Shown here: in pieces, positions 1-64,000 of the stretch
Numbering within the stretch: the stretch's first letter is position 1
How the letters are laid out: the number at the start of each line of letters is the position of its first letter
DNA from: Roseivirga sp. 4D4
Lineage (GTDB): Bacteria; Bacteroidota; Bacteroidia; Cytophagales; Cyclobacteriaceae
Assembly (NCBI RefSeq): GCF_001747095.1
Contig: NZ_MDGP01000001.1
Coordinates: 975,001 to 1,039,000, forward strand
DNA length: 64,000 bases
Reading direction: 5' to 3'
The notes under the pieces: generated by a model
What the model saw: the letters and a program-made list of their open reading frames with translations, nothing else
Told to the model about the DNA's origin: nothing
The model's database searches: none
Position numbers and translations under genes: made by a program

Positions 1-93
1 GTTTGCTGTTATGTTAAATGGATTTCCTAACATCAATCCACCACCGAAAAGGGCAGAGGTCTTGATGAAATCTCGTCTACTAGATTCTTTCAT
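1..93 (-). CDS. Tat-exported protein, N-terminal fragment (runs off the window)
   Basis: Reading the minus strand from an ATG at 93 gives 31 codons with no stop before the window edge. The peptide begins with a twin-arginine signal: SRRDFIK, then a small, Gly-rich hydrophobic stretch (TSALFGGGLMLG). A good Shine-Dalgarno, GAGGAG, lies just upstream of the ATG. The gene follows the ApbE gene by 41 bp on the same strand, so it is probably the third gene of that operon. Tat export implies a protein folded with its cofactor in the cytoplasm. Molybdopterin hydroxylase large subunits and Gfo/Idh-type oxidoreductases of Bacteroidota often start this way, but the fragment is too short to choose a family. 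Confidence 0.6.
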   Translation of the reverse strand, partial: MKESSRRDFIKTSALFGGGLMLGNPFNITAN

Positions 94-134
94 ACTCCTC
101 AGAATTAAGTTTTAGGCCTTAGGTTTATTAAAAC

Positions 135-1028
135 CTAATATATGTGATTTTTTGAAAGGAATTGAAGATTTCCATCCTTTGAATAAGCCACCCAGATAAT
201 TTTGTCGCTTTCGGCCAAGATTTTTCTAATCTCTTCCTCCGCAGTTAAAAAGAGAGCGGTCGAAAATGCATCAGAATAGGCAGCTGATGGACAAGCGACC
301 CAGAGTCTGTGATAACTATTGGATATTTGATTGCTTCCTGTTCTAGGATCGAAAATGTGATTGCCCTGATAAAAAGTACCCGAAGCGCTCACGACCACAT
401 TGCTAAGCTCTAACTCCATTTTGTCCTGGCTACTGGCAATGCTATACTGCCATGAGTCTTTGAATTCAGTATTGTTGCTCACTAAGAGAGTGCTATCTCC
501 GGCACTCAGCGTGAATGTGTCAATACCCAAATGCGTAAGCTTCAGTTTTACCTTGTCAAGTGCATAACCTTTTCCAATGCCTCCAAGGTCAAATTGAACA
601 CCTTCCTTTACGCAATAAGCCATTGGCTTGTCAGGATCTATGAAGATTCCTGCAGCTAGCTTTTCCTCCTGAACATTTGCCAGGGCTTTGGTCATCTCAA
701 ACTCATTCAGTATGCCCTGCTTCGATGCTCTGAAGATATCCATGTGCCTCGCAACGCCAATATCAAAGGCTCCTTTCGTCATTTGACTTATCTCTATAGC
801 CATTTTCATCACTTCCCAAGTCTCAAAATCGATCGGAAGTTGTTCATTTGCCTTCATGCGATTGATGCGTGAGATATCACTATCGGGTATAAACCTGCTG
901 AGTTGAAGCTCTAATTGATCGATAAGTTGAAATACCTGTAGGGAGGCATTTTCAGCATCCTCCTTAGACTCACCTTCAATGGTTAGTGTAAACTGCGTTG
1001 CCATCGCATCGTGCTCGAAGTGTTCCAT
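135..1028 (-). CDS. apbE: ApbE-family FAD:protein FMN transferase
   Basis: ApbE proteins transfer FMN from FAD to a Thr or Ser of target flavoproteins such as NqrB/NqrC or FMN-binding periplasmic proteins. Family landmarks are present: FDIGV near residue 98, the FAD-binding block DLGGIGKGYALDKV near 150, the AGDS segment near 180, and the SASGTFYQ...HIFDPRTG block that carries the metal and flavin site. The ATG at 1028 is preferred over an upstream TTG and gives 297 residues. No signal peptide or lipobox is visible, unlike most ApbE proteins, which are periplasmic lipoproteins; this copy may act in the cytoplasm. It starts 8 bp after the stop of the AI-2E permease gene and precedes a Tat-exported protein that could be its client (inference). 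Confidence 0.9.
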   Translation of the reverse strand: MEHFEHDAMATQFTLTIEGESKEDAENASLQVFQLIDQLELQLSRFIPDSDISRINRMKANEQLPIDFETWEVMKMAIEISQMTKGAFDIGVARHMDIFRASKQGILNEFEMTKALANVQEEKLAAGIFIDPDKPMAYCVKEGVQFDLGGIGKGYALDKVKLKLTHLGIDTFTLSAGDSTLLVSNNTEFKDSWQYSIASSQDKMELELSNVVVSASGTFYQGNHIFDPRTGSNQISNSYHRLWVACPSAAYSDAFSTALFLTAEEEIRKILAESDKIIWVAYSKDGNLQFLSKNHIY

Positions 1029-1036
1029 GGCCAATT

Positions 1037-2119
1037 CTATTGGTTTTCTTTCCCGAGCCTACTACGCCCCATAAGTTTGACCAGTAAGTCTGCATCGGGT
1101 ATTTGTGCTAGTATCACACGAGCCATAACAATTAGCGGAACAGAAAGTAGCATTCCAGAAATGCCCCAAATGTAGCCCCAGATAATAAGGCCAAGAATAA
1201 CCGTTACTGTATTTAATGCTACTGAGGTACCCATAAGGTAAGGCTCGATCACATTGCCCCAAACGAATTGTGTTGCAATCAATAGGGCTATGAAAAGGAC
1301 AAAAGATCCGCTGCTATCAATTTGAATAAGTCCAAGAAGTACCGGGGGAATCGTGGCAGCAATGGAACCCACTGTGGGGATAAAGTTGAGCAGGAAAGCT
1401 AAGAAACCCCAAAACAAAGCGAAGTCAATACCAAAGATCCAGCTAAGCACCCCAAAGAAGAGCCCTGTGCAAAAGCTAGTGAAGAATTTGACTTTCATAT
1501 AACTGACAATTGACGCTTTCACCTCTGTGAATGAATTTAAGAGCCGTTCTTTGCCTTGCTGATCATCTCCTTCCAGATAGTTGATGTACATTTCGTATTT
1601 GACAATACTGCCTAGTACAGCCACCAGGTAAACAGCAGAGAGAATAAAGTTGAAGGTAAATGTGCCTAATTGCCCTGCTACTACGCCAGATGTATTAAGG
1701 ATGAAGTCTTTTGAGATGATCCTATTCAGGGCTGCAGTAAATCCATCAGCTTCTAGTTCCTTCACACCAGGAATAAACTCTAGTTGGCTAAGAATTACCT
1801 CAAATCTGGCTTCAACCTGGGCTAGTAGTTTCGTTTTCTCATCAAGGATTTGGGAACCAGTGTCATAGATTACCAGGCCGATCAAGAACATAAAACCCAA
1901 TGTAAGTACGGTGATCATGGTAATGCTTACGGTGTAAGGCCATTTCTTTTTTTCTAAATATTCAATGATGGGGGAAAGTAGAATCCCTATGAACAAGGCA
2001 AAGGCTAGAGGAATAAGTAATCCGGACAGTGTTTTGATCAGCACGATCAACAAGATCGCAGCAAAAAGCATCAGAATATTTTTAATGGTCCGGACATCTG
2101 AATTTATTCCTTGCGCCAT
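1037..2119 (-). CDS. AI-2E family transporter (PerM-type membrane protein)
   Basis: This 360-residue integral membrane protein has the AI-2E transporter (UPF0118) layout: two N-terminal membrane segments from about residue 14, a third near residues 60-85, a long amphipathic region (about 90-195), then a C-terminal bundle with the family's typical Gly/Pro-rich segments such as LNFIPTVGSIAATIPP near residue 240. Characterised relatives include TqsA (autoinducer-2 export) and Na+/H+ antiporters, so the substrate cannot be read from sequence. It is the first gene of a minus-strand run with apbE and the Tat protein. Its upstream region faces accA, and both promoters must lie within 2120-2257. Confidence 0.85.
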   Translation of the reverse strand: MAQGINSDVRTIKNILMLFAAILLIVLIKTLSGLLIPLAFALFIGILLSPIIEYLEKKKWPYTVSITMITVLTLGFMFLIGLVIYDTGSQILDEKTKLLAQVEARFEVILSQLEFIPGVKELEADGFTAALNRIISKDFILNTSGVVAGQLGTFTFNFILSAVYLVAVLGSIVKYEMYINYLEGDDQQGKERLLNSFTEVKASIVSYMKVKFFTSFCTGLFFGVLSWIFGIDFALFWGFLAFLLNFIPTVGSIAATIPPVLLGLIQIDSSGSFVLFIALLIATQFVWGNVIEPYLMGTSVALNTVTVILGLIIWGYIWGISGMLLSVPLIVMARVILAQIPDADLLVKLMGRSRLGKENQ

Positions 2120-2257
2120 AAAAAGTTCGCTTTTGGGTTTTGGAGTTACTTAAAGGCTGAAAATAACCAAAAAAAGATGCATTGGCATTTATGTCAAAAA
2201 ATTAAGTGCGAAAGCAGTTTAATATTTAGTTTTGTAGCTTGATCAATCAACTACTTG

Positions 2258-3205
2258 ATGTCATTGGAATTTGAACAACCCATTACTGAGCTCGAAGGCA
2301 AACTAGCAGAGATGAAACAATTGGCAGAAAGCAGCCAGGTAGACGTTTCTGAAGCTGTCGCTTCGCTCGAAAAGAAAATACAAGGCCTAAAAGAGGATAC
2401 CTACAAGAATTTGACACGTTGGCAAAGAGTCCAGCTGTCAAGACACCCAGACCGGCCATATACACTCGATTACCTTTATAATATCACAGATGACTTTGTA
2501 GAAATACATGGTGATCGTACCGTTAAAGATGACAAAGCCATGGTAGGTGGTTTTGGAACCATTGACGGACAAACAGTAATGTTTGTTGGCCAACAGAAAG
2601 GTAGAAATACCAAGCAGCGCCAAATGCGCAACTTCGGTATGGCGAACCCCGAGGGCTATCGTAAAGCCTTGAGATTATTCAAAATGGCTGAGAAATTCGG
2701 TAAGCCGATCGTTACCCTAATTGATACTCCTGGTGCCTATCCTGGCTTTGAGGCTGAAGAAAGAGGCCAAGGTGAGGCTATCGCTCGAAACATTCAGGAA
2801 ATGTTTATGCTAAAAGTACCTGTAATCTGCATCATCATTGGTGAGGGAGCTTCAGGTGGAGCATTAGGTATTGCTATCGGGGATAAAGTGTTGATGCTCG
2901 AGAATACATGGTATTCGGTAATTTCGCCAGAGTCTTGCTCATCCATTCTATGGAGAAGTTGGGATTTTAAAGAGCAAGCGGCAGAAGCCTTGAAGCTTAC
3001 AGCTGAAGACATGAAGAGCTTCGGTTTAGTGGATGGCATTATAGAGGAGCCGTTAGGAGGAGCTCACAGAGATACGGACTGGATGTACAAAAACCTCAAA
3101 AAGCGCATCAAGTCAGAGTTAAAGGATCTCATGTCCAAAACTAGTGAGGAGAGAATCAATACTCGAATTGAAAAATTCTCCAATATGGGAGAGGTAGTAG
3201 AATAG
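2258..3205 (+). CDS. accA: Acetyl-CoA carboxylase carboxyltransferase subunit alpha
   Basis: AccA forms the alpha2beta2 carboxyltransferase with AccD and makes malonyl-CoA from carboxybiotin and acetyl-CoA, the first committed step of fatty acid synthesis in the cytoplasm. The 315-residue protein matches the usual length. It shows the N-terminal coiled region, [11 protein letters not shown] near residue 60, PGAYPG near 165 and the crotonase-fold oxyanion region [12 protein letters not shown] near 200. The ATG at 2258 is chosen over a TTG one codon earlier. A strong intrinsic terminator follows, so accA appears to be a single-gene transcript. Confidence 0.97.
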
Positions 3206-3224
3206 CCGTTAAAAACATCAATTG

Positions 3225-3260
3225 AAGACCACATCGCTTTGCTTTGTGGTCTTTTTGTTT
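3225..3260 (+). terminator. Rho-independent terminator of accA
   Basis: The arms 3225-3233 and 3245-3253 are perfectly complementary over 9 bp (AAGACCACA / TGTGGTCTT) with an 11-nt loop. A T-rich tract (TTTGTTTTT) follows. The hairpin lies 20 bp after the accA stop codon. Confidence 0.9.
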
Positions 3261-3290
3261 TTAACTAATTTCAGTCACAACCTTGTCAGT

Positions 3291-3959
3291 ATGGCCAAAC
3301 AAAAAATATCCTGGGGACTGCACCTTATAGAACTTATTGTAGTCATCATCGGAATCAGCATTGCCTTTGCTTTGGAAGGCTGGTCTGAGTCGAATAAAAG
3401 GAACGAACTTGAGGAGAGCTATCTTGCCTCCATTGAAGTGGATATTGACAAGGACATTAATGACCTTCAAAAAATCGTGGACTCGACCACTGTCATCCTT
3501 GGATATGTTTCAGAAGTCTTTCAGTTTTACTATCAAAAGGCACCAGTTGAATACTATAAAAGACATCATGTGACCAGCAGTTATTTGGCTACCTATTTCT
3601 ATCCTCAGAATGGCACCTACCTGTCTTTGATGAATTCCGGTGATATCAACGTGATAAAAGATTTTGAACTGAAAGCAGCCTTATCAGATCTTTACAATGT
3701 AAAGTATAAAGAACTGGAAAGAATGGATCAGGTAATTAAGAACTTGGCGGATAATAGAATACAGTCCTACATGATTGACAATATTCATTTTTCAGCAAGA
3801 AGGGACGGGATTGAAGACAATACACCGTTAACAACCAATAAGGCATTTAACCTTCTAGGGAGCTTTTATAACCTCTTAAGTAGTAGGCAGCAAGAATATC
3901 AAGCCATGATTACAAGGTGTAAAGAGTTGAAAGTAATGATTGGCAACCTTAAAAACTGA
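3291..3959 (+). CDS. DUF6090-like membrane-anchored protein, copy 1
   Basis: This 222-residue protein has a single N-terminal membrane anchor (LIELIVVIIGISIAFALEGW, residues 11-30) followed by a helical, charged domain. The EIxxVxIGIxIAxxLxxW anchor followed by a polar, coiled region resembles the DUF6090 family common in Bacteroidota; function is unknown. The ATG at 3291 is preferred, because the frame runs upstream without interruption into the accA terminator and a TTG there is an unlikely start. Its stop overlaps the next start by one base (TGATG), so the two paralogues are translationally coupled. Confidence 0.75.
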   Translation: MAKQKISWGLHLIELIVVIIGISIAFALEGWSESNKRNELEESYLASIEVDIDKDINDLQKIVDSTTVILGYVSEVFQFYYQKAPVEYYKRHHVTSSYLATYFYPQNGTYLSLMNSGDINVIKDFELKAALSDLYNVKYKELERMDQVIKNLADNRIQSYMIDNIHFSARRDGIEDNTPLTTNKAFNLLGSFYNLLSSRQQEYQAMITRCKELKVMIGNLKN

Positions 3960-4621
3960 TGAAAGGAAGAAGAGTCACTTTTGGGGCAATTTTGTTAGAG
4001 ATCATCATCGTGATTATTGGTATCTCCATTGCTTTTGGCCTGAGTAATTGGGGCGAAAGAAGGAAGGAGGTGCGAATGGGAGATGAGTTCGTAAGAACTA
4101 TGATCAATGATCTCAAATCAGACAGTGCCGCTTTTGTCTATCAAATTGCCAATGTGCAGGAAAATATCTCTAACGTGGAGTCCTTTATGGACATGTGCCG
4201 AAGAAAGGACTTTCGAGAGGACTCTGTGCGATGGTATGTAGGGAATTTCATGAACAAGAATAATTGGCTCATCAATAGCAATACATATGAAATACTGAAG
4301 AGTGGGGGAAAGCTTGATATCATCACTGACTTTGAATTAAGAAGTGATATCAGTTTTTTCTACCGTATCAGAACTTATCAAACAGATGTGATTCTTGAAC
4401 AAAATTTAGCCTTTGAACAGAATCAGATGAATCCTTACCTAACTAAGCACTCTGACTATTTTATCAGTGATATTCCGGATAACGGTTTTGTAAGAGATAT
4501 AGAGTTTCAGAACCTACTGGGGCGATGGCGAGATTTAAAGGAAGGAAAACTCAGTATCTATGAGAATACACTTGAAGATATCAAAGCACTAATCCCTAAA
4601 TTAGAGGCCTACTTAGAATAG
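3959..4621 (+). CDS. DUF6090-like membrane-anchored protein, copy 2
   Basis: This 220-residue paralogue of the preceding gene has the same anchor (LLEIIIVIIGISIAFGLSNW, residues 12-31) followed directly by basic residues (GERRKE), which suggests the long C-terminal part lies in the cytoplasm. Both copies share a segment of type TYxxLxxSGxxxxIxDFELRxxISxxY in mid-protein, so they derive from tandem duplication. No catalytic motif is visible. The MBL hydrolase gene begins 9 bp downstream with an AGGAGG ribosome-binding site, so the run 3291-6258 is probably one operon. Confidence 0.75.
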   Translation: MKGRRVTFGAILLEIIIVIIGISIAFGLSNWGERRKEVRMGDEFVRTMINDLKSDSAAFVYQIANVQENISNVESFMDMCRRKDFREDSVRWYVGNFMNKNNWLINSNTYEILKSGGKLDIITDFELRSDISFFYRIRTYQTDVILEQNLAFEQNQMNPYLTKHSDYFISDIPDNGFVRDIEFQNLLGRWRDLKEGKLSIYENTLEDIKALIPKLEAYLE

Positions 4622-4630
4622 GAGGCAAGC

Positions 4631-5479
4631 ATGAATCTTCACATAATAAACACCGGCAACTTCAAACTCGATGGAGGCGCCATGTTCGGTGTTGTACCTA
4701 AGTCACTTTGGCAACGAACCAACCCTGCTGATGAAAAAAACATGTGCACCTGGTCTATGCGTTGTCTTTTGATTGAAGATGGGGATAGACTCACTCTAAT
4801 TGACAACGGTATTGGTAACAAGCAAGACGCTAAGTTCTTTAGCTATTACTATTTACATGGTGATGCATCATTAGATAGATCTTTGCATAAAGCTGGTTTT
4901 GACCGGACTGATGTGACTGATATGTTCCTGACTCACCTTCATTTCGATCATTGCGGTGGAGGCGTTGATTATGTAGGCGATAATAAAGAGCGATTAGAAC
5001 TACACTTTCCCAATGCGAAGTATTGGTCTAATCAGGACCATTGGAAGTGGGCGACTGAGCCAAATGCCAGAGAGAGGGCATCTTTTCTCAAAGAGAATAT
5101 CTTACCGATGCAAGATAGTGGTCAGTTAGAGTTTGTTGACCTTCAGGGTGCTTCTCCATTTAGTCAGTTTGATATTCATACCGTTGACGGTCACACCGAT
5201 AAACAGATGTTGCCCAAAATCAAGTATAAAGACCAGACCATTGTATTTATGGCAGACTTACTGCCATCAGTGGGACACATTCCTTTGCCTTATGTAATGG
5301 GTTACGACACAAGACCCTTGATCACATTGCAAGAAAAGAAGGCATTTTTGGAAGAAGCTGCCGATAATGAATATGTTCTTTTTTTAGAACATGATGCCGT
5401 CAATGAGTGTTGTACGGTCAAAAGAACGGAAAGAGGTGTCAAACTAGATCGAACCTTCCCTTTAAAAGAGATTTTGTAG
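4631..5479 (+). CDS. MBL-fold metallohydrolase
   Basis: This 282-residue metallo-beta-lactamase-fold protein has the metal-binding signature HLHFDH near residue 102. A later metal ligand lies in the GHTDK segment near 192, an Asp in MADLLPSVGH near 213, and the final His in LEHDA near 256. This pattern resembles the lactonase/hydrolase subgroup (YtnP-like) rather than class B beta-lactamases. No signal peptide is present, so it is cytoplasmic. The substrate is unknown. A strong AGGAGG site lies 5 bases before the ATG, and the patatin gene starts 2 bp after its stop. Confidence 0.85.
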   Translation: MNLHIINTGNFKLDGGAMFGVVPKSLWQRTNPADEKNMCTWSMRCLLIEDGDRLTLIDNGIGNKQDAKFFSYYYLHGDASLDRSLHKAGFDRTDVTDMFLTHLHFDHCGGGVDYVGDNKERLELHFPNAKYWSNQDHWKWATEPNARERASFLKENILPMQDSGQLEFVDLQGASPFSQFDIHTVDGHTDKQMLPKIKYKDQTIVFMADLLPSVGHIPLPYVMGYDTRPLITLQEKKAFLEEAADNEYVLFLEHDAVNECCTVKRTERGVKLDRTFPLKEIL

Positions 5480-5481
5480 AA

Positions 5482-6258
5482 ATGAAAGTAGGCTTAGCAT
5501 TATCAGGTGGAGGAGCGAGAGGCTTTGCTCACTTTGGAGTTTTAAAGGCTTTGGAAGAATTGGGTGTAGAGGTTCATGCCATTTCCGGGACCAGTGCTGG
5601 CTCTATTGTTGGAGCCTTTCACGCATTTGGTTTTGAAGTAGAAGTAGCAAAACACCTAGTCTCAAAGACAAACCTCTTTAAGGTTGTTTGGCCCGCCTTT
5701 AGTTGGAAGGGAGTCTTCAGTATGAGTAGAAGTGAGGAGATCTTCAAAAAACACTTTCCGAAAGACGACTTTTCTGCTACTAAAATCCCATTGCAAATCG
5801 TTGCAACCAATTTGAATACCGGACGTCCAGAGGTTTTTAAGGAGGGTTCCCTTATTAAACCAATGATGGCTTCTTGCTGTATTCCATTCATATTCGACCC
5901 AGTAAGAATAGGGAAGAGCGTATTTGTCGATGGAGGTCTCGTTAACAATTTGCCTACAGAAACCTTAAGGGACGAATGTGATGTGGTTATTGGTGTGAAC
6001 GTCTCACCTGTTTTGAAAGAGGATACCCTCAGCGGCACCAAAAAAATGATTGAGCGGATTTCTATGGTTAGCATCAACGCTAATGTAACTGAGAGTAAGT
6101 CTAAATGTGATTTGGTCATTGAACCAAAGTCCCTTAGGGAGTATGGTACATTTGACATCAAAAGTGCAGATAGCATATATGACATTGGCTATCAAGCCAC
6201 CCACCATATCTTTGAGACCGAACAACAGCTTGAAGTAATTCAAAAACTCTTAGTGTAA
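5482..6258 (+). CDS. Patatin-like phospholipase (RssA-type)
   Basis: This 258-residue protein has the complete patatin hydrolase signature: the oxyanion loop SGGGARG at residues 8-14, the nucleophile motif GTSAGS near 39 (Ser in GxSxG) and the catalytic Asp in DGGLVNN near 153. It would hydrolyse acyl esters of phospholipids or neutral lipids. Length and layout match bacterial YchK/RssA proteins, and no export signal is visible. The ATG at 5482 is chosen because the conserved fold begins there. It is probably the last gene of the operon starting at 3291. Confidence 0.9.
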   Translation: MKVGLALSGGGARGFAHFGVLKALEELGVEVHAISGTSAGSIVGAFHAFGFEVEVAKHLVSKTNLFKVVWPAFSWKGVFSMSRSEEIFKKHFPKDDFSATKIPLQIVATNLNTGRPEVFKEGSLIKPMMASCCIPFIFDPVRIGKSVFVDGGLVNNLPTETLRDECDVVIGVNVSPVLKEDTLSGTKKMIERISMVSINANVTESKSKCDLVIEPKSLREYGTFDIKSADSIYDIGYQATHHIFETEQQLEVIQKLLV

Positions 6259-6280
6259 TGAAGCTCACCCCGTGTGAGTC

Positions 6281-6296
6281 TGGCACCAGGATTGAA
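6281..6296 (+). promoter_or_regulatory. Candidate sigma-54 (-24/-12) promoter for the TonB receptor operon
   Basis: TGGCACC-N4-TTGAA at 6281-6296 matches the sigma-54 consensus TGGCACG-N4-TTGCW with the required 12-base spacing between the GG at 6282 and the G at 6294. The predicted start is near 6307, which would leave a leader of about 140 nt before the receptor ATG. It lacks the paired dyads seen upstream of the permease promoters. Confidence 0.4.
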
Positions 6297-6444
6297 AAAA
6301 AATCGATTTGAGGTCAACCTTTTGCAATTAGAATCGACTAATAAAGAGAATTATTTTAGAAACCGATACGTGTAGTTTCTGTCAGCTACGTCAAACAACA
6401 AAGGTCGCCAGCGAGTGCTGGCAAAACTCAATCAAAAACACGCT

Positions 6445-8796
6445 ATGCGAACACTACTTTTTACAGTATGTGCCTTGTTATTTTTTAATGTGGTCAGGGC
6501 ACAAGATAAATTCACATTGAACGGATATGTGCGGGATGCCAAGTCCGGAGAAGAGCTCATTGGAGTCACCATTTTAATAGAACAAACAGGTGGCGGGGCA
6601 AATACAAATCCATATGGATTCTATTCATTGACACTTCCAGAAGGAGAGTACACTATTCAATTTAGGTATGTAGGCTTTGAAACTAAGGTTGAAAAGATTC
6701 AGCTCAATAAGGATCTGTCTCTGAACATCAACTTGGAAGAGGAAACAGTTGAGCTCAGCGAAGTTGTAGTGACAGCTGAGCGTCAGGATGTCAATGTCAC
6801 CGGAATCCAGATGAGTAAGAATGAAATAGATATTCAGCAGCTTAAAAAGCTGCCCGCTCTATTTGGTGAACCTGATATCATTAAGACCATTCAAATGTTA
6901 CCGGGGGTAGTTTCTGCAGGGGAAGGAACATCGAGTTTCTTTGTCCGAGGAGGAAGTGCAGACCAAAACCTAATTTTAATCGATGAGGCCCCAGTTTATG
7001 ACCCTTCGCATTTGTTTGGGCTATTTTCGGTCTTTAACGCGGATGTGATCAAGGATTCGGAATTGTATAAAGGGGGTATTCCTTCAAGGTTTGGCGGAAG
7101 GCTCTCGTCCATATTGGAAGTAAGAACCAAGGATGGTAACAACAAGGAGTTAAAGGGAGAGGCAGGTATTGGCCTTCTGGCCAGCAGTGTGATGCTAGAG
7201 GGCCCAATAAAAAAGGATGAGAGTTCTTTTATCATCTCTGCCAGAAGGTCTTACGTGGACCTTTTTTTAAGACTGGCCGATCAAAAGAACCTCGTTTACT
7301 TTTATGATATCAATGCAAAAGTTAACTGGCGCGCTAACAATAAGAATAGGTTCTTTCTGGCGCTTTATACAGGGCGAGATGACTTTAACTTCGATGGTAA
7401 CTTTGGCTTCGATTGGGGTAATAGAACAGCAACTTTCCGCTGGAATCATCTCTTTAACGATAAGCTGTTTTCAAATACTTCTTTAATCGCCAGTTCTTTT
7501 GACTATGGACTCGGTTCCCAAGAGCAGTCGGATGGCTTTCAATGGGATTCTAATCTTGAAGAGTACAGCTTTAAGCAAGATTTGAATTACTTTTTTAACC
7601 CTAGTTTAACGATGGACTTTGGTTATCATGTGACCTATAGAAAGTTTGCGCCAGGTAAAATTGTTCCGAGTGAGGAGTCGATTTTCAAAACTGTTGAGCT
7701 CCAGAATGAATTTGCTTTAGATCATGCTTTGTATGCAAGTCTACAACATCAAATTAGTGACAAACTTACATTTGAATATGGTGCCAGGCTTTCAGTATTT
7801 CAAAACATTGGAGAGAACACGGTATATACTTACCTGGATAAGCTCGATAATACAAATCCAATTAGGATAGATTCAACACAATATGGAAGCTTCGAGAATA
7901 TAAAGACCTATGTCAATTTTGAACCGCGTTTTTCAGCACGATATATATTGAATAACGAGAGTAGTCTGAAAGCGAGCTATAACAGAATGGTCCAGAATAC
8001 GCATTTGATTTCAAGTGGTACCGTACCATTGCCTTTTAATACCTGGGCGCCAAGTTCTACTTATTTGAAACCTCAGATTGCCGATCAATTTGCCTTAGGG
8101 TATTTCAGAAACTTCGATGACAATCGATTTGAGTTTTCAATGGAAGCTTTCTACAAGGACATCAGCAATGTGACAGACTTTGCAGATAATGCTCGCATCT
8201 TCTTTAATCAGGATTTGTCTACAGAATTCAGACAAGGAAAGTCTGAAGCATATGGCTTAGAACTAATGTTACAGAAGAAGAAAGGAGACTTATCAGGTTT
8301 TATAGCCTACACACTGTCTCGAGTAGATAGGACGGTGCCCGGTGTGAATCAGGGTAGGTCCTTTTTGGCCAACTACGATAGACGTCACAACCTCAATATT
8401 GTGGGTACCTATGATCATAATGATAAATGGACCTTTGGTGGAAGCTTTACCTATGGAACAGGTCGCCCTATAACGCTACCATCCGGTTCTTATGAATTTG
8501 GAGATGGGCAAGTTGCGGATATTATTACCGAGAGAAACGGATTCAGGCTACAGGATTTCCACAGAGTAGACCTTAGTGCCACTTTGGTTCCCAGAAAAAA
8601 TCGAGACAAGAAGTATGAGACTTCATGGGTATTCTCGCTCTATAATGTTTATAGCAGAAAGAATCCTTTTTCAATCTACACCCGAGTGAGACTAGATGAT
8701 GATGACAATGTAATCGGTGACGGCACAGAGAAAGAGGCCCGTCTCATTTACCTATTCCCAATTTTACCTTCAGTAACCTTCAATATCAATTTTTAG
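6445..8796 (+). CDS. TonB-dependent outer-membrane receptor with carboxypeptidase-like N-terminal domain
   Basis: The protein has about 783 residues. A signal peptide ends at VVRAQ (about residue 20). It is followed by a carboxypeptidase-regulatory-like beta-sandwich (NGYVRDAKSGEELIGVTI to about 110), a TonB plug domain (KTIQMLPGVVSAGEGTSSFFVRGG near 145-170, IDEAPVYDPSHLFG) and a beta barrel ending in a strand with terminal Phe (FNINF), the normal outer-membrane insertion signal. The ATG at 6445 is chosen because it places the signal peptide correctly; the frame is open further upstream. The next gene, a DUF4249 lipoprotein, begins 2 bp after the stop. That pairing is frequent in Bacteroidota and suggests a receptor with a surface partner; the ligand is unknown. 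Confidence 0.92.
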   Translation: MRTLLFTVCALLFFNVVRAQDKFTLNGYVRDAKSGEELIGVTILIEQTGGGANTNPYGFYSLTLPEGEYTIQFRYVGFETKVEKIQLNKDLSLNINLEEETVELSEVVVTAERQDVNVTGIQMSKNEIDIQQLKKLPALFGEPDIIKTIQMLPGVVSAGEGTSSFFVRGGSADQNLILIDEAPVYDPSHLFGLFSVFNADVIKDSELYKGGIPSRFGGRLSSILEVRTKDGNNKELKGEAGIGLLASSVMLEGPIKKDESSFIISARRSYVDLFLRLADQKNLVYFYDINAKVNWRANNKNRFFLALYTGRDDFNFDGNFGFDWGNRTATFRWNHLFNDKLFSNTSLIASSFDYGLGSQEQSDGFQWDSNLEEYSFKQDLNYFFNPSLTMDFGYHVTYRKFAPGKIVPSEESIFKTVELQNEFALDHALYASLQHQISDKLTFEYGARLSVFQNIGENTVYTYLDKLDNTNPIRIDSTQYGSFENIKTYVNFEPRFSARYILNNESSLKASYNRMVQNTHLISSGTVPLPFNTWAPSSTYLKPQIADQFALGYFRNFDDNRFEFSMEAFYKDISNVTDFADNARIFFNQDLSTEFRQGKSEAYGLELMLQKKKGDLSGFIAYTLSRVDRTVPGVNQGRSFLANYDRRHNLNIVGTYDHNDKWTFGGSFTYGTGRPITLPSGSYEFGDGQVADIITERNGFRLQDFHRVDLSATLVPRKNRDKKYETSWVFSLYNVYSRKNPFSIYTRVRLDDDDNVIGDGTEKEARLIYLFPILPSVTFNINF

Positions 8797-8798
8797 TC

Positions 8799-9656
8799 AT
8801 GAGGAAGCAATTAAAAAACATAAGTCTACCATTGATCGCCTTGGTCATATTGATCTTCAGTGCATGTGAAGAGACGGTAACCATTGAAACCAATGATTTG
8901 GATGAAAGGGTGGTGATAGAAGGTCTTGTGACCAATCAGCAAAACCACTATGTGAAACTCACACGAACGCGATCCTTCTATGCAACAGGGCCTGCTGAGG
9001 CTATCGAAAATGCTTTAGTCAGTGTTTCTGATGATAATGGAAATACCTTTCAATTTGTTCATAACCCAACGGATAATCCTGAGCAAGATGGCTTCTACTA
9101 TCCGGTGAATAATTTTCAAGGGCAAATAGGATCGGTTTACACCTTGGATGTTCAAGTAGATGGAGAGCAGTATGGGGCACAGGAAGAGTTGTTACCGGTG
9201 ACAGCTATTGATTCTCTGACGGTAATATTGAATGAGGAAGAGTTCGAAGACCCAGAGGAAGAAGGACGATTTTACGAAGTCCTATTTTATGCTTCAGAAC
9301 CTCAGGATAGAAAGGATCAATACCTATTTAAGTTCTATCGTGATGGAGAGATCGTTAAGGATTTTCCTACTGACATTTACTTCTCTGATGATATACTATT
9401 GGGAGAGAAGATTGACGATCTAGAAATAGCAGGTTATTATGCGCTAGGGGAGACTGTGACGGTGGAAATGTACAGTCTAACTCAGGAGGCATTTATATTT
9501 TATTCAGACCTCTTTAATCTACTCAATAATGACGGTGGTATGTTCAGCCCACCACCTGCAAATCCAAGAACTAACCTGAGCAATGGAGCTTTAGGCTACT
9601 TTCAGGTAAGTGCTGTGGATAGTGATGATATATTAATTGAAGACCCCGGAAACTAG
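8799..9656 (+). CDS. DUF4249-family lipoprotein
   Basis: This 285-residue protein begins with a lipoprotein signal whose lipobox is FSAC (Cys near residue 23), followed by acidic residues as usual for Bacteroidota lipoproteins. The mature part starts with the DUF4249 pattern (RVVIEGLVTNQQNHYVKLTRT, with a predicted beta-rich fold). It is coupled to the TonB receptor and probably works with it at the outer membrane. No enzyme motif is visible. The stop codon lies inside the loop of the terminator hairpin. Confidence 0.85.
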   Translation: MRKQLKNISLPLIALVILIFSACEETVTIETNDLDERVVIEGLVTNQQNHYVKLTRTRSFYATGPAEAIENALVSVSDDNGNTFQFVHNPTDNPEQDGFYYPVNNFQGQIGSVYTLDVQVDGEQYGAQEELLPVTAIDSLTVILNEEEFEDPEEEGRFYEVLFYASEPQDRKDQYLFKFYRDGEIVKDFPTDIYFSDDILLGEKIDDLEIAGYYALGETVTVEMYSLTQEAFIFYSDLFNLLNNDGGMFSPPPANPRTNLSNGALGYFQVSAVDSDDILIEDPGN

Positions 9657-9667
9657 TTTCTGGGGTT
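9643..9667 (+). terminator. Hairpin at the end of the receptor/DUF4249 operon
   Basis: The arms 9643-9652 and 9657-9666 form a 10-bp stem with one G-T pair around a 4-base CTAG loop that contains the DUF4249 stop codon. The following T tract is short, so this may be a weak terminator or a 3'-end stabilising hairpin. It lies at the junction with the convergent tyrS gene. Confidence 0.6.
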
Positions 9668-10953
9668 TACTCAACAGTGATCAGATAGTAATTCTTCTTG
9701 CCTTTTTGAGCTAAGAAGTACTTTCCTTGAAGCAGGGTCAATTCAGGTTTGGCATTCATGTCGGCAATTTTAGCCTTGTTGATAGAGACACCACCGCCTT
9801 GCAGCATTCTTCTAGCCTCGCCTTTAGAGCTGAAGATGATGCCTTTAGTAAGCTCTGAGAGTAAATCAATATAGTTTGCTGCACTCTCAAGTTCGCTTGA
9901 GGCAATAGTTACCTGAGGAACCCCCTCGAAAACGGACAGTAATGTGCTCTCATCTAAAGATGTGAGGTCTTCTTTGGTGGACTTACCAAATAGAATTCCA
10001 GAGGCCTTGATGGCCATTTGAAGGTCTTCTTCTGAATGAATTCTTCTGGTCACATCCTCAGCAAGTGCTTTCTGTAAGGTTCTCATGTGAGGTGCTTCGG
10101 CATGTTGTGCTTCTAAGGCCTCAATTTCATCCTTGCCAAGTAGAGTGAAGATTCGAATGAAGTTGCTAGCATCCTCATCTGAGGTATTTAGCCAATATTG
10201 ATAGAACTTGTATGGTGAAGTTTTCTCTTTATCCAGCCATATATTTCCACCTTCGGACTTACCGAATTTGGATCCATCAGCCTTTTTGATCAATGGAGCC
10301 GTTAAGGCAAATGCTTCGCCTTGAGCCTTCCTTCTGATGAGTTCGGTTCCTGTGACAATGTTGCCCCATTGATCGGAACCACCCATTTGAATTTTACAAT
10401 TCTTGTTTTGGTATAAGTGATAGAAGTCGTATCCCTGAACCAATTGGTAAGTGAATTCGGTAAAGGACATTCCGCCTTCCAATCGATTTTTCACCGAGTC
10501 CTTAGACATCATGTAATTCACGGTGATGTGTTTTCCCACATCACGAATGAATTCAAGAAAACCCATTCCCTTGAACCAATCATAGTTATTGACGATTTCC
10601 GCGGAATTATCGCCACAGTCAAAGTCCAAGAACTTTTCTAATTGTGCCTTTTGACCTGCCAGGTTATGATTGAGGACATCTTCTTCTAAAAGCTGACGTT
10701 CCGCTGATTTGCCTGATGGGTCTCCGACCATTCCGGTAGCACCACCGACAAGGGCTACTGGTTTGTGGCCTGCTCGTTGTAAGTGAACTAGCAGCATAAC
10801 GGGTACCAGGTTGCCAATATGAAGTGAGTCAGCAGTTGGGTCAAACCCGATATATCCAGCCGTAAGCTCCTTAGACAGTTGTTCTTCAGTACCAGGCATG
10901 ATGTCGTGAATCATTCCACGCCATCTCAATTCTTCAACCAGTGGGTTACTCAT
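9667..10953 (-). CDS. tyrS: Tyrosyl-tRNA synthetase
   Basis: This class I aminoacyl-tRNA synthetase charges tRNA-Tyr. The 428-residue protein has the HIGH-type motif HIGN at residues 45-48, the tyrosine-binding [15 protein letters not shown] segment near 170, [11 protein letters not shown] near 190, the KMSKS-type motif KFGKS near 230, and a C-terminal S4 RNA-binding domain (about 360-428). Length and order are those of bacterial TyrS. The start ATG at 10953 lies 66 bp downstream of the bactofilin stop, with a terminator in between, so tyrS probably has its own promoter. Confidence 0.98.
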
Positions 10954-11000
10954 TAGGGAATTAGATTTGGGGGCAAATATAGAATATGAAAGGGGAGAGG

Positions 11001-11029
11001 AAAAGGAAAAAGCCCGGTTCTACCAGGCT
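11001..11029 (-). terminator. Rho-independent terminator of the actin/bactofilin operon
   Basis: On the minus strand, AGCCTGG (11029-11023) pairs with CCGGGCT (11017-11011) around a 5-nt loop and is followed by TTTTTCCTTTTCC. The bactofilin stop codon is in the loop. Confidence 0.8.
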
Positions 11030-11493
11030 ACTCCTCCGTAATTGTCTTGACGATCCTCATCATCATTTGATGTATTGGTCGTAAAAGTAATTTTCTGTGT
11101 AGACCTAGAAGGTGAGCTACTATTCAATTCAGGCATCTCGACTTCTGCCCCGACATTCACCTTTCCATTCATTTCAGCGCCATTTTCTACAGAAATTCTT
11201 TTAGAATAGATTTTACCATAGATTTTGGCTGTCTTAGAGATATGCAGGAGACCATTGGCTAAAACATCTCCGTTGACGTAGCCATCGATGGTGATATCTG
11301 TACCGCTTAGGTTTCCTCCAATTTCACCATGACTACCAATAATGATCTTCTCGCTTGAGATCAAATCCCCTGTCACAAACCCATCTACTCGGATGCTGTG
11401 CTCAGATTTCATATTACCTGAAATCACAGAGCCATTCCTGACCTGTGTGATGTAGGTCGATGGGTTAACCGAAGCTGATTCTCTCTTACTCAT
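11020..11493 (-). CDS. Bactofilin-family cytoskeletal protein
   Basis: Bactofilins polymerise without nucleotide into non-polar filaments that scaffold membrane-associated machinery. The 157-residue protein has a short polar N terminus, then the repetitive right-handed beta-helix core (about residues 20-115) with Gly/Ile-rich repeats of type GNxxxxxxIxIDGxVxGDL and VNGDVLANGLLHI. An acidic, disordered tail follows (SNDDEDRQDN) and ends in VAW. Its ATG shares a base with the stop of the upstream actin-like gene (TAATG), so the two are translationally coupled and probably work together in the same structure (inference). Confidence 0.92.
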   Translation of the reverse strand: MSKRESASVNPSTYITQVRNGSVISGNMKSEHSIRVDGFVTGDLISSEKIIIGSHGEIGGNLSGTDITIDGYVNGDVLANGLLHISKTAKIYGKIYSKRISVENGAEMNGKVNVGAEVEMPELNSSSPSRSTQKITFTTNTSNDDEDRQDNYGGVAW

Positions 11494-12548
11494 TAGTAAT
11501 CAGATGGAATGGATGAATTTGAAGTTGCACCATTTTCGTCAAAGATCGAAAGAATAGTAGTCGCATTTCCAATATCAAGTCCGACAGCATTGCTTTTTAC
11601 CCCGCCATTCAATTGAGCGGAGTTAATGCAATAGCCTCTACTTGCCAGTGTTTGTGGCTCATTCGCTACTTGAAGATCAAGGATGTCCTGGAATTCTTTC
11701 TTGAAGCAATCAACTAACATCGGATACATTGCACCACCTCCAGCTAAGAACATCTCGTGAGAGATGGTAAAGTCATTGTCATTAAAAGCTTTTCTCATGG
11801 CAGGAGAGATTACATCCTCATAGTATTGCTTTAATACTTTGTCTCTAATCTCCTTAATATCAATACGTTTTCTATTTAAGAATATTACTCCCTTCTGAAA
11901 AGCTGCATCAATCTGATGCTCAGTTTTGAGCTCTAAATAGTAAGTTTTTGCCAGTTCTTTTTCTAGCAGGTTAACAGCGTATCTCAATCCGTAAGTTGAA
12001 AGTGATGTTCTTTGAACAATACCACCTTCAGTACTCAAAAGCCCCTCTAGTGTTCCGTACCCAAGTGACATGACAAAGAAGTTGCCCGTTGCTTTCTGAA
12101 GTCCCTTGCGGAGTGCAATGGCACAGCTAATTACCTCTGGTATGACCTGAACACTGTCGATTTCAACCTGTACATTCTTTCTAGTGCCTCCGCCATAAGT
12201 AGCGGCATCGTACTCGATTACATGTTGTGTATTGATCAATTCGCTGGCTACTTCTTTATAAAGCTGAAAGGTTGAGAATGGAAAGCCGGTAGAAAGTGTA
12301 AGCGGATTTCCTAATTTCTGGTTTGCGATCAGCATACCTGATTTCAATAGTAAATGATAGTCTAGCTCGTCCGGAGCACTATTGATATTTCTGTGTGGAG
12401 ATACTCCTTCGGTAAGTGCAAGGTTACCAACCACGTAACCATCGCCATTATGATATAATTTTAGACCATTGATCAGGTCTGGAGAAACGTTTCTTAAATC
12501 CGTATTATTTCCCTCGAAAACACTTGGGAATGTATAAGTCTTAAACAT
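11493..12548 (-). CDS. ParM-type actin-like ATPase, apparently circularly permuted
   Basis: The 351-residue protein shows the actin-like (ParM/Alp) ATPase pattern in permuted order. The N terminus starts with TFPSV (residues 6-10), which in ParM relatives comes after the phosphate-1 loop. Then follow STGFP near 86-90, VIPEV near 135-139, a phosphate-2-like loop SLGYGT at 161-166 (Ser where Asp is usual) and the adenosine loop AGGGA at 269-273. The phosphate-1 motif LDIGNATT, normally within the first 15 residues, sits at 324-331 near the C terminus and is followed by SIPSD. An in-frame stop 15 bases upstream of the ATG rules out a missed N-terminal copy. Coupling to a bactofilin suggests a cytoskeletal role. 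The family is fairly clear; the permutation is my reading and needs a structure model. Confidence 0.75.
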   Translation of the reverse strand: MFKTYTFPSVFEGNNTDLRNVSPDLINGLKLYHNGDGYVVGNLALTEGVSPHRNINSAPDELDYHLLLKSGMLIANQKLGNPLTLSTGFPFSTFQLYKEVASELINTQHVIEYDAATYGGGTRKNVQVEIDSVQVIPEVISCAIALRKGLQKATGNFFVMSLGYGTLEGLLSTEGGIVQRTSLSTYGLRYAVNLLEKELAKTYYLELKTEHQIDAAFQKGVIFLNRKRIDIKEIRDKVLKQYYEDVISPAMRKAFNDNDFTISHEMFLAGGGAMYPMLVDCFKKEFQDILDLQVANEPQTLASRGYCINSAQLNGGVKSNAVGLDIGNATTILSIFDENGATSNSSIPSDY

Positions 12549-12688
12549 GCTGTGAGTTTTGTTCTAGTGAAATAGCCAAAATAAATGAACAGCAATATTA
12601 CGATTAAAAGACCATTGACTGCTCATTTGCCTTGAAAAAATCAGGCGGAAGTTCCGAAATACTTTTGAGATATAAAATTGAAAATAGC

Positions 12689-13564
12689 TTATTGATTAAT
12701 CACCAGAGCCAATCTTTTATTGTTGCCGCTGACAGCCATTCTGGTAATACCTTTAGCCCCTGTTTCTCCCAGATCACTCACTTCTACCCAGTTTTCATCT
12801 CTTTTAGGATTGTAAGACAAGAGTTTAGAGCCTACACTAGTAATATATGTTCCTTGTTGTGTAATGGCCCAGTCACTAGCGCCTTGCGGTTTTTTGATGA
12901 TAGCAGTCGTTTCATTGTTGACACTATTTAACCTGTGGATTATTACATCACCATTGTCCTCGCGCTTTTCAAAGGCAAAGTCAGGGCTATCAGGAATTAC
13001 TTTGATGGTTCTGCCAATGTTGCTTGTAATGATCTTATCATCCACGCTATTGGGGTTGGCCTTTACCAAAGTGGCCGGTTGGCCAAGGACAAACATTAGA
13101 ATTTGATCTTGATTCCAGGCGAAATAGCCTACTGGTGCTATTTTTTCGAAAACGACACGAGGAGACTGTTTTCCTTCCATAGGAAACAACCATAGCCTTT
13201 GGGTATTGTCTTCCTCTACTCGTACTGTTCCAAAACTATTGTATTTCTCCATGGGGAAGGGGGAGTATTCACTGGTATTGGTAGTGTTCGTCAGGTTGGT
13301 CACTTTGTTATCGTATAAATCAACTATCATAATGTCGTTTTGACCATTTTCATAAGCCGAGTACATGATATAATCGTTGTTGAAAAATGCGGGCTGGTTG
13401 TCGTAACCTTTTCGATTTGTAACGTTTTTGGAGTTGGAAATACTGAGTTTGCCTTTCTTTTCTTTCAAGTCAAAAACAAAGATGTCAGTATCTGGTGGGG
13501 GAGTTTGCGATAGCCCGAAGTTGATGACGGTCAATAACGAAATGCAGGTAAAAAATGTCTTCAT
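12689..13564 (-). CDS. Secreted TolB/PD40-like beta-propeller protein
   Basis: This 291-residue protein has a Sec signal peptide ending near residue 20 (FGLSQ). Repeated blade-like segments follow: DIFVFDL, DIMIVDLYDNKVTNLT, QRLWLFPMEGK and an ITSVGSKLLSYNP stretch. These are typical of TolB/WD40-like (PD40) propellers in Bacteroidota exported proteins, which usually bind peptides or act as scaffolds. No catalytic residues are recognised. It stands alone, convergent with nothing and 140 bp upstream of the actin-like gene on the same strand. Confidence 0.7.
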   Translation of the reverse strand: MKTFFTCISLLTVINFGLSQTPPPDTDIFVFDLKEKKGKLSISNSKNVTNRKGYDNQPAFFNNDYIMYSAYENGQNDIMIVDLYDNKVTNLTNTTNTSEYSPFPMEKYNSFGTVRVEEDNTQRLWLFPMEGKQSPRVVFEKIAPVGYFAWNQDQILMFVLGQPATLVKANPNSVDDKIITSNIGRTIKVIPDSPDFAFEKREDNGDVIIHRLNSVNNETTAIIKKPQGASDWAITQQGTYITSVGSKLLSYNPKRDENWVEVSDLGETGAKGITRMAVSGNNKRLALVINQ

Positions 13565-13810
13565 AAGTCTGTTCTGTGGTCATTCACAAGATAGAAAATT
13601 GAAAGATAATGCCGTTACACCTTTGTACAAGTGGTTAAAATTAAATGTGAAGTATAAGTTTATTAAAAATAATTTAATTATTTGATTTATAGACTTTTAT
13701 ATACTTAATAAAATACATTGCTCATTTTTTTAGCAACCAAAATACACCCAGATTCTAGTGCTTTTACACTAAACTTTATTATCTAGGTTTAGTTAACACA
13801 CACTACCATT

Positions 13811-14851
13811 ATGGAATTATACACGAGTAAAAGGCTGGATACTTTTCGTGCACTTCAAGATCCCTTAGCAGATCAGGTGATTGATAAGTACTTTCCGGCA
13901 AATAAAGATTTACTGCAGTTACATCTATCTTCTCTTGCTGACAATAATGACGTCTTACCCGAAGATGCTGTCGCAGAACTTAAAGAACTCTATGATTCCA
14001 TACAAGAGACTTCCAGTTCATTCAAATCAGAGGATTTAGCAAAAGGCCAAGACTTCTTTGATGAGTATGCCTCAGACATTATGCTCTTGTTGGGCTTTCT
14101 CAGTTTGCCCTACTGCTATACGGCCGCCTATGGTGCTGAGGTGCTGGTTCAATCAAAACGTATTTTGGAAGACCCAGCAAGACGCTTAATGGATACGGCC
14201 TCTTTTGTTTTCGATGTCACGAATAAGAAGGCTTTTGAGTCCGATGGTAAGGCATTGGTGAGTATTTTAAAGGTCAGACTATTACATGCTGCCACTCGCT
14301 GGTATATCAATCAATCGCGCAACTGGGATAGTGATGAGAAAGGTAAACCGATTAATCAGGAAGATATGGCTGGGACTAACTTGTCCTTTTCATTGATTGC
14401 TATTAGGGGATTGAGGAAGCTTGGAAAGTTTATTGAACCAAAGAAGGCCTTCGATTATATTGACTATTGGAATAAAATCGGCTTGCTGTTAGGGCTTCAT
14501 CCAGATTTAATCCCTGAAACCAATAAAGAGGCCTTTTATCTGGAAAAGCAGATTAGATTCAGACATTTCAGAACATCAGAAGCAGGGGTGCAGTTGACAG
14601 ATTCTTTGTACAAGTATTACGAAAAAGCCGTAAAAGACTCTCCATTAGATGGCCTAACCAAACCTTTTATGATTCATCTTTTAGGCGATAAAGTCGCCCG
14701 GCAGCTAGGCATGGAAATTAGCAACTACGATCGCATGGTCTTCAAGCCATATCAGATGTTTATGAACTTCAGGAATTACTTCTTTGCCTCTCAAGATTCT
14801 TATGCCAAAGCCTTTGCTCGCTTTAAAGAAACAAAAGAAGACACACTTTAG
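13811..14851 (+). CDS. Oxygenase of the DUF2236 (MpaB/latex-clearing protein) family
   Basis: This 346-residue, mostly helical protein has DUF2236 hallmarks. VRLLHAATRWYI near residue 155 contains the conserved His that ligates haem b in latex-clearing proteins. PINQEDMAGTNLSFS near residue 180 is the other conserved block. Characterised members are haem oxygenases that cleave polyisoprene or fungal mycophenolate precursors; most bacterial members have no known substrate. No signal peptide is visible, unlike secreted Lcp. An AT-rich 246-bp region upstream presumably holds the promoter. Confidence 0.8.
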   Translation: MELYTSKRLDTFRALQDPLADQVIDKYFPANKDLLQLHLSSLADNNDVLPEDAVAELKELYDSIQETSSSFKSEDLAKGQDFFDEYASDIMLLLGFLSLPYCYTAAYGAEVLVQSKRILEDPARRLMDTASFVFDVTNKKAFESDGKALVSILKVRLLHAATRWYINQSRNWDSDEKGKPINQEDMAGTNLSFSLIAIRGLRKLGKFIEPKKAFDYIDYWNKIGLLLGLHPDLIPETNKEAFYLEKQIRFRHFRTSEAGVQLTDSLYKYYEKAVKDSPLDGLTKPFMIHLLGDKVARQLGMEISNYDRMVFKPYQMFMNFRNYFFASQDSYAKAFARFKETKEDTL

Positions 14852-14858
14852 ATCTATC

Positions 14859-15257
14859 TCATATTCCCAAGTGTCGCTTTATTTTCTTTCTGCGAACTAG
14901 GTTATGGTCAATCAGTTGAAAGGTGACAAGAAGCGCGGCCAATGCAAGTACTGGCATTAGCATCCCGATAGAAACGAAAGCATTCGATTCTCCAAAAGAA
15001 GAGATCACTTTCAGAGCACTAAACCCAAAGAACAACACTCCAATAATTGCAAGGGCAAACATAATGCTGTCCTTCCTCGCCTCTTTCCTGTGCTTCTCTT
15101 TTAGTTTTTTCATCACATTGCTCGAAAAGTCTGGGTGAATGGAGATGTCCTTCTCCTTTTCCAACTGGTCGAACAACAATTGGTAAAGCTCTTGATCCTG
15201 ATGATCAGCAGAAGTATCGAATTCAATTTGTTCGTGGATTCCATTTTGTCTTTTCAT
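14859..15257 (-). CDS. Membrane protein, probable anti-sigma partner
   Basis: This 132-residue protein has a charged cytoplasmic N terminus (about 65 residues), two membrane segments (about 67-87 and 94-115) and a short basic tail. Its start overlaps the stop of the ECF sigma gene (ATGA, 4 bp), so the two are translationally coupled. The N-terminal segment HPDFSSNVMKKL resembles the amphipathic helix found in membrane anti-sigma factors of Bacteroidota sigma operons. The anti-sigma role is inferred from position and topology; there is no zinc-binding HXXXCXXC motif. Confidence 0.65.
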   Translation of the reverse strand: MKRQNGIHEQIEFDTSADHQDQELYQLLFDQLEKEKDISIHPDFSSNVMKKLKEKHRKEARKDSIMFALAIIGVLFFGFSALKVISSFGESNAFVSIGMLMPVLALAALLVTFQLIDHNLVRRKKIKRHLGI

Positions 15258-15814
15258 AGCAATTCCTCCTTTTGCATGTATTTAGATAGTTCTTCTTTGA
15301 GGAGCTTTCTTGCCCTGAACAGATAGTTTTTGACAGTGCCTTCTGGCATTCCTGTGATCTCAACTATTTCGGGATAGCTCATTTCCTCAATATGGTAGAG
15401 GTAAAGTACATTTCGGTAATGTGAGGGAAGCTTATCAATGTTTTTTTGCACGAATTCAGATACGCTGCTCGACTCCAATATATCGGCAGGAGTAGTCTTT
15501 TCTTGAAAGAATTGATCCTCATTAGCTTCTTCCAGTGCTTTGTAATTCATCTTACTCGTCTTTTTAAGTACGTTGATCGTATGTCTGTAAGCTATGGTTC
15601 CTATCCATGTGGATAGTTTGCTATCGAATCGAAAGCCAGGTAATTTTTCGTAAACCTTCATAAATACGTCCTGTGCCAACTCTTCGACCATTACCTCTTC
15701 GCTGGTCAACTTGTGAATCATATGAAAAACCAGTTTTTCATACTTCCGAATCAAAAATTCGAAGGCTTGTTGGTTTCCGCCTAATACGCTTTTAACCAGC
15801 GAATGATCATCCAT
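15254..15814 (-). CDS. ECF-type RNA polymerase sigma factor
   Basis: This 186-residue sigma-70 family factor has region 2 (FEFLIRKYEKLVFHMIHKL ... EELAQDVFMKVYEKL ... FDSKLSTWIGTIAYRHTINVLKK) and region 4 (LPSHYRNVLYLYHIEEMSYPEIVEITGMPEGTVKNYLFRARKLL) with a helix-turn-helix. An upstream ATG at 15853 is possible, but the family alignment begins at MDDHSLV (15814). The partner gene downstream is probably its anti-sigma factor. Its target promoters are not known. Confidence 0.93.
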   Translation of the reverse strand: MDDHSLVKSVLGGNQQAFEFLIRKYEKLVFHMIHKLTSEEVMVEELAQDVFMKVYEKLPGFRFDSKLSTWIGTIAYRHTINVLKKTSKMNYKALEEANEDQFFQEKTTPADILESSSVSEFVQKNIDKLPSHYRNVLYLYHIEEMSYPEIVEITGMPEGTVKNYLFRARKLLKEELSKYMQKEELL

Positions 15815-15963
15815 ATGAGTCGTTAGACAAAGTTGAGTGTTGAGATGTTGCACTACAGTCTAAAGACTGTGGAGAATAAGTTCGATATTTTTTTTATTAA
15901 ACTGCAACATTGAAAATCACTTGGCTGTCTGATGGGGCAAATGGAATTTAAAAACTCGAAATA

Positions 15964-16320
15964 ATGGAAGGATTTGATATCGTATTAACCGTCTTGATCA
16001 CATTTGCCTTTACTGGATTTACAACCATAGGTATTATCAAAGGCATCACAAATTACAGGTTAAGAAGAAAGATGATTGAGGCTGGTCTAATCAATGAGGA
16101 GGCAATGGAACTACTGAAAGAGGGGGCTAAAGACAGTTATTATAGCTCCTTGAAATGGGGCTTGATTCTATTCTTCAGTGGTATAGGTCTTGTGATTATT
16201 AACTCAATGGACATTTATTACGATTCAACCGCTGCCTATGGAATTGTCATTACAGCTGCCTCTTTGGGCTTTTTGATATACTTTATGTTTATGAGGAAGG
16301 AAATGGATAAGGATGTATAA
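15964..16320 (+). CDS. DUF6249-like small membrane protein
   Basis: This 118-residue protein has three membrane segments (about 5-27, 60-80 and 88-108) and a cytoplasmic, charged stretch between the first two (NYRLRRKMIEAGLINEEAMELL). This resembles DUF6249 proteins, which are often located beside ECF sigma/anti-sigma pairs in Bacteroidota. It is divergent from the sigma gene and shares its 149-bp intergenic region. Function is unknown; a role in the same envelope response is an inference. Confidence 0.65.
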   Translation: MEGFDIVLTVLITFAFTGFTTIGIIKGITNYRLRRKMIEAGLINEEAMELLKEGAKDSYYSSLKWGLILFFSGIGLVIINSMDIYYDSTAAYGIVITAASLGFLIYFMFMRKEMDKDV

Positions 16321-16340
16321 AACCTTAACGTGAAGCATTG

Positions 16341-16375
16341 AAGGCCGAAGAGATTAATCTTCGGCCTTTTCTTTT
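16341..16375 (+). terminator. Rho-independent terminator of the DUF6249-like gene
   Basis: A perfect 11-bp stem (16341-16351 with 16358-16368, AAGGCCGAAGA / TCTTCGGCCTT) with a 6-nt loop is followed by TTCTTTT. It lies 20 bp after the stop codon. Confidence 0.92.
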
Positions 16376-16428
16376 ACAACCAAAATAAGATAGGCGCTGT
16401 CAGAGATATTGAAACTAAACATAATCTT

Positions 16429-16824
16429 ATGAAGCGATTCTTTTTGACAATACTATCAGTGGTTGTTATTTCTTTTTCTTCTTGTGAAAATGAAAGTGAA
16501 GTTGTTCCTAACTGTATTGAGGTCCGTGTGGTAGCTAACGTTTGTGGAAACGCTGTTTTACAGGTGGTCAATGGCTATCAGGCCCTAAATCTCGAAACCT
16601 GGACAGATAGTGACGGTAATGTTCACCAAAATACCTTCAGCACATTTATGAACCCTTGTGCTGATAATTATCCGGACAACCCAGAATCTTCTTTCTTTGT
16701 CACTTTTGCGGATGAAAAGGACAATAGTGATTGTATTGTTTGTCTTGCAACACTTGCAAACATGCCACAAACGTATATTGATATCCGCTTTGTTGATCCA
16801 TGTGGTCTTGGTGAAATAAACTAA
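16429..16824 (+). CDS. Small Cys-rich lipoprotein of unknown function
   Basis: This 131-residue protein has a lipoprotein signal with lipobox SFSSC (Cys near residue 20). The mature part carries further cysteines (near residues 29, 39, 76, 102, 105 and 125), an even number that could form disulfides in the periplasm or at the surface. I do not recognise the family. Its stop codon overlaps the stop of modC on the other strand by three to four bases. Confidence 0.65.
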   Translation: MKRFFLTILSVVVISFSSCENESEVVPNCIEVRVVANVCGNAVLQVVNGYQALNLETWTDSDGNVHQNTFSTFMNPCADNYPDNPESSFFVTFADEKDNSDCIVCLATLANMPQTYIDIRFVDPCGLGEIN

Positions 16825-17696
16825 GACAACTTTCTAATAATCGGATTGAATGCCTTGGAAGCTACCAAAACCTTGTCGCCAACTGATAAGGAGGTAGCTT
16901 CCTCAACATCTGAAACTACCCTTACAAGCTCTTTGGCAACCATCACGGTGATGATGCTTACAACGCCCTCAGCCTTAATGTCTATAATCTCTCCGGTGAA
17001 TTGAAATTTCCCTGTGACTGTGCTGCCTCCCAATATCTCTGCGGGTTTTCCGTGTTTAATAACTTTGCCGGAATCCATGACAATCAAAGTATCGGCCAGG
17101 CGGAGAACTTCAGCATCGTCATGCGTCACCATGAGTGTAGTAAGGTTGAACTCATTATGGAGCATGAGGATATGATGCTGTAACCTGCCCCGCATCTCGA
17201 CATCCAAAGCCGAAAGCGGTTCATCCAGTAGCAATAGCTTGGGTTGCTGAACAAGGGCTCTTGCCAAGGCTACTCGCTGCTTCTGACCACCAGAGAGTGT
17301 TTCCGGCTTGACAGACTGTAGGTCTCCTAACTCCATTAATTCCACCAAATTCTGGATGATGCTTCCAGAATCACCTTTGGGCAGTGCAAATTCTAAATTC
17401 TCTTTGACGGTCATATTCGGAAAGAGCGCGTAGTCTTGGAAAACATATCCAACGCCTCGTTTCTGAATCTCGAGATTAACCTTCTCTTTGCTATCAAACC
17501 AGGGCTGATTCTTAACACTTATGACTCCTTTGTCTGGTTGCATCAAGCCAACAATCATTCTCAGTAATGAGGTCTTACCCGCCCCTGATTTTCCTTGTAT
17601 GGCCGTGAAATTTCCTTGAGCTATATCCAGCTCGACTTCCAGATCCATACTGCCCTGATTGGCATTAAGTTGCTTATGTAGGTCTAAGAGTATCAT
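16821..17696 (-). CDS. modC: Molybdate ABC transporter ATP-binding protein
   Basis: This 291-residue ABC ATPase powers ModB-mediated molybdate import at the inner membrane. Visible motifs are Walker A GKSGAGKTS near residue 35, the Q-loop YVFQDYALFPNMTVKENL near 85, the signature LSGGQKQRVALARAL near 130, Walker B LLLLDEPLSALD near 150 and the switch His in VTHD near 185. A C-terminal TOBE-like domain (about 225-291) could sense molybdate. The ATG at 17696 overlaps the modB stop (ATGA); a TTG two codons upstream is less likely. It ends the mod gene group. Confidence 0.93.
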   Translation of the reverse strand: MILLDLHKQLNANQGSMDLEVELDIAQGNFTAIQGKSGAGKTSLLRMIVGLMQPDKGVISVKNQPWFDSKEKVNLEIQKRGVGYVFQDYALFPNMTVKENLEFALPKGDSGSIIQNLVELMELGDLQSVKPETLSGGQKQRVALARALVQQPKLLLLDEPLSALDVEMRGRLQHHILMLHNEFNLTTLMVTHDDAEVLRLADTLIVMDSGKVIKHGKPAEILGGSTVTGKFQFTGEIIDIKAEGVVSIITVMVAKELVRVVSDVEEATSLSVGDKVLVASKAFNPIIRKLS

Positions 17697-18364
17697 TTCC
17701 AAAATGCTTTTATGCCTTTTCGGTTCAAGGAATAAACCATCAGCAGTATGAGAAACGTAATACCCAAGAGTATTAATGAATACTGGTTGGCGAGGCCATA
17801 GTTGAGAGATTCTACTTCGTCATAAATGGCAATGGAAGCAACTTTTGTTTGTCCGGGTATATTGCCTCCGATCATTAACACAACCCCGAATTCGCCCATG
17901 GTATGTGCGAAGGATAACACTATACCTGTTAAGATTGCTGGCTTGATGTTTGGCAACAAAACTTTTGTGAGGGTTTGAAATTTGGATTTGCCCAGAACAT
18001 ATGAGGCTTCCTTTAAAGAATTTGGAAGATTGGTCAAGCCTGATTGAATAGGATGAACCATAAATGGAAGGCTGTAAATTATTGAGGCAAAGACTAGACC
18101 TTCAAAAGAGAATATTAAGCGCAAGCCGAGCCATTGATCAAGCCATTCTCCAAAAGCGTTATTGGGACTGAAAGCAATCAGCAAGTAGAACCCCAAAACG
18201 GTAGGGGGTAAGACTAGGGGCATGCTGATAAGTGCCTCTAAGGCCGGTTTGAACTTGGTCTTGGTATTCGCTAACCAATTGGCCAATGGAATGGCAATCA
18301 GAATCAGGAGGATTGTGGTGACAGTGGCCAGCTTTAGGGTCAATATGATCGGTCCCCAATCCAT
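17693..18364 (-). CDS. modB: Molybdate ABC transporter permease
   Basis: This 223-residue permease has about five membrane helices and the EAA coupling loop SLKEASYVLGKSKFQTLTKVLLPNIKPAI near residues 135-165. It starts in the usual ModB way (LTLKLATVTTILLILIAIPLANWLA). The ATG shares a base with the stop of the Mop gene (TAATG), and the stop overlaps modC, so mop-modB-modC is one coupled unit. It forms the membrane channel of the ModABC importer. Confidence 0.95.
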   Translation of the reverse strand: MDWGPIILTLKLATVTTILLILIAIPLANWLANTKTKFKPALEALISMPLVLPPTVLGFYLLIAFSPNNAFGEWLDQWLGLRLIFSFEGLVFASIIYSLPFMVHPIQSGLTNLPNSLKEASYVLGKSKFQTLTKVLLPNIKPAILTGIVLSFAHTMGEFGVVLMIGGNIPGQTKVASIAIYDEVESLNYGLANQYSLILLGITFLILLMVYSLNRKGIKAFWK

Positions 18365-18762
18365 TATTCGGAGATCATGATTTCGTTAGTTTTTATCAAT
18401 GCTGTCACCGACATTCCTTCTACCAAGCCCAAAGTTTGCAATGCTTTGGTGGTAATGATTGAAGAGATTTCGTTTGTCTCAATTTGGATCACAACCTTGG
18501 TCAGTAATTCCGAAACTTCAATACGTTTAACAGTGCCTGGGAGTTGGTTTTGCAGGCTAATCTTCTGTTTTTCTTCAAGACCAATAGCCACTTCAGTTTC
18601 TTTGAAGATGGCCTGAACTTCATTGCCGATTTTAAGAAGCGGGAGTGAGTCTGGGGTGTCAATAACGATAGAAGTAAGGTGAATTGCCCCTGTTTCAATA
18701 CCAACCAAAGACAAGCTGCCAGAAGTCTCTATTGATGATATTTTGCCTTGGATGGAATTCAA
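18364..18762 (-). CDS. Molybdate-binding Mop (di-TOBE) protein
   Basis: This 132-residue protein consists of two consecutive Mop/TOBE repeats: residues about 1-65 (NSIQGKISSIETSGSLSLVGI ... IGNEVQAIFKETEVAIG) and 68-132 (NQLPGTVKRIEVSELLTKVVI ... EGMSVTALIKTNEIMIS). Such molbindins bind molybdate or tungstate oxyanions in oligomers and are thought to buffer or sense them; this one could feed cofactor synthesis or regulate transport. There is no DNA-binding domain, so it is not ModE. The start must be TTG: no ATG is in frame before the upstream stop. Confidence 0.82.
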   Translation of the reverse strand: MNSIQGKISSIETSGSLSLVGIETGAIHLTSIVIDTPDSLPLLKIGNEVQAIFKETEVAIGLEEKQKISLQNQLPGTVKRIEVSELLTKVVIQIETNEISSIITTKALQTLGLVEGMSVTALIKTNEIMISE

Positions 18763-18819
18763 AAGATCTAAATTGAGATAAATCTAATGGTCTTTGGGGA
18801 ATTATCTGAGTCCAGTGAT

Positions 18820-19281
18820 TCAACTTATCCAGTCGAACAAATATTTCTCGTCATGATCAATATTGAATTTCCTAAGAAACTCAAAGTACTCTTCTTTGAA
18901 TCCCTTCTTCCTATGATGTTCTTTTTGATTCAAAATATAGCTGATGACTGAGGGGATTTGACTTTGACTGTAGGTAAACGCACCATATCCCTCTTGCCAC
19001 TGAAATCGCTTTTTAAGCGACATTGATTCGTTAATCCATTTTGAAGAGTTAGATTTTATAGTTCTTACTAGATCGGCAATGGATTGTTTGGGGTTTAGTC
19101 CAATAAGAATGTGGCAATGATCTGGCAAGACATAAATAGCCATCAATTTGTGCTCCTGATTTGAGACAATGCCAGTAATGTATTTTTGAACATCAATCCG
19201 AATCTTTTCATCGATTAAGCTCTCGCGATATTTTACCGCAAAAACAAGTTGGATGTAAAGTTGCGTGTAGGTATTGGCCAT
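18820..19281 (-). mobile_element. IS200/RAYT-type Y1 (HUH) transposase
   Basis: This 153-residue single-domain Y1 transposase has LPDHCHILIG near residue 53 with the paired metal-binding His (HUH), and a later YSQSQIPSVISYILNQKEHHRK segment with the catalytic Tyr in the expected helix. Such enzymes cut and join single-stranded DNA at hairpins. Start ATG is at 19281. The gene sits between modA and the Mop gene and splits the molybdate operon. Short palindromes with a CTCC-N3-GGAG core lie just upstream. No accessory TnpB/IscB gene is present. It could be an IS200-type element or a domesticated REP-associated transposase. Confidence 0.88.
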
Positions 19282-19287
19282 GATTTC

Positions 19288-19300
19288 GCTCCTCTGGAGC
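19288..19300 (-). promoter_or_regulatory. Hairpin covering the transposase ribosome-binding site
   Basis: GCTCC-TCT-GGAGC is a 5-bp palindrome ending 7 bases before the transposase ATG. On the minus-strand transcript the 3' arm supplies the GGAG Shine-Dalgarno, so folding would hide it. IS200 is known to restrain its transposase with such a structure; here it is inferred from sequence. Confidence 0.5.
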
Positions 19301-19417
19301 TTTTGCACTACTTGAATTTAATGATAGCTATGGGCATTTGACCTCTCCGAGGCCTGTTATGTTTATGATTTTATCAGAGTGATTTTGTTAAGTTAATTCA
19401 GAGTTCTGTGAGTAATT

Positions 19418-19481
19418 ACTCCGTAGGAGTCTAATGTCTTAAGGTTTCTAAAATAGATTGATACCAAAACTCCGTAGGAGT
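19418..19481. repeat. Two identical REP-like palindromes between modA and the transposase
   Basis: The 13-mer ACTCCGTAGGAGT occurs at 19418-19430 and 19469-19481, 51 bp apart, and the second copy lies 4 bp after the modA stop. Both share the CTCC-N3-GGAG core with the hairpin at 19288. They are likely the substrate hairpins of the adjacent transposase, or the end of an element. Confidence 0.65.
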
Positions 19482-19485
19482 GACA

Positions 19486-20238
19486 TTAAGGATATGGGGT
19501 ATACCCGAAATCTGCTAAAATTTTCTGACCTCTTGCCGAAAGGATAAAATCAAAGAATGACTTTGCCTGGTTCAACATTTCCGACCTTGCGTTAAGTATA
19601 ACCATTTGTTGAGCGATTGGTGTGTATGTGCCGGTTGGAACGTCAATCCACGAACCTTTATCACTGAAGGCTTCTGATAGGATGCTCGATTTGGATGTAA
19701 ACCCTGCAGGCGCAGCTCCTGATAATAGGAATTGATTGACTTGTGAAATACTTTCTCCATAGACTAGCTTTTCCTGAAACAACTCCCAATCTCCGACAGA
19801 CTTCAGAAATTCAACAGTCGCCCTGCCGTAAGGAGCGGTCTTAGGGTTGGCCATAGCGAACTTCATTTCTTTTAAACCGATCGCTCCCGAAGCGACTTGC
19901 AAAGAGTCTACTGAAGTCCATAATACCAGTTTTCCGTAGGCGTATGTTACAGGTAGGTCATAGGCAAAGCCTTCTTGAAGGAGGGTTTGAGGGTATAGGC
20001 TGTCGGCAGAAAGGAGTAGGTCATAGGGGGCACCAGCGATGATTTGATTAGTAAGCTTACCAGATGAAGCTAGAATTACCTCAATGTCCTCTCCAGTTTC
20101 GGATTCATATGCTTCTTCCAATTGTTCAACGGCAAATTGCATATTAGCCGCTGCTGCAATGGTTAGTTTACTAGAGTTCTGATTAGAGCAGGAGAGGCAA
20201 AGGACTAGAAGGAGTAATATGGTCCACTGCCTCTTCAT
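19486..20238 (-). CDS. modA: Molybdate ABC transporter substrate-binding lipoprotein
   Basis: This 250-residue periplasmic binding protein has a lipoprotein signal (LCLSC, Cys near residue 17). The ModA start of the mature part, KLTIAAAANMQFAVEQL, carries the oxyanion-binding Ala/Ser loop, followed by LASSGKLTNQIIAGAPYDLLLSAD near 60-80 and NPKTAPYGRATVEFLKS near 130-145. The ATG at 20238 overlaps the stop of the FAD/Fe-S dehydrogenase gene (ATGA); an earlier start would lie inside that gene. It delivers molybdate to ModBC, whose genes are separated from it by the transposase. Confidence 0.95.
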   Translation of the reverse strand: MKRQWTILLLLVLCLSCSNQNSSKLTIAAAANMQFAVEQLEEAYESETGEDIEVILASSGKLTNQIIAGAPYDLLLSADSLYPQTLLQEGFAYDLPVTYAYGKLVLWTSVDSLQVASGAIGLKEMKFAMANPKTAPYGRATVEFLKSVGDWELFQEKLVYGESISQVNQFLLSGAAPAGFTSKSSILSEAFSDKGSWIDVPTGTYTPIAQQMVILNARSEMLNQAKSFFDFILSARGQKILADFGYTPYP

Positions 20239-23153
20239 ACCAGGTTGTCCCATAGAACCTCCACAGGATGATATGACTTTCTACTCGTGCCATCTTTGAT
20301 CTGATGTCTGCAACTGGTACCAGCGGCTGCTATAATTACATCTTGGGGTTGTTCTCGTACGGTTGGGAAGAGTACTAGCTCGCCAATCTTCATAGAGACC
20401 TCGTAATGTTCTTTCTCATAACCGAATGATCCAGCCATACCACAACACCCGGAAGGTATCATCTGAACTTTGAAGTTTTCAGGCAGCGAGAGCAGCTTTT
20501 TAGTCGGGACCATGGAAGACAAGGACTTTTGATGACAATGCCCATGTACTTTGATCAACCTTGGTTCTTTCGTGAACTGTTCTGATTTGATACGCCCCGC
20601 ATCGATCTCGTTTGCCAAAAATTCCTCAATGGTAAACACATGTTGTGCTATGCGTTTGGCTTGTTCTTGCTTTTTGCCCCGTGTAAGGCTGATGTATTCA
20701 TCTCTGAAAGTCAGGATCGCAGAAGGCTCAATACCAATCAGAGGTGTGGCGGCAGTTAGAAGCTCATTGAATACATCTATGTTGGCTTCTGCAAGCTCTT
20801 TTGCTTCTGCCAATAGACCCTTTGAGAGTTGTGGCCTTCCGGAGTCAGCATGAGGAACGAAAATGACTTGGTAGCCCAGCTTTTCGAGTAGTAGAATAGC
20901 TTTTTTGCCAATTTCAGCATCGTTGTAATTGGTAAATTCATCACAGAAAATATAGACCTTCTTGTCTGTGACTTTGGGCTTGAATTCCTTTGTGAGCCAT
21001 TTAGATAATGGCTGCCTGGAAAGTGTGGGGACACTCCGTTCTTTCGCAAAGCCAACGAATGACTTCATCATGTTGCCTGTGATCTTATTGCCAAAGGCAA
21101 AATCATAAGCCCAAGGCGCCAGGCTGGCAAGTTTCATGTTTTTGGAGAAAGCGGCAATCTGTTTAGTTCGCCATGGAATCCCTTTTTCCTTATAATACTG
21201 GTGTTGCCATTCTGCCTTGAGTTTAGCCATATCCACATTAGACGGGCATTCGGAGCTACATCCTTTACAGGACAGGCAGAGATCCATTACTTCTTTTATC
21301 TCCTCATTGGCAAATGGATTCTTGTCAGTTGAATTCGTTAGAATTTCTCTTAGAATATTCGCCCGTGCCCTTGTAGTATCCTTTTCGTCACGTGTTGCCA
21401 TGTAACTGGGACACATGGTGCCACCGCTTAATTCTGATTTACGACAGTCTCCAGAGCCATTACAAAGCTCTGCTGTGCGGAGGATGCCATCTGTTGAGGA
21501 GAAATCAAATTGCGTTTCAAAATCGGGCGTCTCCTGATCCTTTGAATACCTCAAGGAAGTATCCATTGGAGGCGTGTCGACAATTTTATTTGGATTGAAG
21601 ATGTTTTGTGGGTCCCAAATCTTTTTGACACGTTTGACCAATTCATAATTGTGTTCTCCGATCATTTGGGAAAGGAATTCTCCTCTAAGGCGTCCATCTC
21701 CATGTTCTCCTGATAAAGAGCCCTTGTACCTTTTCACCAATGTGGCGATTTCTTCGGCAATGGTTCTAAACTGTTGTTGACCTTCTGAAGTCTTCAGGTT
21801 GATTATTGGTCTGAGATGCAGTTCACCTGAACCGGCATGCGCATAATGGACCGAGTATAGTCCATGTTTCTCCAGAATCTCATTGAACTCAGCGATATAA
21901 GCCGGTAAATCGGTTACATCAACAGCCGTATCCTCGATGACTGGGGCAGGCTTAGCATCTCCAGGTATATTGGATAATAGGCCTAACCCCGCTTTTCTTA
22001 GGTTCCAAACGGATTTAATCTTCTTGCCTTTGATAACAGGGTATGCATAACCTCTTCCTTGGCCTTTGAGGTCAGCAATCAAGTCTGTTACCCTCTGATC
22101 GGCTTCTTCCGGACTATCTCCATTCAATTCGACTACTAGTATTGCCTGAGGATCACCTTCTACAAAGAACCTTAGCGCATTATACATGGCATTGCGTTTG
22201 GTAGCTTCCAAGATGTAGTGATCCATAAGCTCACAGGCAGATGGTTGATATTTGAGTGCAACCAGATTTGCCTTGAGGCTATCGTTTATGGTTTTGGAGT
22301 GAATGCAAACTAGACGTTTGTTATTTGGAGGAAGAGGAGTGAGCTTAATTTTGGCCGCAGTGACCAGACACAATGTTCCTTCAGAGCCAGCAATTAGACT
22401 ACAGAAGTTGAAGTCATCTCCTTGCTCATCAAAGGGTTGATGTCTGAGCAGCATGTCCAAGGCATATCCTGTATTTCTTCTTGGTATATCGGCCTTTGGA
22501 AAGCCCTCTATGATCTCCTTTTGATTGGCCTTATCCTTTAATATTTCGCGTGTTTCGAAATAGATGATATTCTGCAATTCGCCCGAAACAGAAAGTCCGT
22601 TACATCGATCCAAAAAGGCACCTTTGTCTAGGCCCCCAAACCAAGATTCTGTCCCATCTGCTAATATGGTTTTTACTTCGAGTAAATGTTCCCTTGTGCT
22701 GCCATAAACTACTGAATTAGAGCCACATGAGTTATTGCCAATCATGCCACCAATCATCGCACGATTGGCAGTAGATGTTTCAGGAGCAAAGAAGAAACCG
22801 TAGGGCTCCAAGTGCTTATTGAGATCATCCCGAATAATACCAGGTTCAACCCAGGCATAGCCCTCTTTTTCGTTGACTTCTATGACCTTGTTAAAGTGCT
22901 TCGAGATGTCCACAATGATACCGTTTCCTACAACCTGCCCAGCAAGACTGGTTCCTGCAGTTCTTGGAATCAGGGAGGTGTTATTCTCTCTGGCATAATT
23001 GACCAGTGTTACCAAGTCTTCCTTGCCGTTTGGCACAGCTACTGCCTCAGGTAATTCTCTATAGGCCGAGGCGTCCGTGGCATAAAGTCTCCGAGTGGTG
23101 TTGTCAGTAAAAAGTTCGCCTTTAAGTGAGGCCTGTAAGTCTGTAAAACTCAT
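20235..23153 (-). CDS. FAD-linked oxidase / Fe-S dehydrogenase of the YdiJ (D-2-hydroxyacid) type
   Basis: This 972-residue fusion contains an FAD-binding PCMH domain (about 20-260; IPRTAGTSLAGQ near 62 and MIGGMIGNNSCGSN near 135), an FAD-oxidase C-terminal domain (about 270-540; SGEHGDGR near 485) and a ferredoxin-like part with two Cys clusters (CNGSGDCRK and CLSCKGCSSECP, about 570-660). A CCG-type domain closes it (HGHCHQKSL and PSGCCGMAGSFG near 865-910). This matches E. coli YdiJ-like D-2-hydroxyglutarate or D-lactate dehydrogenases, which pass electrons to a carrier. Its stop overlaps modA, an unusual linkage; no molybdenum domain is present in it. Confidence 0.9.
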   Translation of the reverse strand: MSFTDLQASLKGELFTDNTTRRLYATDASAYRELPEAVAVPNGKEDLVTLVNYARENNTSLIPRTAGTSLAGQVVGNGIIVDISKHFNKVIEVNEKEGYAWVEPGIIRDDLNKHLEPYGFFFAPETSTANRAMIGGMIGNNSCGSNSVVYGSTREHLLEVKTILADGTESWFGGLDKGAFLDRCNGLSVSGELQNIIYFETREILKDKANQKEIIEGFPKADIPRRNTGYALDMLLRHQPFDEQGDDFNFCSLIAGSEGTLCLVTAAKIKLTPLPPNNKRLVCIHSKTINDSLKANLVALKYQPSACELMDHYILEATKRNAMYNALRFFVEGDPQAILVVELNGDSPEEADQRVTDLIADLKGQGRGYAYPVIKGKKIKSVWNLRKAGLGLLSNIPGDAKPAPVIEDTAVDVTDLPAYIAEFNEILEKHGLYSVHYAHAGSGELHLRPIINLKTSEGQQQFRTIAEEIATLVKRYKGSLSGEHGDGRLRGEFLSQMIGEHNYELVKRVKKIWDPQNIFNPNKIVDTPPMDTSLRYSKDQETPDFETQFDFSSTDGILRTAELCNGSGDCRKSELSGGTMCPSYMATRDEKDTTRARANILREILTNSTDKNPFANEEIKEVMDLCLSCKGCSSECPSNVDMAKLKAEWQHQYYKEKGIPWRTKQIAAFSKNMKLASLAPWAYDFAFGNKITGNMMKSFVGFAKERSVPTLSRQPLSKWLTKEFKPKVTDKKVYIFCDEFTNYNDAEIGKKAILLLEKLGYQVIFVPHADSGRPQLSKGLLAEAKELAEANIDVFNELLTAATPLIGIEPSAILTFRDEYISLTRGKKQEQAKRIAQHVFTIEEFLANEIDAGRIKSEQFTKEPRLIKVHGHCHQKSLSSMVPTKKLLSLPENFKVQMIPSGCCGMAGSFGYEKEHYEVSMKIGELVLFPTVREQPQDVIIAAAGTSCRHQIKDGTSRKSYHPVEVLWDNLV

Positions 23154-23225
23154 GCGTCAGCAAATTAGGAGTATTGCTGTTAATCTGGAAGTCAGAGGTT
23201 TTAGAAATTATGGTTTCGATTGAAA

Positions 23226-24569
23226 TTAGCCAAAGATCAATTCGAACTTCGATCCCTTTCCAAGCTCACTTTCTAGGAGTATGTCACCATCGTGGAGTTG
23301 CATTATCTGCTTGGAAAGGCTTAAGCCAATGCCTGAACCTCGATTTTTGGTAGAATAGAAAGGCATAAAGATCTTTTGCTGGGCTTCTTCCACTATACCG
23401 GGACCATTATCTTGAATAATGACTGAGGTTCTCTGGTTTTGAACTTTCACCTCTACCATTACAAGGCCATTATCCTGATGTTCGGTTGCCTCTCTGGCAT
23501 TTTTGATCAGATTGATGAGTACTTGCTCAATTAACTGCTCATCAAGCATCAATTTTTGTTCTGTCTTCGGCATTTTAACTGCGAGTTGACCTTCTTTAAA
23601 ATCAGTCTTTAATAGGTTGACCGTGTTTTGAACTACCTGATTGATTGGGGTATCCACTCGATGTGGTTCTGGTAAGTTGGTATAATCTCGATAAGCGTTG
23701 ATGAAGTTGATAAGACCATCCGATCGGCCAGAAATGGTTTTTAAACCTTCTTCTATGTCTTCAAGGCTTTCATGAGAGATGATGTTATGTTCGTCCTTCT
23801 TATCAATATCCTCACCGATAATTTCCGTAAGGGTCGAAGTCAATGAGGAAATAGGGGCAATTGAATTCATAATCTCATGGCGCAGTACTTTGGTCAAGTT
23901 TTGCCAAGCCTCCAATTCTCTTGCTTGCAATTCGGCCTTGATATCCTGTATAGCAAACAGTCGATACGAACCCTCACCCAATTTATATTTGGTCTCGAAC
24001 ACCGCCAATTCACGTCCATCATGAGTTTTATAGGTAGCTCTTGGATTACCATCCAGTTGGTCAATGAGGCTGGCAATCTCTTTGGTTTTTATATTCAACT
24101 GATTTGAATGCCGATGTTTGGTGATTCCAAGCAGATCAAAAGCAGAGTTATTGATCTGTTTGATTTGTCCATCATTATCTATGGATATTATACCCGAGGC
24201 AATGTTCTCTATTACCACCTGTAATTCTTGAAAGAACTCTTCACGCTTTTGCCTTTCAATCAGAATGGCATCAATCACTTCCTTAAATGCAATATTGAGC
24301 TCTTTGAAAGTCTTACCCAGCTTATTGTCATGGGTGAAACTCATATTGAAGTCATTGTATTTAATGGCGTCAAAGAATCGCCTCAACTTTTTATTAGTGC
24401 TTTCTATATAGTTAAAGAGTTCGAAGACCTCGAAGATGATCAGGAAACCAGTAACCACTGTGGTTACATATTTCTCATCGAAGAATATGAGGTAAACAAA
24501 AGCAGCTACTGTCAAAAACAGTACGATAACTCTTATTAAGACAAAAAGCCTAAATCGATTAAAGCCCAT
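23226..24569 (-). CDS. Sensor histidine kinase (NtrY-like, PAS-containing)
   Basis: This 447-residue kinase has two adjacent membrane helices (about 9-30 and 34-55) joined by only a few residues, so there is almost no periplasmic sensor. A PAS domain follows (about 115-210, ASGIISIDNDGQIKQINNSA), then HisKA with the phosphoacceptor His231 (LRHEIMNS) and a HATPase_c domain (NLIKNAREA near 355, DNGPGI near 390, GSGIGLSLSKQI near 415). Its start overlaps the end of the sigma-54 activator gene by 11 bp, so the two form one operon and a cognate pair. The signal is probably sensed in the membrane or by the PAS domain. Confidence 0.92.
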   Translation of the reverse strand: MGFNRFRLFVLIRVIVLFLTVAAFVYLIFFDEKYVTTVVTGFLIIFEVFELFNYIESTNKKLRRFFDAIKYNDFNMSFTHDNKLGKTFKELNIAFKEVIDAILIERQKREEFFQELQVVIENIASGIISIDNDGQIKQINNSAFDLLGITKHRHSNQLNIKTKEIASLIDQLDGNPRATYKTHDGRELAVFETKYKLGEGSYRLFAIQDIKAELQARELEAWQNLTKVLRHEIMNSIAPISSLTSTLTEIIGEDIDKKDEHNIISHESLEDIEEGLKTISGRSDGLINFINAYRDYTNLPEPHRVDTPINQVVQNTVNLLKTDFKEGQLAVKMPKTEQKLMLDEQLIEQVLINLIKNAREATEHQDNGLVMVEVKVQNQRTSVIIQDNGPGIVEEAQQKIFMPFYSTKNRGSGIGLSLSKQIMQLHDGDILLESELGKGSKFELIFG

Positions 24570-25938
24570 ACTTTTCCAATCTTCTATAAAGTGATGACCT
24601 GGTTAGCCCTAATTCTTGTGCAGCATGCGTCACGTTTCCGTTGTGTTTGGCAAGGACTTTACGAATCAGTATGCGCTCGACATCTTCAAGGTTATACTGC
24701 TCCAAGCTAATTTCTCCACTGTTTTCCTTAGGCTGTTGCGCAGCATTAAAGAAGAAGTCTTCTGGTTGAAGAATATTATCTCTACTCATGATCACCGCCC
24801 GTTCAACAGCATGTTGAAGCTCTCTTACATTGCCTGGCCAATGATATTTACCCAGCCGCGTCATAGCTGCCTCGCTGAACTTGTAGATGTCTTTATTGTA
24901 CTTTTTAGCATACTGAGTCAGGTAATGACTGGCTAGTAGGGGAATATCTTCAATCCGCTCCTTCAGAGAAGGAAGTCGTAGTTCAATAGTGTTAATTCTG
25001 TAAAGCAAATCTTGTCTGAATTCACCTTTCTGCACCATCTCATATAAAGGCATGTTGGTTGCACAAATTAATCGAATATCCACATCGATGACTCGATTAG
25101 AGCCGACACGTGTGATTTTTTTATTCTGAAGAGCAGTTAATAGCTTGGCTTGTAATGGAAGAGAAAGGTTACCAATTTCATCAAGAAATAGAGTTCCTCT
25201 GTTGGCAACTTCAAATCTTCCAGGTCGATCGGTCTTAGCATCTGTAAATGATCCTTTTACATGACCGAAAAGTTCCGATTCGAAGAGGCTTTCAGTAATT
25301 GCACCTAAGTCTACGCTTACAAATGGATTGTCAGCCCTTTTGGAATTTCGGTGTAAGGATCGCGCAATCAGCTCTTTCCCAGTACCATTTTCTCCCAATA
25401 CCAGAACATTGGCATCCGTTTCTGCCACACGATCGATGGTATCGAATACCTGCATCATATTGGGTGATTGCCCAATGATATCCTTGAATTTTTCATCTAA
25501 ATCCGCAGTAAGGACGGCTTGTTGATCCTTTAATTGCTGGATCTCCGTTTTGGAGGACTTCAATTTCATAGCAGAGAGAAGTGTGGCGAGTAGCTTCTCG
25601 TTCTCCCATGGCTTCATGACAAAGTCAGAGGCACCAGCCTTGATCGCTTTGACCGCTAGGTCTACAGAACCGAAGGCGGTGATTAATAAGACAACTGCCG
25701 ATGGATCGATTTCTAATATCTGATCTAACCAGTGAAAACCTTCGGCACCAGAATTTACATCTTGTGTAAAGTTCATGTCCAAAAGGATGACATCGTAACT
25801 TTGGTTTTTTAAAAGATCGGGAAGGAGTGTCGGATCTTTCTCCAGATCTATCTGGCTGAAGTGTCTTTTAAGGAACATTCTTGCTGCCTTGAGCAAGTCT
25901 TCGTTATCATCAACTATAAGTATGCGTCCTGAATTCAT
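24559..25938 (-). CDS. NtrC-family sigma-54-dependent response regulator
   Basis: The 459-residue protein has a receiver domain (1-120; acidic pair D10-D11, phosphoacceptor D54, Lys109). An AAA+ sigma-54 interaction domain follows (about 152-385; Walker A GENGTGKE at 182-189, Walker B GTLFLDEIG at 248-256), then a Fis-type helix-turn-helix at the end (NGNVTHAAQELGLTRSSLYRRLEKYGL). The sigma-54 contact loop reads GSFTDA at 229-234 instead of the canonical GAFTGA. It is divergent from the permease array, whose first two genes carry sigma-54-type promoters with shared upstream dyads; it is the obvious candidate activator. rpoN itself is not in the window. Confidence 0.95.
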   Translation of the reverse strand: MNSGRILIVDDNEDLLKAARMFLKRHFSQIDLEKDPTLLPDLLKNQSYDVILLDMNFTQDVNSGAEGFHWLDQILEIDPSAVVLLITAFGSVDLAVKAIKAGASDFVMKPWENEKLLATLLSAMKLKSSKTEIQQLKDQQAVLTADLDEKFKDIIGQSPNMMQVFDTIDRVAETDANVLVLGENGTGKELIARSLHRNSKRADNPFVSVDLGAITESLFESELFGHVKGSFTDAKTDRPGRFEVANRGTLFLDEIGNLSLPLQAKLLTALQNKKITRVGSNRVIDVDIRLICATNMPLYEMVQKGEFRQDLLYRINTIELRLPSLKERIEDIPLLASHYLTQYAKKYNKDIYKFSEAAMTRLGKYHWPGNVRELQHAVERAVIMSRDNILQPEDFFFNAAQQPKENSGEISLEQYNLEDVERILIRKVLAKHNGNVTHAAQELGLTRSSLYRRLEKYGL

Positions 25939-26009
25939 ATGATTTGAGTATTTGACCTAAGGTTTTCAACAAAGAAAATCTGTTGATAATATACAAACAA
26001 ATACAGCCG

Positions 26010-26041
26010 TCCGCCAGCGGACGCTAAAGTTCGTGTGCGGA
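26010..26041 (+). promoter_or_regulatory. Candidate enhancer (two dyads) of the first permease promoter
   Basis: Two dyads of the form TYCG-N4-CGGW, TCCGCCAGCGGA (26010-26021) and TTCGTGTGCGGA (26030-26041), lie exactly 20 bp apart (two helical turns). The first dyad begins 86 bp upstream of the -24 GG. The same arrangement precedes permease 2 at the same distance. This fits binding of two activator dimers; the activator assignment is inference. Confidence 0.5.
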
Positions 26042-26094
26042 TAGGTATAGGTGTTTGTTTTAATGTAATTAGTTGATTATCAGTATGATAAATT

Positions 26095-26110
26095 TGGTAC
26101 AGTGATTGGA
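26095..26110 (+). promoter_or_regulatory. Sigma-54-type promoter of permease 1
   Basis: TGGTACA-N4-TTGGA has the -24 GG at 26096-26097 and the -12 TTGG at 26106-26109, with the required spacing. The predicted start is near 26121, 13 bases before the permease ATG. A TTATCA-GTA-TGATAA palindrome (26077-26091) abuts the -24 element on its upstream side. Confidence 0.6.
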
Positions 26111-26133
26111 AAGTAATCTATTAAACTAAGGCT

Positions 26134-28524
26134 ATGCTCAAAAACTACATCACCACGACATTCAGATTCTTTTGGAAGAATAAATCTTACAGCCTCATTA
26201 ATCTACTGGGTTTATCCATTGGTATGAGCTGCTTTATCTTGCTGAGTTTATTTGTCCGAAAGGAATTCAGCTATGACCAATATCATGAGGATAAGGATCT
26301 TATCTACCAAGTTTATTTAAGCGATACGAGCAGTAGCAGAAGTGATTATGCCTATCAGACAATGGCTCCTATGGCACCGCTTTTCAAGGAAACAGTTCCT
26401 GAAGTCACAGAGGCAATTCGGTTTGGCAGAATGAACAATCGTGTGATCAAATTGAAAACAGGAATTAAGTATCAGGCTGACGAAGTTTATTATACCGATG
26501 AGTCAGTGTTTGACTTTTTCTCTATTCGGCTTTTAGCAGGCTCATCTTCAAGTGTACTGGCCTCAGGTGATCATATGGCAATCTCAGAAGAGGTGGCCAT
26601 TAGAATGTTTGGCACAGTGGAAGAGGCAATATCAGAAACGATTGAGATCGTTGATTTTGGTGCTTTGACCGTGAGTGGAGTCTTCGAGAATTTGCCAGAT
26701 AACACGCATCTAGATTTTGATTATCTCATTTCTTTCGAAAATGCAGACAAGGCTATGGCCCATGTTTTTGGACCAAATAACGCTGCACTGGGTGCTGATG
26801 CCAAGTCGGTGATGGATTGGGGTACAGTTTCGGCATTTCCGGTGTATCTCAAACTTAGATCGGATCTTATCGATATCGAAAATGTAGAATTGAGTCTGCA
26901 AAGCGCACTTGCTCCGCACAGGCCATCTGATTTAGTGAAGTTGGTCCCGCTGACAGAGATTTACTTTTCTGAATTGAATAAGGGTTACTTTGGTAGAAAA
27001 GGAGAGGAGTCTAATGCTCGGCTTTATTTAATTATTGCCTTTATCATTCTTGGCGTAGCTATAGTTAACTATATGAATATGGCTACTGCACGCCATTCAA
27101 AAAGGGCAAAAGAGGTTGGAATTCGTAAGACGGTTGGAGGGCATCGTATGCAAATTGCCAAGCAATTCTTTCTAGAATCCACCTTAATGGCATTTATCTC
27201 TCTTTTACTCGCAATTTGCTTCACAGAAATGGCTCTGCCTACACTGAACGGGTTTATCGGTAAGGATTTGGCTCTAGCTTACGACTCACCCTTAACCTAC
27301 ATGACACTGGCACTATTTACGGTGCTGATCAGCTTCTTGTCGGGAATATATCCATCTATTTTCCTTTCTAAGTTCAGCCCTATTCAAATGCTTACCGGTA
27401 GAGTGTCTGGTGGTAAAGGAGGTGCTGCTTTCAGAAAGGTGCTTGTCGGCTTCCAATTCTTTGTATGCCTTAGTTTAATTGCTATCACCAGCATTGTGTA
27501 TAGCCAGTTTAGCTACATGCAAAACATGGACTTAGGAATCGAAGAAGATCAGATAATCGGTGTTTCAATGAGAGACACAAACCTTCAGAAAAGCTACCCT
27601 GTATTTAAGGATCGATTGCTCTCTAATGCGTCAATTTCCGCTGTGACTGGTGTTTCTTATTCCGTATTCAAGGGGAATATGTCTGTTTATGCAGGTATAG
27701 CTGGAATGGAAGAAAGTCAACCTGTGAGTTACATGTCGGTGGAATCAAATTTCCTCAACACATTAGGTATAAAGGTTAATACTGGACAATCCTTTGCAGA
27801 TATGGACGAGAGTGCAGTGACTAATGCCTTGCTGATCAATGAGACAGCAGCTGAAAAGTTTGGTTGGGATAATCCACTTGAAGAGAAAATCTTTCAGGCG
27901 CCCATAACAGGAGTTGTTGATGATTTTATCTATGGTTCTGCCAAAACAGCGATAGCTCCAATGGTAATGATGACCTCTAAGGAAGGGTTTAGTCAGGCTT
28001 ATATTAAGATCAATGGAGCTAATGTAAAAGAAGCCGTCAATCATGTCCAGTCGGTCTTTGAAGACTTCTCAATCGATTATCCCTTTGAGTATAAGTTCTT
28101 AGACGATCACTTCGCTGAGATGTATGAAGGCGAGAAAAGACTTTCCGATATCTTTTCCATTTTCAGCCTACTCGCAATTTTCATCGCTGGTTTAGGGATA
28201 TTTGGATTGTCCATATTTATGGCCGAGCAGAGAATCAAAGAAATTGGCATTAGAAAAGTATTAGGAGCAGGTGTTGGCCACATCATTTGGGTTATGAATA
28301 ATGGCGTTACCAAGTTGATGGTTGTTGTTGCCATAATAACACTTCCATTGGTATATCATTTTATGAGTTTATGGCTTTCTGACTTTGCTTTTCATATTAC
28401 TCTTAATGGAATTCTGTTAGTCGCACCTTTGCTGGTCTTAACACTAATTGTTTGGAGTATACTCATGTTCCAATCCTATAAGTCCGCTAGGACAAATCCA
28501 ATAAACGCATTGCGTACTGACTGA
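26134..28524 (+). CDS. ABC transporter permease, double FtsX/MacB type (array member 1)
   Basis: This 796-residue inner-membrane protein is built of two MacB-like halves: an N-terminal helix (about 20-42), a periplasmic MacB-type domain (about 45-280), three helices forming FtsX domain 1 (about 285-410), another helix (about 432-455), a second periplasmic domain (to about 670) and FtsX domain 2 with three helices. The cytoplasmic coupling motifs KEVGIRK (near 321) and KEIGIRKVLGAG (near 700) would contact an ATPase. The C terminus is NPINALRTD. Such proteins export or mechanically transmit across the envelope; the cargo is unknown. It has its own sigma-54-type promoter and is separated from member 2 by 155 bp. 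Confidence 0.9.
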   Translation: MLKNYITTTFRFFWKNKSYSLINLLGLSIGMSCFILLSLFVRKEFSYDQYHEDKDLIYQVYLSDTSSSRSDYAYQTMAPMAPLFKETVPEVTEAIRFGRMNNRVIKLKTGIKYQADEVYYTDESVFDFFSIRLLAGSSSSVLASGDHMAISEEVAIRMFGTVEEAISETIEIVDFGALTVSGVFENLPDNTHLDFDYLISFENADKAMAHVFGPNNAALGADAKSVMDWGTVSAFPVYLKLRSDLIDIENVELSLQSALAPHRPSDLVKLVPLTEIYFSELNKGYFGRKGEESNARLYLIIAFIILGVAIVNYMNMATARHSKRAKEVGIRKTVGGHRMQIAKQFFLESTLMAFISLLLAICFTEMALPTLNGFIGKDLALAYDSPLTYMTLALFTVLISFLSGIYPSIFLSKFSPIQMLTGRVSGGKGGAAFRKVLVGFQFFVCLSLIAITSIVYSQFSYMQNMDLGIEEDQIIGVSMRDTNLQKSYPVFKDRLLSNASISAVTGVSYSVFKGNMSVYAGIAGMEESQPVSYMSVESNFLNTLGIKVNTGQSFADMDESAVTNALLINETAAEKFGWDNPLEEKIFQAPITGVVDDFIYGSAKTAIAPMVMMTSKEGFSQAYIKINGANVKEAVNHVQSVFEDFSIDYPFEYKFLDDHFAEMYEGEKRLSDIFSIFSLLAIFIAGLGIFGLSIFMAEQRIKEIGIRKVLGAGVGHIIWVMNNGVTKLMVVVAIITLPLVYHFMSLWLSDFAFHITLNGILLVAPLLVLTLIVWSILMFQSYKSARTNPINALRTD

Positions 28525-28537
28525 TTCTGAGTAGGTG

Positions 28538-28569
28538 TCCGCTGGCGGTCGGTACAGTTCGCTGACGGA
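28538..28569 (+). promoter_or_regulatory. Candidate enhancer (two dyads) of the second permease promoter
   Basis: TCCGCTGGCGGT (28538-28549) and TTCGCTGACGGA (28558-28569) are again 20 bp apart, and the first begins 86 bp before the -24 GG, exactly as upstream of permease 1. Bases between and around the dyads are also partly conserved (CGSTAMAGTTCG), while the sequence between enhancer and promoter is not. Confidence 0.5.
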
Positions 28570-28622
28570 TGATTGCATTAGAGGAAGTCTATTCAATCAA
28601 TTGAAAATCAAGTAATTAAGTT

Positions 28623-28638
28623 TGGTACGGTGCTTGAA
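28623..28638 (+). promoter_or_regulatory. Sigma-54-type promoter of the permease 2-7 operon
   Basis: TGGTACG-N4-TTGAA has GG at 28624-28625 and TTG at 28634-28636 with correct spacing. It is the closest match to the sigma-54 consensus in the window. The predicted start is near 28649, 31 bases before the ATG. Confidence 0.65.
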
Positions 28639-28679
28639 ATGACCATTGATAAGCCCAGGGCTCTAAATCTCAAAATACC

Positions 28680-31046
28680 ATGAACAACATCTTAAGATTC
28701 TTCAAGTCTGGAATTAAGAGTCTCAAAAGAGAACGATTTTTTGCAGTAGTCAATATCATAGGTCTTTCCCTTGGTATGTACTGCTTTCTGGTGACTTCCC
28801 TTTACGTTCAAGATGAGTTAACACATGACAGGTGGCATAGAAATGCTGATAATATCTACATGCCTAAGATGATGATGAGCTTTGGCGAATCGAATAGCTT
28901 CTTTCTATTTCCACCAGTAAAGTTAGGGGAGGCAATGACCGAAGAAATCCCAGGCGTCCTAGACGCTGTCAATATCAGTTTGGCACAAAGGGTCAGTTAC
29001 ACTTTTAAGGATGAGGAGTTTGAATCAAAAGAATTTTTCTATACCGAACCAAGCCTCTTTGACGTCTTCGATTTTGAATTAAAATATGGCAGCGAAGAGA
29101 CAGCTTTGAGTACTACAGATGATATCATACTGTCTTCAGAAATCGCTAAGAAGCATTTTTCCGGTCAAAACCCGGTGGGTGAGTTCATAGAAATCATTGG
29201 CAAAGGAACATTCAGAATTTCAGGTGTGCTGAAGCCCATTCCCGCTAAGTCTCACCTTCAATTTGAATTTTTGGCCTTAATCAATACAAAAAAGGCACCT
29301 TATGACTTCTATGTAGATAGATGGGATACTGGGACGGGGCTCAATTACATACTGACCATGCCAGATTACTCAGAAGAGAAATTATTGGAAGACACTAAAA
29401 GGGTCTTAATGTCCAAGGATACCACTGGTACTCCAGGTGAGTACAGTTATACAAAATTCACTGACCTATACATGGAAAATGGGACCATGAGAAGTTCAGA
29501 AAAAGCCATGTTCGGTGGTCAAATGAAGTACGTCTATATTTTCTCACTTATTGGCGGACTTTTATTGCTAGTGGCCTGTTTTAACTACATCAATTTGACA
29601 ACTGCCAGATCATTTGCCAGGTCAAAAGATGTAGCTGTCCGTAAAATTATCGGAGCGACAAAAACAAGGTTGGTACTCTATCAAATGGGAGAGACGCTGT
29701 TTTTATCGCTTTTTGCACTTGTTATTGCAGTAGTGTCTGTAGAGGTTACGCTACCGGGGATTAATAGCATTTTAGATAAGTCTTTGGCTTTAGACTTCAT
29801 CACTTCACCTCAGGTCCTTTTGCTCCCGATTGGCATCTTGTCAGTAGTGGTTTTGATCTCCGGTTTATACCCTGCATTGACAGTGTCTGCATTTAGCTTA
29901 TCCTCTGTTTTAAGGGGCACAAATCCCAAGTCCACAAAGGCGATTTTCAGAAAGGCACTTATCGTTTTACAGTTCTTGATTTGTGCAGGTCTTCTCTCTA
30001 GTGCCTTGATTATTAGAGGGCAAGCCGAGTATTTAGTTAATCTCGACTTGGGTTATAATGAGGAGAATGTTCTTGGTCTAGACCTCACTAAAGCAGGTCT
30101 TTTCGAAAAGTATGTTGAGTTTAGAACGGAAGTTGAACGGATTCCTCAAATCGAGATGGTCAGTGGTTCGCCATTACCAAACTTTAATTCAATCATTAAT
30201 ATTCCAGTAGGTGAGGGCGAGGATAAGTTTGATGTTACCTACTTCTATGGCGCAGCTGATAAGGATTTCAATGACCTTTTTGGCTTAGAGTTTATCTATG
30301 GCAATGGGTTTGAGGGCTTGACAGATTCTGAACTTGAAACCGCAGTCATTATCAATGAGGCTGCATTGAAGCGTTTGGGTTGGGAGGGAAATCCGATCGG
30401 CCGAAAGCTATTGGAGAGTAAGGTAGTTCGGGGTGTCACCAAAGATTTTCACTATAGATCAGGTAAGTCCAAGATTGGTCCAATACTGATCGATAATCAA
30501 ATGGATCAAATCAGTAAGCTCCAGGTCAAGTTTCGCGAAGGGGATAGAGCCGCGGTTATTGCGCAAGTAGAAAAGGTATGGGAAGGCTTTAATACAAAAG
30601 GAAAATTCGAGATGGAAGAGGTAGAGGACTTCTTTGCAGATACCTATAAGCGAGAGGAGAGCCTTGTGAATATTTTCGACCTATTAACCGGTTTGTTGAT
30701 GGTGGTGGCCTTTTTAGGATTGTTTGCCCTGTCCACTTTTGAGAATCAGTTGAGAGAAAAGGAAATGAGCATTCGCAAAGTGCTTGGCGCTAGTTATATG
30801 AACCTCATAAGAGTCCTGAACAAGAAGTTCACCTTGCTGATTGTCCTGGCTATATTGATTTCAGTTCCAGCGTCATATCTCCTCATCAATGAGTGGTTGA
30901 TATCTTTTCCTTATAGAATCGAGAGCGTGGTGCCGTATTTCGGTATTGCCATCAGTGCAGTATTGCTACTGTCTATATTAATACTGGGTGTGCACAGTTA
31001 CTTCAACACCAGAAAGAACCCTGCTAACGTCCTTAGAAACGAATAA
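28680..31046 (+). CDS. ABC transporter permease, double FtsX/MacB type (array member 2)
   Basis: This 788-residue protein has the same two-half layout as member 1. It is the most divergent in the first coupling motif (SKDVAVRKIIGA near residue 315); the second is EKEMSIRKVLGAS near 695. The C terminus is NPANVLRNE. It is the first gene of a six-gene run with gaps of 11, 2, 14, -8 and 2 bp, so members 2-7 are almost certainly one transcript from the sigma-54-type promoter at 28623. Substrate unknown. Confidence 0.9.
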   Translation: MNNILRFFKSGIKSLKRERFFAVVNIIGLSLGMYCFLVTSLYVQDELTHDRWHRNADNIYMPKMMMSFGESNSFFLFPPVKLGEAMTEEIPGVLDAVNISLAQRVSYTFKDEEFESKEFFYTEPSLFDVFDFELKYGSEETALSTTDDIILSSEIAKKHFSGQNPVGEFIEIIGKGTFRISGVLKPIPAKSHLQFEFLALINTKKAPYDFYVDRWDTGTGLNYILTMPDYSEEKLLEDTKRVLMSKDTTGTPGEYSYTKFTDLYMENGTMRSSEKAMFGGQMKYVYIFSLIGGLLLLVACFNYINLTTARSFARSKDVAVRKIIGATKTRLVLYQMGETLFLSLFALVIAVVSVEVTLPGINSILDKSLALDFITSPQVLLLPIGILSVVVLISGLYPALTVSAFSLSSVLRGTNPKSTKAIFRKALIVLQFLICAGLLSSALIIRGQAEYLVNLDLGYNEENVLGLDLTKAGLFEKYVEFRTEVERIPQIEMVSGSPLPNFNSIINIPVGEGEDKFDVTYFYGAADKDFNDLFGLEFIYGNGFEGLTDSELETAVIINEAALKRLGWEGNPIGRKLLESKVVRGVTKDFHYRSGKSKIGPILIDNQMDQISKLQVKFREGDRAAVIAQVEKVWEGFNTKGKFEMEEVEDFFADTYKREESLVNIFDLLTGLLMVVAFLGLFALSTFENQLREKEMSIRKVLGASYMNLIRVLNKKFTLLIVLAILISVPASYLLINEWLISFPYRIESVVPYFGIAISAVLLLSILILGVHSYFNTRKNPANVLRNE

Positions 31047-31057
31047 AACTCAAAGTC

Positions 31058-33463
31058 ATGATTCGCAACTATTTTTTAGTCACTTTCAGAAACATCGCAC
31101 GGCATAAAGGCTATTCAGCCATCAATATCACTGGTTTAGCCCTTGGAATTGCCTGCTGTATGCTCATTTTTCTTTATGTAAAGGATGAGTTAACCTATGA
31201 TCGCTATCAGTCCAAAGTTGATAGAATCTATCGTATTGGTTCGGAGATAGATTTCTTTGGTGGAATTAGTAATATTTCGGCATCGAGCCCTGTAGAGGCT
31301 CCGGCCTATTTAGAGAATATACCTGAGGTAGAGGACTTTACCAGAATGGAGTCTGCCCAGGTCATCGTTAAGAAGGGCGAGGAATATATCGATCAGCACC
31401 AAACAGTTTTCAGTGACCCTTCGCTATTCGATATTTTTGATTTTGAGACCCTTTCGGGTGATTTGTCGACTGCTCTTAATGAGTTGAATCGTGTGGTGAT
31501 TACCGAAGAATTAGCAGAAAAATATTTAGGAACTACAGATGCTGCAGGTCAAGAGCTGACAATTAGGGTCAAGGGCAAAATGGAGCAGTATGTGGTTGGA
31601 GCAGTAATCGCTAACATACCAGAAAACTCATCGCTCGAAATAAAAATGGTATTTCCATGGAAGAAGTTTGAAACCTTCCATACTTACCGTCCGAAGCCTT
31701 GGACATCTATTGGTTTTACTTCGTTTCTTCTTTTAAAAGAGGGTACCGATGCACAAGCCATACTGCCCAAGTTCAAAGAAGTTAGAGATACTCAAAACCC
31801 AGATAAGGATGGTGAGTTTGCCCGCAGGGTGAAAACCATATTACAGCCTCTGGCCAGTCTTCATTTAGACACTAGCCTATCTGGAGGAGTTGGTGTAAAG
31901 GGGAGTAGTGATCCCACATATTCCTACATACTTAGCGGAATAGCACTGTTGATTCTGATACTTGCCTGTATCAACTTTGCAAACCTTTCAGTTGCCAGAT
32001 CTCTTCCTCGAGCCAAGGAAATCGGTGTAAGGAAAGTACTTGGTGCCAGAAAAAAACAATTGAGCTTTCAGTTTTTATTGGAGGCATTCAGTATTTCATT
32101 GATGGCTTTTGTGATTGGCTTACTGATCGCTGAGCTGTTACTCCCATTCTTCGGAAGGTTAACGGAAAAGACTTTTAACAACAATGTTACCAGTGATTTG
32201 GGGCTTTTGGCGGGCTGTTTTGCTCTTGTTATGCTAGCGGCCTTTATCGCTGGTAGCTACCCATCTTTCGTCATATCCAGGTTCTCAGTGTTAAAGAGCC
32301 TTTCAGGAAAGGTGAAATTGAATGGAAAGCAGTATGTCACCAAAGGCTTGGTGCTCTTTCAGTTTACCATAGCCGCAGTTTTGGTGGTCGGAACGATCGC
32401 TATGAACAAACAAATTGGTCATATGCTCAAAGTTGATCTCGGTTATGATGATCAGGACTTGGCCAAAATTGTCCTGACTGGTAATGAAGACAAAGGCCAA
32501 TTGTTGAAGAACATTATTGGTCAGAACCCAAGTATTGAGAAGATATCACTCACAGATGGTTACAATGCAGGAACGAGTGTTGGGCATAAGGAAAAGACGA
32601 GCTTTAGTATTTCCAATTCCATCGATGAAGATTACTTGGACATACTAGGCCTGGAACTCATCGCAGGTCGTGAATTGAAAAGCGGTAAGGATCAATACAT
32701 TTTTGGCGAAGACACTCTTACGAATGTGGTTGTTAACCAAAAGTTTGTTGAGGAGCTTGAGATCGAGGGGGACCCTATTGGGGCATTAATCACTGATGGT
32801 GATGACGATCCAGAGACAGCCACTTTTCAATATCGCATCGTGGGTGTAGTGAGTGATTATATATTCTCGAGTGCCAAATCAGGAATAATGGGGATGATGC
32901 TATTACCTAGCGATGAGTCCACAAAATTCAATGAGATATTAATCAAGTACCAGCCAGAGTATTTAACAGAGTTGAAAGAGGAAATGCATGCGGCTTGGCG
33001 AGAGATTGAACCCTATCAGCCTATGTCTTTAGAATTCGTAGATGAGGAGAACAGAGCGGCATACGAGACCGAAAAACGCTGGAAGTCAATCATTACCACT
33101 TCTACTGTCCTAGCGATACTGATTTCATGTCTTGGGTTATTTGGTTTGGCTCACTTGTCAGCACAGCAAAGAGCCAAAGAAGTTGGCGTAAGAAAAGTGT
33201 TAGGGGCCTCTGTAAAGAGACTTGTCGTAATGCTCAACCTGACTTTTTCCAAGCTGGTATTGGCCTCATTGGTGGTGTCTACACCGATAGCTTATTATCT
33301 GGTAAATAACTGGTTGGATAACTTTCAATACCGCATTGATTTGAACGCAACAGTCTTTCTCATTCCAGCACTAATCACCTTTGGGATAGCCGGTGCGACC
33401 ATTTCTGTACAGTCTTTTAAGACAGCTAGTGCAAACCCAGTGGATTCACTTAGAAATGAATAG
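31058..33463 (+). CDS. ABC transporter permease, double FtsX/MacB type (array member 3)
   Basis: This 801-residue protein has the N-terminal helix after the conserved start MIRNYFLVTFRNIARHKGYS, two periplasmic MacB-like domains and two FtsX domains. The coupling motifs are canonical in both halves: AKEIGVRKVLGA near residue 319 and AKEVGVRKVLGA near 707. The C terminus is NPVDSLRNE. Two near-consensus coupling loops suggest each half can engage an ATPase protomer. It starts 11 bp after member 2. Confidence 0.9.
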   Translation: MIRNYFLVTFRNIARHKGYSAINITGLALGIACCMLIFLYVKDELTYDRYQSKVDRIYRIGSEIDFFGGISNISASSPVEAPAYLENIPEVEDFTRMESAQVIVKKGEEYIDQHQTVFSDPSLFDIFDFETLSGDLSTALNELNRVVITEELAEKYLGTTDAAGQELTIRVKGKMEQYVVGAVIANIPENSSLEIKMVFPWKKFETFHTYRPKPWTSIGFTSFLLLKEGTDAQAILPKFKEVRDTQNPDKDGEFARRVKTILQPLASLHLDTSLSGGVGVKGSSDPTYSYILSGIALLILILACINFANLSVARSLPRAKEIGVRKVLGARKKQLSFQFLLEAFSISLMAFVIGLLIAELLLPFFGRLTEKTFNNNVTSDLGLLAGCFALVMLAAFIAGSYPSFVISRFSVLKSLSGKVKLNGKQYVTKGLVLFQFTIAAVLVVGTIAMNKQIGHMLKVDLGYDDQDLAKIVLTGNEDKGQLLKNIIGQNPSIEKISLTDGYNAGTSVGHKEKTSFSISNSIDEDYLDILGLELIAGRELKSGKDQYIFGEDTLTNVVVNQKFVEELEIEGDPIGALITDGDDDPETATFQYRIVGVVSDYIFSSAKSGIMGMMLLPSDESTKFNEILIKYQPEYLTELKEEMHAAWREIEPYQPMSLEFVDEENRAAYETEKRWKSIITTSTVLAILISCLGLFGLAHLSAQQRAKEVGVRKVLGASVKRLVVMLNLTFSKLVLASLVVSTPIAYYLVNNWLDNFQYRIDLNATVFLIPALITFGIAGATISVQSFKTASANPVDSLRNE

Positions 33464-33465
33464 TC

Positions 33466-35859
33466 ATGCTTAAGAACTACCTTAAAATCGCCATTAGAAA
33501 CTTATTGAAGAATAAGCTCTATTCTTCTATTAACGTTGCAGGCCTTTCTGTAGGTCTAGCGGCCTGTGTTCTGATCGTGCTCTTTGTTAGACATGAGTTG
33601 AGTTTTGACAAACACTTTAGCAATTCTGAGGACATTTATAGGGTGACTGGAGCCTATAATCAGGGAGGTGATGCCAAAACATATTCTGCAACGACAACTT
33701 ATCCCTTACTGCCACTCCTTCAGGCCAACTTTCCTGAAATTGAGACATCTGCACGGATAGATAATTTTGCCGCCAATATTGAAATAGGTGATCGGGTAAT
33801 CTACCAAGACGAAATGCTTATCGTTGATTCCACGTTCTTCGATCTGTTCAGCTTTGAAGCCATTTCTGGAGACTTGACCAATGTGTTGAACGAACCAAAT
33901 GCCATAGTGCTGTCAGAGGCAGCGGCATTAACCCTTTTCAACAAACTAGACATTATCAATGAAGTAATCAGGGTCCAAGAGACAGACTTCAAAGTAGCTG
34001 CCTTGGTTAAGGATTTACCAGAAAACACCCACTTTCAGGCCCAAATATTTATTCCAATGTCTACTGGCATTCAGTGGTATGGCGACTGGGTGCACATTTT
34101 ATTCAATGGAACTAGTCATTACACTTATTTGCAACTTGCGGCAGGAATGGATCCGAGTGATGTGGCTCAAAGGATCAATGCTTTCCTTAATGAAAACTAC
34201 GAACAAGAAACACCGGCAGCATATTCCCTTCAAGCCATTGAGTCAATTCACCTTGAATCTGATTTGGTAGGAGAGCTTGGCGTAAATGGGAACAAGACCA
34301 CAGTACTGATATTCATTGCTACGGCCATAGTTATTCTGCTACTGGCTTGCATCAATTATATCAATCTATCCATTGCCACAGCCTTTCAAAGAGGTACTGA
34401 AGTTGGGCTTAAGAAGGTATTTGGTGCTAAACCATTGGCTCAGGTAATCCAGTTTCAAGTAGAATCAGCGATAGTGGCCTTGTTGGCCTGTATTGTAGCA
34501 GTTGTCTTAGTTGAATTTTCTTTGCCATTCTTCAACCAGGTGACCGGAGGTAGTTTTGATTTTAACCTTCAGGAAGACATTCTGTTATCTCTCGCGATTT
34601 TCGGTGTGGCCTTGATCATCGGCTTTGTATCTGGCAGTTTTCCAGCGGTCTTTTTGCTTAAAATGAAAACTACTAATGCCTTAAGAGCAAGCACACTTTC
34701 AAATGGCAAGAGTAAGTTCAGTTTGAGAAATGCACTTGTCGTATTTCAATTCTTCATTGCTGTTGTTCTCATCGCTTCTACGCTCATCATACTCAATCAG
34801 ATCAAATTTTTGAGAAATGCTGATTTGGGTATTGATACTGAGCAGGTGGTAGTAGTTCCAATTGGTATCATCAATAATCAGTATGATTTGTTGCGACAGG
34901 AGTTAATGCGTGATGCCAATATTGTTAATGTCACGGCCAGCAATAATCATCCTGCGAATCGTGTAGGACACTGGAGGGGTTATTATCCCGAAAACGCAGA
35001 GGAGCAAATCTCGGCACCAACAGTCATCATCTCACATGATTTCTTTGAAACCCTTGGTGCAGAGATGGCGGAAGGCAGGGCTTTCGATCGGTCGTTTGAA
35101 ACGGACTACATGGAAGCCTATGTGATCAATGAAGCTGCAGTGAATTTTTTTGGTTTTGAAGAACCTGTAGGAGCCTCCTTAAGAGGGAGTGCTTATACTG
35201 GGTCTCAATGGTCTCAAAAAAATGCCAAAGTGATCGGTGTGGTAAAGGACTTTCATTTTGCTTCTTTGCATAGCGAAATTAGGCCCACCGTTTTCTCCTT
35301 GAACTCTGAAGCTACTTGGGGTCTGAACTTTATGAGTGTTCGTGTCGCTCCTGGTGACTTGCAGAACACCATTGCTAAAATTGAGGAAACATGGCGTCAG
35401 TTTGCCGGAGCAATTCCATTTGATTTCACCTTTCTGGATGAAGATGTTAACCAACATTATCAAGCAGAAGATCGCTTTTTAAAGGTCTTCACGAGCTTTT
35501 CATTCTTATCCATAATTATTGGGTGCCTCGGTCTCTTTGGTCTCACCGCCTTTATGATGAAACAAAGGACCAAGGAGATAGGCATAAGAAAAGTGCTTGG
35601 TGCCGAAGTCTTTGGTTTGGTAAATACCCTTTCTAAAGACTTTTTAAAGCTTGTTTTGGTGGCCAATGTACTGGGGTGGCCATTGGCTTACTATCTAATG
35701 GATAAGTGGTTGCAAAACTTCGCTTATTCTAATGGTATTTCCTGGAAGGTATTTTTCTGGACAGGTCTTGGAGCCGTTGTCATTGCCTTTGTTTCGGTGG
35801 CATATCATGCGGTAAAAACAGCTCGTATGAACCCTGTTAATTCTATTCGCTACGAATAA
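33466..35859 (+). CDS. ABC transporter permease, double FtsX/MacB type (array member 4)
   Basis: This 797-residue member has the family layout. Its first coupling motif is altered (TEVGLKKVFGA near residue 309, lacking the usual Lys-Glu start), while the second is canonical (TKEIGIRKVLGA near 700). Halves may therefore differ in ATPase contact, as in heterodimeric exporters (inference). It starts 2 bp after member 3. The C terminus is NPVNSIRYE. Confidence 0.9.
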   Translation: MLKNYLKIAIRNLLKNKLYSSINVAGLSVGLAACVLIVLFVRHELSFDKHFSNSEDIYRVTGAYNQGGDAKTYSATTTYPLLPLLQANFPEIETSARIDNFAANIEIGDRVIYQDEMLIVDSTFFDLFSFEAISGDLTNVLNEPNAIVLSEAAALTLFNKLDIINEVIRVQETDFKVAALVKDLPENTHFQAQIFIPMSTGIQWYGDWVHILFNGTSHYTYLQLAAGMDPSDVAQRINAFLNENYEQETPAAYSLQAIESIHLESDLVGELGVNGNKTTVLIFIATAIVILLLACINYINLSIATAFQRGTEVGLKKVFGAKPLAQVIQFQVESAIVALLACIVAVVLVEFSLPFFNQVTGGSFDFNLQEDILLSLAIFGVALIIGFVSGSFPAVFLLKMKTTNALRASTLSNGKSKFSLRNALVVFQFFIAVVLIASTLIILNQIKFLRNADLGIDTEQVVVVPIGIINNQYDLLRQELMRDANIVNVTASNNHPANRVGHWRGYYPENAEEQISAPTVIISHDFFETLGAEMAEGRAFDRSFETDYMEAYVINEAAVNFFGFEEPVGASLRGSAYTGSQWSQKNAKVIGVVKDFHFASLHSEIRPTVFSLNSEATWGLNFMSVRVAPGDLQNTIAKIEETWRQFAGAIPFDFTFLDEDVNQHYQAEDRFLKVFTSFSFLSIIIGCLGLFGLTAFMMKQRTKEIGIRKVLGAEVFGLVNTLSKDFLKLVLVANVLGWPLAYYLMDKWLQNFAYSNGISWKVFFWTGLGAVVIAFVSVAYHAVKTARMNPVNSIRYE

Positions 35860-35873
35860 CAAACTCGAATCAG

Positions 35874-38240
35874 ATGCTCAGAACTAACTTCAAAATCGCT
35901 GTAAGAAAACTCTTAAATAAGAGAGAGTTTACCTTGATCAATGTACTTGGCCTATCTGTAGGGCTGACTACAAGTTTATTGATTTTTCTATGGGTCAATG
36001 ACGAGATCAATTTTGACAAATTTCATAAGGGTTCAGACAGAGTCTATGGTGTTTGGGCACATGATTATCGGGACAATGGAGACATAGCAACGGAAAGTCG
36101 ACAAAACGGTCTTATCAAGAATGTGATGGATAGCGACTTTCCAGAAGTAGAGCGATCCACAAGGGTAGATAGCCGAGAGCACCAACTAGCCGTTGGCGAT
36201 CGCAAATTCAAGCAATTGGGGATTATGGTCGATGAAGAGTTCTTCCAGATGTTCAACTTTCCATTTATCGAGGGGGAGTTAGAAGAGAATAGCTTGGCTA
36301 CTTATGGTGATGTGATTTTGACTGAGAGCATGGCCATCAAACTGTTTGACAAAACGAATGTGGTAGGTGAGTTGATTAAAATTGATAATACCCGAGACGG
36401 AATTATACGCGGAGTAGTAAAGGATCCACCAAAGAACAGTCAGTTTCAATTTGACTTTGTCCTGTCGATTGAAAACTGGACGAAAAGAAATAGTTGGATC
36501 ATGCGGTGGGGCAATTCTGGAATCTTCACCTTCATTCAATTAAAAGAAAATGCATCTCCATTGGCTTTGGAGACAAAGATTGAAGACTTAATTCGCAAGA
36601 ACCAAGAAGGAAATACAAAGTCGCTTTTCTTAAAATCATTCGATGATATCTATTTGAGAAGCAGCTATGAAGGAGGTGAGGAAGCAGGTGGAAGAATAGA
36701 GTACGTAAGACTGTTTACCCTAATAGGTATATTCATCGTATTCATAGCCTGCATCAATTTCATCAATCTATCGGTTGCTGATGCTTTCAAGAGGGCAAAG
36801 GAGGTAGGTGTCAGAAAAGTCTCAGGAGCTAATCGCTTGATACTAATCAAACAGTTCTTAACCGAATCCAGCCTGATTGTGGTTTTGTCTGTGGTCATAG
36901 CTGTCATTTTTATCGAGATCGCTTTAGGCCCTTTTAATACGCTGACTGGAAAAGAAGTAAGCCTTAACTGGCTGGATACCAATTTACTGGGCTTGGTGGG
37001 AGGTTTGGGAATATTCACTGTCCTAGTTTCCGGACTCTACCCAGCCCTCGTGCTATCGAGTTTTAATGTGGTAAAGGCACTCAAGGGAAAAGTAGATGCC
37101 AAAGGAACATCTAGAGCAGGAGGCTACTTTAGGAAGGGCTTAGTAGTTTTTCAATTCGTTATTGCCGGTTTTCTAATCTTTGCCACACTCATTATTAATG
37201 GTCAGGTAGAGTACATCTTCGAAAATCAAAGAAATGTAGACAAGGAGGGAGTCATTATGCTTCAAAATGATGGTGCCTTGCTGGAGAGATATGAGAGTTT
37301 TCGTTCTGAATTACTGAAAGACCCAAGCATACAGTCTGTAACTGTCGTTGGACACGCACCGGTGAATGTAGAGGCCAGCACAGGGGACTTCGATTGGGAA
37401 GGGAAAGATCCATTAAGAGATAAAACGAGCTTTAATGTACTCTTCACCGAACAGGACTTTGTTCCGACAATGAACCTCAAGATAGTGGCAGGCCGAAACT
37501 TCTCAAGGGAGATTGAATCAGATGTCTCTACGGTATTAGTAAATGAAGCCACTGTCAGAGGAATGAATGTCGAGAACCCTGTGGGTATGGCTGTTAAGTT
37601 TTGGGACAATGATGTAAAGATTATTGGGGTAGTCGAAGATTTCCATACCGGTTCTGTTTACGATGAGATCGAACCTCTGATCATTTTGAATTATGCTGAG
37701 AATAGTGATTATGTGACTATAAAAGCAGCTAGAGGTCAGGAGCAACGTGCTGTAGAGGTGCTGAAGGAAAAATACGAAGCCTTTATGCCAGGTTATCTCT
37801 TCGATTATAAATTCTTATCGGAAGAGCATGAGGCTATGTATAAAAGCGAGCTTTTAATTAAAGACCTAGCCAAAGTGTTCGGTCTAATCGCGATTGTTAT
37901 CTCTTGTTTAGGGCTTTATGGCCTTACTTCTATTAATGCGCAAAGAGGGGTTAAGGAAATTGGTGTTAGAAAGGTGCTTGGAGCCAGTGTTTGGCAGATT
38001 CTGTTGGGCTTTTCAAGGCAGTCTCTATCACTTCCTGTACTCGCCTTGGTGCTCATGGTTCCACTGGCCTATTATACCATGGATTCTTGGTTACAAGACT
38101 TTCAGTATCACATTGATATTATGCCATCGAGTCTGGCAGGGGTAGTGGTCGCTTCTTTACTCATAGCTTGGTTAACCGTTTCGATTATAGCCTATAAGGC
38201 GGCAAAGACAAATCCTGTAAACTCTCTCAGAAATGAATAA
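35874..38240 (+). CDS. ABC transporter permease, double FtsX/MacB type (array member 5)
   Basis: This 788-residue member has coupling motifs AKEVGVRKVSGA (near residue 308) and VKEIGVRKVLGA (near 692). Periplasmic domains, membrane segments and the C-terminal NPVNSLRNE follow the family pattern. Its 3' end overlaps the start of member 6 by 8 bp, the only true overlap in the array, which indicates coupled translation. Confidence 0.9.
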   Translation: MLRTNFKIAVRKLLNKREFTLINVLGLSVGLTTSLLIFLWVNDEINFDKFHKGSDRVYGVWAHDYRDNGDIATESRQNGLIKNVMDSDFPEVERSTRVDSREHQLAVGDRKFKQLGIMVDEEFFQMFNFPFIEGELEENSLATYGDVILTESMAIKLFDKTNVVGELIKIDNTRDGIIRGVVKDPPKNSQFQFDFVLSIENWTKRNSWIMRWGNSGIFTFIQLKENASPLALETKIEDLIRKNQEGNTKSLFLKSFDDIYLRSSYEGGEEAGGRIEYVRLFTLIGIFIVFIACINFINLSVADAFKRAKEVGVRKVSGANRLILIKQFLTESSLIVVLSVVIAVIFIEIALGPFNTLTGKEVSLNWLDTNLLGLVGGLGIFTVLVSGLYPALVLSSFNVVKALKGKVDAKGTSRAGGYFRKGLVVFQFVIAGFLIFATLIINGQVEYIFENQRNVDKEGVIMLQNDGALLERYESFRSELLKDPSIQSVTVVGHAPVNVEASTGDFDWEGKDPLRDKTSFNVLFTEQDFVPTMNLKIVAGRNFSREIESDVSTVLVNEATVRGMNVENPVGMAVKFWDNDVKIIGVVEDFHTGSVYDEIEPLIILNYAENSDYVTIKAARGQEQRAVEVLKEKYEAFMPGYLFDYKFLSEEHEAMYKSELLIKDLAKVFGLIAIVISCLGLYGLTSINAQRGVKEIGVRKVLGASVWQILLGFSRQSLSLPVLALVLMVPLAYYTMDSWLQDFQYHIDIMPSSLAGVVVASLLIAWLTVSIIAYKAAKTNPVNSLRNE

Positions 38241-40629
38241 GTATCTCAAAAGTGCCTATCGTAACCTGATCAAAAGAAAGCTGTTTTCTTTCGTAAATAT
38301 CACCAGTCTGACTTTTGGCTTAGTATGTGCCTTGTTTATCGGCACCTATGTCATTTATGAATTTAGCTATGATAAAGAGATAGATGATGTTGAAAGAACA
38401 TATCGTGTGAATAGTGTCTGGAAAGAGAGTCAGGTAGGTGTAATAGTCCAAACAGCTATCAAACCTTACATGGATAAAAACATGGGGCAGGTAGAGATGT
38501 CTACCCGTGTGCAGCGTACAGGTCCCTTTGTTTTTAAGGTTGGAGATGTCATCATCCGTGAAAGAAACGGTTACTATGCAGACCCCGAAGTTTTCGATGT
38601 CCTTGACATCGACTTAGCCCTAGGCTCAAGAGAAGAAGCCCTAAAAGGAGTACAAACAATAGTCATTTCCGAAAAATTCGCTCAAAAATACTTTGGTGAT
38701 CAAAACCCTCTGGGCAAACAAATTCAAACTGATGAAGACATTGACGGAAAACCAATGCGGCTTACAGTAGCGGCAGTGTTCAAAGATGTTCCTGCTAATA
38801 GACATTTCAGGCCCGACTATCTCATCAGTATTGATATTATCAGAGGCTTTCAAAGCAGACCGATAGATCAGGAATGGGGTAATTCTAATTGCTTCACATA
38901 CCTCAAACTTCTTCCAGACGTCACTGAGGATCAAATCAATAGTCAAATTTCCAACATAGTTGTTGAGAATAGTGAGTATGATATGACGGGTTATGCCTTG
39001 CGTCTACAGGCAGTAAGTGACATACATATGCAGGATTTCGTAGCCTTCGGAGATATTCCAGGTCAAGTTAGTAAGCGAAACATGTTGATTTTGGCTGGAA
39101 TAGGCTTCCTAATCGTGCTTTTGGTCTGCATTAATTTCTTCAATATGTCCACAGCCAGATCGTTGGAGCGGGCAAAAGAGATAGGGGTTCGAAAATCTAT
39201 TGGTGCAAGTCGTTCCAATGTTATGGTCCAGTTTATGACAGAGTCGGCCTTACAGGTTACCGTAGGGATGGTTTTGAGTATTATCCTGTTCGAAGTTCTA
39301 GGAGACCTACTAACTGAATTTACCGGCCTTCGCTTCAATACAGGCACCATGGTCGAATCGCTAGGCTATCTGAATTTTAGCCTTTTCATTCTATCGTTAT
39401 GGGTGGTTCTGGTGATTGGCTCTGGCTTTTATCCATCTCTCGTGATTTCCAAATTCAAACCCGTAGACTCCTTGAAGGGCAAAGTGAATATAGGTCGATC
39501 AAGTGTAAGCTTACGAAAAGTACTCTTGGTATTGCAGTTTACCATCACTTTGACCATTGGGGTGGTAGCAGTGGTAGTGTACAGCCAAGTGAAGTATATG
39601 CAGGCCAAAGATCCTGGTTTTGAAAGGGATGCGGTGGTTTCGGTCGACTTATTCGATGACGGTATAAAATCAACTTTCGTTGAGGCCTTAAACAAAAACC
39701 CTCTGATTGAAGCTGTAACCTTCACCGATAGTGATGTGATCAGAATATTTAACTCTAGTAAAGGCTATAGTTGGGAAGGAAAATCGGAAGAAGATGACAT
39801 TACAATCTATCACATGAGTATTGATGACAACTTTGTCACCTCAATGAATATATCGGTCGTTGAAGGACGTAATTTCGATTTTGAATTAAGCACAGACAAG
39901 GATGCAGTGATACTTAATCAAGCAGCTGCCAAGCTAATGGGGATTGAATCTTTGGAAGGTTCACCAATGGTCACTAGGGGTAGAGGAGAGAATGAAAAGC
40001 AGCTTAATGTTATTGGTATTGTAAAGAACTTTCAGACGGGTACACTGAGAGAGAAAGACAAGCCAATGTTAATGTACCAAAACCCAAACAGGCTTTTCAG
40101 AGCTTATATCAAACTATCTGAGAACAGAAGAGCAGATGCCATTGCCGGTATTGAAAGTGTCTGGAATTCGCTAGTGTCCGATCAGCCATTCGAGTACCAA
40201 TCACTCGCTGAGGGATATAACAGGATTTTGGCCAAGGATAAAGCCTCAGGTAATACGCTGCTGTTTTTCACTGTTGTAAGCGTTGCCATATCATTTTTCG
40301 GTCTATTTGGTATGACAAGCCTCAACATTCAGTCCAGAATGAAAGAACTAGGTATTCGAAAAATACTTGGGGCCCATTATAGAGACATTTTTGCAGCTGT
40401 TTCGAGGCAATTTCAATATACCATGTTGACGGCCCTAGTTTTGGGAGTACCGCTGGCATGGTACCTTGGTAGTGAGTGGTTGAATGGTTTTGCCCATAGA
40501 ATTAATGTCACTGCCATTATTCCATTAATTGTGGTGTTGGGAATGACATTCATTGGACTAGTTACCATTTACTTCTGCACTCAAAAGTTTACGAGAATCA
40601 ATCCAGTTCAAACCTTAAGAGAACAATAG
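38233..40629 (+). CDS. ABC transporter permease, double FtsX/MacB type (array member 6)
   Basis: This 798-residue member starts within the last codons of member 5. Its coupling motifs are AKEIGVRKSIGA (near residue 311) and MKELGIRKILGA (near 702). The C terminus is NPVQTLREQ. It begins MNKYLKSAYRNLIKRKLFSF, the same amphipathic basic leader before the first helix that all array members share. Confidence 0.9.
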   Translation: MNKYLKSAYRNLIKRKLFSFVNITSLTFGLVCALFIGTYVIYEFSYDKEIDDVERTYRVNSVWKESQVGVIVQTAIKPYMDKNMGQVEMSTRVQRTGPFVFKVGDVIIRERNGYYADPEVFDVLDIDLALGSREEALKGVQTIVISEKFAQKYFGDQNPLGKQIQTDEDIDGKPMRLTVAAVFKDVPANRHFRPDYLISIDIIRGFQSRPIDQEWGNSNCFTYLKLLPDVTEDQINSQISNIVVENSEYDMTGYALRLQAVSDIHMQDFVAFGDIPGQVSKRNMLILAGIGFLIVLLVCINFFNMSTARSLERAKEIGVRKSIGASRSNVMVQFMTESALQVTVGMVLSIILFEVLGDLLTEFTGLRFNTGTMVESLGYLNFSLFILSLWVVLVIGSGFYPSLVISKFKPVDSLKGKVNIGRSSVSLRKVLLVLQFTITLTIGVVAVVVYSQVKYMQAKDPGFERDAVVSVDLFDDGIKSTFVEALNKNPLIEAVTFTDSDVIRIFNSSKGYSWEGKSEEDDITIYHMSIDDNFVTSMNISVVEGRNFDFELSTDKDAVILNQAAAKLMGIESLEGSPMVTRGRGENEKQLNVIGIVKNFQTGTLREKDKPMLMYQNPNRLFRAYIKLSENRRADAIAGIESVWNSLVSDQPFEYQSLAEGYNRILAKDKASGNTLLFFTVVSVAISFFGLFGMTSLNIQSRMKELGIRKILGAHYRDIFAAVSRQFQYTMLTALVLGVPLAWYLGSEWLNGFAHRINVTAIIPLIVVLGMTFIGLVTIYFCTQKFTRINPVQTLREQ

Positions 40630-40631
40630 AT

Positions 40632-43067
40632 ATGTTAGGGATTTATTTCAAAACAGCCATTAGAAATCTGGTAAAGAGAAGGTTCATTACACTCATCAAT
40701 TTGACCGGGTTATCTATCAGTCTCGCCTTGTTTGTGATGATAGGCCTATACATTCAATTCGAAACTGGATTTGATTCATTTCATGCGAAGAAGGATAGTA
40801 TCTATCTGTTAACCAAGTCGTTAAAGAGTTCTTCAGGTACTTCGTTATTGGGTGAGGTGAATTACCCAGAGGGGCCGCTCATAGCCGAAGACTTTCCTCA
40901 GGTGAAGCAGGCGGTGAGGCTATATAAGTCAGACAACTCGCTGACAAGAAGTGGTGATCAAATCTTTATGGAAAATGACTTCATCTTTGCTGATGAGAAT
41001 TTCCTTGAAGTTTTTGATTTTGAATTACTGTCTGGTTCAGCCGAAGGCTTTCAAAATCAATTAGATAATACCTTGATCACTGAGGAAACGGCATTGAAGT
41101 ACTTTGGTACCATAGATGCAATCGGAAAAGTGATCACCGTTACTGAGCAATATTGGAATGTGACGAATGATTTTGAGGTATCGGGCATTCTGAAAAACCT
41201 CCCTTCCAATTCACATATTCAGCTTGATTTTCTAGCACCCATGAAAGCCTTTGAAGCCTTAACGGGTTTTCAGAAAGGACAAACCCCTGTTTGGTATTGG
41301 GGTTGGAATGCCTTTATGGTCTATCTGGAACTCAATGAACAAGAGTCGAAGACATCTTTTGAAGATCGCCTGGACGAATTTAGAGCTAGTCGATACCCTG
41401 AAGAGATTCGTGACGTCTCCGACCTGAGTCTGACTCCTCTTAAGGATGTATATCTAAGAACAGACATTGCCAATGGCTTTGAAGTAGTCGGAAATCCATC
41501 TGGGATCAAGGTACTATCTGGCATTGCCCTCTTTATTTTGATCATTGCTTGCATCAACTTCATTAATCTAACTACGGCCAGATCTTCACTTTACGCCAAA
41601 GAAGTAGGCGTTAAGAAGGTTTTAGGCGCTAAGAGAATACAGCTTTTTACTCAATTTATTACAGAGTCAATTTTGCTGACACTCGCTTCAGTGGTTTTAG
41701 CAATAGTCCTGGTAGAGTCCCTCGGGCCGCTTTTTGAAAGTGCCGTTGGAAAACCATTGTCGTTCAATTTATTGTCTATGAACAGTCTAGGCAAGCTTGC
41801 TTTGGTGACGCTCGGTATAGGTCTTTTGGCAGGAGTTTATCCAGCCTTGGTTCTATCGGGGTTCAAACCTCTAGTAGCCTTAAGGGGAGAGCAGGCACAG
41901 GCAAAGGGTAGGTTTTCGCTAAGAAAAGTGTTGGTGGTCTTTCAGTTCACCGTCTCAATTTTACTCGTCTTGGGTTCTATCGTCATTTACAAACAGTTGA
42001 TGTTTGTCTCGAAAAAGGACTTGGGTTTTGATCAGGAACAACTGATGTACATGGAAATGCCATCAGGTGTTACCACCGCAAACCTCCAGAAGTATGGGCT
42101 TATGCAAAACAGATTGAGGAACCTGGAAGGCATTGAAGGGGTGACTTCGACAGAACAGAGACCTGGTGTATTTGTAAACAATTCGTTCATTGTCCCTGAA
42201 GGAAAGACCTTAGAGGATCAAATTAGAATGCCATTGATGTTTGTTGATCATCATTTCTTCAAAACATTTGATATAGAGCTGTTAGAAGGAGAGATTGGTA
42301 CTTATCAAAGTGGTGCCCCCGTCCGATATTTTGTAAATCAGAGCGCCATTAAGGCCTTTGGTTGGGATCCCAACGATGTAATAGGTAGGCAGATGGACAA
42401 ACCAACAAGTACAGGTACCAAATATGGTGGATTGGTTCAGGGCATTATTCCTGATTTCAACTTTGAATCGCTTTATAACCCAATCTCCCCACTAATCGTT
42501 GGGATTTATCCGAACGCTTTGGCCTCAGGTCGTTGGAATATCTTCCTCAAAACCAATACGAAGGACTACGAGGGGTTAACCGAGAATGTGAAAGAGGTTT
42601 TCAGTGAGTTTTATCCAGACAGGCCATTCAATATATCATTCCTGGATCAATCCATTCGTCAACAATATGCGGCACAAACTAATTTGCTAAAGATTTTGCC
42701 AGTACTGACAGGTTTCGCACTGTTTATCGCCTGTCTTGGATTATTTGGGCTAGCATCATTTGTTGTAGAGCGCAGAACCAAAGAGGTTGGAATCAGAAAA
42801 GTACTTGGTGCTTCCGTTCAGCGCATCGTGGTATTGATCTCAAGTGATTTCATTCAACTGCTTGCAATCGCCAATCTGGTCGCATGGCCACTGGCCTATA
42901 TCTATTTGAAGTCGTGGCTTACCGATTTTAGTTATCGAATAGGCTTGAATTGGACATTCTTTCTCGCCTCGGGCCTTATCGTGATGATCATCGCACTATT
43001 GACGGTAGGTTCGAAGGTGGCTAAGGGAGCCAGATCTAATCCTGTTGATTCATTACGTTGTGAATAA
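40632..43067 (+). CDS. ABC transporter permease, double FtsX/MacB type (array member 7)
   Basis: This is the longest member (811 residues) and the last of the operon. Its coupling motifs are AKEVGVKKVLGA (near residue 318) and TKEVGIRKVLGA (near 715); the C terminus is NPVDSLRCE. No ATPase, membrane-fusion or TolC-like gene follows: the next gene is a TfoX-like protein on the opposite strand. No clear terminator was seen in the 21 bp between them. Confidence 0.9.
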   Translation: MLGIYFKTAIRNLVKRRFITLINLTGLSISLALFVMIGLYIQFETGFDSFHAKKDSIYLLTKSLKSSSGTSLLGEVNYPEGPLIAEDFPQVKQAVRLYKSDNSLTRSGDQIFMENDFIFADENFLEVFDFELLSGSAEGFQNQLDNTLITEETALKYFGTIDAIGKVITVTEQYWNVTNDFEVSGILKNLPSNSHIQLDFLAPMKAFEALTGFQKGQTPVWYWGWNAFMVYLELNEQESKTSFEDRLDEFRASRYPEEIRDVSDLSLTPLKDVYLRTDIANGFEVVGNPSGIKVLSGIALFILIIACINFINLTTARSSLYAKEVGVKKVLGAKRIQLFTQFITESILLTLASVVLAIVLVESLGPLFESAVGKPLSFNLLSMNSLGKLALVTLGIGLLAGVYPALVLSGFKPLVALRGEQAQAKGRFSLRKVLVVFQFTVSILLVLGSIVIYKQLMFVSKKDLGFDQEQLMYMEMPSGVTTANLQKYGLMQNRLRNLEGIEGVTSTEQRPGVFVNNSFIVPEGKTLEDQIRMPLMFVDHHFFKTFDIELLEGEIGTYQSGAPVRYFVNQSAIKAFGWDPNDVIGRQMDKPTSTGTKYGGLVQGIIPDFNFESLYNPISPLIVGIYPNALASGRWNIFLKTNTKDYEGLTENVKEVFSEFYPDRPFNISFLDQSIRQQYAAQTNLLKILPVLTGFALFIACLGLFGLASFVVERRTKEVGIRKVLGASVQRIVVLISSDFIQLLAIANLVAWPLAYIYLKSWLTDFSYRIGLNWTFFLASGLIVMIIALLTVGSKVAKGARSNPVDSLRCE

Positions 43068-43088
43068 TTGATTTGACCCTAGACGTAA

Positions 43089-43427
43089 TTACAGCATCTG
43101 ATTGAAGTCCAAGGCCTTCTCTATCCAAAAGTCAAGATCTTCCTCGGTATCAAAACCCTCTGGATCAATAAATAAAAAGCCTCGCATTACTGTTCCCGTA
43201 AAATCCATTTTTCGGCTGCCTTTGGTATTGAGAAGGTCTTCGTATGGAAGTTTTCCGACCCTAACCATTAATCGGTCTGAGTTGGTCTTTTTGTCAATAT
43301 CGACTCCAACACACATTTTGTCGTTTACCATAAAAATCAGGCCGCCCATCATTTTCTTTTCTACTACATGTCCCGCATTGTGGAGTCTTTGGCGCACTCT
43401 ATCTACTAAAAAATCGCTATAAGCCAT
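43089..43427 (-). CDS. TfoX/Sxy N-terminal domain protein
   Basis: This 112-residue protein matches the stand-alone TfoX N-terminal domain: VEKKMMGGLIFMVNDKMCVGV near residues 20-40 and MRGFLFIDPEGF near 80-91. The family is related to the competence regulator Sxy, but stand-alone proteins in Bacteroidota have no proven role. The ATG at 43427 is preferred over one three codons upstream. It is convergent with the permease array. Confidence 0.85.
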   Translation of the reverse strand: MAYSDFLVDRVRQRLHNAGHVVEKKMMGGLIFMVNDKMCVGVDIDKKTNSDRLMVRVGKLPYEDLLNTKGSRKMDFTGTVMRGFLFIDPEGFDTEEDLDFWIEKALDFNQML

Positions 43428-43486
43428 AGTAATCAAATCTAACTAAGCCTAAGACGATTTTAAAGCTTCAAAGGGGACAATTCTAC

Positions 43487-43615
43487 TTATTGTAGAAAAC
43501 TCTGCATGGCTGCATAGTATCTGTCCGCTACCACTTTGGCACCAGCCTGATTGTAATGGACATCATCTGCCATATAGCTATCAGACCAATTGGGCCTCAT
43601 ATCTACGTACAGTAC
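43487..43615 (-). pseudogene. SGNH/GDSL hydrolase remnant (C-terminal end only)
   Basis: Only the last 42 or so residues of an SGNH hydrolase are recognisable: VLYVDMRPNW ... DDVHYNQAGAKVVADRYY, which contains the Asp-x-x-His block V typical of these esterases. Upstream of 43615 the frame continues into low-complexity, hairpin-rich DNA with no homologous sequence, so the catalytic Ser (GDS) block is lost. It is best read as a gene truncated by insertion or deletion at about 43616. Confidence 0.65.
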
Positions 43616-44150
43616 ACGAGAAAATAGACAGCCTTTAAATCTTATGCTTAGCGCAGGGAACTGCCGGCACGGCACAGCGGGCGGGTAGAATAAAATAGCA
43701 GCTTTGGAACAGGGCGGCCGTGCGGATGCAGATTGGTGCGCGAGAGTTTTTGCTATCAAAAGCAAAAAGCTCTCGTAGCCAATAGCGCTGGCCGAAGCGG
43801 CTATTTAAAACCTGTCTGCCGACAGGCAGGTAAAACTAATTATATAACAATGGTGCCAAAGTCAATCGCTTCACGAGACCCAAAAGATCTTCAAAGGAAA
43901 ACGAAAGCGTTCGGTTCCCGAGGTTTCTCTCGGGATTAAATGATATTATTATATAACAGGCGCTTGTCTGGGCTGGCCATAATTTGCTTTAACATAAGAT
44001 CGACCGTTATAGCACAAATGTGACGATAACTGATCTTATGTAAACCACGCTGTGGACGCAAATTACTGGGGTTGTGTTATATAATTTATATTATGTAAAA
44101 TAGAGCCAATATAAAGAAAGGGAAGATCTCTCCTCCCTAATATCTTTAGA
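43616..44150. other. Gene-free accessory stretch rich in hairpins
   Basis: No convincing coding region is present. The left part (about 43640-43800) is clearly more GC-rich than its neighbours and contains a long hairpin (GAGAGTTTTTGCT paired with AGCAAAAAGCTCTC, enclosed by ATTGG/CCAAT), then AATAGC/GCTATT arms. At 43811-43830 lies the palindrome CCTGTCTGCCGACAGGCAGG, a type common in Bacteroidota intergenic DNA. Another hairpin (CCCGAG/CTCGGG) lies near 43920. The motif TTATATAACA recurs at 43840, 43949 and, inverted, at 44075. It is probably a patchwork of non-autonomous elements that cut off the SGNH gene. Confidence 0.6.
43949..44084. repeat. 136-bp imperfect inverted repeat bounded by TTATATAACA
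   Basis: The ends are TTATATAACA (43949) and TGTTATATAA (44075). Inner matched arms are TAATTTGC with GCAAATTA, ACATAAGATC (43992-44001) with GATCTTATGT (44032-44041), and GTTATAGCAC with GTGACGATAAC around an AAAT loop. The whole segment could fold as one cruciform. It resembles a MITE or a folded recombination site; the standard attC core RYYYAAC/GTTRRRY is not met at the ends. Confidence 0.65.
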
Positions 44151-45329
44151 CTATTCTCCTCCGTCTAGTTTCTCTAGCTTATCGAGAACTTCGTCTCTTT
44201 TAGCGTCCATGCCTAACTGATCATAGATCGTACTTAATGGTCTAAGTGCATATACATCATCAGCATCTGCCGCGATCAATTTCTCAAACATTGGAAGCGC
44301 TTCCTTAAATCTGTCCTGCGCTGCCTTCTTCTTAGCTTCGTAAGCCGCATCATCGTCTACACTCATGCTCGCTTCCTTCATCATCTCTACCCCTTGGTTA
44401 AAGATTACAGATCCAGCAACGTAAAAGGCGTCTAGATAATTCGGATCCATTTCCAAAGCTTTCTTCGCACTAACTTCAGCTTCAGTCAATTGCTCATTGT
44501 TCCACTGTAAGAAGCCCAAAGTGTAATAGGTTACTTTATCGGCATTGCCAGCTTCAACGATCTTATTTAGGTTGGCGATAGCTTCATCCATCTTCTCAGC
44601 CTTAATCAATACTTCCACCTCCCAGTTGCCATACAGCTCTTCATCAGGGAAAGTATCCTTTGCCGTTCTGATGTACCCAAGGGCATCGTCAAACTTTTCT
44701 CCATCAATATTACTTTGGATTAGCTTTTGAAAAGCATAGGATTTGTTTCCGTAAGCCTCTGTCGCTGCAACCACAATCTTGAAGTATTCTGCCGCTTTTT
44801 CTTCATTATCTGCATTATCAGCCGCATAACCGGTAAAGAATGCACGGTCAACACTTGGTGTAATTTGGTAAGCAAGATCTAGGTAAGGATATGCTTTGGC
44901 ATAATCTTCATCTTCCAAGGCCACGTTAGCTACTCCTACTAACCAGTATTCTAATAGCCCTAACTGCTCTCCACCTACTGCCTCTTGATCATTTAGTGGA
45001 TTGGTTAGCGCTTGCTCCAAAATGTCTTCTTTTGCTTTTGGATCAGCTAATTCTAATGCTTTGTTGAACCAGTTTAAGCTTTCCTTGGCTAATTCCAGAT
45101 CCTCAAGTCCGCCATCAATGAATTTCTGAAGGCTGATTTTACCCAATAATGAATAAACATCTGAGTTACCGCTGGTTTCAGCATTTTCTGCCGCTTGTTT
45201 AGCCAAAGTTGTGGCTTCTTCGTATGAACCTTTCTTAAAGGCCTTTTGCGCACTTTTCATCACCTTCTTCTGAGCGAATACGCCCATTGCCAAAAGTGCT
45301 AATGCCGCTGTGAAAAATAGCTTTTTCAT
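44151..45329 (-). CDS. Exported TPR-repeat protein
   Basis: This 392-residue protein has a Sec signal peptide (cleavage near AMGVFAQ, residue 20) and helical tetratricopeptide repeats along its length (for instance YEEATTLAKQA near 36, AEYFKIVVAATEAYG near 190, AEVSAKKALEMDPNYLDAFYVAG near 280). It is acidic overall. TPR proteins serve as scaffolds in periplasmic complexes; no specific partner can be named. It follows gyrA by 28 bp on the same strand and may be co-transcribed. Confidence 0.85.
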   Translation of the reverse strand: MKKLFFTAALALLAMGVFAQKKVMKSAQKAFKKGSYEEATTLAKQAAENAETSGNSDVYSLLGKISLQKFIDGGLEDLELAKESLNWFNKALELADPKAKEDILEQALTNPLNDQEAVGGEQLGLLEYWLVGVANVALEDEDYAKAYPYLDLAYQITPSVDRAFFTGYAADNADNEEKAAEYFKIVVAATEAYGNKSYAFQKLIQSNIDGEKFDDALGYIRTAKDTFPDEELYGNWEVEVLIKAEKMDEAIANLNKIVEAGNADKVTYYTLGFLQWNNEQLTEAEVSAKKALEMDPNYLDAFYVAGSVIFNQGVEMMKEASMSVDDDAAYEAKKKAAQDRFKEALPMFEKLIAADADDVYALRPLSTIYDQLGMDAKRDEVLDKLEKLDGGE

Positions 45330-45357
45330 GAGTATGTAATTCTAGTTAAGTCTTATT

Positions 45358-47901
45358 TTATTCCTCTTTATTATTCTCATCTGAAGCTTCATCTGTTGAC
45401 GCCTCAGTGGTAGTATTCTCGTCTTCTGAGGCCAGAACCTCTTCTTCTTCCCCCTCAATCAATTCAATTTTCTCTACAGATGAAATCTCATCTCCATCGT
45501 TTAATCGAATGACGCGAACGCCCTGTGTAGCTCGTCCCATGACCCTCAAACCACTCACAGAAATACGGATTGTGATCCCAGATTTGTTAATAATCATTAA
45601 GTCATCGGTATCGATTACCTCTTTAATTGCAACTAAGTTACCAGTTTTCTCGGTAATGTTAATGGTTTTCACACCCTTACCACCTCTTTTGGTAATTCGG
45701 TAATCATCTATTGGAGAGCGTTTGCCATATCCCTTTTCAGATACGACTAACAGGTTAGCATCTTCCCTAGCTACACATACCATGCCAACTACCCTATCGT
45801 CTTCTCCTTCGAGGGTCACTCCCCTCACTCCAGCCGCCGTACGGCCCATGGCTCGAGTTTGACTTTCGTGGAAGTGAACAACCTTACCAGAACGCTTACC
45901 AATGATGATGTGATTATCACCATTTGTGAGCTTTATTTCCAGTAATCGATCGCCTTCGTTGATGGTAATCGCATTGATTCCGTTCGTTCTAGGACGCGAA
46001 TATGCTTCTAATGTGGTCTTCTTAATGGTACCTTTTTCAGTACACATTACCACATAGTTATTGTTGATATAATCTTCGTCCTTCAGGTCGGCCACATTGA
46101 TCACTGCCCTGATTTTATCACCAGGCTCTATATTGATCAAGTTTTGAACCGGACGACCTTTGGAAGTTTTTCCGCCTTCTGGCAGTTCCCAAACTTTCTT
46201 CCAGTATACTTTACCAAACTCCGTAAAGATCAACAGGTAGTTGTGGGTCATACCCACAAATAGGTGCTCTGTAAAGTCATCGTCTTTGGAGCCTGCTCCT
46301 TTAGAACCTACGCCACCTCTGCCCTGTGTTCTATATTCTGATAACAAGGTTCTCTTCACGTATCCCTGATGAGAAATGGTAATTAACATCTCTTCATTAG
46401 GAATCATGTCTTCAGTGGTGAAGTCTTCCGCAGAGTGGATAATATCCGTTCTACGTTCGTCTCCATAGCGATCCTGGATCTCAAGTAATTCATCCTTGAT
46501 GATGCCCATTCGAAGCTCTTCTTTCTCAAGAATCTCTTTCAACTTGGCGATCAACTCCATGATCTCATCGTATTCCTTCTGGATTTTCTCTCTTTCAAGA
46601 CCTGTTAGCCTTTGCAGACGCATTTCCAGAATGGCCTTCGCCTGAATTTCGCTGAGCTTAAACTTCTCAATCAAGCCTGCCTTGGCAATCTCCGGATCTC
46701 TTGAACTTCTGATCAAATCAATGACCTCATCCAAGTTGTCCAGTGCAATCAAGTAACCCTCTAGAATATGGGCTCTCTTCTCAGCTTCTTTTAATTCGTA
46801 CTCAGTACGTCTGATGACTACCTCATGTCTATGGTCTACATAGTGTCTGATTAAGTCTTTGAGGTTCAGTGTATAAGGACGTCCTTTTACAAGTGCTACA
46901 TTATTAACACTGAAGGATGATTGTAGCTGCGTATACTTGAACAAATTGTTCAAAACAACATTGCCAATGGCGTCCTTTTTCAGCTCATAAACAATGCGCA
47001 TTCCATTCCTATCAGACTCGTCTCTGATATCGGAAATGCCTTCGATTCTCTTTTCATTGACTAAGCCCGCAGTCTTTTCAATCATGCTGGCTTTATTGAC
47101 CTGATATGGTATTTCGGTCACAATGATCTGCTCACGGCCGGTTTTAGTAGTTTCTATGTCCGCTTTGGCGCGGAGTACTACTCTACCTCTACCCGTTTCT
47201 AAAGCCGACTTGACACCGGTGTAGCCATAAATGGTACCTCCAGTCGGGAAATCAGGTGCAGTCACATGCTGCATCAATTCAGTTACATCTATGTCGTTGT
47301 TATCAATATAGGCTACCACACCATTGACTACCTCTGTAAGGTTATGTGGAGCCATATTGGTGGCCATACCTACAGCAATACCTGAACTACCATTGAGGAG
47401 TAAGTTTGGCAACTTACCCGGTAGTACGGTTGGTTCTTTTAAAGAATCATCAAAGTTGAACTGAAAGTCAACCGTGTCCTTATTGATATCTGTTAATAAT
47501 TCTTCTGCAATTCTACGCAGACGTGCCTCTGTATAACGCATCGCTGCAGGCGAGTCACCATCAACGGATCCAAAGTTTCCCTGACCGTCAACCAGTGGGT
47601 AGCGTAATGACCATTCCTGAGCCATTCTCACCATGGTATCGTACACGGATGAGTCACCATGTGGGTGATACTTACCGAGTACCTCTCCTACTATTCTTGC
47701 TGATTTTTTATAAGACTTGTTCCAGTTAACACCCAGGTCTAACATACCGTACAAAACCCTTCTGTGAACGGGTTTTAGGCCATCTCTTACGTCTGGTAGT
47801 GCTCTTGAAATGATCACCGACATGGAATAGTCGATGTACGCACCCCGCATCTCATCTTCTATGTTAATCGGGATGATTGTTTCCTTATCTCCTTCTGCCA
47901 T
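45358..47901 (-). CDS. gyrA: DNA gyrase subunit A
   Basis: GyrA forms the A2B2 gyrase that introduces negative supercoils. The 847-residue protein has the N-terminal winged-helix/tower region, with the quinolone region [17 protein letters not shown] near residues 78-94 (Ser and Asp at the usual resistance positions, i.e. wild type) and the catalytic Tyr in [10 protein letters not shown] near 122. The C-terminal beta-pinwheel carries a GyrA box variant, TKRGGKG, near 740. A very acidic tail ([13 protein letters not shown]...) ends the protein, as in many gyrases where it tunes wrapping. Confidence 0.98.
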
Positions 47902-47981
47902 AAACTACTTAAAAAAGTATGGTTTAATTAAGGCAGCAAGATACCAAAAATATTCCGTTTTATGAGTCGAAAACTAAGGCT

Positions 47982-49142
47982 TTAATTGCCTTTTCTAGAC
48001 TTATTTTTTCTGGCTCTCGGGAAAGACGATCCTATGGGTTTGCGTCTGATTCTGTTTTGTCCAAAACGTGGGTTTTGCTTGCGATAAAAGGGTCTTCCGC
48101 GGTAAATCTTATTGTTGAAAATATGCTCCATTTGCACCTGATCAGCCTGGTATTTATTGCGCGGATAGATGGGATATTTAAATAGCAGTCCCAAGTCGAT
48201 CGTGAAGACAGAAAACTTATGCTGAATATTCACCAAATCGTTGGAAACCGTGTAGCTTCTCAATTCGAATGAGGGACGTATATACCCTTTAAAATATTTG
48301 GAGAATTTCATCTGGAACATGACACCTATATTGAAGAAAGGATCATAATTCACCACATCCGTATTCACCTGTTTTGCTTTCACTTTCCAAACACCTCCCA
48401 GAACATCTGCATGAATGGAGTAATCGCCTATGGTATACATGTTATAGCTCAGGGAAGCGAAGAGTTTCGTAGTCGAAAGCTTAGTCTCTGGCAAGGTATA
48501 CCCCCTTAACAAACTACTTACATCCTGGGTCGAAGCTGGATTTCGAAACCTGAGTCCTCCAAAACCAATACCACCTCCTATGCGGATCATGTCGTCATCC
48601 AAATAGATTTTCTCCTTGGTGCGTTCGTAATGTCCTTTGTCTAGCTTCTTAAGGCTTATGGAGAAGCGAAAGGTCAATGGATTGATTCGACCATTGTTAT
48701 TATAGGTAAAACTTGAAGTGTCGGTTCTGACGATATGGCTATCATCATCTATACGTTCGATGCCGATTGGTGTGAGGTCTGTAAACCAGTTGTTAAAGGC
48801 GTTTATTGGACTTGTGAGGCCTTGCTCTTCATCTAGCGGGACAATGTATAGCTGATCTCCCCTGGGGTCTCTGATCACCGATACATCATTCAACGGGTTT
48901 CGATAAGAGAAGTAACCCACACCCTTTTCAATACTAAAGTTGAAACGGTTAATGGTTTTTCGGATCGGATTGACAAGTCTCCTCTGGAATTTACGTTCTT
49001 CCTTCTCAAGGTCTGGTGCTTCTTCTATTACAAGCCCGGATACATTTGTCTTTTTCTTCTTTCTCTTAAAGAGCTGGGCTTCTGCCTGATGGCTCCATAC
49101 CAAGGCAAAAACGACTAAGAGGAGAAAGGATTTATTTTTCAA
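47982..49142 (-). CDS. Exported protein with probable outer-membrane beta barrel, unknown family
   Basis: This 386-residue protein starts with a clear signal peptide (FLLLVVFALVWSHQAEAQ). A TTG at 49142 must be the start, because no ATG lies between it and the upstream in-frame stop and the signal peptide needs this start. The middle consists of alternating amphipathic strands with aromatic ends (FGGLRF, FASLSYNMYTIGDYSIHADVLGG, FKGYIRPSFELRSYTV), suggesting a beta barrel. The C-terminal 60 residues are strongly basic and low in complexity (RPFYRKQNPRFGQNRIRR...), which is unusual for a barrel end. I do not recognise the family. Confidence 0.6.
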   Translation of the reverse strand: MKNKSFLLLVVFALVWSHQAEAQLFKRKKKKTNVSGLVIEEAPDLEKEERKFQRRLVNPIRKTINRFNFSIEKGVGYFSYRNPLNDVSVIRDPRGDQLYIVPLDEEQGLTSPINAFNNWFTDLTPIGIERIDDDSHIVRTDTSSFTYNNNGRINPLTFRFSISLKKLDKGHYERTKEKIYLDDDMIRIGGGIGFGGLRFRNPASTQDVSSLLRGYTLPETKLSTTKLFASLSYNMYTIGDYSIHADVLGGVWKVKAKQVNTDVVNYDPFFNIGVMFQMKFSKYFKGYIRPSFELRSYTVSNDLVNIQHKFSVFTIDLGLLFKYPIYPRNKYQADQVQMEHIFNNKIYRGRPFYRKQNPRFGQNRIRRKPIGSSFPRARKNKSRKGN

Positions 49143-49199
49143 GCGTTTGGGAACGTTTACTTTATTAAAGGCAAACTAAACCAATTATTATGGAAGGCA

Positions 49200-49227
49200 T
49201 AAAAAAAGACTGCTAAAAGCAGTCTTC
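49200..49227 (-). terminator. Rho-independent terminator of the 152-residue exported protein gene
   Basis: On the minus strand AAGACTGC (49227-49220) pairs with GCAGTCTT (49214-49207) around a TTTTA loop and is followed by a T run (49206-49202). It lies 34 bp after the stop codon. Confidence 0.9.
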
Positions 49228-49260
49228 TTTGCATTAGTATATTAAGGTTGATTAAGGTTC

Positions 49261-49719
49261 TTATTCAGCTGACATTCCAGCCATAATGCCATCTACTTTT
49301 GCTTTTAAAGCGCTATCACTTTTGTAAGCCTTTTTAATGGCATTGTATTTTTTACCGCCTAGTGTATATTTTGCCAGGTTACTTACTACTGTGCCTGCTG
49401 CTTTCTTTCTTTTATCTACCTGTCCTTGAACACTAGTGTAGAACTGCTTTTCAAAATCTGTAGCATCGGCTGGCAGGTTAGCAGGTTTTCCCTTGGCTAC
49501 TTTATCCAACTCTACATAACGGTTACCATCAATACCCTCTTGCTTTTCAATCAGGCTATTCACATAAGGGCTAATTTTATCAGTGATCGCTTTTTGTGCC
49601 ATTAGGATTACTGCATAATCTTTTACGTCCTCATCAGTAAAGTCTTGTGCACTTGCTGCGTTCACCCCAACGAACACAAACATTAATGTCGCCAATACGG
49701 CCTTCGTTAATCTCATCAT
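49261..49719 (-). CDS. Small exported helical protein of unknown function
   Basis: This 152-residue protein has a signal peptide ending near VNAASAQ (residue 25) and a Lys-rich, mostly helical mature part (FTDEDVKDYAVILMAQKAI ... YVELDKVAKGK ... AKYTLGGKKYNAIKKAYKSD). Two adjacent ATG codons could serve as the start. It is transcribed alone and ended by a strong terminator. The family is not recognised; the layout recalls DUF4168-type periplasmic proteins but no firm match can be claimed. Confidence 0.7.
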   Translation of the reverse strand: MMRLTKAVLATLMFVFVGVNAASAQDFTDEDVKDYAVILMAQKAITDKISPYVNSLIEKQEGIDGNRYVELDKVAKGKPANLPADATDFEKQFYTSVQGQVDKRKKAAGTVVSNLAKYTLGGKKYNAIKKAYKSDSALKAKVDGIMAGMSAE

Positions 49720-49909
49720 CTCAATTAAATTTTTAGTTTGTAAGAAAGGTAGTTACACTCTCTTCTATATAGTTAGTAGTTTGGTTTGCTTTTAACAGCG
49801 ATACAAAAAAAGGGATTTGTTGAAAACATACAAACGAAAGCACCCCATTTCTGACAGAAAGCTGATATTTTTGGACACATTATTAAAATTTGACGAATAT
49901 TCTTCAATC

Positions 49910-50260
49910 ATGCGTAAAGTTTATTACCTCTCCACCTGCGATACTTGCAAAAGAATAATGAACAGCCTCAACCTCGAAGGCTTCACTCAACAGGATATTA
50001 AAACAGAAGCAATTACTGCCGATCAGCTTACAGAAATGCACGCCTTGTCCGCTTCTTATGAAAGCTTATTCAGTAAGGTGGCGCGGAAGTATAGAGCACT
50101 TGGTTTGAATGAAAGGGATCTTTCAGAAGATGATTTTCGAAAGTACATTTTAGAGGAATACACTTTTCTTAAGCGTCCAGTTTTCCTGGTCGATGGTCAA
50201 ATCTTTATAGGCAATAGTAAAAAGACTGTAGCTGCCCTTTCTGAATTATTGAATGCTTAG
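49910..50260 (+). CDS. ArsC/Spx/YffB-family thioredoxin-fold protein
   Basis: This 116-residue protein has a thioredoxin-like start with the redox motif CDTCKR at residues 10-15, a mid-region helix pair, and the conserved KRPVFLVDG segment near 88. The ArsC family reduces arsenate with glutathione or glutaredoxin. Relatives such as Spx and YffB have other roles, and the CxxC form seen here is nearer to Spx/YffB-like members. The ATG at 49910 fits the fold; upstream sequence in frame is AT-rich leader. Confidence 0.8.
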   Translation: MRKVYYLSTCDTCKRIMNSLNLEGFTQQDIKTEAITADQLTEMHALSASYESLFSKVARKYRALGLNERDLSEDDFRKYILEEYTFLKRPVFLVDGQIFIGNSKKTVAALSELLNA

Positions 50261-50290
50261 GCTTTCATTGGGCTATTAACCTTGAAAACT

Positions 50291-50790
50291 CCCTTCTTTT
50301 TCTGAGAGAATGCGAAGAATCTCACTACAAGAACACCAGTTCCTTCGTTGCACTCAGGATGAAAAAGAAAGTACGTAACCCTAGCTGAGTAATGTTTAGT
50401 TCTCTTATAGTTCATAGGAGTTCACCTTTACTCTCCTCTTCTTTTTTGAGCCTGCCTAGCGAGAGACAGGCCATGGGCGGTTAAGACCCTTCCTATCGTC
50501 AGGGTGACTAAGGGATAGCGGTACGGGAAAAGTCATTTTAGAACGTCATTCCGAGGAACGAGGAATCTTAACCATGCATAGAAGCACATATACACGGTAA
50601 AGATCCCTAGGTAAACTCGGGATGAAAAGGATAACGTAGTTGTGGTACTTGGCCCTCCCTATTGTAGAAGTGACTTTAGGTTTAGTTTCGATGAACTCCA
50701 GCCACACCTCTTCTTTTTCTGAGTGAAACGAAGAATCTAATAATATCTAGGGCCAGTGAGTTCCTTCGCTCTGCTCAGGATGAAAAGGGT
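50291..50790. repeat. Three related dispersed repeat units in a 0.55-kb gene-free gap
   Basis: No gene is seen between 50261 and 50807. Units at about 50291-50370 and 50707-50790 share TTCTTTTTCTGAG, GCGAAGAATCT or CGAAGAATCT, AGTTCCTTCG and CTCAGGATGAAAA, and each is an imperfect inverted repeat. A more diverged third unit (about 50541-50630) reads CATTCCGAGGAACGAGGAATCTTA ... AGATCCCTAGG ... CTCGGGATGAAAAGG. A CCTGCC...GACAGGC palindrome lies near 50452-50472. These resemble multi-copy intergenic repeats of Bacteroidota. Confidence 0.7.
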
Positions 50791-50807
50791 GTGGCGATGG
50801 TATTAGC

Positions 50808-51464
50808 TCAGCCGATAGATTTCAACTCCAGGATGGTCTCTTGAGGGTCCACAGACTTAAAGACGAAACTTCCGGCAACGAGAATGTCTGCACCAGCTTC
50901 CATCAGCTTGGGGGCATTGTGAATATTAACACCACCATCAATTTCGATTTGCGTATGAGCACTGTTTTCGGCTATGATCTCTTTCAGTTGCCTCACCTTC
51001 TTATAAGTGTTCTCAATGAACTTCTGACCTCCAAAGCCTGGATTGACAGACATAATGCATACCAAGTCGATATCGCATATGGTGTCCTCCAACAACTGAA
51101 CATTGGTGTGAGGATTAATGGCAACGCCTGCCCGGCAATCCATTGAGCGAATTTCCTGAAGTGTGCGATGCAAATGATCACAAGCTTCATAGTGCACGGA
51201 GATATTGGCAGCTCCTGCATCTCTAAAAGCCTTTAGGTATTTCTCGGGCTTCTCAATCATCAAATGCACATCCAAAGGCTTCTTTGCATGCTCATTGATT
51301 GCTTCGCATACTGGTATTCCGAAGGAAATGTTCGGCACAAAAACACCATCCATAATGTCTATATGAATCCAATCGGCCTGACTGTGATTCAACATTTCAA
51401 CATCTCGTTGGAGGTTAGCAAAGTCAGCAGCAAGAATGGATGGGGCAACAATTGGGGAATTCAT
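50808..51464 (-). CDS. rpe: Ribulose-phosphate 3-epimerase
   Basis: This TIM-barrel enzyme interconverts ribulose-5-phosphate and xylulose-5-phosphate in the pentose phosphate pathway. The 218-residue protein has all metal and catalytic blocks: PSILAADF near residue 7, HIDIMDGVFVPN near 34, DVHLMIEKPE near 65, MSVNPGFGGQKF near 140 and EIDGGV near 175. The ATG at 51464 gives the family's usual length; the open frame extends 23 codons upstream without similarity. Confidence 0.97.
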   Translation of the reverse strand: MNSPIVAPSILAADFANLQRDVEMLNHSQADWIHIDIMDGVFVPNISFGIPVCEAINEHAKKPLDVHLMIEKPEKYLKAFRDAGAANISVHYEACDHLHRTLQEIRSMDCRAGVAINPHTNVQLLEDTICDIDLVCIMSVNPGFGGQKFIENTYKKVRQLKEIIAENSAHTQIEIDGGVNIHNAPKLMEAGADILVAGSFVFKSVDPQETILELKSIG

Positions 51465-51495
51465 TCTCAAATATAATCCAATATTGATTGTTGAA

Positions 51496-53112
51496 CTATT
51501 GGCCCTTGATGATCTTTTTGGTGACAATACCATCGGGCGTGACGAGTTTCAAGAGTAATAAGCCACTTTTTACACCACTAAGGTCAATTTGGAATTTGTT
51601 CTGAAAGAAATTCGGGGTAAAATCATAGTGCTGAATCACTGCTCCTTCCCCATTCAATAACTGACCATCGATGGTCTGACCAATATACCCTTCCTCAAAG
51701 GCCACGGTAAAGTGAGGTAGGGTCGTTGGATTAGGATACGTGAGAACCCCTTCCTCTATTGGCGCCAATGCCTCATCCGCAATCCTAGAGGCTTTTATAA
51801 AGCCCGGAAGGCCATAGCCAAACAGATTATTAGGTTCATCAGCAATGTCACCCGCTCTTCTTATGATATCTCGGATTTCGCTTGCGGTCATCTCTGGAAA
51901 GGCCTGAATAAGTCCCGCAGCTAAGGAAGTAATTAATGGCGCTGAAAAAGATGTGCCGTTTTGAAACCCAACACCTCCTGAACTTGTGAGCAACCGAGTG
52001 GCTACTCCTTGGGCTACAACATCGGGTTTTATACGACCGTCCGCACTTGGACCTTGGCTGCTAAAAGCGGCTAGTATCCCTCCTTCATCGATAGCACCCA
52101 CAGCTAGAACATTTTCACTATCAGCAGGGGCAGTAATGATACGCCAGCGGTCATCACCAGCATTCCCGGCACTGGTCACCAACACGATCCCTTTAGACGC
52201 AGCTATATTTGATGCCCTCGTAATCACTGCCGTTTGACCATCCATATCTGAAATTGAGTAGTCCATGCTACTATCATCAAAAAAATCACCATACCCAAGT
52301 GATGTATTGATCACATCCACTCCTGCACTGTCGGCTTTCTCGGCAGCAAAGAGCCAATTGTATTCTTCAACTCGATATTCCCCAGGAGCTTCTGTAATGG
52401 CCAAAAAGAACTCGGCATTCGGAACACCACCAACAATGTCAACACTGTTCGAAGCAATCAGTGACAAGGAACGCAGGCCGTGATTGAAGTTGTTATCAAC
52501 ATCCTCCCTATTTCTTGTAAAGTCAAAAGTGTAGGCCATCCTATCGCTCAAAACAGCATGCTGAAATGCTGATAAGGAATTATAGTTTTGAAAACCATCG
52601 TCAAAAACACCGACCATAACACCATCGCCCATAAAACCTGCCTGATGCATCAAGTCCATTTCAAGTAATTGATATTGGCGTTCGCTAATTCTTGATGGTT
52701 CAATAGGGCTATCGGCAAACTTTGCCCTTGCAAATGGAATCGGTGTAAGAATATTACCGGGAGCTACATACTCTATGCGATCCACAATGTCCAGTGAAGT
52801 CACATTATTTGCCTGACTTGCTGTCATTTGGACTAAAACACCATTCATCCACTTGGTGGAGAAATAAGTTTCAATTCCTAAGCCCGCTACTTGATCAATA
52901 TAGGATGGATTCACGGGTAGATCTTCCTCCGTAACCTGTACGTCATTCTTCAACCGTCTGGCGAGTGACCTGTGAGACAGAAAATCCTCTGGGGTATTGA
53001 TCGAATAGGGACTATTGGCTTTATCCTTAAAGAAGACCATATACCGGTCTTGTGCGAACAGGTTCGCTGAAATGAAAAGGAATAGAAATATGACGCTAGT
53101 TACCTGCTTCAT
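51496..53112 (-). CDS. Secreted subtilisin-like (S8) peptidase with type IX secretion tail
   Basis: The 538-residue protein has a signal peptide (to about FAQ, residue 21), a propeptide-like N domain (to about 140) and an S8 domain. The catalytic Asp171 (FDDG), His211 (NHGLRS), oxyanion Asn317 (SAGNAG) and Ser388 (GTSFSAP) are all present. The His motif is HGL instead of the usual HGT. The last 80 residues (VLTYPNPTTLP ... GLLLLKLVTPDGIVTKKIIK) form a type A C-terminal sorting domain, so the protein should leave through the type IX system and be anchored or released at the surface. Its start overlaps the lipoprotein gene upstream by 17 bp. Confidence 0.9.
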   Translation of the reverse strand: MKQVTSVIFLFLFISANLFAQDRYMVFFKDKANSPYSINTPEDFLSHRSLARRLKNDVQVTEEDLPVNPSYIDQVAGLGIETYFSTKWMNGVLVQMTASQANNVTSLDIVDRIEYVAPGNILTPIPFARAKFADSPIEPSRISERQYQLLEMDLMHQAGFMGDGVMVGVFDDGFQNYNSLSAFQHAVLSDRMAYTFDFTRNREDVDNNFNHGLRSLSLIASNSVDIVGGVPNAEFFLAITEAPGEYRVEEYNWLFAAEKADSAGVDVINTSLGYGDFFDDSSMDYSISDMDGQTAVITRASNIAASKGIVLVTSAGNAGDDRWRIITAPADSENVLAVGAIDEGGILAAFSSQGPSADGRIKPDVVAQGVATRLLTSSGGVGFQNGTSFSAPLITSLAAGLIQAFPEMTASEIRDIIRRAGDIADEPNNLFGYGLPGFIKASRIADEALAPIEEGVLTYPNPTTLPHFTVAFEEGYIGQTIDGQLLNGEGAVIQHYDFTPNFFQNKFQIDLSGVKSGLLLLKLVTPDGIVTKKIIKGQ

Positions 53113-53836
53113 CTAAAAAGCCATGAGCTATAAGTTCTTCTCTGTAATAACGGCCCGACTGAACGATTTCTTGCAATGCGCATGGTCCGACCGTGCAAAA
53201 CCTTAATTGTTCATACTCTTTTCTTACCAAGCCAATACTATCAGCATAGACCTCTGTACGCAGGTCCCTAAACGTTACGTCTATGCCATCCGGATTCTGG
53301 CTTCTTTCATTGCTCACCTCTACCACCGTAGCCCTTAAAAAGGTATTGAAACCCTGCGTAAAAGGTTGATTGAAAGTCAAATATTTCTGAACTCGTGACT
53401 CCCTACTATTAAACAGGTTTCTATCCCATCTGCGCGTTGTATCTACTGGAAACACCATCTTTTGTAATGGCACATTGTTCTCAACAGACACAGCCCACCC
53501 TGCTTCAACGCGTGCAGACCAAACAGAATCAAGTTGCCAGTTTTCATTCTCATCATTTCTAGTAAGTCGATGAATTAGCCGCGACTCAACACCATTTACC
53601 GTAAACTCTTCGCGTACTTCTTCTCTTAACTGATATTCAAGCGTATCGCTGATATCCACAGCCAAATACCTAATTTCATAAACAGCGTATTCTCTATACT
53701 TATTTGGAGCCAAAAAGAAATAGGATTTGCCTAAGTCAGGATCTAAGGGCGGTTCTGCATCCTCAACATCTGTATTACCACATGAAGTAATTATCAGAAG
53801 TAAGCACAGCAGCAGGTATTCAAATCTTAGGCGCAT
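53096..53836 (-). CDS. Lipoprotein of unknown function
   Basis: This 246-residue protein has a lipobox ITSC (Cys near residue 19) followed by an acidic linker (GNTDVEDAEPPLDPD). The mature domain is rich in beta strands with repeated Tyr/Arg-Glu motifs (YREYAVYEIRYLAVDISD). There are three further cysteines near the C terminus (FCTVGPC, plus one other region). I do not recognise a family. It is translationally linked to the downstream subtilase by a 17-bp overlap, which suggests a shared surface function. Confidence 0.65.
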   Translation of the reverse strand: MRLRFEYLLLCLLLIITSCGNTDVEDAEPPLDPDLGKSYFFLAPNKYREYAVYEIRYLAVDISDTLEYQLREEVREEFTVNGVESRLIHRLTRNDENENWQLDSVWSARVEAGWAVSVENNVPLQKMVFPVDTTRRWDRNLFNSRESRVQKYLTFNQPFTQGFNTFLRATVVEVSNERSQNPDGIDVTFRDLRTEVYADSIGLVRKEYEQLRFCTVGPCALQEIVQSGRYYREELIAHGFLDEAGN

Positions 53837-54046
53837 TGATGTAAAATTAACAGGTTTAGGTGATGTATAGTTAACGATGAACTACTAATCTTAGCACATT
53901 GACAATTGGCTGTCACTTATTCAATACATGCATTTGCCTAAAGACCCTAATATTGATGTCCAGAAATCGCTTCAACACTGACTTATTAGCTTGTCGATTA
54001 TAGATTTTATTGGCTTAATTTGCGGTCGAATCGCGATCAATTCAAT

Positions 54047-54628
54047 ATGGCTTTAAGGACTTTTGTAAGGGTAAATGGAATCAACAACCTCAGCGATGCA
54101 CGCTACTGTGCAGGCATGGAGGTAAACGAACTAGGCTTCAATATAGAATCGAGCCACCCAAATTATACTGATCCTGATAAGTTCAAAGAGTTGAGTGATT
54201 GGCTCTCGGGAGTCGAATTTGTAGGCGAAATCACAAATGCCGCTACAGATATAGCTAACACCATCACAGGATTTTCTTTGAATGCACTACAAGTCGAAAG
54301 TCTGGAACAAATTGCAGCGGCCATGGACACGGGCTTGAAAGTGAGCTTTGTAGCTAGGACCCTAGAAGAAGCTAAAGAGGCATGGAAACGTTCAAATGGG
54401 CAGTTGTCTCATGTTCTTATCCCTGCTGCATTAATAGACGACTCTGTATCGGATCTTCCTGTTTTACTATCTGATGGCTTTGATGCCAATAACCTAGATT
54501 CGATACTTGAAGCTTCAAATGCCAAAGGGATCGTTTTAGAAGGTGGAAGCGAAATAAGACCTGGCTATAAAGACTTTGATGAGCTAGCTGATATCTTGGA
54601 ATTACTGGAAATAGATGACCTGGCCTAA
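54047..54628 (+). CDS. TrpF-like (phosphoribosylanthranilate isomerase-like) protein with altered active site
   Basis: This 193-residue protein follows the TrpF barrel from end to end. The start VRVNGINNLSDARYC ... ELGFNIE parallels VKICGMTNLEDA ... ALGFNF in true enzymes, and the end LEGGSEIRPGYKDFDEL parallels the phosphate-binding SSGVE..PG.KD segment. The catalytic Cys of KxCG is Asn here (residue 10), and the SPR motif reads SSHPNYTDP. Isomerase activity is therefore doubtful. It stands alone, away from other trp genes. A divergent paralogue with a new role is the likeliest reading. Confidence 0.65.
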   Translation: MALRTFVRVNGINNLSDARYCAGMEVNELGFNIESSHPNYTDPDKFKELSDWLSGVEFVGEITNAATDIANTITGFSLNALQVESLEQIAAAMDTGLKVSFVARTLEEAKEAWKRSNGQLSHVLIPAALIDDSVSDLPVLLSDGFDANNLDSILEASNAKGIVLEGGSEIRPGYKDFDELADILELLEIDDLA

Positions 54629-54719
54629 TAGGTGATTCTTGCCATTCCTATAAAATCTTACCTCTAGCGTACGAATATCGGCTTCGACTCCTTACCTTAA
54701 TTTCATAATTGATATAGCT

Positions 54720-55214
54720 ATGAAACGAATTGCGCTCTTACTTTTTATCTCAGCACTAGCCATCAACGTGAATGCACAAACTGATGTCACCACTTTTATT
54801 TTAGTTCGTCATGCGGAAAAATCAAAGGACGATCCTCGTGATCCAAGCTTGTCCGAAGAAGGAATTAAGAGAGCGGAATCCCTAAATAAGATTTTAATGC
54901 AAGCTGATATCGCTGCATTGTATTCTACCCCTTATAAAAGGACAAAAAGCACCGTTCAGCCGATCGCTGATGCGAAGGGACTCGAAATAAACATTTACGA
55001 TCCGAGAAGCGCAGACTTTCTAAAGGACATCATGGAGAAGCACAAAGGAAAAACGGTTGTCATTTCAGGTCACTCGAATACGACTCCTTTAGTCGCCAAC
55101 TTATTGACAGGTTCTGATCAGTTCAAACAACTGTCTGAAGATGACTATAGCAAAATCTATATGGTCAGTGTCTCCGAAATTGGTAAAGGAACTGCAACTA
55201 TTCTCACTTACTGA
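54720..55214 (+). CDS. Periplasmic histidine phosphatase (phosphoglycerate mutase-like)
   Basis: This 164-residue protein has a signal peptide (to about VNAQ, residue 20). The catalytic RHAEK motif near residue 30 carries the phospho-histidine, LYSTPYKRTKST near 75 has the second Arg, and VISGHSNTTP near 118 has the second His. The overall layout is SixA-like, but the protein is exported, so it acts on phosphate esters in the periplasm; the substrate is unknown. It is 34 bp upstream of the DoxX-like gene on the same strand. Confidence 0.85.
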   Translation: MKRIALLLFISALAINVNAQTDVTTFILVRHAEKSKDDPRDPSLSEEGIKRAESLNKILMQADIAALYSTPYKRTKSTVQPIADAKGLEINIYDPRSADFLKDIMEKHKGKTVVISGHSNTTPLVANLLTGSDQFKQLSEDDYSKIYMVSVSEIGKGTATILTY

Positions 55215-55248
55215 TCTAACATATCTTCTTCCTTCAAGTTGAGGTAAT

Positions 55249-55638
55249 ATGAAACCTCAATTGAAGAAATGTTTAAGACTTGTTTCACTTTATGGTCTCA
55301 TTGGCTTTTACCTATTCGCTGGAGCAAATCACTTCATTGATCCGGAATTCTATTACCCATTGATCCCGGAATACCTACCATGGCCGCGTGAAATCAATCT
55401 GATTAGCGGACTAAGTGAGATTATACTGGCAATTGGTTTAATCTTCAAGCGGACACGAACAGTCAGTGCATATCTTATCATAGCCATGCTCATTGCTTTT
55501 CTTCCCTCTCATATTTATTTCATAGAATTGGGAGGGTGTGTGCATGAAGGACTTTGTGTACCGGTGTGGGTAATGTGGGTCAGGCTTTTGGTTGTTCACC
55601 CAATTCTGATGCTGTGGGTGTGGTGGCATCGGACTTAG
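55249..55638 (+). CDS. DoxX-like small membrane protein
   Basis: This 129-residue protein has four predicted membrane helices (about 12-28, 50-65, 72-92 and 105-125) and the DoxX-type start GLIGFYLFAGANHFIDPEFY. Such proteins are linked to quinone or thiol chemistry in some bacteria; here the function is unknown. A GAGGT ribosome-binding site precedes the ATG. Its last 59 bases overlap the 3' end of the convergent UPF0104 gene. Confidence 0.8.
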   Translation: MKPQLKKCLRLVSLYGLIGFYLFAGANHFIDPEFYYPLIPEYLPWPREINLISGLSEIILAIGLIFKRTRTVSAYLIIAMLIAFLPSHIYFIELGGCVHEGLCVPVWVMWVRLLVVHPILMLWVWWHRT

Positions 55639-56506
55639 GTAGATGCTTTCCGATCTTCAGGTAAAAAATTCCGATTAGCGAGCTAATCAACGTTATCAAA
55701 AAGAACAGTGACGCCAGTGCCACAGCGGCAGTTTCGTTAAGTCCGAAAAGCTCATGTCCGACAGTAAAGGTCAATTCTCTAACACCTAAGCCACCTGGTA
55801 AGGAAAATGGCAAAGCTGCTAAAACAGATGAAACTAAGAAGAGTGTGAAGTAATCGATAAAGCCTGTTTCAACATGTAAGGCTTTCAGGATGAAGTAAGC
55901 AGAAACTAATTGTAAAGATTGAACTCCAAGTGCCTGCAGATTGGTAATATGGTTGACCTTTTTGAAGGTTTTGAAGAAGATATTCACTAATAAATAGTAG
56001 GCAGGATAAGCCAAGACTAAAGCCACCCACAGCAGAAAACCATAGCCCTCCATGGCATCCTTTGCCGAGCCTAATAAGCCGAGGCCAACAGCCAAGAAAC
56101 CCAAGGCTACAACGCCACTGATTCTATCTAACAGCGTTGCAGCGATCAATCCTTTCAGCGGTGTCTTATAGGTTTTATTCAGTAAGTAAACCTTATAGCC
56201 ATCGCCTCCAATACCACCTGGTAGGAACTGATTATACAACATTCCCAGATAGTATAGCTTCAGATTAAAGTTTTCGGATAGTTTCAGGCCCAGCACTCTA
56301 AAGAAGTAATTGAGCCTGAAGGCACTCAGCATCTTGCTGGCATTGAAGGCCAGGAAGGCGATGATCAAAGGACCAATCCTTGCTCCCAATAAGCTACGCT
56401 TCAATTCGTCAACGTCAATTTCGTTCAGAACGAAATAGATTGCGATCGTAGCAATTACAATTTGGCTAAAAAGCTTAACCCAACGTTTAAGCCTTTGCTT
56501 GTCCAA
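55580..56506 (-). CDS. UPF0104 / lysylphosphatidylglycerol synthase-type membrane protein
   Basis: This 308-residue polytopic protein has about eight helices and the UPF0104 signatures LGMLYNQFLPGGIGGDGYKVYLL near residue 88 and PFSLPGGLGVRELTF near 232. Family members are related to MprF flippase domains and often accompany polyprenyl-linked glycosyltransferases. The start is probably TTG at 56506, since no ATG lies before the upstream stop. It overlaps the GT2 gene by 20 bp (coupled) and the DoxX-like gene tail-to-tail. Confidence 0.85.
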   Translation of the reverse strand: MDKQRLKRWVKLFSQIVIATIAIYFVLNEIDVDELKRSLLGARIGPLIIAFLAFNASKMLSAFRLNYFFRVLGLKLSENFNLKLYYLGMLYNQFLPGGIGGDGYKVYLLNKTYKTPLKGLIAATLLDRISGVVALGFLAVGLGLLGSAKDAMEGYGFLLWVALVLAYPAYYLLVNIFFKTFKKVNHITNLQALGVQSLQLVSAYFILKALHVETGFIDYFTLFLVSSVLAALPFSLPGGLGVRELTFTVGHELFGLNETAAVALASLFFLITLISSLIGIFYLKIGKHLPKSDATTPTASELGEQPKA

Positions 56507-57431
56507 TGTAAGTTTCTTTCAAGCGATAGACTGTCTTATTCTGAGACTCATAGTAGGTCCTCATCATAATCTCTACAATGATTCCCACAGTGACAAACTG
56601 AATACCCGCAAGAATCATAATACTACCTAGTAAGAGCAAGGGTCGGCCCCATATATCGGCACCGGTTACAAACTTGTAGATTACCAGATAGAGGTCAATC
56701 ATAAAACCTATGGCAAAAGTCAGAATACCCAAGCCTCCAAACAGGTGCATAGGTCTCCTAAGGTACTTCTGGAAGAAGATCATTAAGATCAAATCTGCCA
56801 TTACCTTGAAGGTTCTGTTGATTCCATATTTCGATTCGCCATGAATTCTCGCATGATGATTAACATCAACCTCGGTCATTTTAGCGCCTTGAAGTTTCGC
56901 TAAAACAGGAATGAATCGATGCAACTCTCCATACAGGCCTAAGTTCTTGGCAATATCCTGCTTATAGATTCTCAAAGAGCATCCATAATCACTGAGGCGT
57001 ACATCAGTCGTGTTTCTAATGATCCAATTGGCGATTTTGCTAGGAAACTTCCTTAGCACGAAACCATCTTTTCGATTAGCCCTCACACCAGCGACTACAT
57101 CCATTCCAGACTCTTCGAGCTTACGTATCATTTTAGGAATGTCAGCCGGATCGTTTTGCAGGTCTCCATCCATGGTTACAATGTACTCGCCTTGCGCAGC
57201 ATCAATACCGGCAGACATGGCTGTACTTTGTCCATAGTTCTTATTGAAAATCAAGAGCTTGGTGCGGTCGTTGGCAATGGACTTGGCATTCTCTACAGTT
57301 TTGTCAGTAGATCCATCATCAACTAATATCAATTCGTAATCAATTCCTTCTAGGGCTTCATACTCTTTTTCACAGAGCGGGATTACATTATCTTCTTCGT
57401 TGTAAACGGTAACAACAACGGATAGCTTCAT
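56487..57431 (-). CDS. Family 2 glycosyltransferase (polyprenyl-phosphate sugar transferase, GtrB/DPM-like)
   Basis: This 314-residue protein has a GT-A domain (about 1-220: LSVVVTVYNEEDN, ELILVDDGSTDKT, the metal-binding VTMDGDLQNDP near 90) and two C-terminal membrane helices (about 230-250 and 265-290). This is the GtrB/ArnC/DPM1 layout: transfer of a sugar from a nucleotide donor to undecaprenyl phosphate on the cytoplasmic face. The ATG at 57431 matches the fold start. It is divergent from the ArnT-like gene (82-bp gap), its probable downstream partner. Confidence 0.93.
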   Translation of the reverse strand: MKLSVVVTVYNEEDNVIPLCEKEYEALEGIDYELILVDDGSTDKTVENAKSIANDRTKLLIFNKNYGQSTAMSAGIDAAQGEYIVTMDGDLQNDPADIPKMIRKLEESGMDVVAGVRANRKDGFVLRKFPSKIANWIIRNTTDVRLSDYGCSLRIYKQDIAKNLGLYGELHRFIPVLAKLQGAKMTEVDVNHHARIHGESKYGINRTFKVMADLILMIFFQKYLRRPMHLFGGLGILTFAIGFMIDLYLVIYKFVTGADIWGRPLLLLGSIMILAGIQFVTVGIIVEIMMRTYYESQNKTVYRLKETYIGQAKA

Positions 57432-57512
57432 AGGGAAAATTTGAAGTTGCAAAGTAAAAGAGTTCTACCTCAAATACCTAATAAAGCGCATTTCGTGTAG
57501 CTTTGCCATTCC

Positions 57513-59096
57513 ATGAGTAAGCAACTCTCCCTTGCCATTATTCTAGCACTCGCATTTGCAGTATCCTTTGCCAATATTGGAGGACTGGATGTCTATGCTC
57601 TGGATGAAGCCAAAAATGCCGAAGCGGCCAGAGCTATGTTCGAATCAGGGGACTATGTCGTACCCTATTACAACGGGGAATTAAGAACTGACAAGCCTTC
57701 TCTCCACTACTATTTCATGGCGGCAGGCTATCAAGTATTTGGAGTCAATGCCTTCGGTGCTAGATTCTTTTCGTCCCTGATGGGGATATTGACGATATTG
57801 ATCACCTTCCTCTTTGTTAGAAAGAATTTCAGTGAGAAAGCGGCCATCAACAGTGCTTTGGTGCTGATCGCTTCCATACATTTTAACTTGCAATTTCATA
57901 TGTCGGTGCCAGATCCATATCTGGTATTCTTTACCACTTGGGCATTCTTTTCTTTCTATGAAGCCTATAAGACCCATAGTAAATGGCACCTGCTCTCCTA
58001 TTATTTTGCCATTGGCTGTGGGTTATTGACCAAAGGCCCAATTGCATTGGCTCTGCCCGGTTTGACCGCACTAGCATTTCTTATTTTCAATAAAGACCTG
58101 AAGTGGAAAACCATTTGGCGACTTCAACCTTTTGGTGGGATAATCCTCTCCCTTCTAGTGGCCTTTCCATGGTATTGGTCGGTACATAAAGCCACGGATG
58201 GTGCATGGACAGATGATTTCTTCTTTAAGCATAACTTCTCCCGCTATTCCGAAGCCATGGAAGGACATGAGGGGCTCTTTCTATTGACCTTCGTCTTTGT
58301 CTTTTTCCTGGGTATGCTCACCTACCTTCCTTTCGTTTTTCAGTCTTTGAAGCATGCCTTTCGACAAAGGAAAAATGAGGTGTTACTATACTGTGGTTTA
58401 GCCGTAACGATCATTCTGATCTTCTTTGCAACCTCCAGTACTAAGCTTCCCAATTATACTGTCCCTGCTTATCCACTGCTAGCTGTTCTGGTTGGTATCT
58501 ATGTAAGCCAAATCAAGGCAGACTGGCTCAACAATCTTGGGAACAGAATTGGCTTAATTGCTTATTCCATATTGATGATTGGCTTCCCTGTAGGAATTTA
58601 TTTTGGCATACAGGGAGATAAAACAATCTATGGACTTACTGACCTAAGCTTCTACTTTATAGTCCTGAGTATTTCAGGCGCACTCATGCTCTTCTACGCC
58701 TTTGTTAAAAGAAATATTGAAGTAGTGTTGAGAATCAATATTACTTCTTGGATTGTGGTGATCATTCTTTTCTTTCATCTCATTTTTCCGAAAGTTGATG
58801 CCGAGAATCCAGTAAGCAAGTTGGTGCCGCAAATGGACACAACGGCCAAAATCATTTCATATCAAAGGCTGAATGCTGCATTCGTTTTCGAATTGGAGCG
58901 AGAGATTACCCGATTTACGGAATTGGCGGAAATACAAGCAACAATGCTTCAGCATGAAAAAGGCTACATTATTTCAAGAACTAACCATCGAGAAGACTTA
59001 GAGCAGATACCGGGTGTTCAATATGTTTCAGAAGCCAGAGATTTGTTTGAGAATCCTACCACTTTGATTATGATGTGGGACAGAACGAAAGAGTAG
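57513..59096 (+). CDS. ArnT/PMT-family (GT39/GT83-like) glycosyltransferase
   Basis: This 527-residue protein has about 11-12 membrane helices. The first periplasmic loop has the metal-binding acidic site VYALDEAKNAEAARAM (residues 29-44), followed by RTDKPSLHYYFMA near 60; both are typical of ArnT-like lipid A or protein glycosyltransferases, which use polyprenyl-linked sugars. A soluble C-terminal region (about 430-527) may be periplasmic. Together with the neighbouring GT2 and UPF0104 proteins it suggests modification of lipid A, another lipid or a protein with one sugar type. Confidence 0.9.
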   Translation: MSKQLSLAIILALAFAVSFANIGGLDVYALDEAKNAEAARAMFESGDYVVPYYNGELRTDKPSLHYYFMAAGYQVFGVNAFGARFFSSLMGILTILITFLFVRKNFSEKAAINSALVLIASIHFNLQFHMSVPDPYLVFFTTWAFFSFYEAYKTHSKWHLLSYYFAIGCGLLTKGPIALALPGLTALAFLIFNKDLKWKTIWRLQPFGGIILSLLVAFPWYWSVHKATDGAWTDDFFFKHNFSRYSEAMEGHEGLFLLTFVFVFFLGMLTYLPFVFQSLKHAFRQRKNEVLLYCGLAVTIILIFFATSSTKLPNYTVPAYPLLAVLVGIYVSQIKADWLNNLGNRIGLIAYSILMIGFPVGIYFGIQGDKTIYGLTDLSFYFIVLSISGALMLFYAFVKRNIEVVLRINITSWIVVIILFFHLIFPKVDAENPVSKLVPQMDTTAKIISYQRLNAAFVFELEREITRFTELAEIQATMLQHEKGYIISRTNHREDLEQIPGVQYVSEARDLFENPTTLIMMWDRTKE

Positions 59097-59100
59097 CCTG

Positions 59101-59745
59101 TTATTTCCTCAATAAGCCTTTTTGCAGCTTCTGATTATCAACCTGATTGCGCATCAAATAAACAGCTAAAACAACCGCTAATACTCCAAAGAGACTTCCG
59201 ACATATACATCTCTGGCAAAATGCTGGATAAGATAGATTCTGGAAATGCCTACCAAAACGGCCGTTACAAAGCATAGTACTTTTAAGGCTTTGCTCTTAA
59301 CAAGTAGAACCAAGAAGAAAAACAGTACAAAACCTGAAGCTGTATGACCCGAAGGAAAGCTATCATAGCCCCGGACAGTTACACCCTCTACGAAGTTCAA
59401 TGTATCAATTTGATCTGCAAAGAAGGTTTTAGGACGAGGCTCACCTGCCGAAAGCCATTGTTTGAAAATATGTACAAAGACGGTTTGAAGCGCTATGGCA
59501 ATCAACAAGGTCAGGAATTCATAGTAGTTAATAAAAAGGAGTATAAGCCCCAAAACACCTAAAATCGCTCCATCACCTAGATAAGTCCAGTATTTAAAGA
59601 ACACATCCCAAAATGGTGTATGCCGATCGTTTAGCCATAGTACGATATCACCATGAGCGGTCAAGACTAGCAATACCCCAAAAATCAAAAAGTAAATAGC
59701 GGTCAACCAGTTAACCTGCTTTCCAAAAAGTTCTCGATGTTTCAT
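59101..59745 (-). CDS. PAP2-family membrane phosphatase
   Basis: This 214-residue protein has about six helices and the three phosphatase motifs: KQWLSAGEPRP (C1, near residue 91), PSGHTASG (C2, near 130) and SRIYLIQHFARDV (C3, near 168). These residues face the periplasm in UppP/PgpB-type enzymes that dephosphorylate undecaprenyl diphosphate or phosphatidylglycerol phosphate. Its start overlaps the trmB stop by 4 bp. A role in recycling polyprenyl carriers would fit its neighbours. Confidence 0.9.
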   Translation of the reverse strand: MKHRELFGKQVNWLTAIYFLIFGVLLVLTAHGDIVLWLNDRHTPFWDVFFKYWTYLGDGAILGVLGLILLFINYYEFLTLLIAIALQTVFVHIFKQWLSAGEPRPKTFFADQIDTLNFVEGVTVRGYDSFPSGHTASGFVLFFFLVLLVKSKALKVLCFVTAVLVGISRIYLIQHFARDVYVGSLFGVLAVVLAVYLMRNQVDNQKLQKGLLRK

Positions 59746-60404
59746 GTATCGAATGTGAATTTCAGGTATTTAATCTTCTCCCCCAAGTCTAGGTACTTTT
59801 GTTCAAAGTTGGTCTTAATACCATAGTGATCATCCACATAGTCGGAGTCATAGAGATCGAAGGTATAGTTTAGATCAAGGACATCGTTTCTTTCATTCAA
59901 TACCTCAAGTGTATACTCAAAGAGGGCCGTATTGTCGGTCTTAAAATACACCTTCCCTCCTTTTTTAAGGAGTTTTTTATAAATCTCTAAGAACCTTGGT
60001 GAAGTTAATCGTCTTTTGATATCCCGGTCTTTAGGTCTTGGGTCAGGGAAAGTAATCCAAATGGTATCAATTTCTTGCGGAGCGAAAAAACCTTCAATAT
60101 TATGGATTAGGGTCCTCAAAAAGGCCACTTGTTCTAGCCCTTCATCAATCGCTTGCTTGCTCCCTACCCAAAGCCGATCTCCTTTGATATCAACCCCTAT
60201 AAAATTTGCGTCCTTGAATTGTCTCGCCAAGCCGATCGTGTATTCGCCCTTTCCGCAACCCATTTCCACTGTTATAGGTAATTCATTCTTGAAGTGATCC
60301 TTATTCCAATTTCCTTTTAGCTCATTAAACCCCTCCTTACCATCTTGAAGTAGGTTGTGTAGTGATTTATTCTCATCAAATCGCTTTAGCTTAGCTCTTG
60401 GCAT
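59742..60404 (-). CDS. trmB: tRNA (guanine-N7-)-methyltransferase
   Basis: TrmB methylates G46 in the variable loop of tRNAs with S-adenosylmethionine. The 220-residue protein has the SAM-binding EMGCGKGEYTIGLA near residue 48, FIGVDIKGDRLW near 70, the family signature TIWITFPDPRPKDRDIKRRLTSP near 115-137 and the C-terminal TNFEQKY near 200. It lies between folC and the PAP2 gene, separated from folC by one base and overlapping PAP2. Confidence 0.96.
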   Translation of the reverse strand: MPRAKLKRFDENKSLHNLLQDGKEGFNELKGNWNKDHFKNELPITVEMGCGKGEYTIGLARQFKDANFIGVDIKGDRLWVGSKQAIDEGLEQVAFLRTLIHNIEGFFAPQEIDTIWITFPDPRPKDRDIKRRLTSPRFLEIYKKLLKKGGKVYFKTDNTALFEYTLEVLNERNDVLDLNYTFDLYDSDYVDDHYGIKTNFEQKYLDLGEKIKYLKFTFDT

Positions 60405-60405
60405 A

Positions 60406-61626
60406 TCAAAGGTTATCTATTTCGGCCACGACAAAAGTACTACCTCCCACAAATATCAGGTCATCTGCATTAGCCATTTTTGTGGCTGTTGCTATCGCCT
60501 CATTCACATCTGTGATATACCTAGCTTCGATGTTCAGACTTTCAACCTTTTCCTTTATGGTTTGCAAAGGCATAGCGCGAGGCACTGATGACTGACAGAA
60601 AACCAAGTTTGTGTTATCGGGTATCATCTGGATAAGGTCATCGACATTCTTATCATTCACAAAGCCCAGTACCATGTACAGGGTAGAAAAGTCTAACCCT
60701 TCCAACTGATTAATAATCAGTTGAAATGCTTCTTTATTGTGCCCTGTATCACAAATAGTTAAAGGATTGATATTCAATATTTGCCACCTGCCTTTTAAGC
60801 CCGTAAGCGCGGTTACTTGAGATAGGCCTCTGTAAACGGCTTCCTTGCTGATGGACCATCCTTGGCTTTGCAAAATCTCAATAGATTTTAACACTCCTCG
60901 TACATTTCTGGACTGATAGTTTCCCATAAGATCTGTGGGGGGAATCTCATTTTGACCATCAGCGTAATAAAGTGTTGCTCCTTTTTCTTTAGCCACAGCT
61001 TCAAATACGGGATTAACCTCTGGATCGGACTCACTAATAACCGCTGGAACATTCGGCTTAATGATCCCAGCTTTTTCCTTAGCAATTTGAGGCAATGTAT
61101 CGCCTAGCATATCCATATGGTCATAGCCAATATTGGTAATAAGCGATAGTTCAGGTGTGATTACATTAGTTGAATCAAACCTTCCACCTAAACCAACTTC
61201 AATGACCGCTATATCTACTTTTTCTCGAGCAAAGTGATCAAAGGCCATAGCTACGGTCATCTCAAAGAAAGAGGGCTTAATAGCAGTTATGGCTTCCTTG
61301 TTGTTCTCAACAAAACCGACTACAGCGTCCCTCGAAATCTCCTTTCCATTGATTCTGATACGTTCCGTGAAGTTCTTTAGGTGTGGCGAGGTATATAGCC
61401 CCACCTTCAAGCCTGAAGCTTGTAAAATAGCAGCCAGCATATGGGATGAACTTCCCTTTCCATTTGTTCCAGCAATATGGACACTCTTGAATTTCTCTTG
61501 AGGATTACCAAGATGCTCACACAATGCTATTGTATTGGATAAGTCCTTCTTAAAAGCGGTTTTACCCACTCTTTGATACATGGGGAGTGCCTGAAAGAGA
61601 AAGTCAAGCGTCTCTTGGTAATTCAT
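60406..61626 (-). CDS. folC: Folylpolyglutamate synthase / dihydrofolate synthase
   Basis: FolC adds glutamate to dihydropteroate and folates. The 406-residue Mur-ligase-like protein has the nucleotide loop IAGTNGKGSSSHML near residues 49-62, the YTSPHLKNFTERIRING block near 78, GLGGRFDSTNVI near 145, TNIGYDHMDMLG near 163, and a C-terminal CDTGHNKEA block near 288. It is the first gene of a tight minus-strand operon with trmB and the PAP2 phosphatase. Confidence 0.96.
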   Translation of the reverse strand: MNYQETLDFLFQALPMYQRVGKTAFKKDLSNTIALCEHLGNPQEKFKSVHIAGTNGKGSSSHMLAAILQASGLKVGLYTSPHLKNFTERIRINGKEISRDAVVGFVENNKEAITAIKPSFFEMTVAMAFDHFAREKVDIAVIEVGLGGRFDSTNVITPELSLITNIGYDHMDMLGDTLPQIAKEKAGIIKPNVPAVISESDPEVNPVFEAVAKEKGATLYYADGQNEIPPTDLMGNYQSRNVRGVLKSIEILQSQGWSISKEAVYRGLSQVTALTGLKGRWQILNINPLTICDTGHNKEAFQLIINQLEGLDFSTLYMVLGFVNDKNVDDLIQMIPDNTNLVFCQSSVPRAMPLQTIKEKVESLNIEARYITDVNEAIATATKMANADDLIFVGGSTFVVAEIDNL

Positions 61627-61745
61627 GCTGCGAAGATAGAATTAGTGTTTATTTATTGAGGTATGTCAGGCAAAATTTAGGAGCGCTTACGTGTGATACT
61701 GATCTCTCCCGTCTTAATAATGAACAACGTCAAAAACATAAAATC

Positions 61746-62399
61746 ATGAAAACCAAAACCACTTTTTTAGGCTTTTTGCTCATCGTACTTTTTACAGTTA
61801 GTTGCGATAACGATGCCATTGATGCCAATGGAGCCATTGTCAACGAAGAACGTGAAATCAACGGCTTCAATTCAATATCTCTCAGTGTTCCTGCGAATGT
61901 TTACATCACCAACGAACCTGGGGAATCATTCAGAATTAAGACGCATGAGAACTTACTAAGGGTCATTGATACGGATGTGATTGGCACAACCTTGAGAATT
62001 ACTACGAATCATAACCTGAGAAACGTAAAAACATTGGAGGTGTACGTTTCGGCACTAGACTATGAAAAATTGAGTATCACAGGAGCTGGTGCCATCCGCG
62101 TTGAGAACTGCCTTGAGGTAGATAACCTAGCATTAGAGATCACGGGCGCAGGACTTATCGAAGTATGTGGTAATGCCGAAAGCCTGAACACCAAAATCAC
62201 TGGTGCTGGAAAAATTGAGGCATACGACCTTCAGGCCCTGAATACCAACGTTACCGTATCTGGTTCAGGAGAAGTTCAAACTCGGGTGTCTGAGACACTA
62301 AATGTGGATATATCAGGCGCAGGAGTGGTCCGATATATTGGAAATCCTGAAATCACGAGTAATATCAGCGGGGCGGGTGTCGTCCGAAAGGCCAATTAA
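61746..62399 (+). CDS. GIN-domain (DUF2807) lipoprotein
   Basis: This 217-residue protein has a lipobox VSC (Cys near residue 19). A right-handed beta-helix-like GIN domain follows, with repeated SGxGxV / ITGAG steps (LSITGAGAIRV, LEITGAGLIEV, KITGAGKIEA, VSGSGEVQT, ISGAGVVR). Such proteins sit at the envelope of many Bacteroidota; some serve as adhesins or membrane stress proteins, but no function is established. The ATG at 61746 gives the signal peptide directly. Its stop codon shares bases with that of the convergent TonB-like gene. Confidence 0.9.
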   Translation: MKTKTTFLGFLLIVLFTVSCDNDAIDANGAIVNEEREINGFNSISLSVPANVYITNEPGESFRIKTHENLLRVIDTDVIGTTLRITTNHNLRNVKTLEVYVSALDYEKLSITGAGAIRVENCLEVDNLALEITGAGLIEVCGNAESLNTKITGAGKIEAYDLQALNTNVTVSGSGEVQTRVSETLNVDISGAGVVRYIGNPEITSNISGAGVVRKAN

Positions 62400-63376
62400 T
62401 TGGTCTTGATCACAAAGGTAACTTCCCCCTTTGAAATTGGAGCAGGTGCTTTAGAGCCGTCAGTTTGAATAAAACTAAGCTTGAGCACTTGTTTCTTATA
62501 GAACTCTACAATCGTATTATCACTGATCGTTGTGCCTGGAAGGACTGAAACCGTTAATACCTTACCTCTATCGTCTACATCAATACCAAATTTGATTACT
62601 CCATCAATTTGGGAGTCATCTTTTTCAGCAGGAGGTCTTTCCCACTTCCAACCATCAAGACTATAACTCACTGAACCGATATCTGAGCCATCAGGGTTGA
62701 TGCCATCTGTCTTCTTATTGCCTTCTGGATCTCCCTGATTCCCTTTCTTATCAGGATACTTTCCTTGATTGTTTGATGCCGCCTCTTTTGAATCAGAATC
62801 CTTCTTTTTGCCACCCATAAGTGCTCTTTGGTCCACAACAGGTTTAGGTTTTGGTTTAGGTTTGACTTCTTCTTTTTTTTCCTCTACTGGGGGCTCTTCT
62901 TTAATCTCTTCTTTCTTAACCGGAGTTACTTCTTCCACCTTTACCTCAGATTCTTCCTTAGTGGTAATTGGGTCTTCAATAACTTCTTCAGTGGGTGGAT
63001 CTTTTACAGTCTCTTGTGTCTCCACCTTAGCAGGCACAACTTCTTTCTTAACCTCTGGCTCTGGTTTAGCTACTTCTTCGACAACTTCTTCAACCGGGTC
63101 AGTTTCTTCCGTCTCAGTTTCGGTTTGTTCAGTTTCTACTTCAGCATCCGGAGGAGTATCTTCTTCGGTTTCTTCTAATTGGGCTTCGGTATCTCTTTCG
63201 ATATCACCGCCTCCCTGTTCCTGAAAGCCGAAATTCAATTCTATACCGTATTCTTCGATAGGTGGATCAGGAGCGCGCCATGCCACAAGAAAAACTAAGA
63301 GCAATATGATCAGCCCATGCACCACGCTGGTCATGATAATGCTGAACTTCTTATCTTTCTTTTCCTGATCCGACAT
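62396..63376 (-). CDS. TonB-like energy transducer
   Basis: This 326-residue protein has a cytoplasmic start and one membrane helix (about residues 12-32). A long Glu/Pro/Lys-rich periplasmic spacer (about 50-185) is followed by a TonB-like C-terminal domain (about 245-326, VIKFGIDVDDRGKVLTVSV ... GEVTFVIK). The spacer is mainly acidic Val-Glu-Glu repeats, in contrast to the Pro-Lys spacers of classical TonB. It would link the ExbB/ExbD motor to outer-membrane receptors, such as the one at 6445. It is the last gene of the exbB-exbD-tonB operon. Confidence 0.85.
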   Translation of the reverse strand: MSDQEKKDKKFSIIMTSVVHGLIILLLVFLVAWRAPDPPIEEYGIELNFGFQEQGGGDIERDTEAQLEETEEDTPPDAEVETEQTETETEETDPVEEVVEEVAKPEPEVKKEVVPAKVETQETVKDPPTEEVIEDPITTKEESEVKVEEVTPVKKEEIKEEPPVEEKKEEVKPKPKPKPVVDQRALMGGKKKDSDSKEAASNNQGKYPDKKGNQGDPEGNKKTDGINPDGSDIGSVSYSLDGWKWERPPAEKDDSQIDGVIKFGIDVDDRGKVLTVSVLPGTTISDNTIVEFYKKQVLKLSFIQTDGSKAPAPISKGEVTFVIKTN

Positions 63377-63377
63377 T

Positions 63378-63767
63378 CTATTCTGCTTTTGCTACCAAAT
63401 TTGTCTTTTGCTCTAGCTTGGCAATAATCCCAGTCACCTTTACGAAAATCTCGGCCGTAATGGTTTTATCTAAATGAAGACTGACTGTTCCACCTGGTTC
63501 ACCGATTACTTTGGCCAACTCCCTTTCGAGATTGGCGAGGGTAACTTCATTATCATTCACATAGAAGATATTGCCTTCCCCTACTGTAACGCTATTCTTC
63601 TGCAAAGAGATGCTTGTTGCGGCTGCGGATGGTAAATCTACCGGTAGACCCGAAGGTGTGATAAAGGATGAAGTAAGCATAAAGAAGATCAATAACAGAA
63701 ATACAATATCCGTCATCGAGGACATACTAAATGCAGAATCAACCTTATGTTTTGATTTGATATCCAT
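63378..63767 (-). CDS. exbD: ExbD/TolR-family biopolymer transport protein
   Basis: This 129-residue protein has one N-terminal helix with the proton-path Asp (SMSSMTDIVFLLLIFFMLTSSFI; Asp near residue 21) and a periplasmic domain of the ExbD/TolR fold. The ATG shares a base with the exbB stop (TAATG). It works with the ExbB-like protein as a proton-driven motor in the inner membrane; length is normal for the family. Confidence 0.93.
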   Translation of the reverse strand: MDIKSKHKVDSAFSMSSMTDIVFLLLIFFMLTSSFITPSGLPVDLPSAAATSISLQKNSVTVGEGNIFYVNDNEVTLANLERELAKVIGEPGGTVSLHLDKTITAEIFVKVTGIIAKLEQKTNLVAKAE

Positions 63768-64000
63768 TATTGAGGCTCTTGAAGTAAGTCAATAAAATCA
63801 ATCGAAGTGTACTCCATATAATGGATCGCTTTCTGCACTTTTGATACCAGGTAATTATAGCCTAAGTAGGCGATAATCCCCACTACCAAACCAGCAGCTG
63901 TAGTAATCATAGCTTCATAAATACCCGTTGAAAGCAACTTAGGACTGACAGAGCCCTCTTCTTGTGCTATAGAGATGAAGGCCTGAATCATACCCGATAC
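63767..64000 (-). CDS. exbB: MotA/TolQ/ExbB-family proton channel (3' part; gene continues beyond the window)
   Basis: The frame is open to the window edge and encodes the last 78 or so residues: VSGMIQAFISIA, then STGIYEAMITTAAGLVVGIIAYLGYNYL. These are the two conserved blocks of ExbB/TolQ, including the Thr-rich helix that lines the proton path. The start of the gene lies beyond 64000. Confidence 0.93.
   Translation of the reverse strand, partial: VSGMIQAFISIAQEEGSVSPKLLSTGIYEAMITTAAGLVVGIIAYLGYNYLVSKVQKAIHYMEYTSIDFIDLLQEPQ

Follow-up and report, generated by a model that had tools for sequence, protein, structure and literature searches.

Can an actin-like protein carry its phosphate-1 hairpin at the end of its core, and what would such a protein do beside a bactofilin? 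The question is raised by an ORF in the window, as we call the whole 64,000-nucleotide stretch of Roseivirga sp. 4D4 DNA analyzed here, that runs from an ATG start on the minus strand (12548..11493) and whose 351-aa product had been described, in an original prediction made from the sequence, as an apparently circularly permuted ParM-type actin coupled to a bactofilin. We conclude that this gene, which lies on the main contig, almost certainly encodes a ParM/ALP-type actin fold that is circularly permuted, with the phosphate-1 hairpin predicted to come last in the core, not first. The call is based on sequence and structure prediction, with conservation, rotation, structure and the phylum-wide ALP_N match starts all in agreement.

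Motif order in the actin-like protein

The motifs of the window protein run in the order TFPSV, PE138, SLGYGTLE, GGG (residues 270–272) and LDIGNATT (Table 1), and the positions originally claimed (LDIGNATT at 324–331, a phosphate-2-like loop at 161–166, an adenosine motif at 269–273 and TFPSV near the start) were all recovered on the minus-strand ORF. In canonical ParM/ALP proteins, a TFPSV-type strand comes after the phosphate-1 hairpin. The nearest in-frame stop upstream is a TAG whose first base is 18 nt from the ATG, leaving 15 nt between the two codons; this excludes an N-terminal extension and bears out the earlier statement that a stop 15 bases upstream leaves no room for a missed N-terminal copy. 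The further proposal that the C-terminal SIPSD is a relic of tandem duplication did not hold: this position reads IPAEY, IPSEY, IPADY or NPSDY in close relatives and is missing from more distant ones. It therefore cannot count as a conserved remnant of duplication, and we rejected that reading of SIPSD. Among the matches listed, the closest named locus is that of Roseivirga sp. E12, at 97% identity.

Table 1. Features of the actin-bactofilin locus (window positions)
Feature	Position	Strand	Basis
Predicted circularly permuted ParM/ALP-type actin-like protein, 351 aa	11493..12548	-	conservation, Pfam profiles, model
TFPSV, residues 6-10, N-terminal strand	12519..12533	-	ALP_N match from profile position 17; model strand 3-8
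Glu138 (PE), candidate catalytic glutamate	12135..12137	-	E138 invariant 66/66
Phosphate-2-like loop SLGYGTLE, residues 161-168, Ser first vs canonical Asp	12045..12068	-	S161 invariant 66/66
Adenosine motif AGGGA, residues 269-273	11730..11744	-	G270 and G271 invariant 66/66
Predicted C-terminal phosphate-1 hairpin, residues 321-335 (strands 321-326, 330-335)	11544..11588	-	conservation, rotation, model
Phosphate-1 motif LDIGNATT, residues 324-331	11556..11579	-	conservation
Bactofilin, 157 aa	11020..11493	-	PF04519 80.6 bits, above cut-off of 27.9
Bactofilin C-terminal tail DNYGGVAW, ending in Trp	11023..11046	-	aromatic C termini of next-door bactofilins

Conservation and rotation of the permuted order

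Two homologue searches returned 470 and 250 relatives, of which the best 120 each were used, and pooling all searches gave a set of 153 full-length proteins, the window's included, which is a part of all relatives and leaves out fragments shorter than 325 residues and the chimaeric P0157. A GxDxGN pattern closes the actin core in all 153, indicating that the placement of the motif is not due to chance, and lies within the first 60 residues in none (0/153); no homologue in this set has an N-terminal phosphate-1, and the C-terminal motif is kept, as the permutation claim required. From the start of GxDxGN, 10–40 residues follow in 119 proteins and a long tail in 34. In the 66 aligned sequences, G323, D325, G327 and N328 are invariant, and every sequence has the order phosphate-2, adenosine, phosphate-1 in place of the usual actin/ASKHA order of phosphate-1, phosphate-2, adenosine. 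All three motifs are nevertheless present around one predicted nucleotide cleft, as expected of an actin/ASKHA fold, and a loose PE/SE/TE pattern occurs in 153 of 153 proteins.

Using residues 1–48 of a rotated P0118 as a junction query, which finds proteins through shared 5-residue words, we recovered five proteins among seven candidates. Four were permuted relatives. The fifth, P0157, has only its first residues in common and looks like a transporter over the rest of its length, so these candidates yielded neither an unpermuted nor a tandem form.

By the curated Pfam cut-off for ALP_N (26.3 bits), the native window protein P0001 belongs to the ParM/ALP group, scoring 37.1 bits over profile positions 17–145 of 148. 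The match begins at profile position 17–21 in all six native proteins tested, and at profile position 1 in all six once the C-terminal segment is placed in front. For P0001, rotation raised the score to 40.1 bits (profile 1–145); for the others, scores rose from 41.3 to 53.3 (P0118), 42.0 to 51.4 (P0098), 51.7 to 60.0 (P0034), 43.2 to 51.4 (P0120) and 41.8 to 49.2 bits (P0072). With a shuffled segment in front, by contrast, scores were 37.5 bits for P0001 and 42.2, 42.1, 50.5, 43.3 and 43.2 bits for the other five in the same order, a change of -1.2 to +1.4 bits with matches starting at profile 14–18. The gain for the window protein, 3.0 bits, is the smallest of the six, and its score against PF21522 (23.5 bits) is below the cut-off of 27.8; both count against our reading. 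In short-tailed members, joining the two ends recreates an ordinary ParM-like start, as in P0118, where VGIDVGNAQTVVTVMNGN is joined to MKKFVFPSV. Across 247 genomes of the phylum, we found at least nine ALP_N matches in eight genomes, all starting at profile 16–21, a tally that is a lower bound and misses the window's own copy.

Other actin families fit less well. Native P0001 had no match to MreB_Mbl at E 1, its rotated form reached 15.3 bits against a cut-off of 27, and the FtsA profile PF14450 gave 13.2 bits against 31.8. All 27 carrier genomes examined, including that of the window, also have a strong separate MreB match, indicating that the permuted actin is distinct from MreB. When the protein alone was used to search the sequences of solved structures, it gave one chance hit only, profile searches returned weak or chance hits (eL6 at E 0.0005–0.0007, bromoperoxidases and others) along with Dh-cParM1 at E 0.018 and 0.022, and PADLOC and Rfam gave no match.

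Structure models

In answer to the structure prediction that had been proposed as a check, AlphaFold2 modeled residues 321–335 of the window protein as a two-strand hairpin (strands 321–326 and 330–335; overall pLDDT 88.3, pTM 0.88), with block pLDDT of 93 for 321–330 and 84 for 331–340. A model of a tailed homologue (pLDDT 76.9, pTM 0.74; 221 of 431 residues at 90 or above) has the equivalent hairpin at 322–327 and 331–336. For both models, every one of the 50 structural alignment rows (VIA on Foldseek matches) starts at model residue 1–2 and target residue 16–61; the rows end at model residue 311–319 for the window protein and 314–347 for the tailed homologue. The aligned targets hold their phosphate-1 hairpin in these skipped N-terminal residues, which therefore have no sequential partner in the models, and the C-terminal hairpin of the model is left over. 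Mean-field coupling analysis (153 sequences, effective depth 54) often paired the hairpin with helix 71–79 among its top pairs and gave no clear strand pairing, a point against our explanation.

These data bear on the reading that there is no permutation, the phosphate-1 hairpin having been lost and a similar C-terminal sequence having arisen by chance. Its one foothold is that the hairpin is placed in the nucleotide site by inference from the motif, the profile and the alignment ranges; against it stand the GxDxGN pattern that ends the core in every protein of the set, the rotation gains of 3.0 to 12.0 bits in six of six proteins compared with the shuffled controls, and a hairpin modeled twice, with pLDDT of 84–93. 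We consider loss with a chance motif extremely improbable and reject it in favor of permutation.

Comparison with known actin homologues

Dh-cParM1 and the plasmid ParMs are canonical in order, with phosphate-1 at the N terminus, and the archaeal actin homologue Ta0583 shares the canonical motif order. FtsA and PilM are also actin-fold proteins. FtsA has a linker and a C-terminal tail, and it differs through the relocation of a subdomain rather than a circular permutation. The chromosomal Dh-cParM1 (PDB 8x1i) and plasmid ParMs (6ixw, 6izr) are 16–18% identical to the window protein, and their alignments start at target residue 21–23; that of Ta0583 (2fsj) begins at target residue 19. CorM of Anabaena (9rmi) aligns from target residue 60, so no CorM residue before 60 is matched.

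In the open PMC literature as far as it was covered, we found no description of a natural permuted actin or of a ParM-bactofilin system. The portions covered of the Dh-cParM paper (PMC12270681) and of the paper on FcmB of Nostoc (PMC12645912), which presents FcmB as a partition actin turned to morphology, contain no word starting with permut, Bacteroid or bactofilin. Families within kinase fold groups have been suggested to be related by circular permutation, with no actin named in the part of the source covered (PMC1079889). In PMC7203096, full-text counts gave 22 occurrences of ParM and one each of "circularly permuted" and bactofilin, none of them within the first 300,000 characters.

A recurrent bactofilin neighbor with an aromatic tail

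The stop codon of the actin gene overlaps the ATG of the bactofilin gene as TAATG, confirming the coupling noted originally. A same-strand bactofilin follows the actin in all 18 close loci (L001–L018: 13 named Roseivirga, three named to higher rank only, that of the window and one from a same-genus genome; L007 and L018 possibly come from a single genome). Outside the genus, a bactofilin is linked in 19 of 29 loci (17/24 of L053–L076, 2/2 of L094 and L095, and 0/3 of L091–L093, which are W-tailed actins from three genomes with no bactofilin near the actin); the remaining 10 of 29, with none close by, count against the association. Counted by genome in a PF04519 search, the link is present in 17 of 27. 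In three of the 19 linked loci the bactofilin lies behind a TPR-like gene; the remaining 16 have it as the first gene of at least 80 residues after the actin, at a gap of 3 to 1012 nt. Linked loci fall on both sides of a midpoint-rooted tree, some deep nodes of which are weakly supported, suggesting that the link is either old or recurrent. Together with the modeled hairpin and the lack of N-terminal phosphate-1 motifs, this recurrence supports the central claim of the original prediction, in a stronger form: an actin whose circular permutation is conserved and whose recurrent bactofilin partner appears to be dedicated.

The bactofilins encoded next door, whose linkers vary, share an aromatic C terminus, a new observation of this analysis. 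It is present in 18 of 18 close loci, always as Trp, and in 15 of 16 next-door bactofilins elsewhere (Trp in 11 and Phe in four, with the last of the 16 ending in WI), compared with one, with Phe, among the 27 bactofilins that the same 27 genomes encode away from the actin. Fisher's exact test for 15/16 versus 1/27 gives 1.6e-9, with the caveat that loci within one family are not independent. None of the three bactofilins behind the TPR gene has an aromatic end, which counts against our explanation. An N-terminal MF..K/R pattern, counted with mechanically picked start codons, occurs in 0/18 close, 3/16 other next-door, 0/3 TPR-separated and 14/27 non-adjacent bactofilins; it resembles the membrane-targeting sequence described in the part of PMC12448750 covered.

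In three of the four loci of family f17, a gene judged by eye to be an M23-type peptidase lies just before the actin, giving the order M23-type peptidase, actin, TPR-like protein, bactofilin. A bactofilin operon with the M23 peptidase LmdC functions in morphogenesis (PMC10945521); the three f17 loci share with it the bactofilin operon and the M23-type gene, whereas no actin partner is described for that module in the part of the paper covered.

Other arrangements were seen as well. Two genomes of family f36 (G147, G195) each carry two permuted-actin and bactofilin pairs that are mutually diverged (L067, L068, L094, L095). Three f19 loci with no adjacent bactofilin (L053–L055) have a protein of 1233–1249 residues with pentapeptide-like repeats (by eye) preceding the actin, which may be another beta-helix partner. 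Four more loci with no adjacent bactofilin (L060, L062, L063 and L066; f24/g97) include neighbors that look AsmA-like, OmpA-like or Lgt-like by eye.

Actins with long C-terminal tails

Long tails on the actin itself occur in two lineages, with 26 proteins ending like KFLKTGMW and eight ending in EPDFS (P0137, P0142, P0145, P0146, P0150, P0151, P0152 and P0153); the eight KFLKTGMW-type and three EPDFS-type members included in the tree form separate clades. The EPDFS actins have 104–312 residues, acidic by eye, from phosphate-1 to the end, and a search of 395 class genomes with an EPDFS-tailed query found no genome carrying this tail. The model of the tailed homologue has a disordered linker and a W tail that forms a weak helix (block pLDDT 45–55), which lends no support to docking in cis. 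For three W tails, the hydrophobic moment did not improve on that of shuffled letters, giving no support to an amphipathic membrane anchor of the FtsA kind.

Distribution and genome context

In overlapping draws of genomes, the permuted actin was found in 24 of 392 genomes across the phylum (one of them a contig-end fragment, G329), five of 395 in the class and 12 of 292 in the order, one of the last being a weak match (G523) that lacks the phosphate-1 motif and was dropped. The genome of the window and seven others of the genus carry it, with no same-genus miss among the matches listed; outside the genus, the distribution is patchy.

Several database sources label the relatives as plasmid segregation protein ParM or as ParM/StbA family, which raises the possibility of a ParM-type DNA partition system whose centromere and adaptor went unrecognised. 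These labels and the ALP_N score above cut-off speak for such a system, but the gene sits on a 4.58 Mb contig, collections of plasmid (72,556) and phage (50,697) records had no match at E 1e-5 and a viral-contig collection had none, leading us to reject a plasmid or phage origin. The neighbor clusters of 27 loci, inspected by eye, likewise show no recurrent small DNA-binding neighbor, the recurrent neighbor being the bactofilin. We regard partition as improbable, and the data suggest that names such as plasmid segregation protein ParM are misleading for this permuted family.

Active site

The aligned sequences keep the phosphate-1 Asp together with the PE glutamate and the glycine loop. The phosphate-2 loop begins with Ser, a substitution that the original prediction does not mention, and ends with Glu in 152 of 153 proteins, the remaining sequence being unmatched by the pattern. 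In a weak profile alignment, S161 faces the Asp of DnaK DLGGGTFD. The canonical phosphate-2 Asp takes part in metal binding, so its replacement by Ser makes ATP hydrolysis uncertain, and hydrolysis may be slow or absent; the invariance of this Ser counts against ordinary ATP hydrolysis.

The same substitution, along with a recurrent partner that is a static polymer, would also fit a permuted actin fold that neither cycles nor polymerizes and serves as a nucleotide-binding switch or adaptor recruiting enzymes to the bactofilin scaffold, a role comparable to that of PilM, a non-filament actin-fold adaptor. Retention of the phosphate-1 Asp, E138 and the GGG loop argues against this reading, as do the ParM and CorM filament structures, covered in part, among the closest folds; we consider it rather unlikely.

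A proposed link between actin and bactofilin

Our overall explanation, which we think probable, is that the permuted actin can bind nucleotide and assemble, and that a terminal peptide ties it to a bactofilin scaffold. This explanation starts from the motif order, conservation, gene order and tail statistics observed above, and from these we infer nucleotide binding, assembly, docking and function. Nucleotide would be bound in the usual cleft by D325 of the C-terminal phosphate-1, the 161–168 loop, E138 and the GGG adenosine loop, and the protein would assemble into filaments or nucleotide-gated oligomers. The actin and the bactofilin of the same operon could then form one cytoskeletal unit at the envelope, with the bactofilin supplying a static scaffold that needs no nucleotide. 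The flexible tail of the bactofilin would dock, through the C-terminal aromatic residue, on the actin or on a shared partner, by analogy with the docking of the ParR C-terminal peptide on ParM (complex 4a62, covered in part). Rather than in DNA partition, the likely role would lie in cell shape or in patterning of the envelope. With the permutation, the C terminus would lie free near phosphate-1, the place at which two lineages have gained long tails with conserved ends.

More tentatively, and less probably than not, this could represent a separate branch of the Bacteroidota cytoskeleton. There, an aromatic C-terminal peptide would physically bind a nucleotide-driven permuted actin to a static bactofilin polymer, the C terminus freed by permutation would let lineages shift the peptide from the bactofilin to the actin (KFLKTGMW), and Ser in place of Asp would yield a switch with slow hydrolysis or none. 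Confirmation of the permutation would show that an actin fold can be broken after its first hairpin, beside the nucleotide, and still stay conserved across several families; how termini, nucleotide state and assembly are connected would then be directly testable. The operon, with its bactofilin terminal peptide, provides a concrete candidate link between nucleotide-driven and nucleotide-free bacterial skeletons.

Elsewhere in the window, seven consecutive plus-strand ORFs of 788–811 aa span 26134–43067, the three tested being MacB/FtsX-type permeases, and a minus-strand gene at 51496–53112 encodes a subtilase with a secretion-system C-terminal sorting domain.
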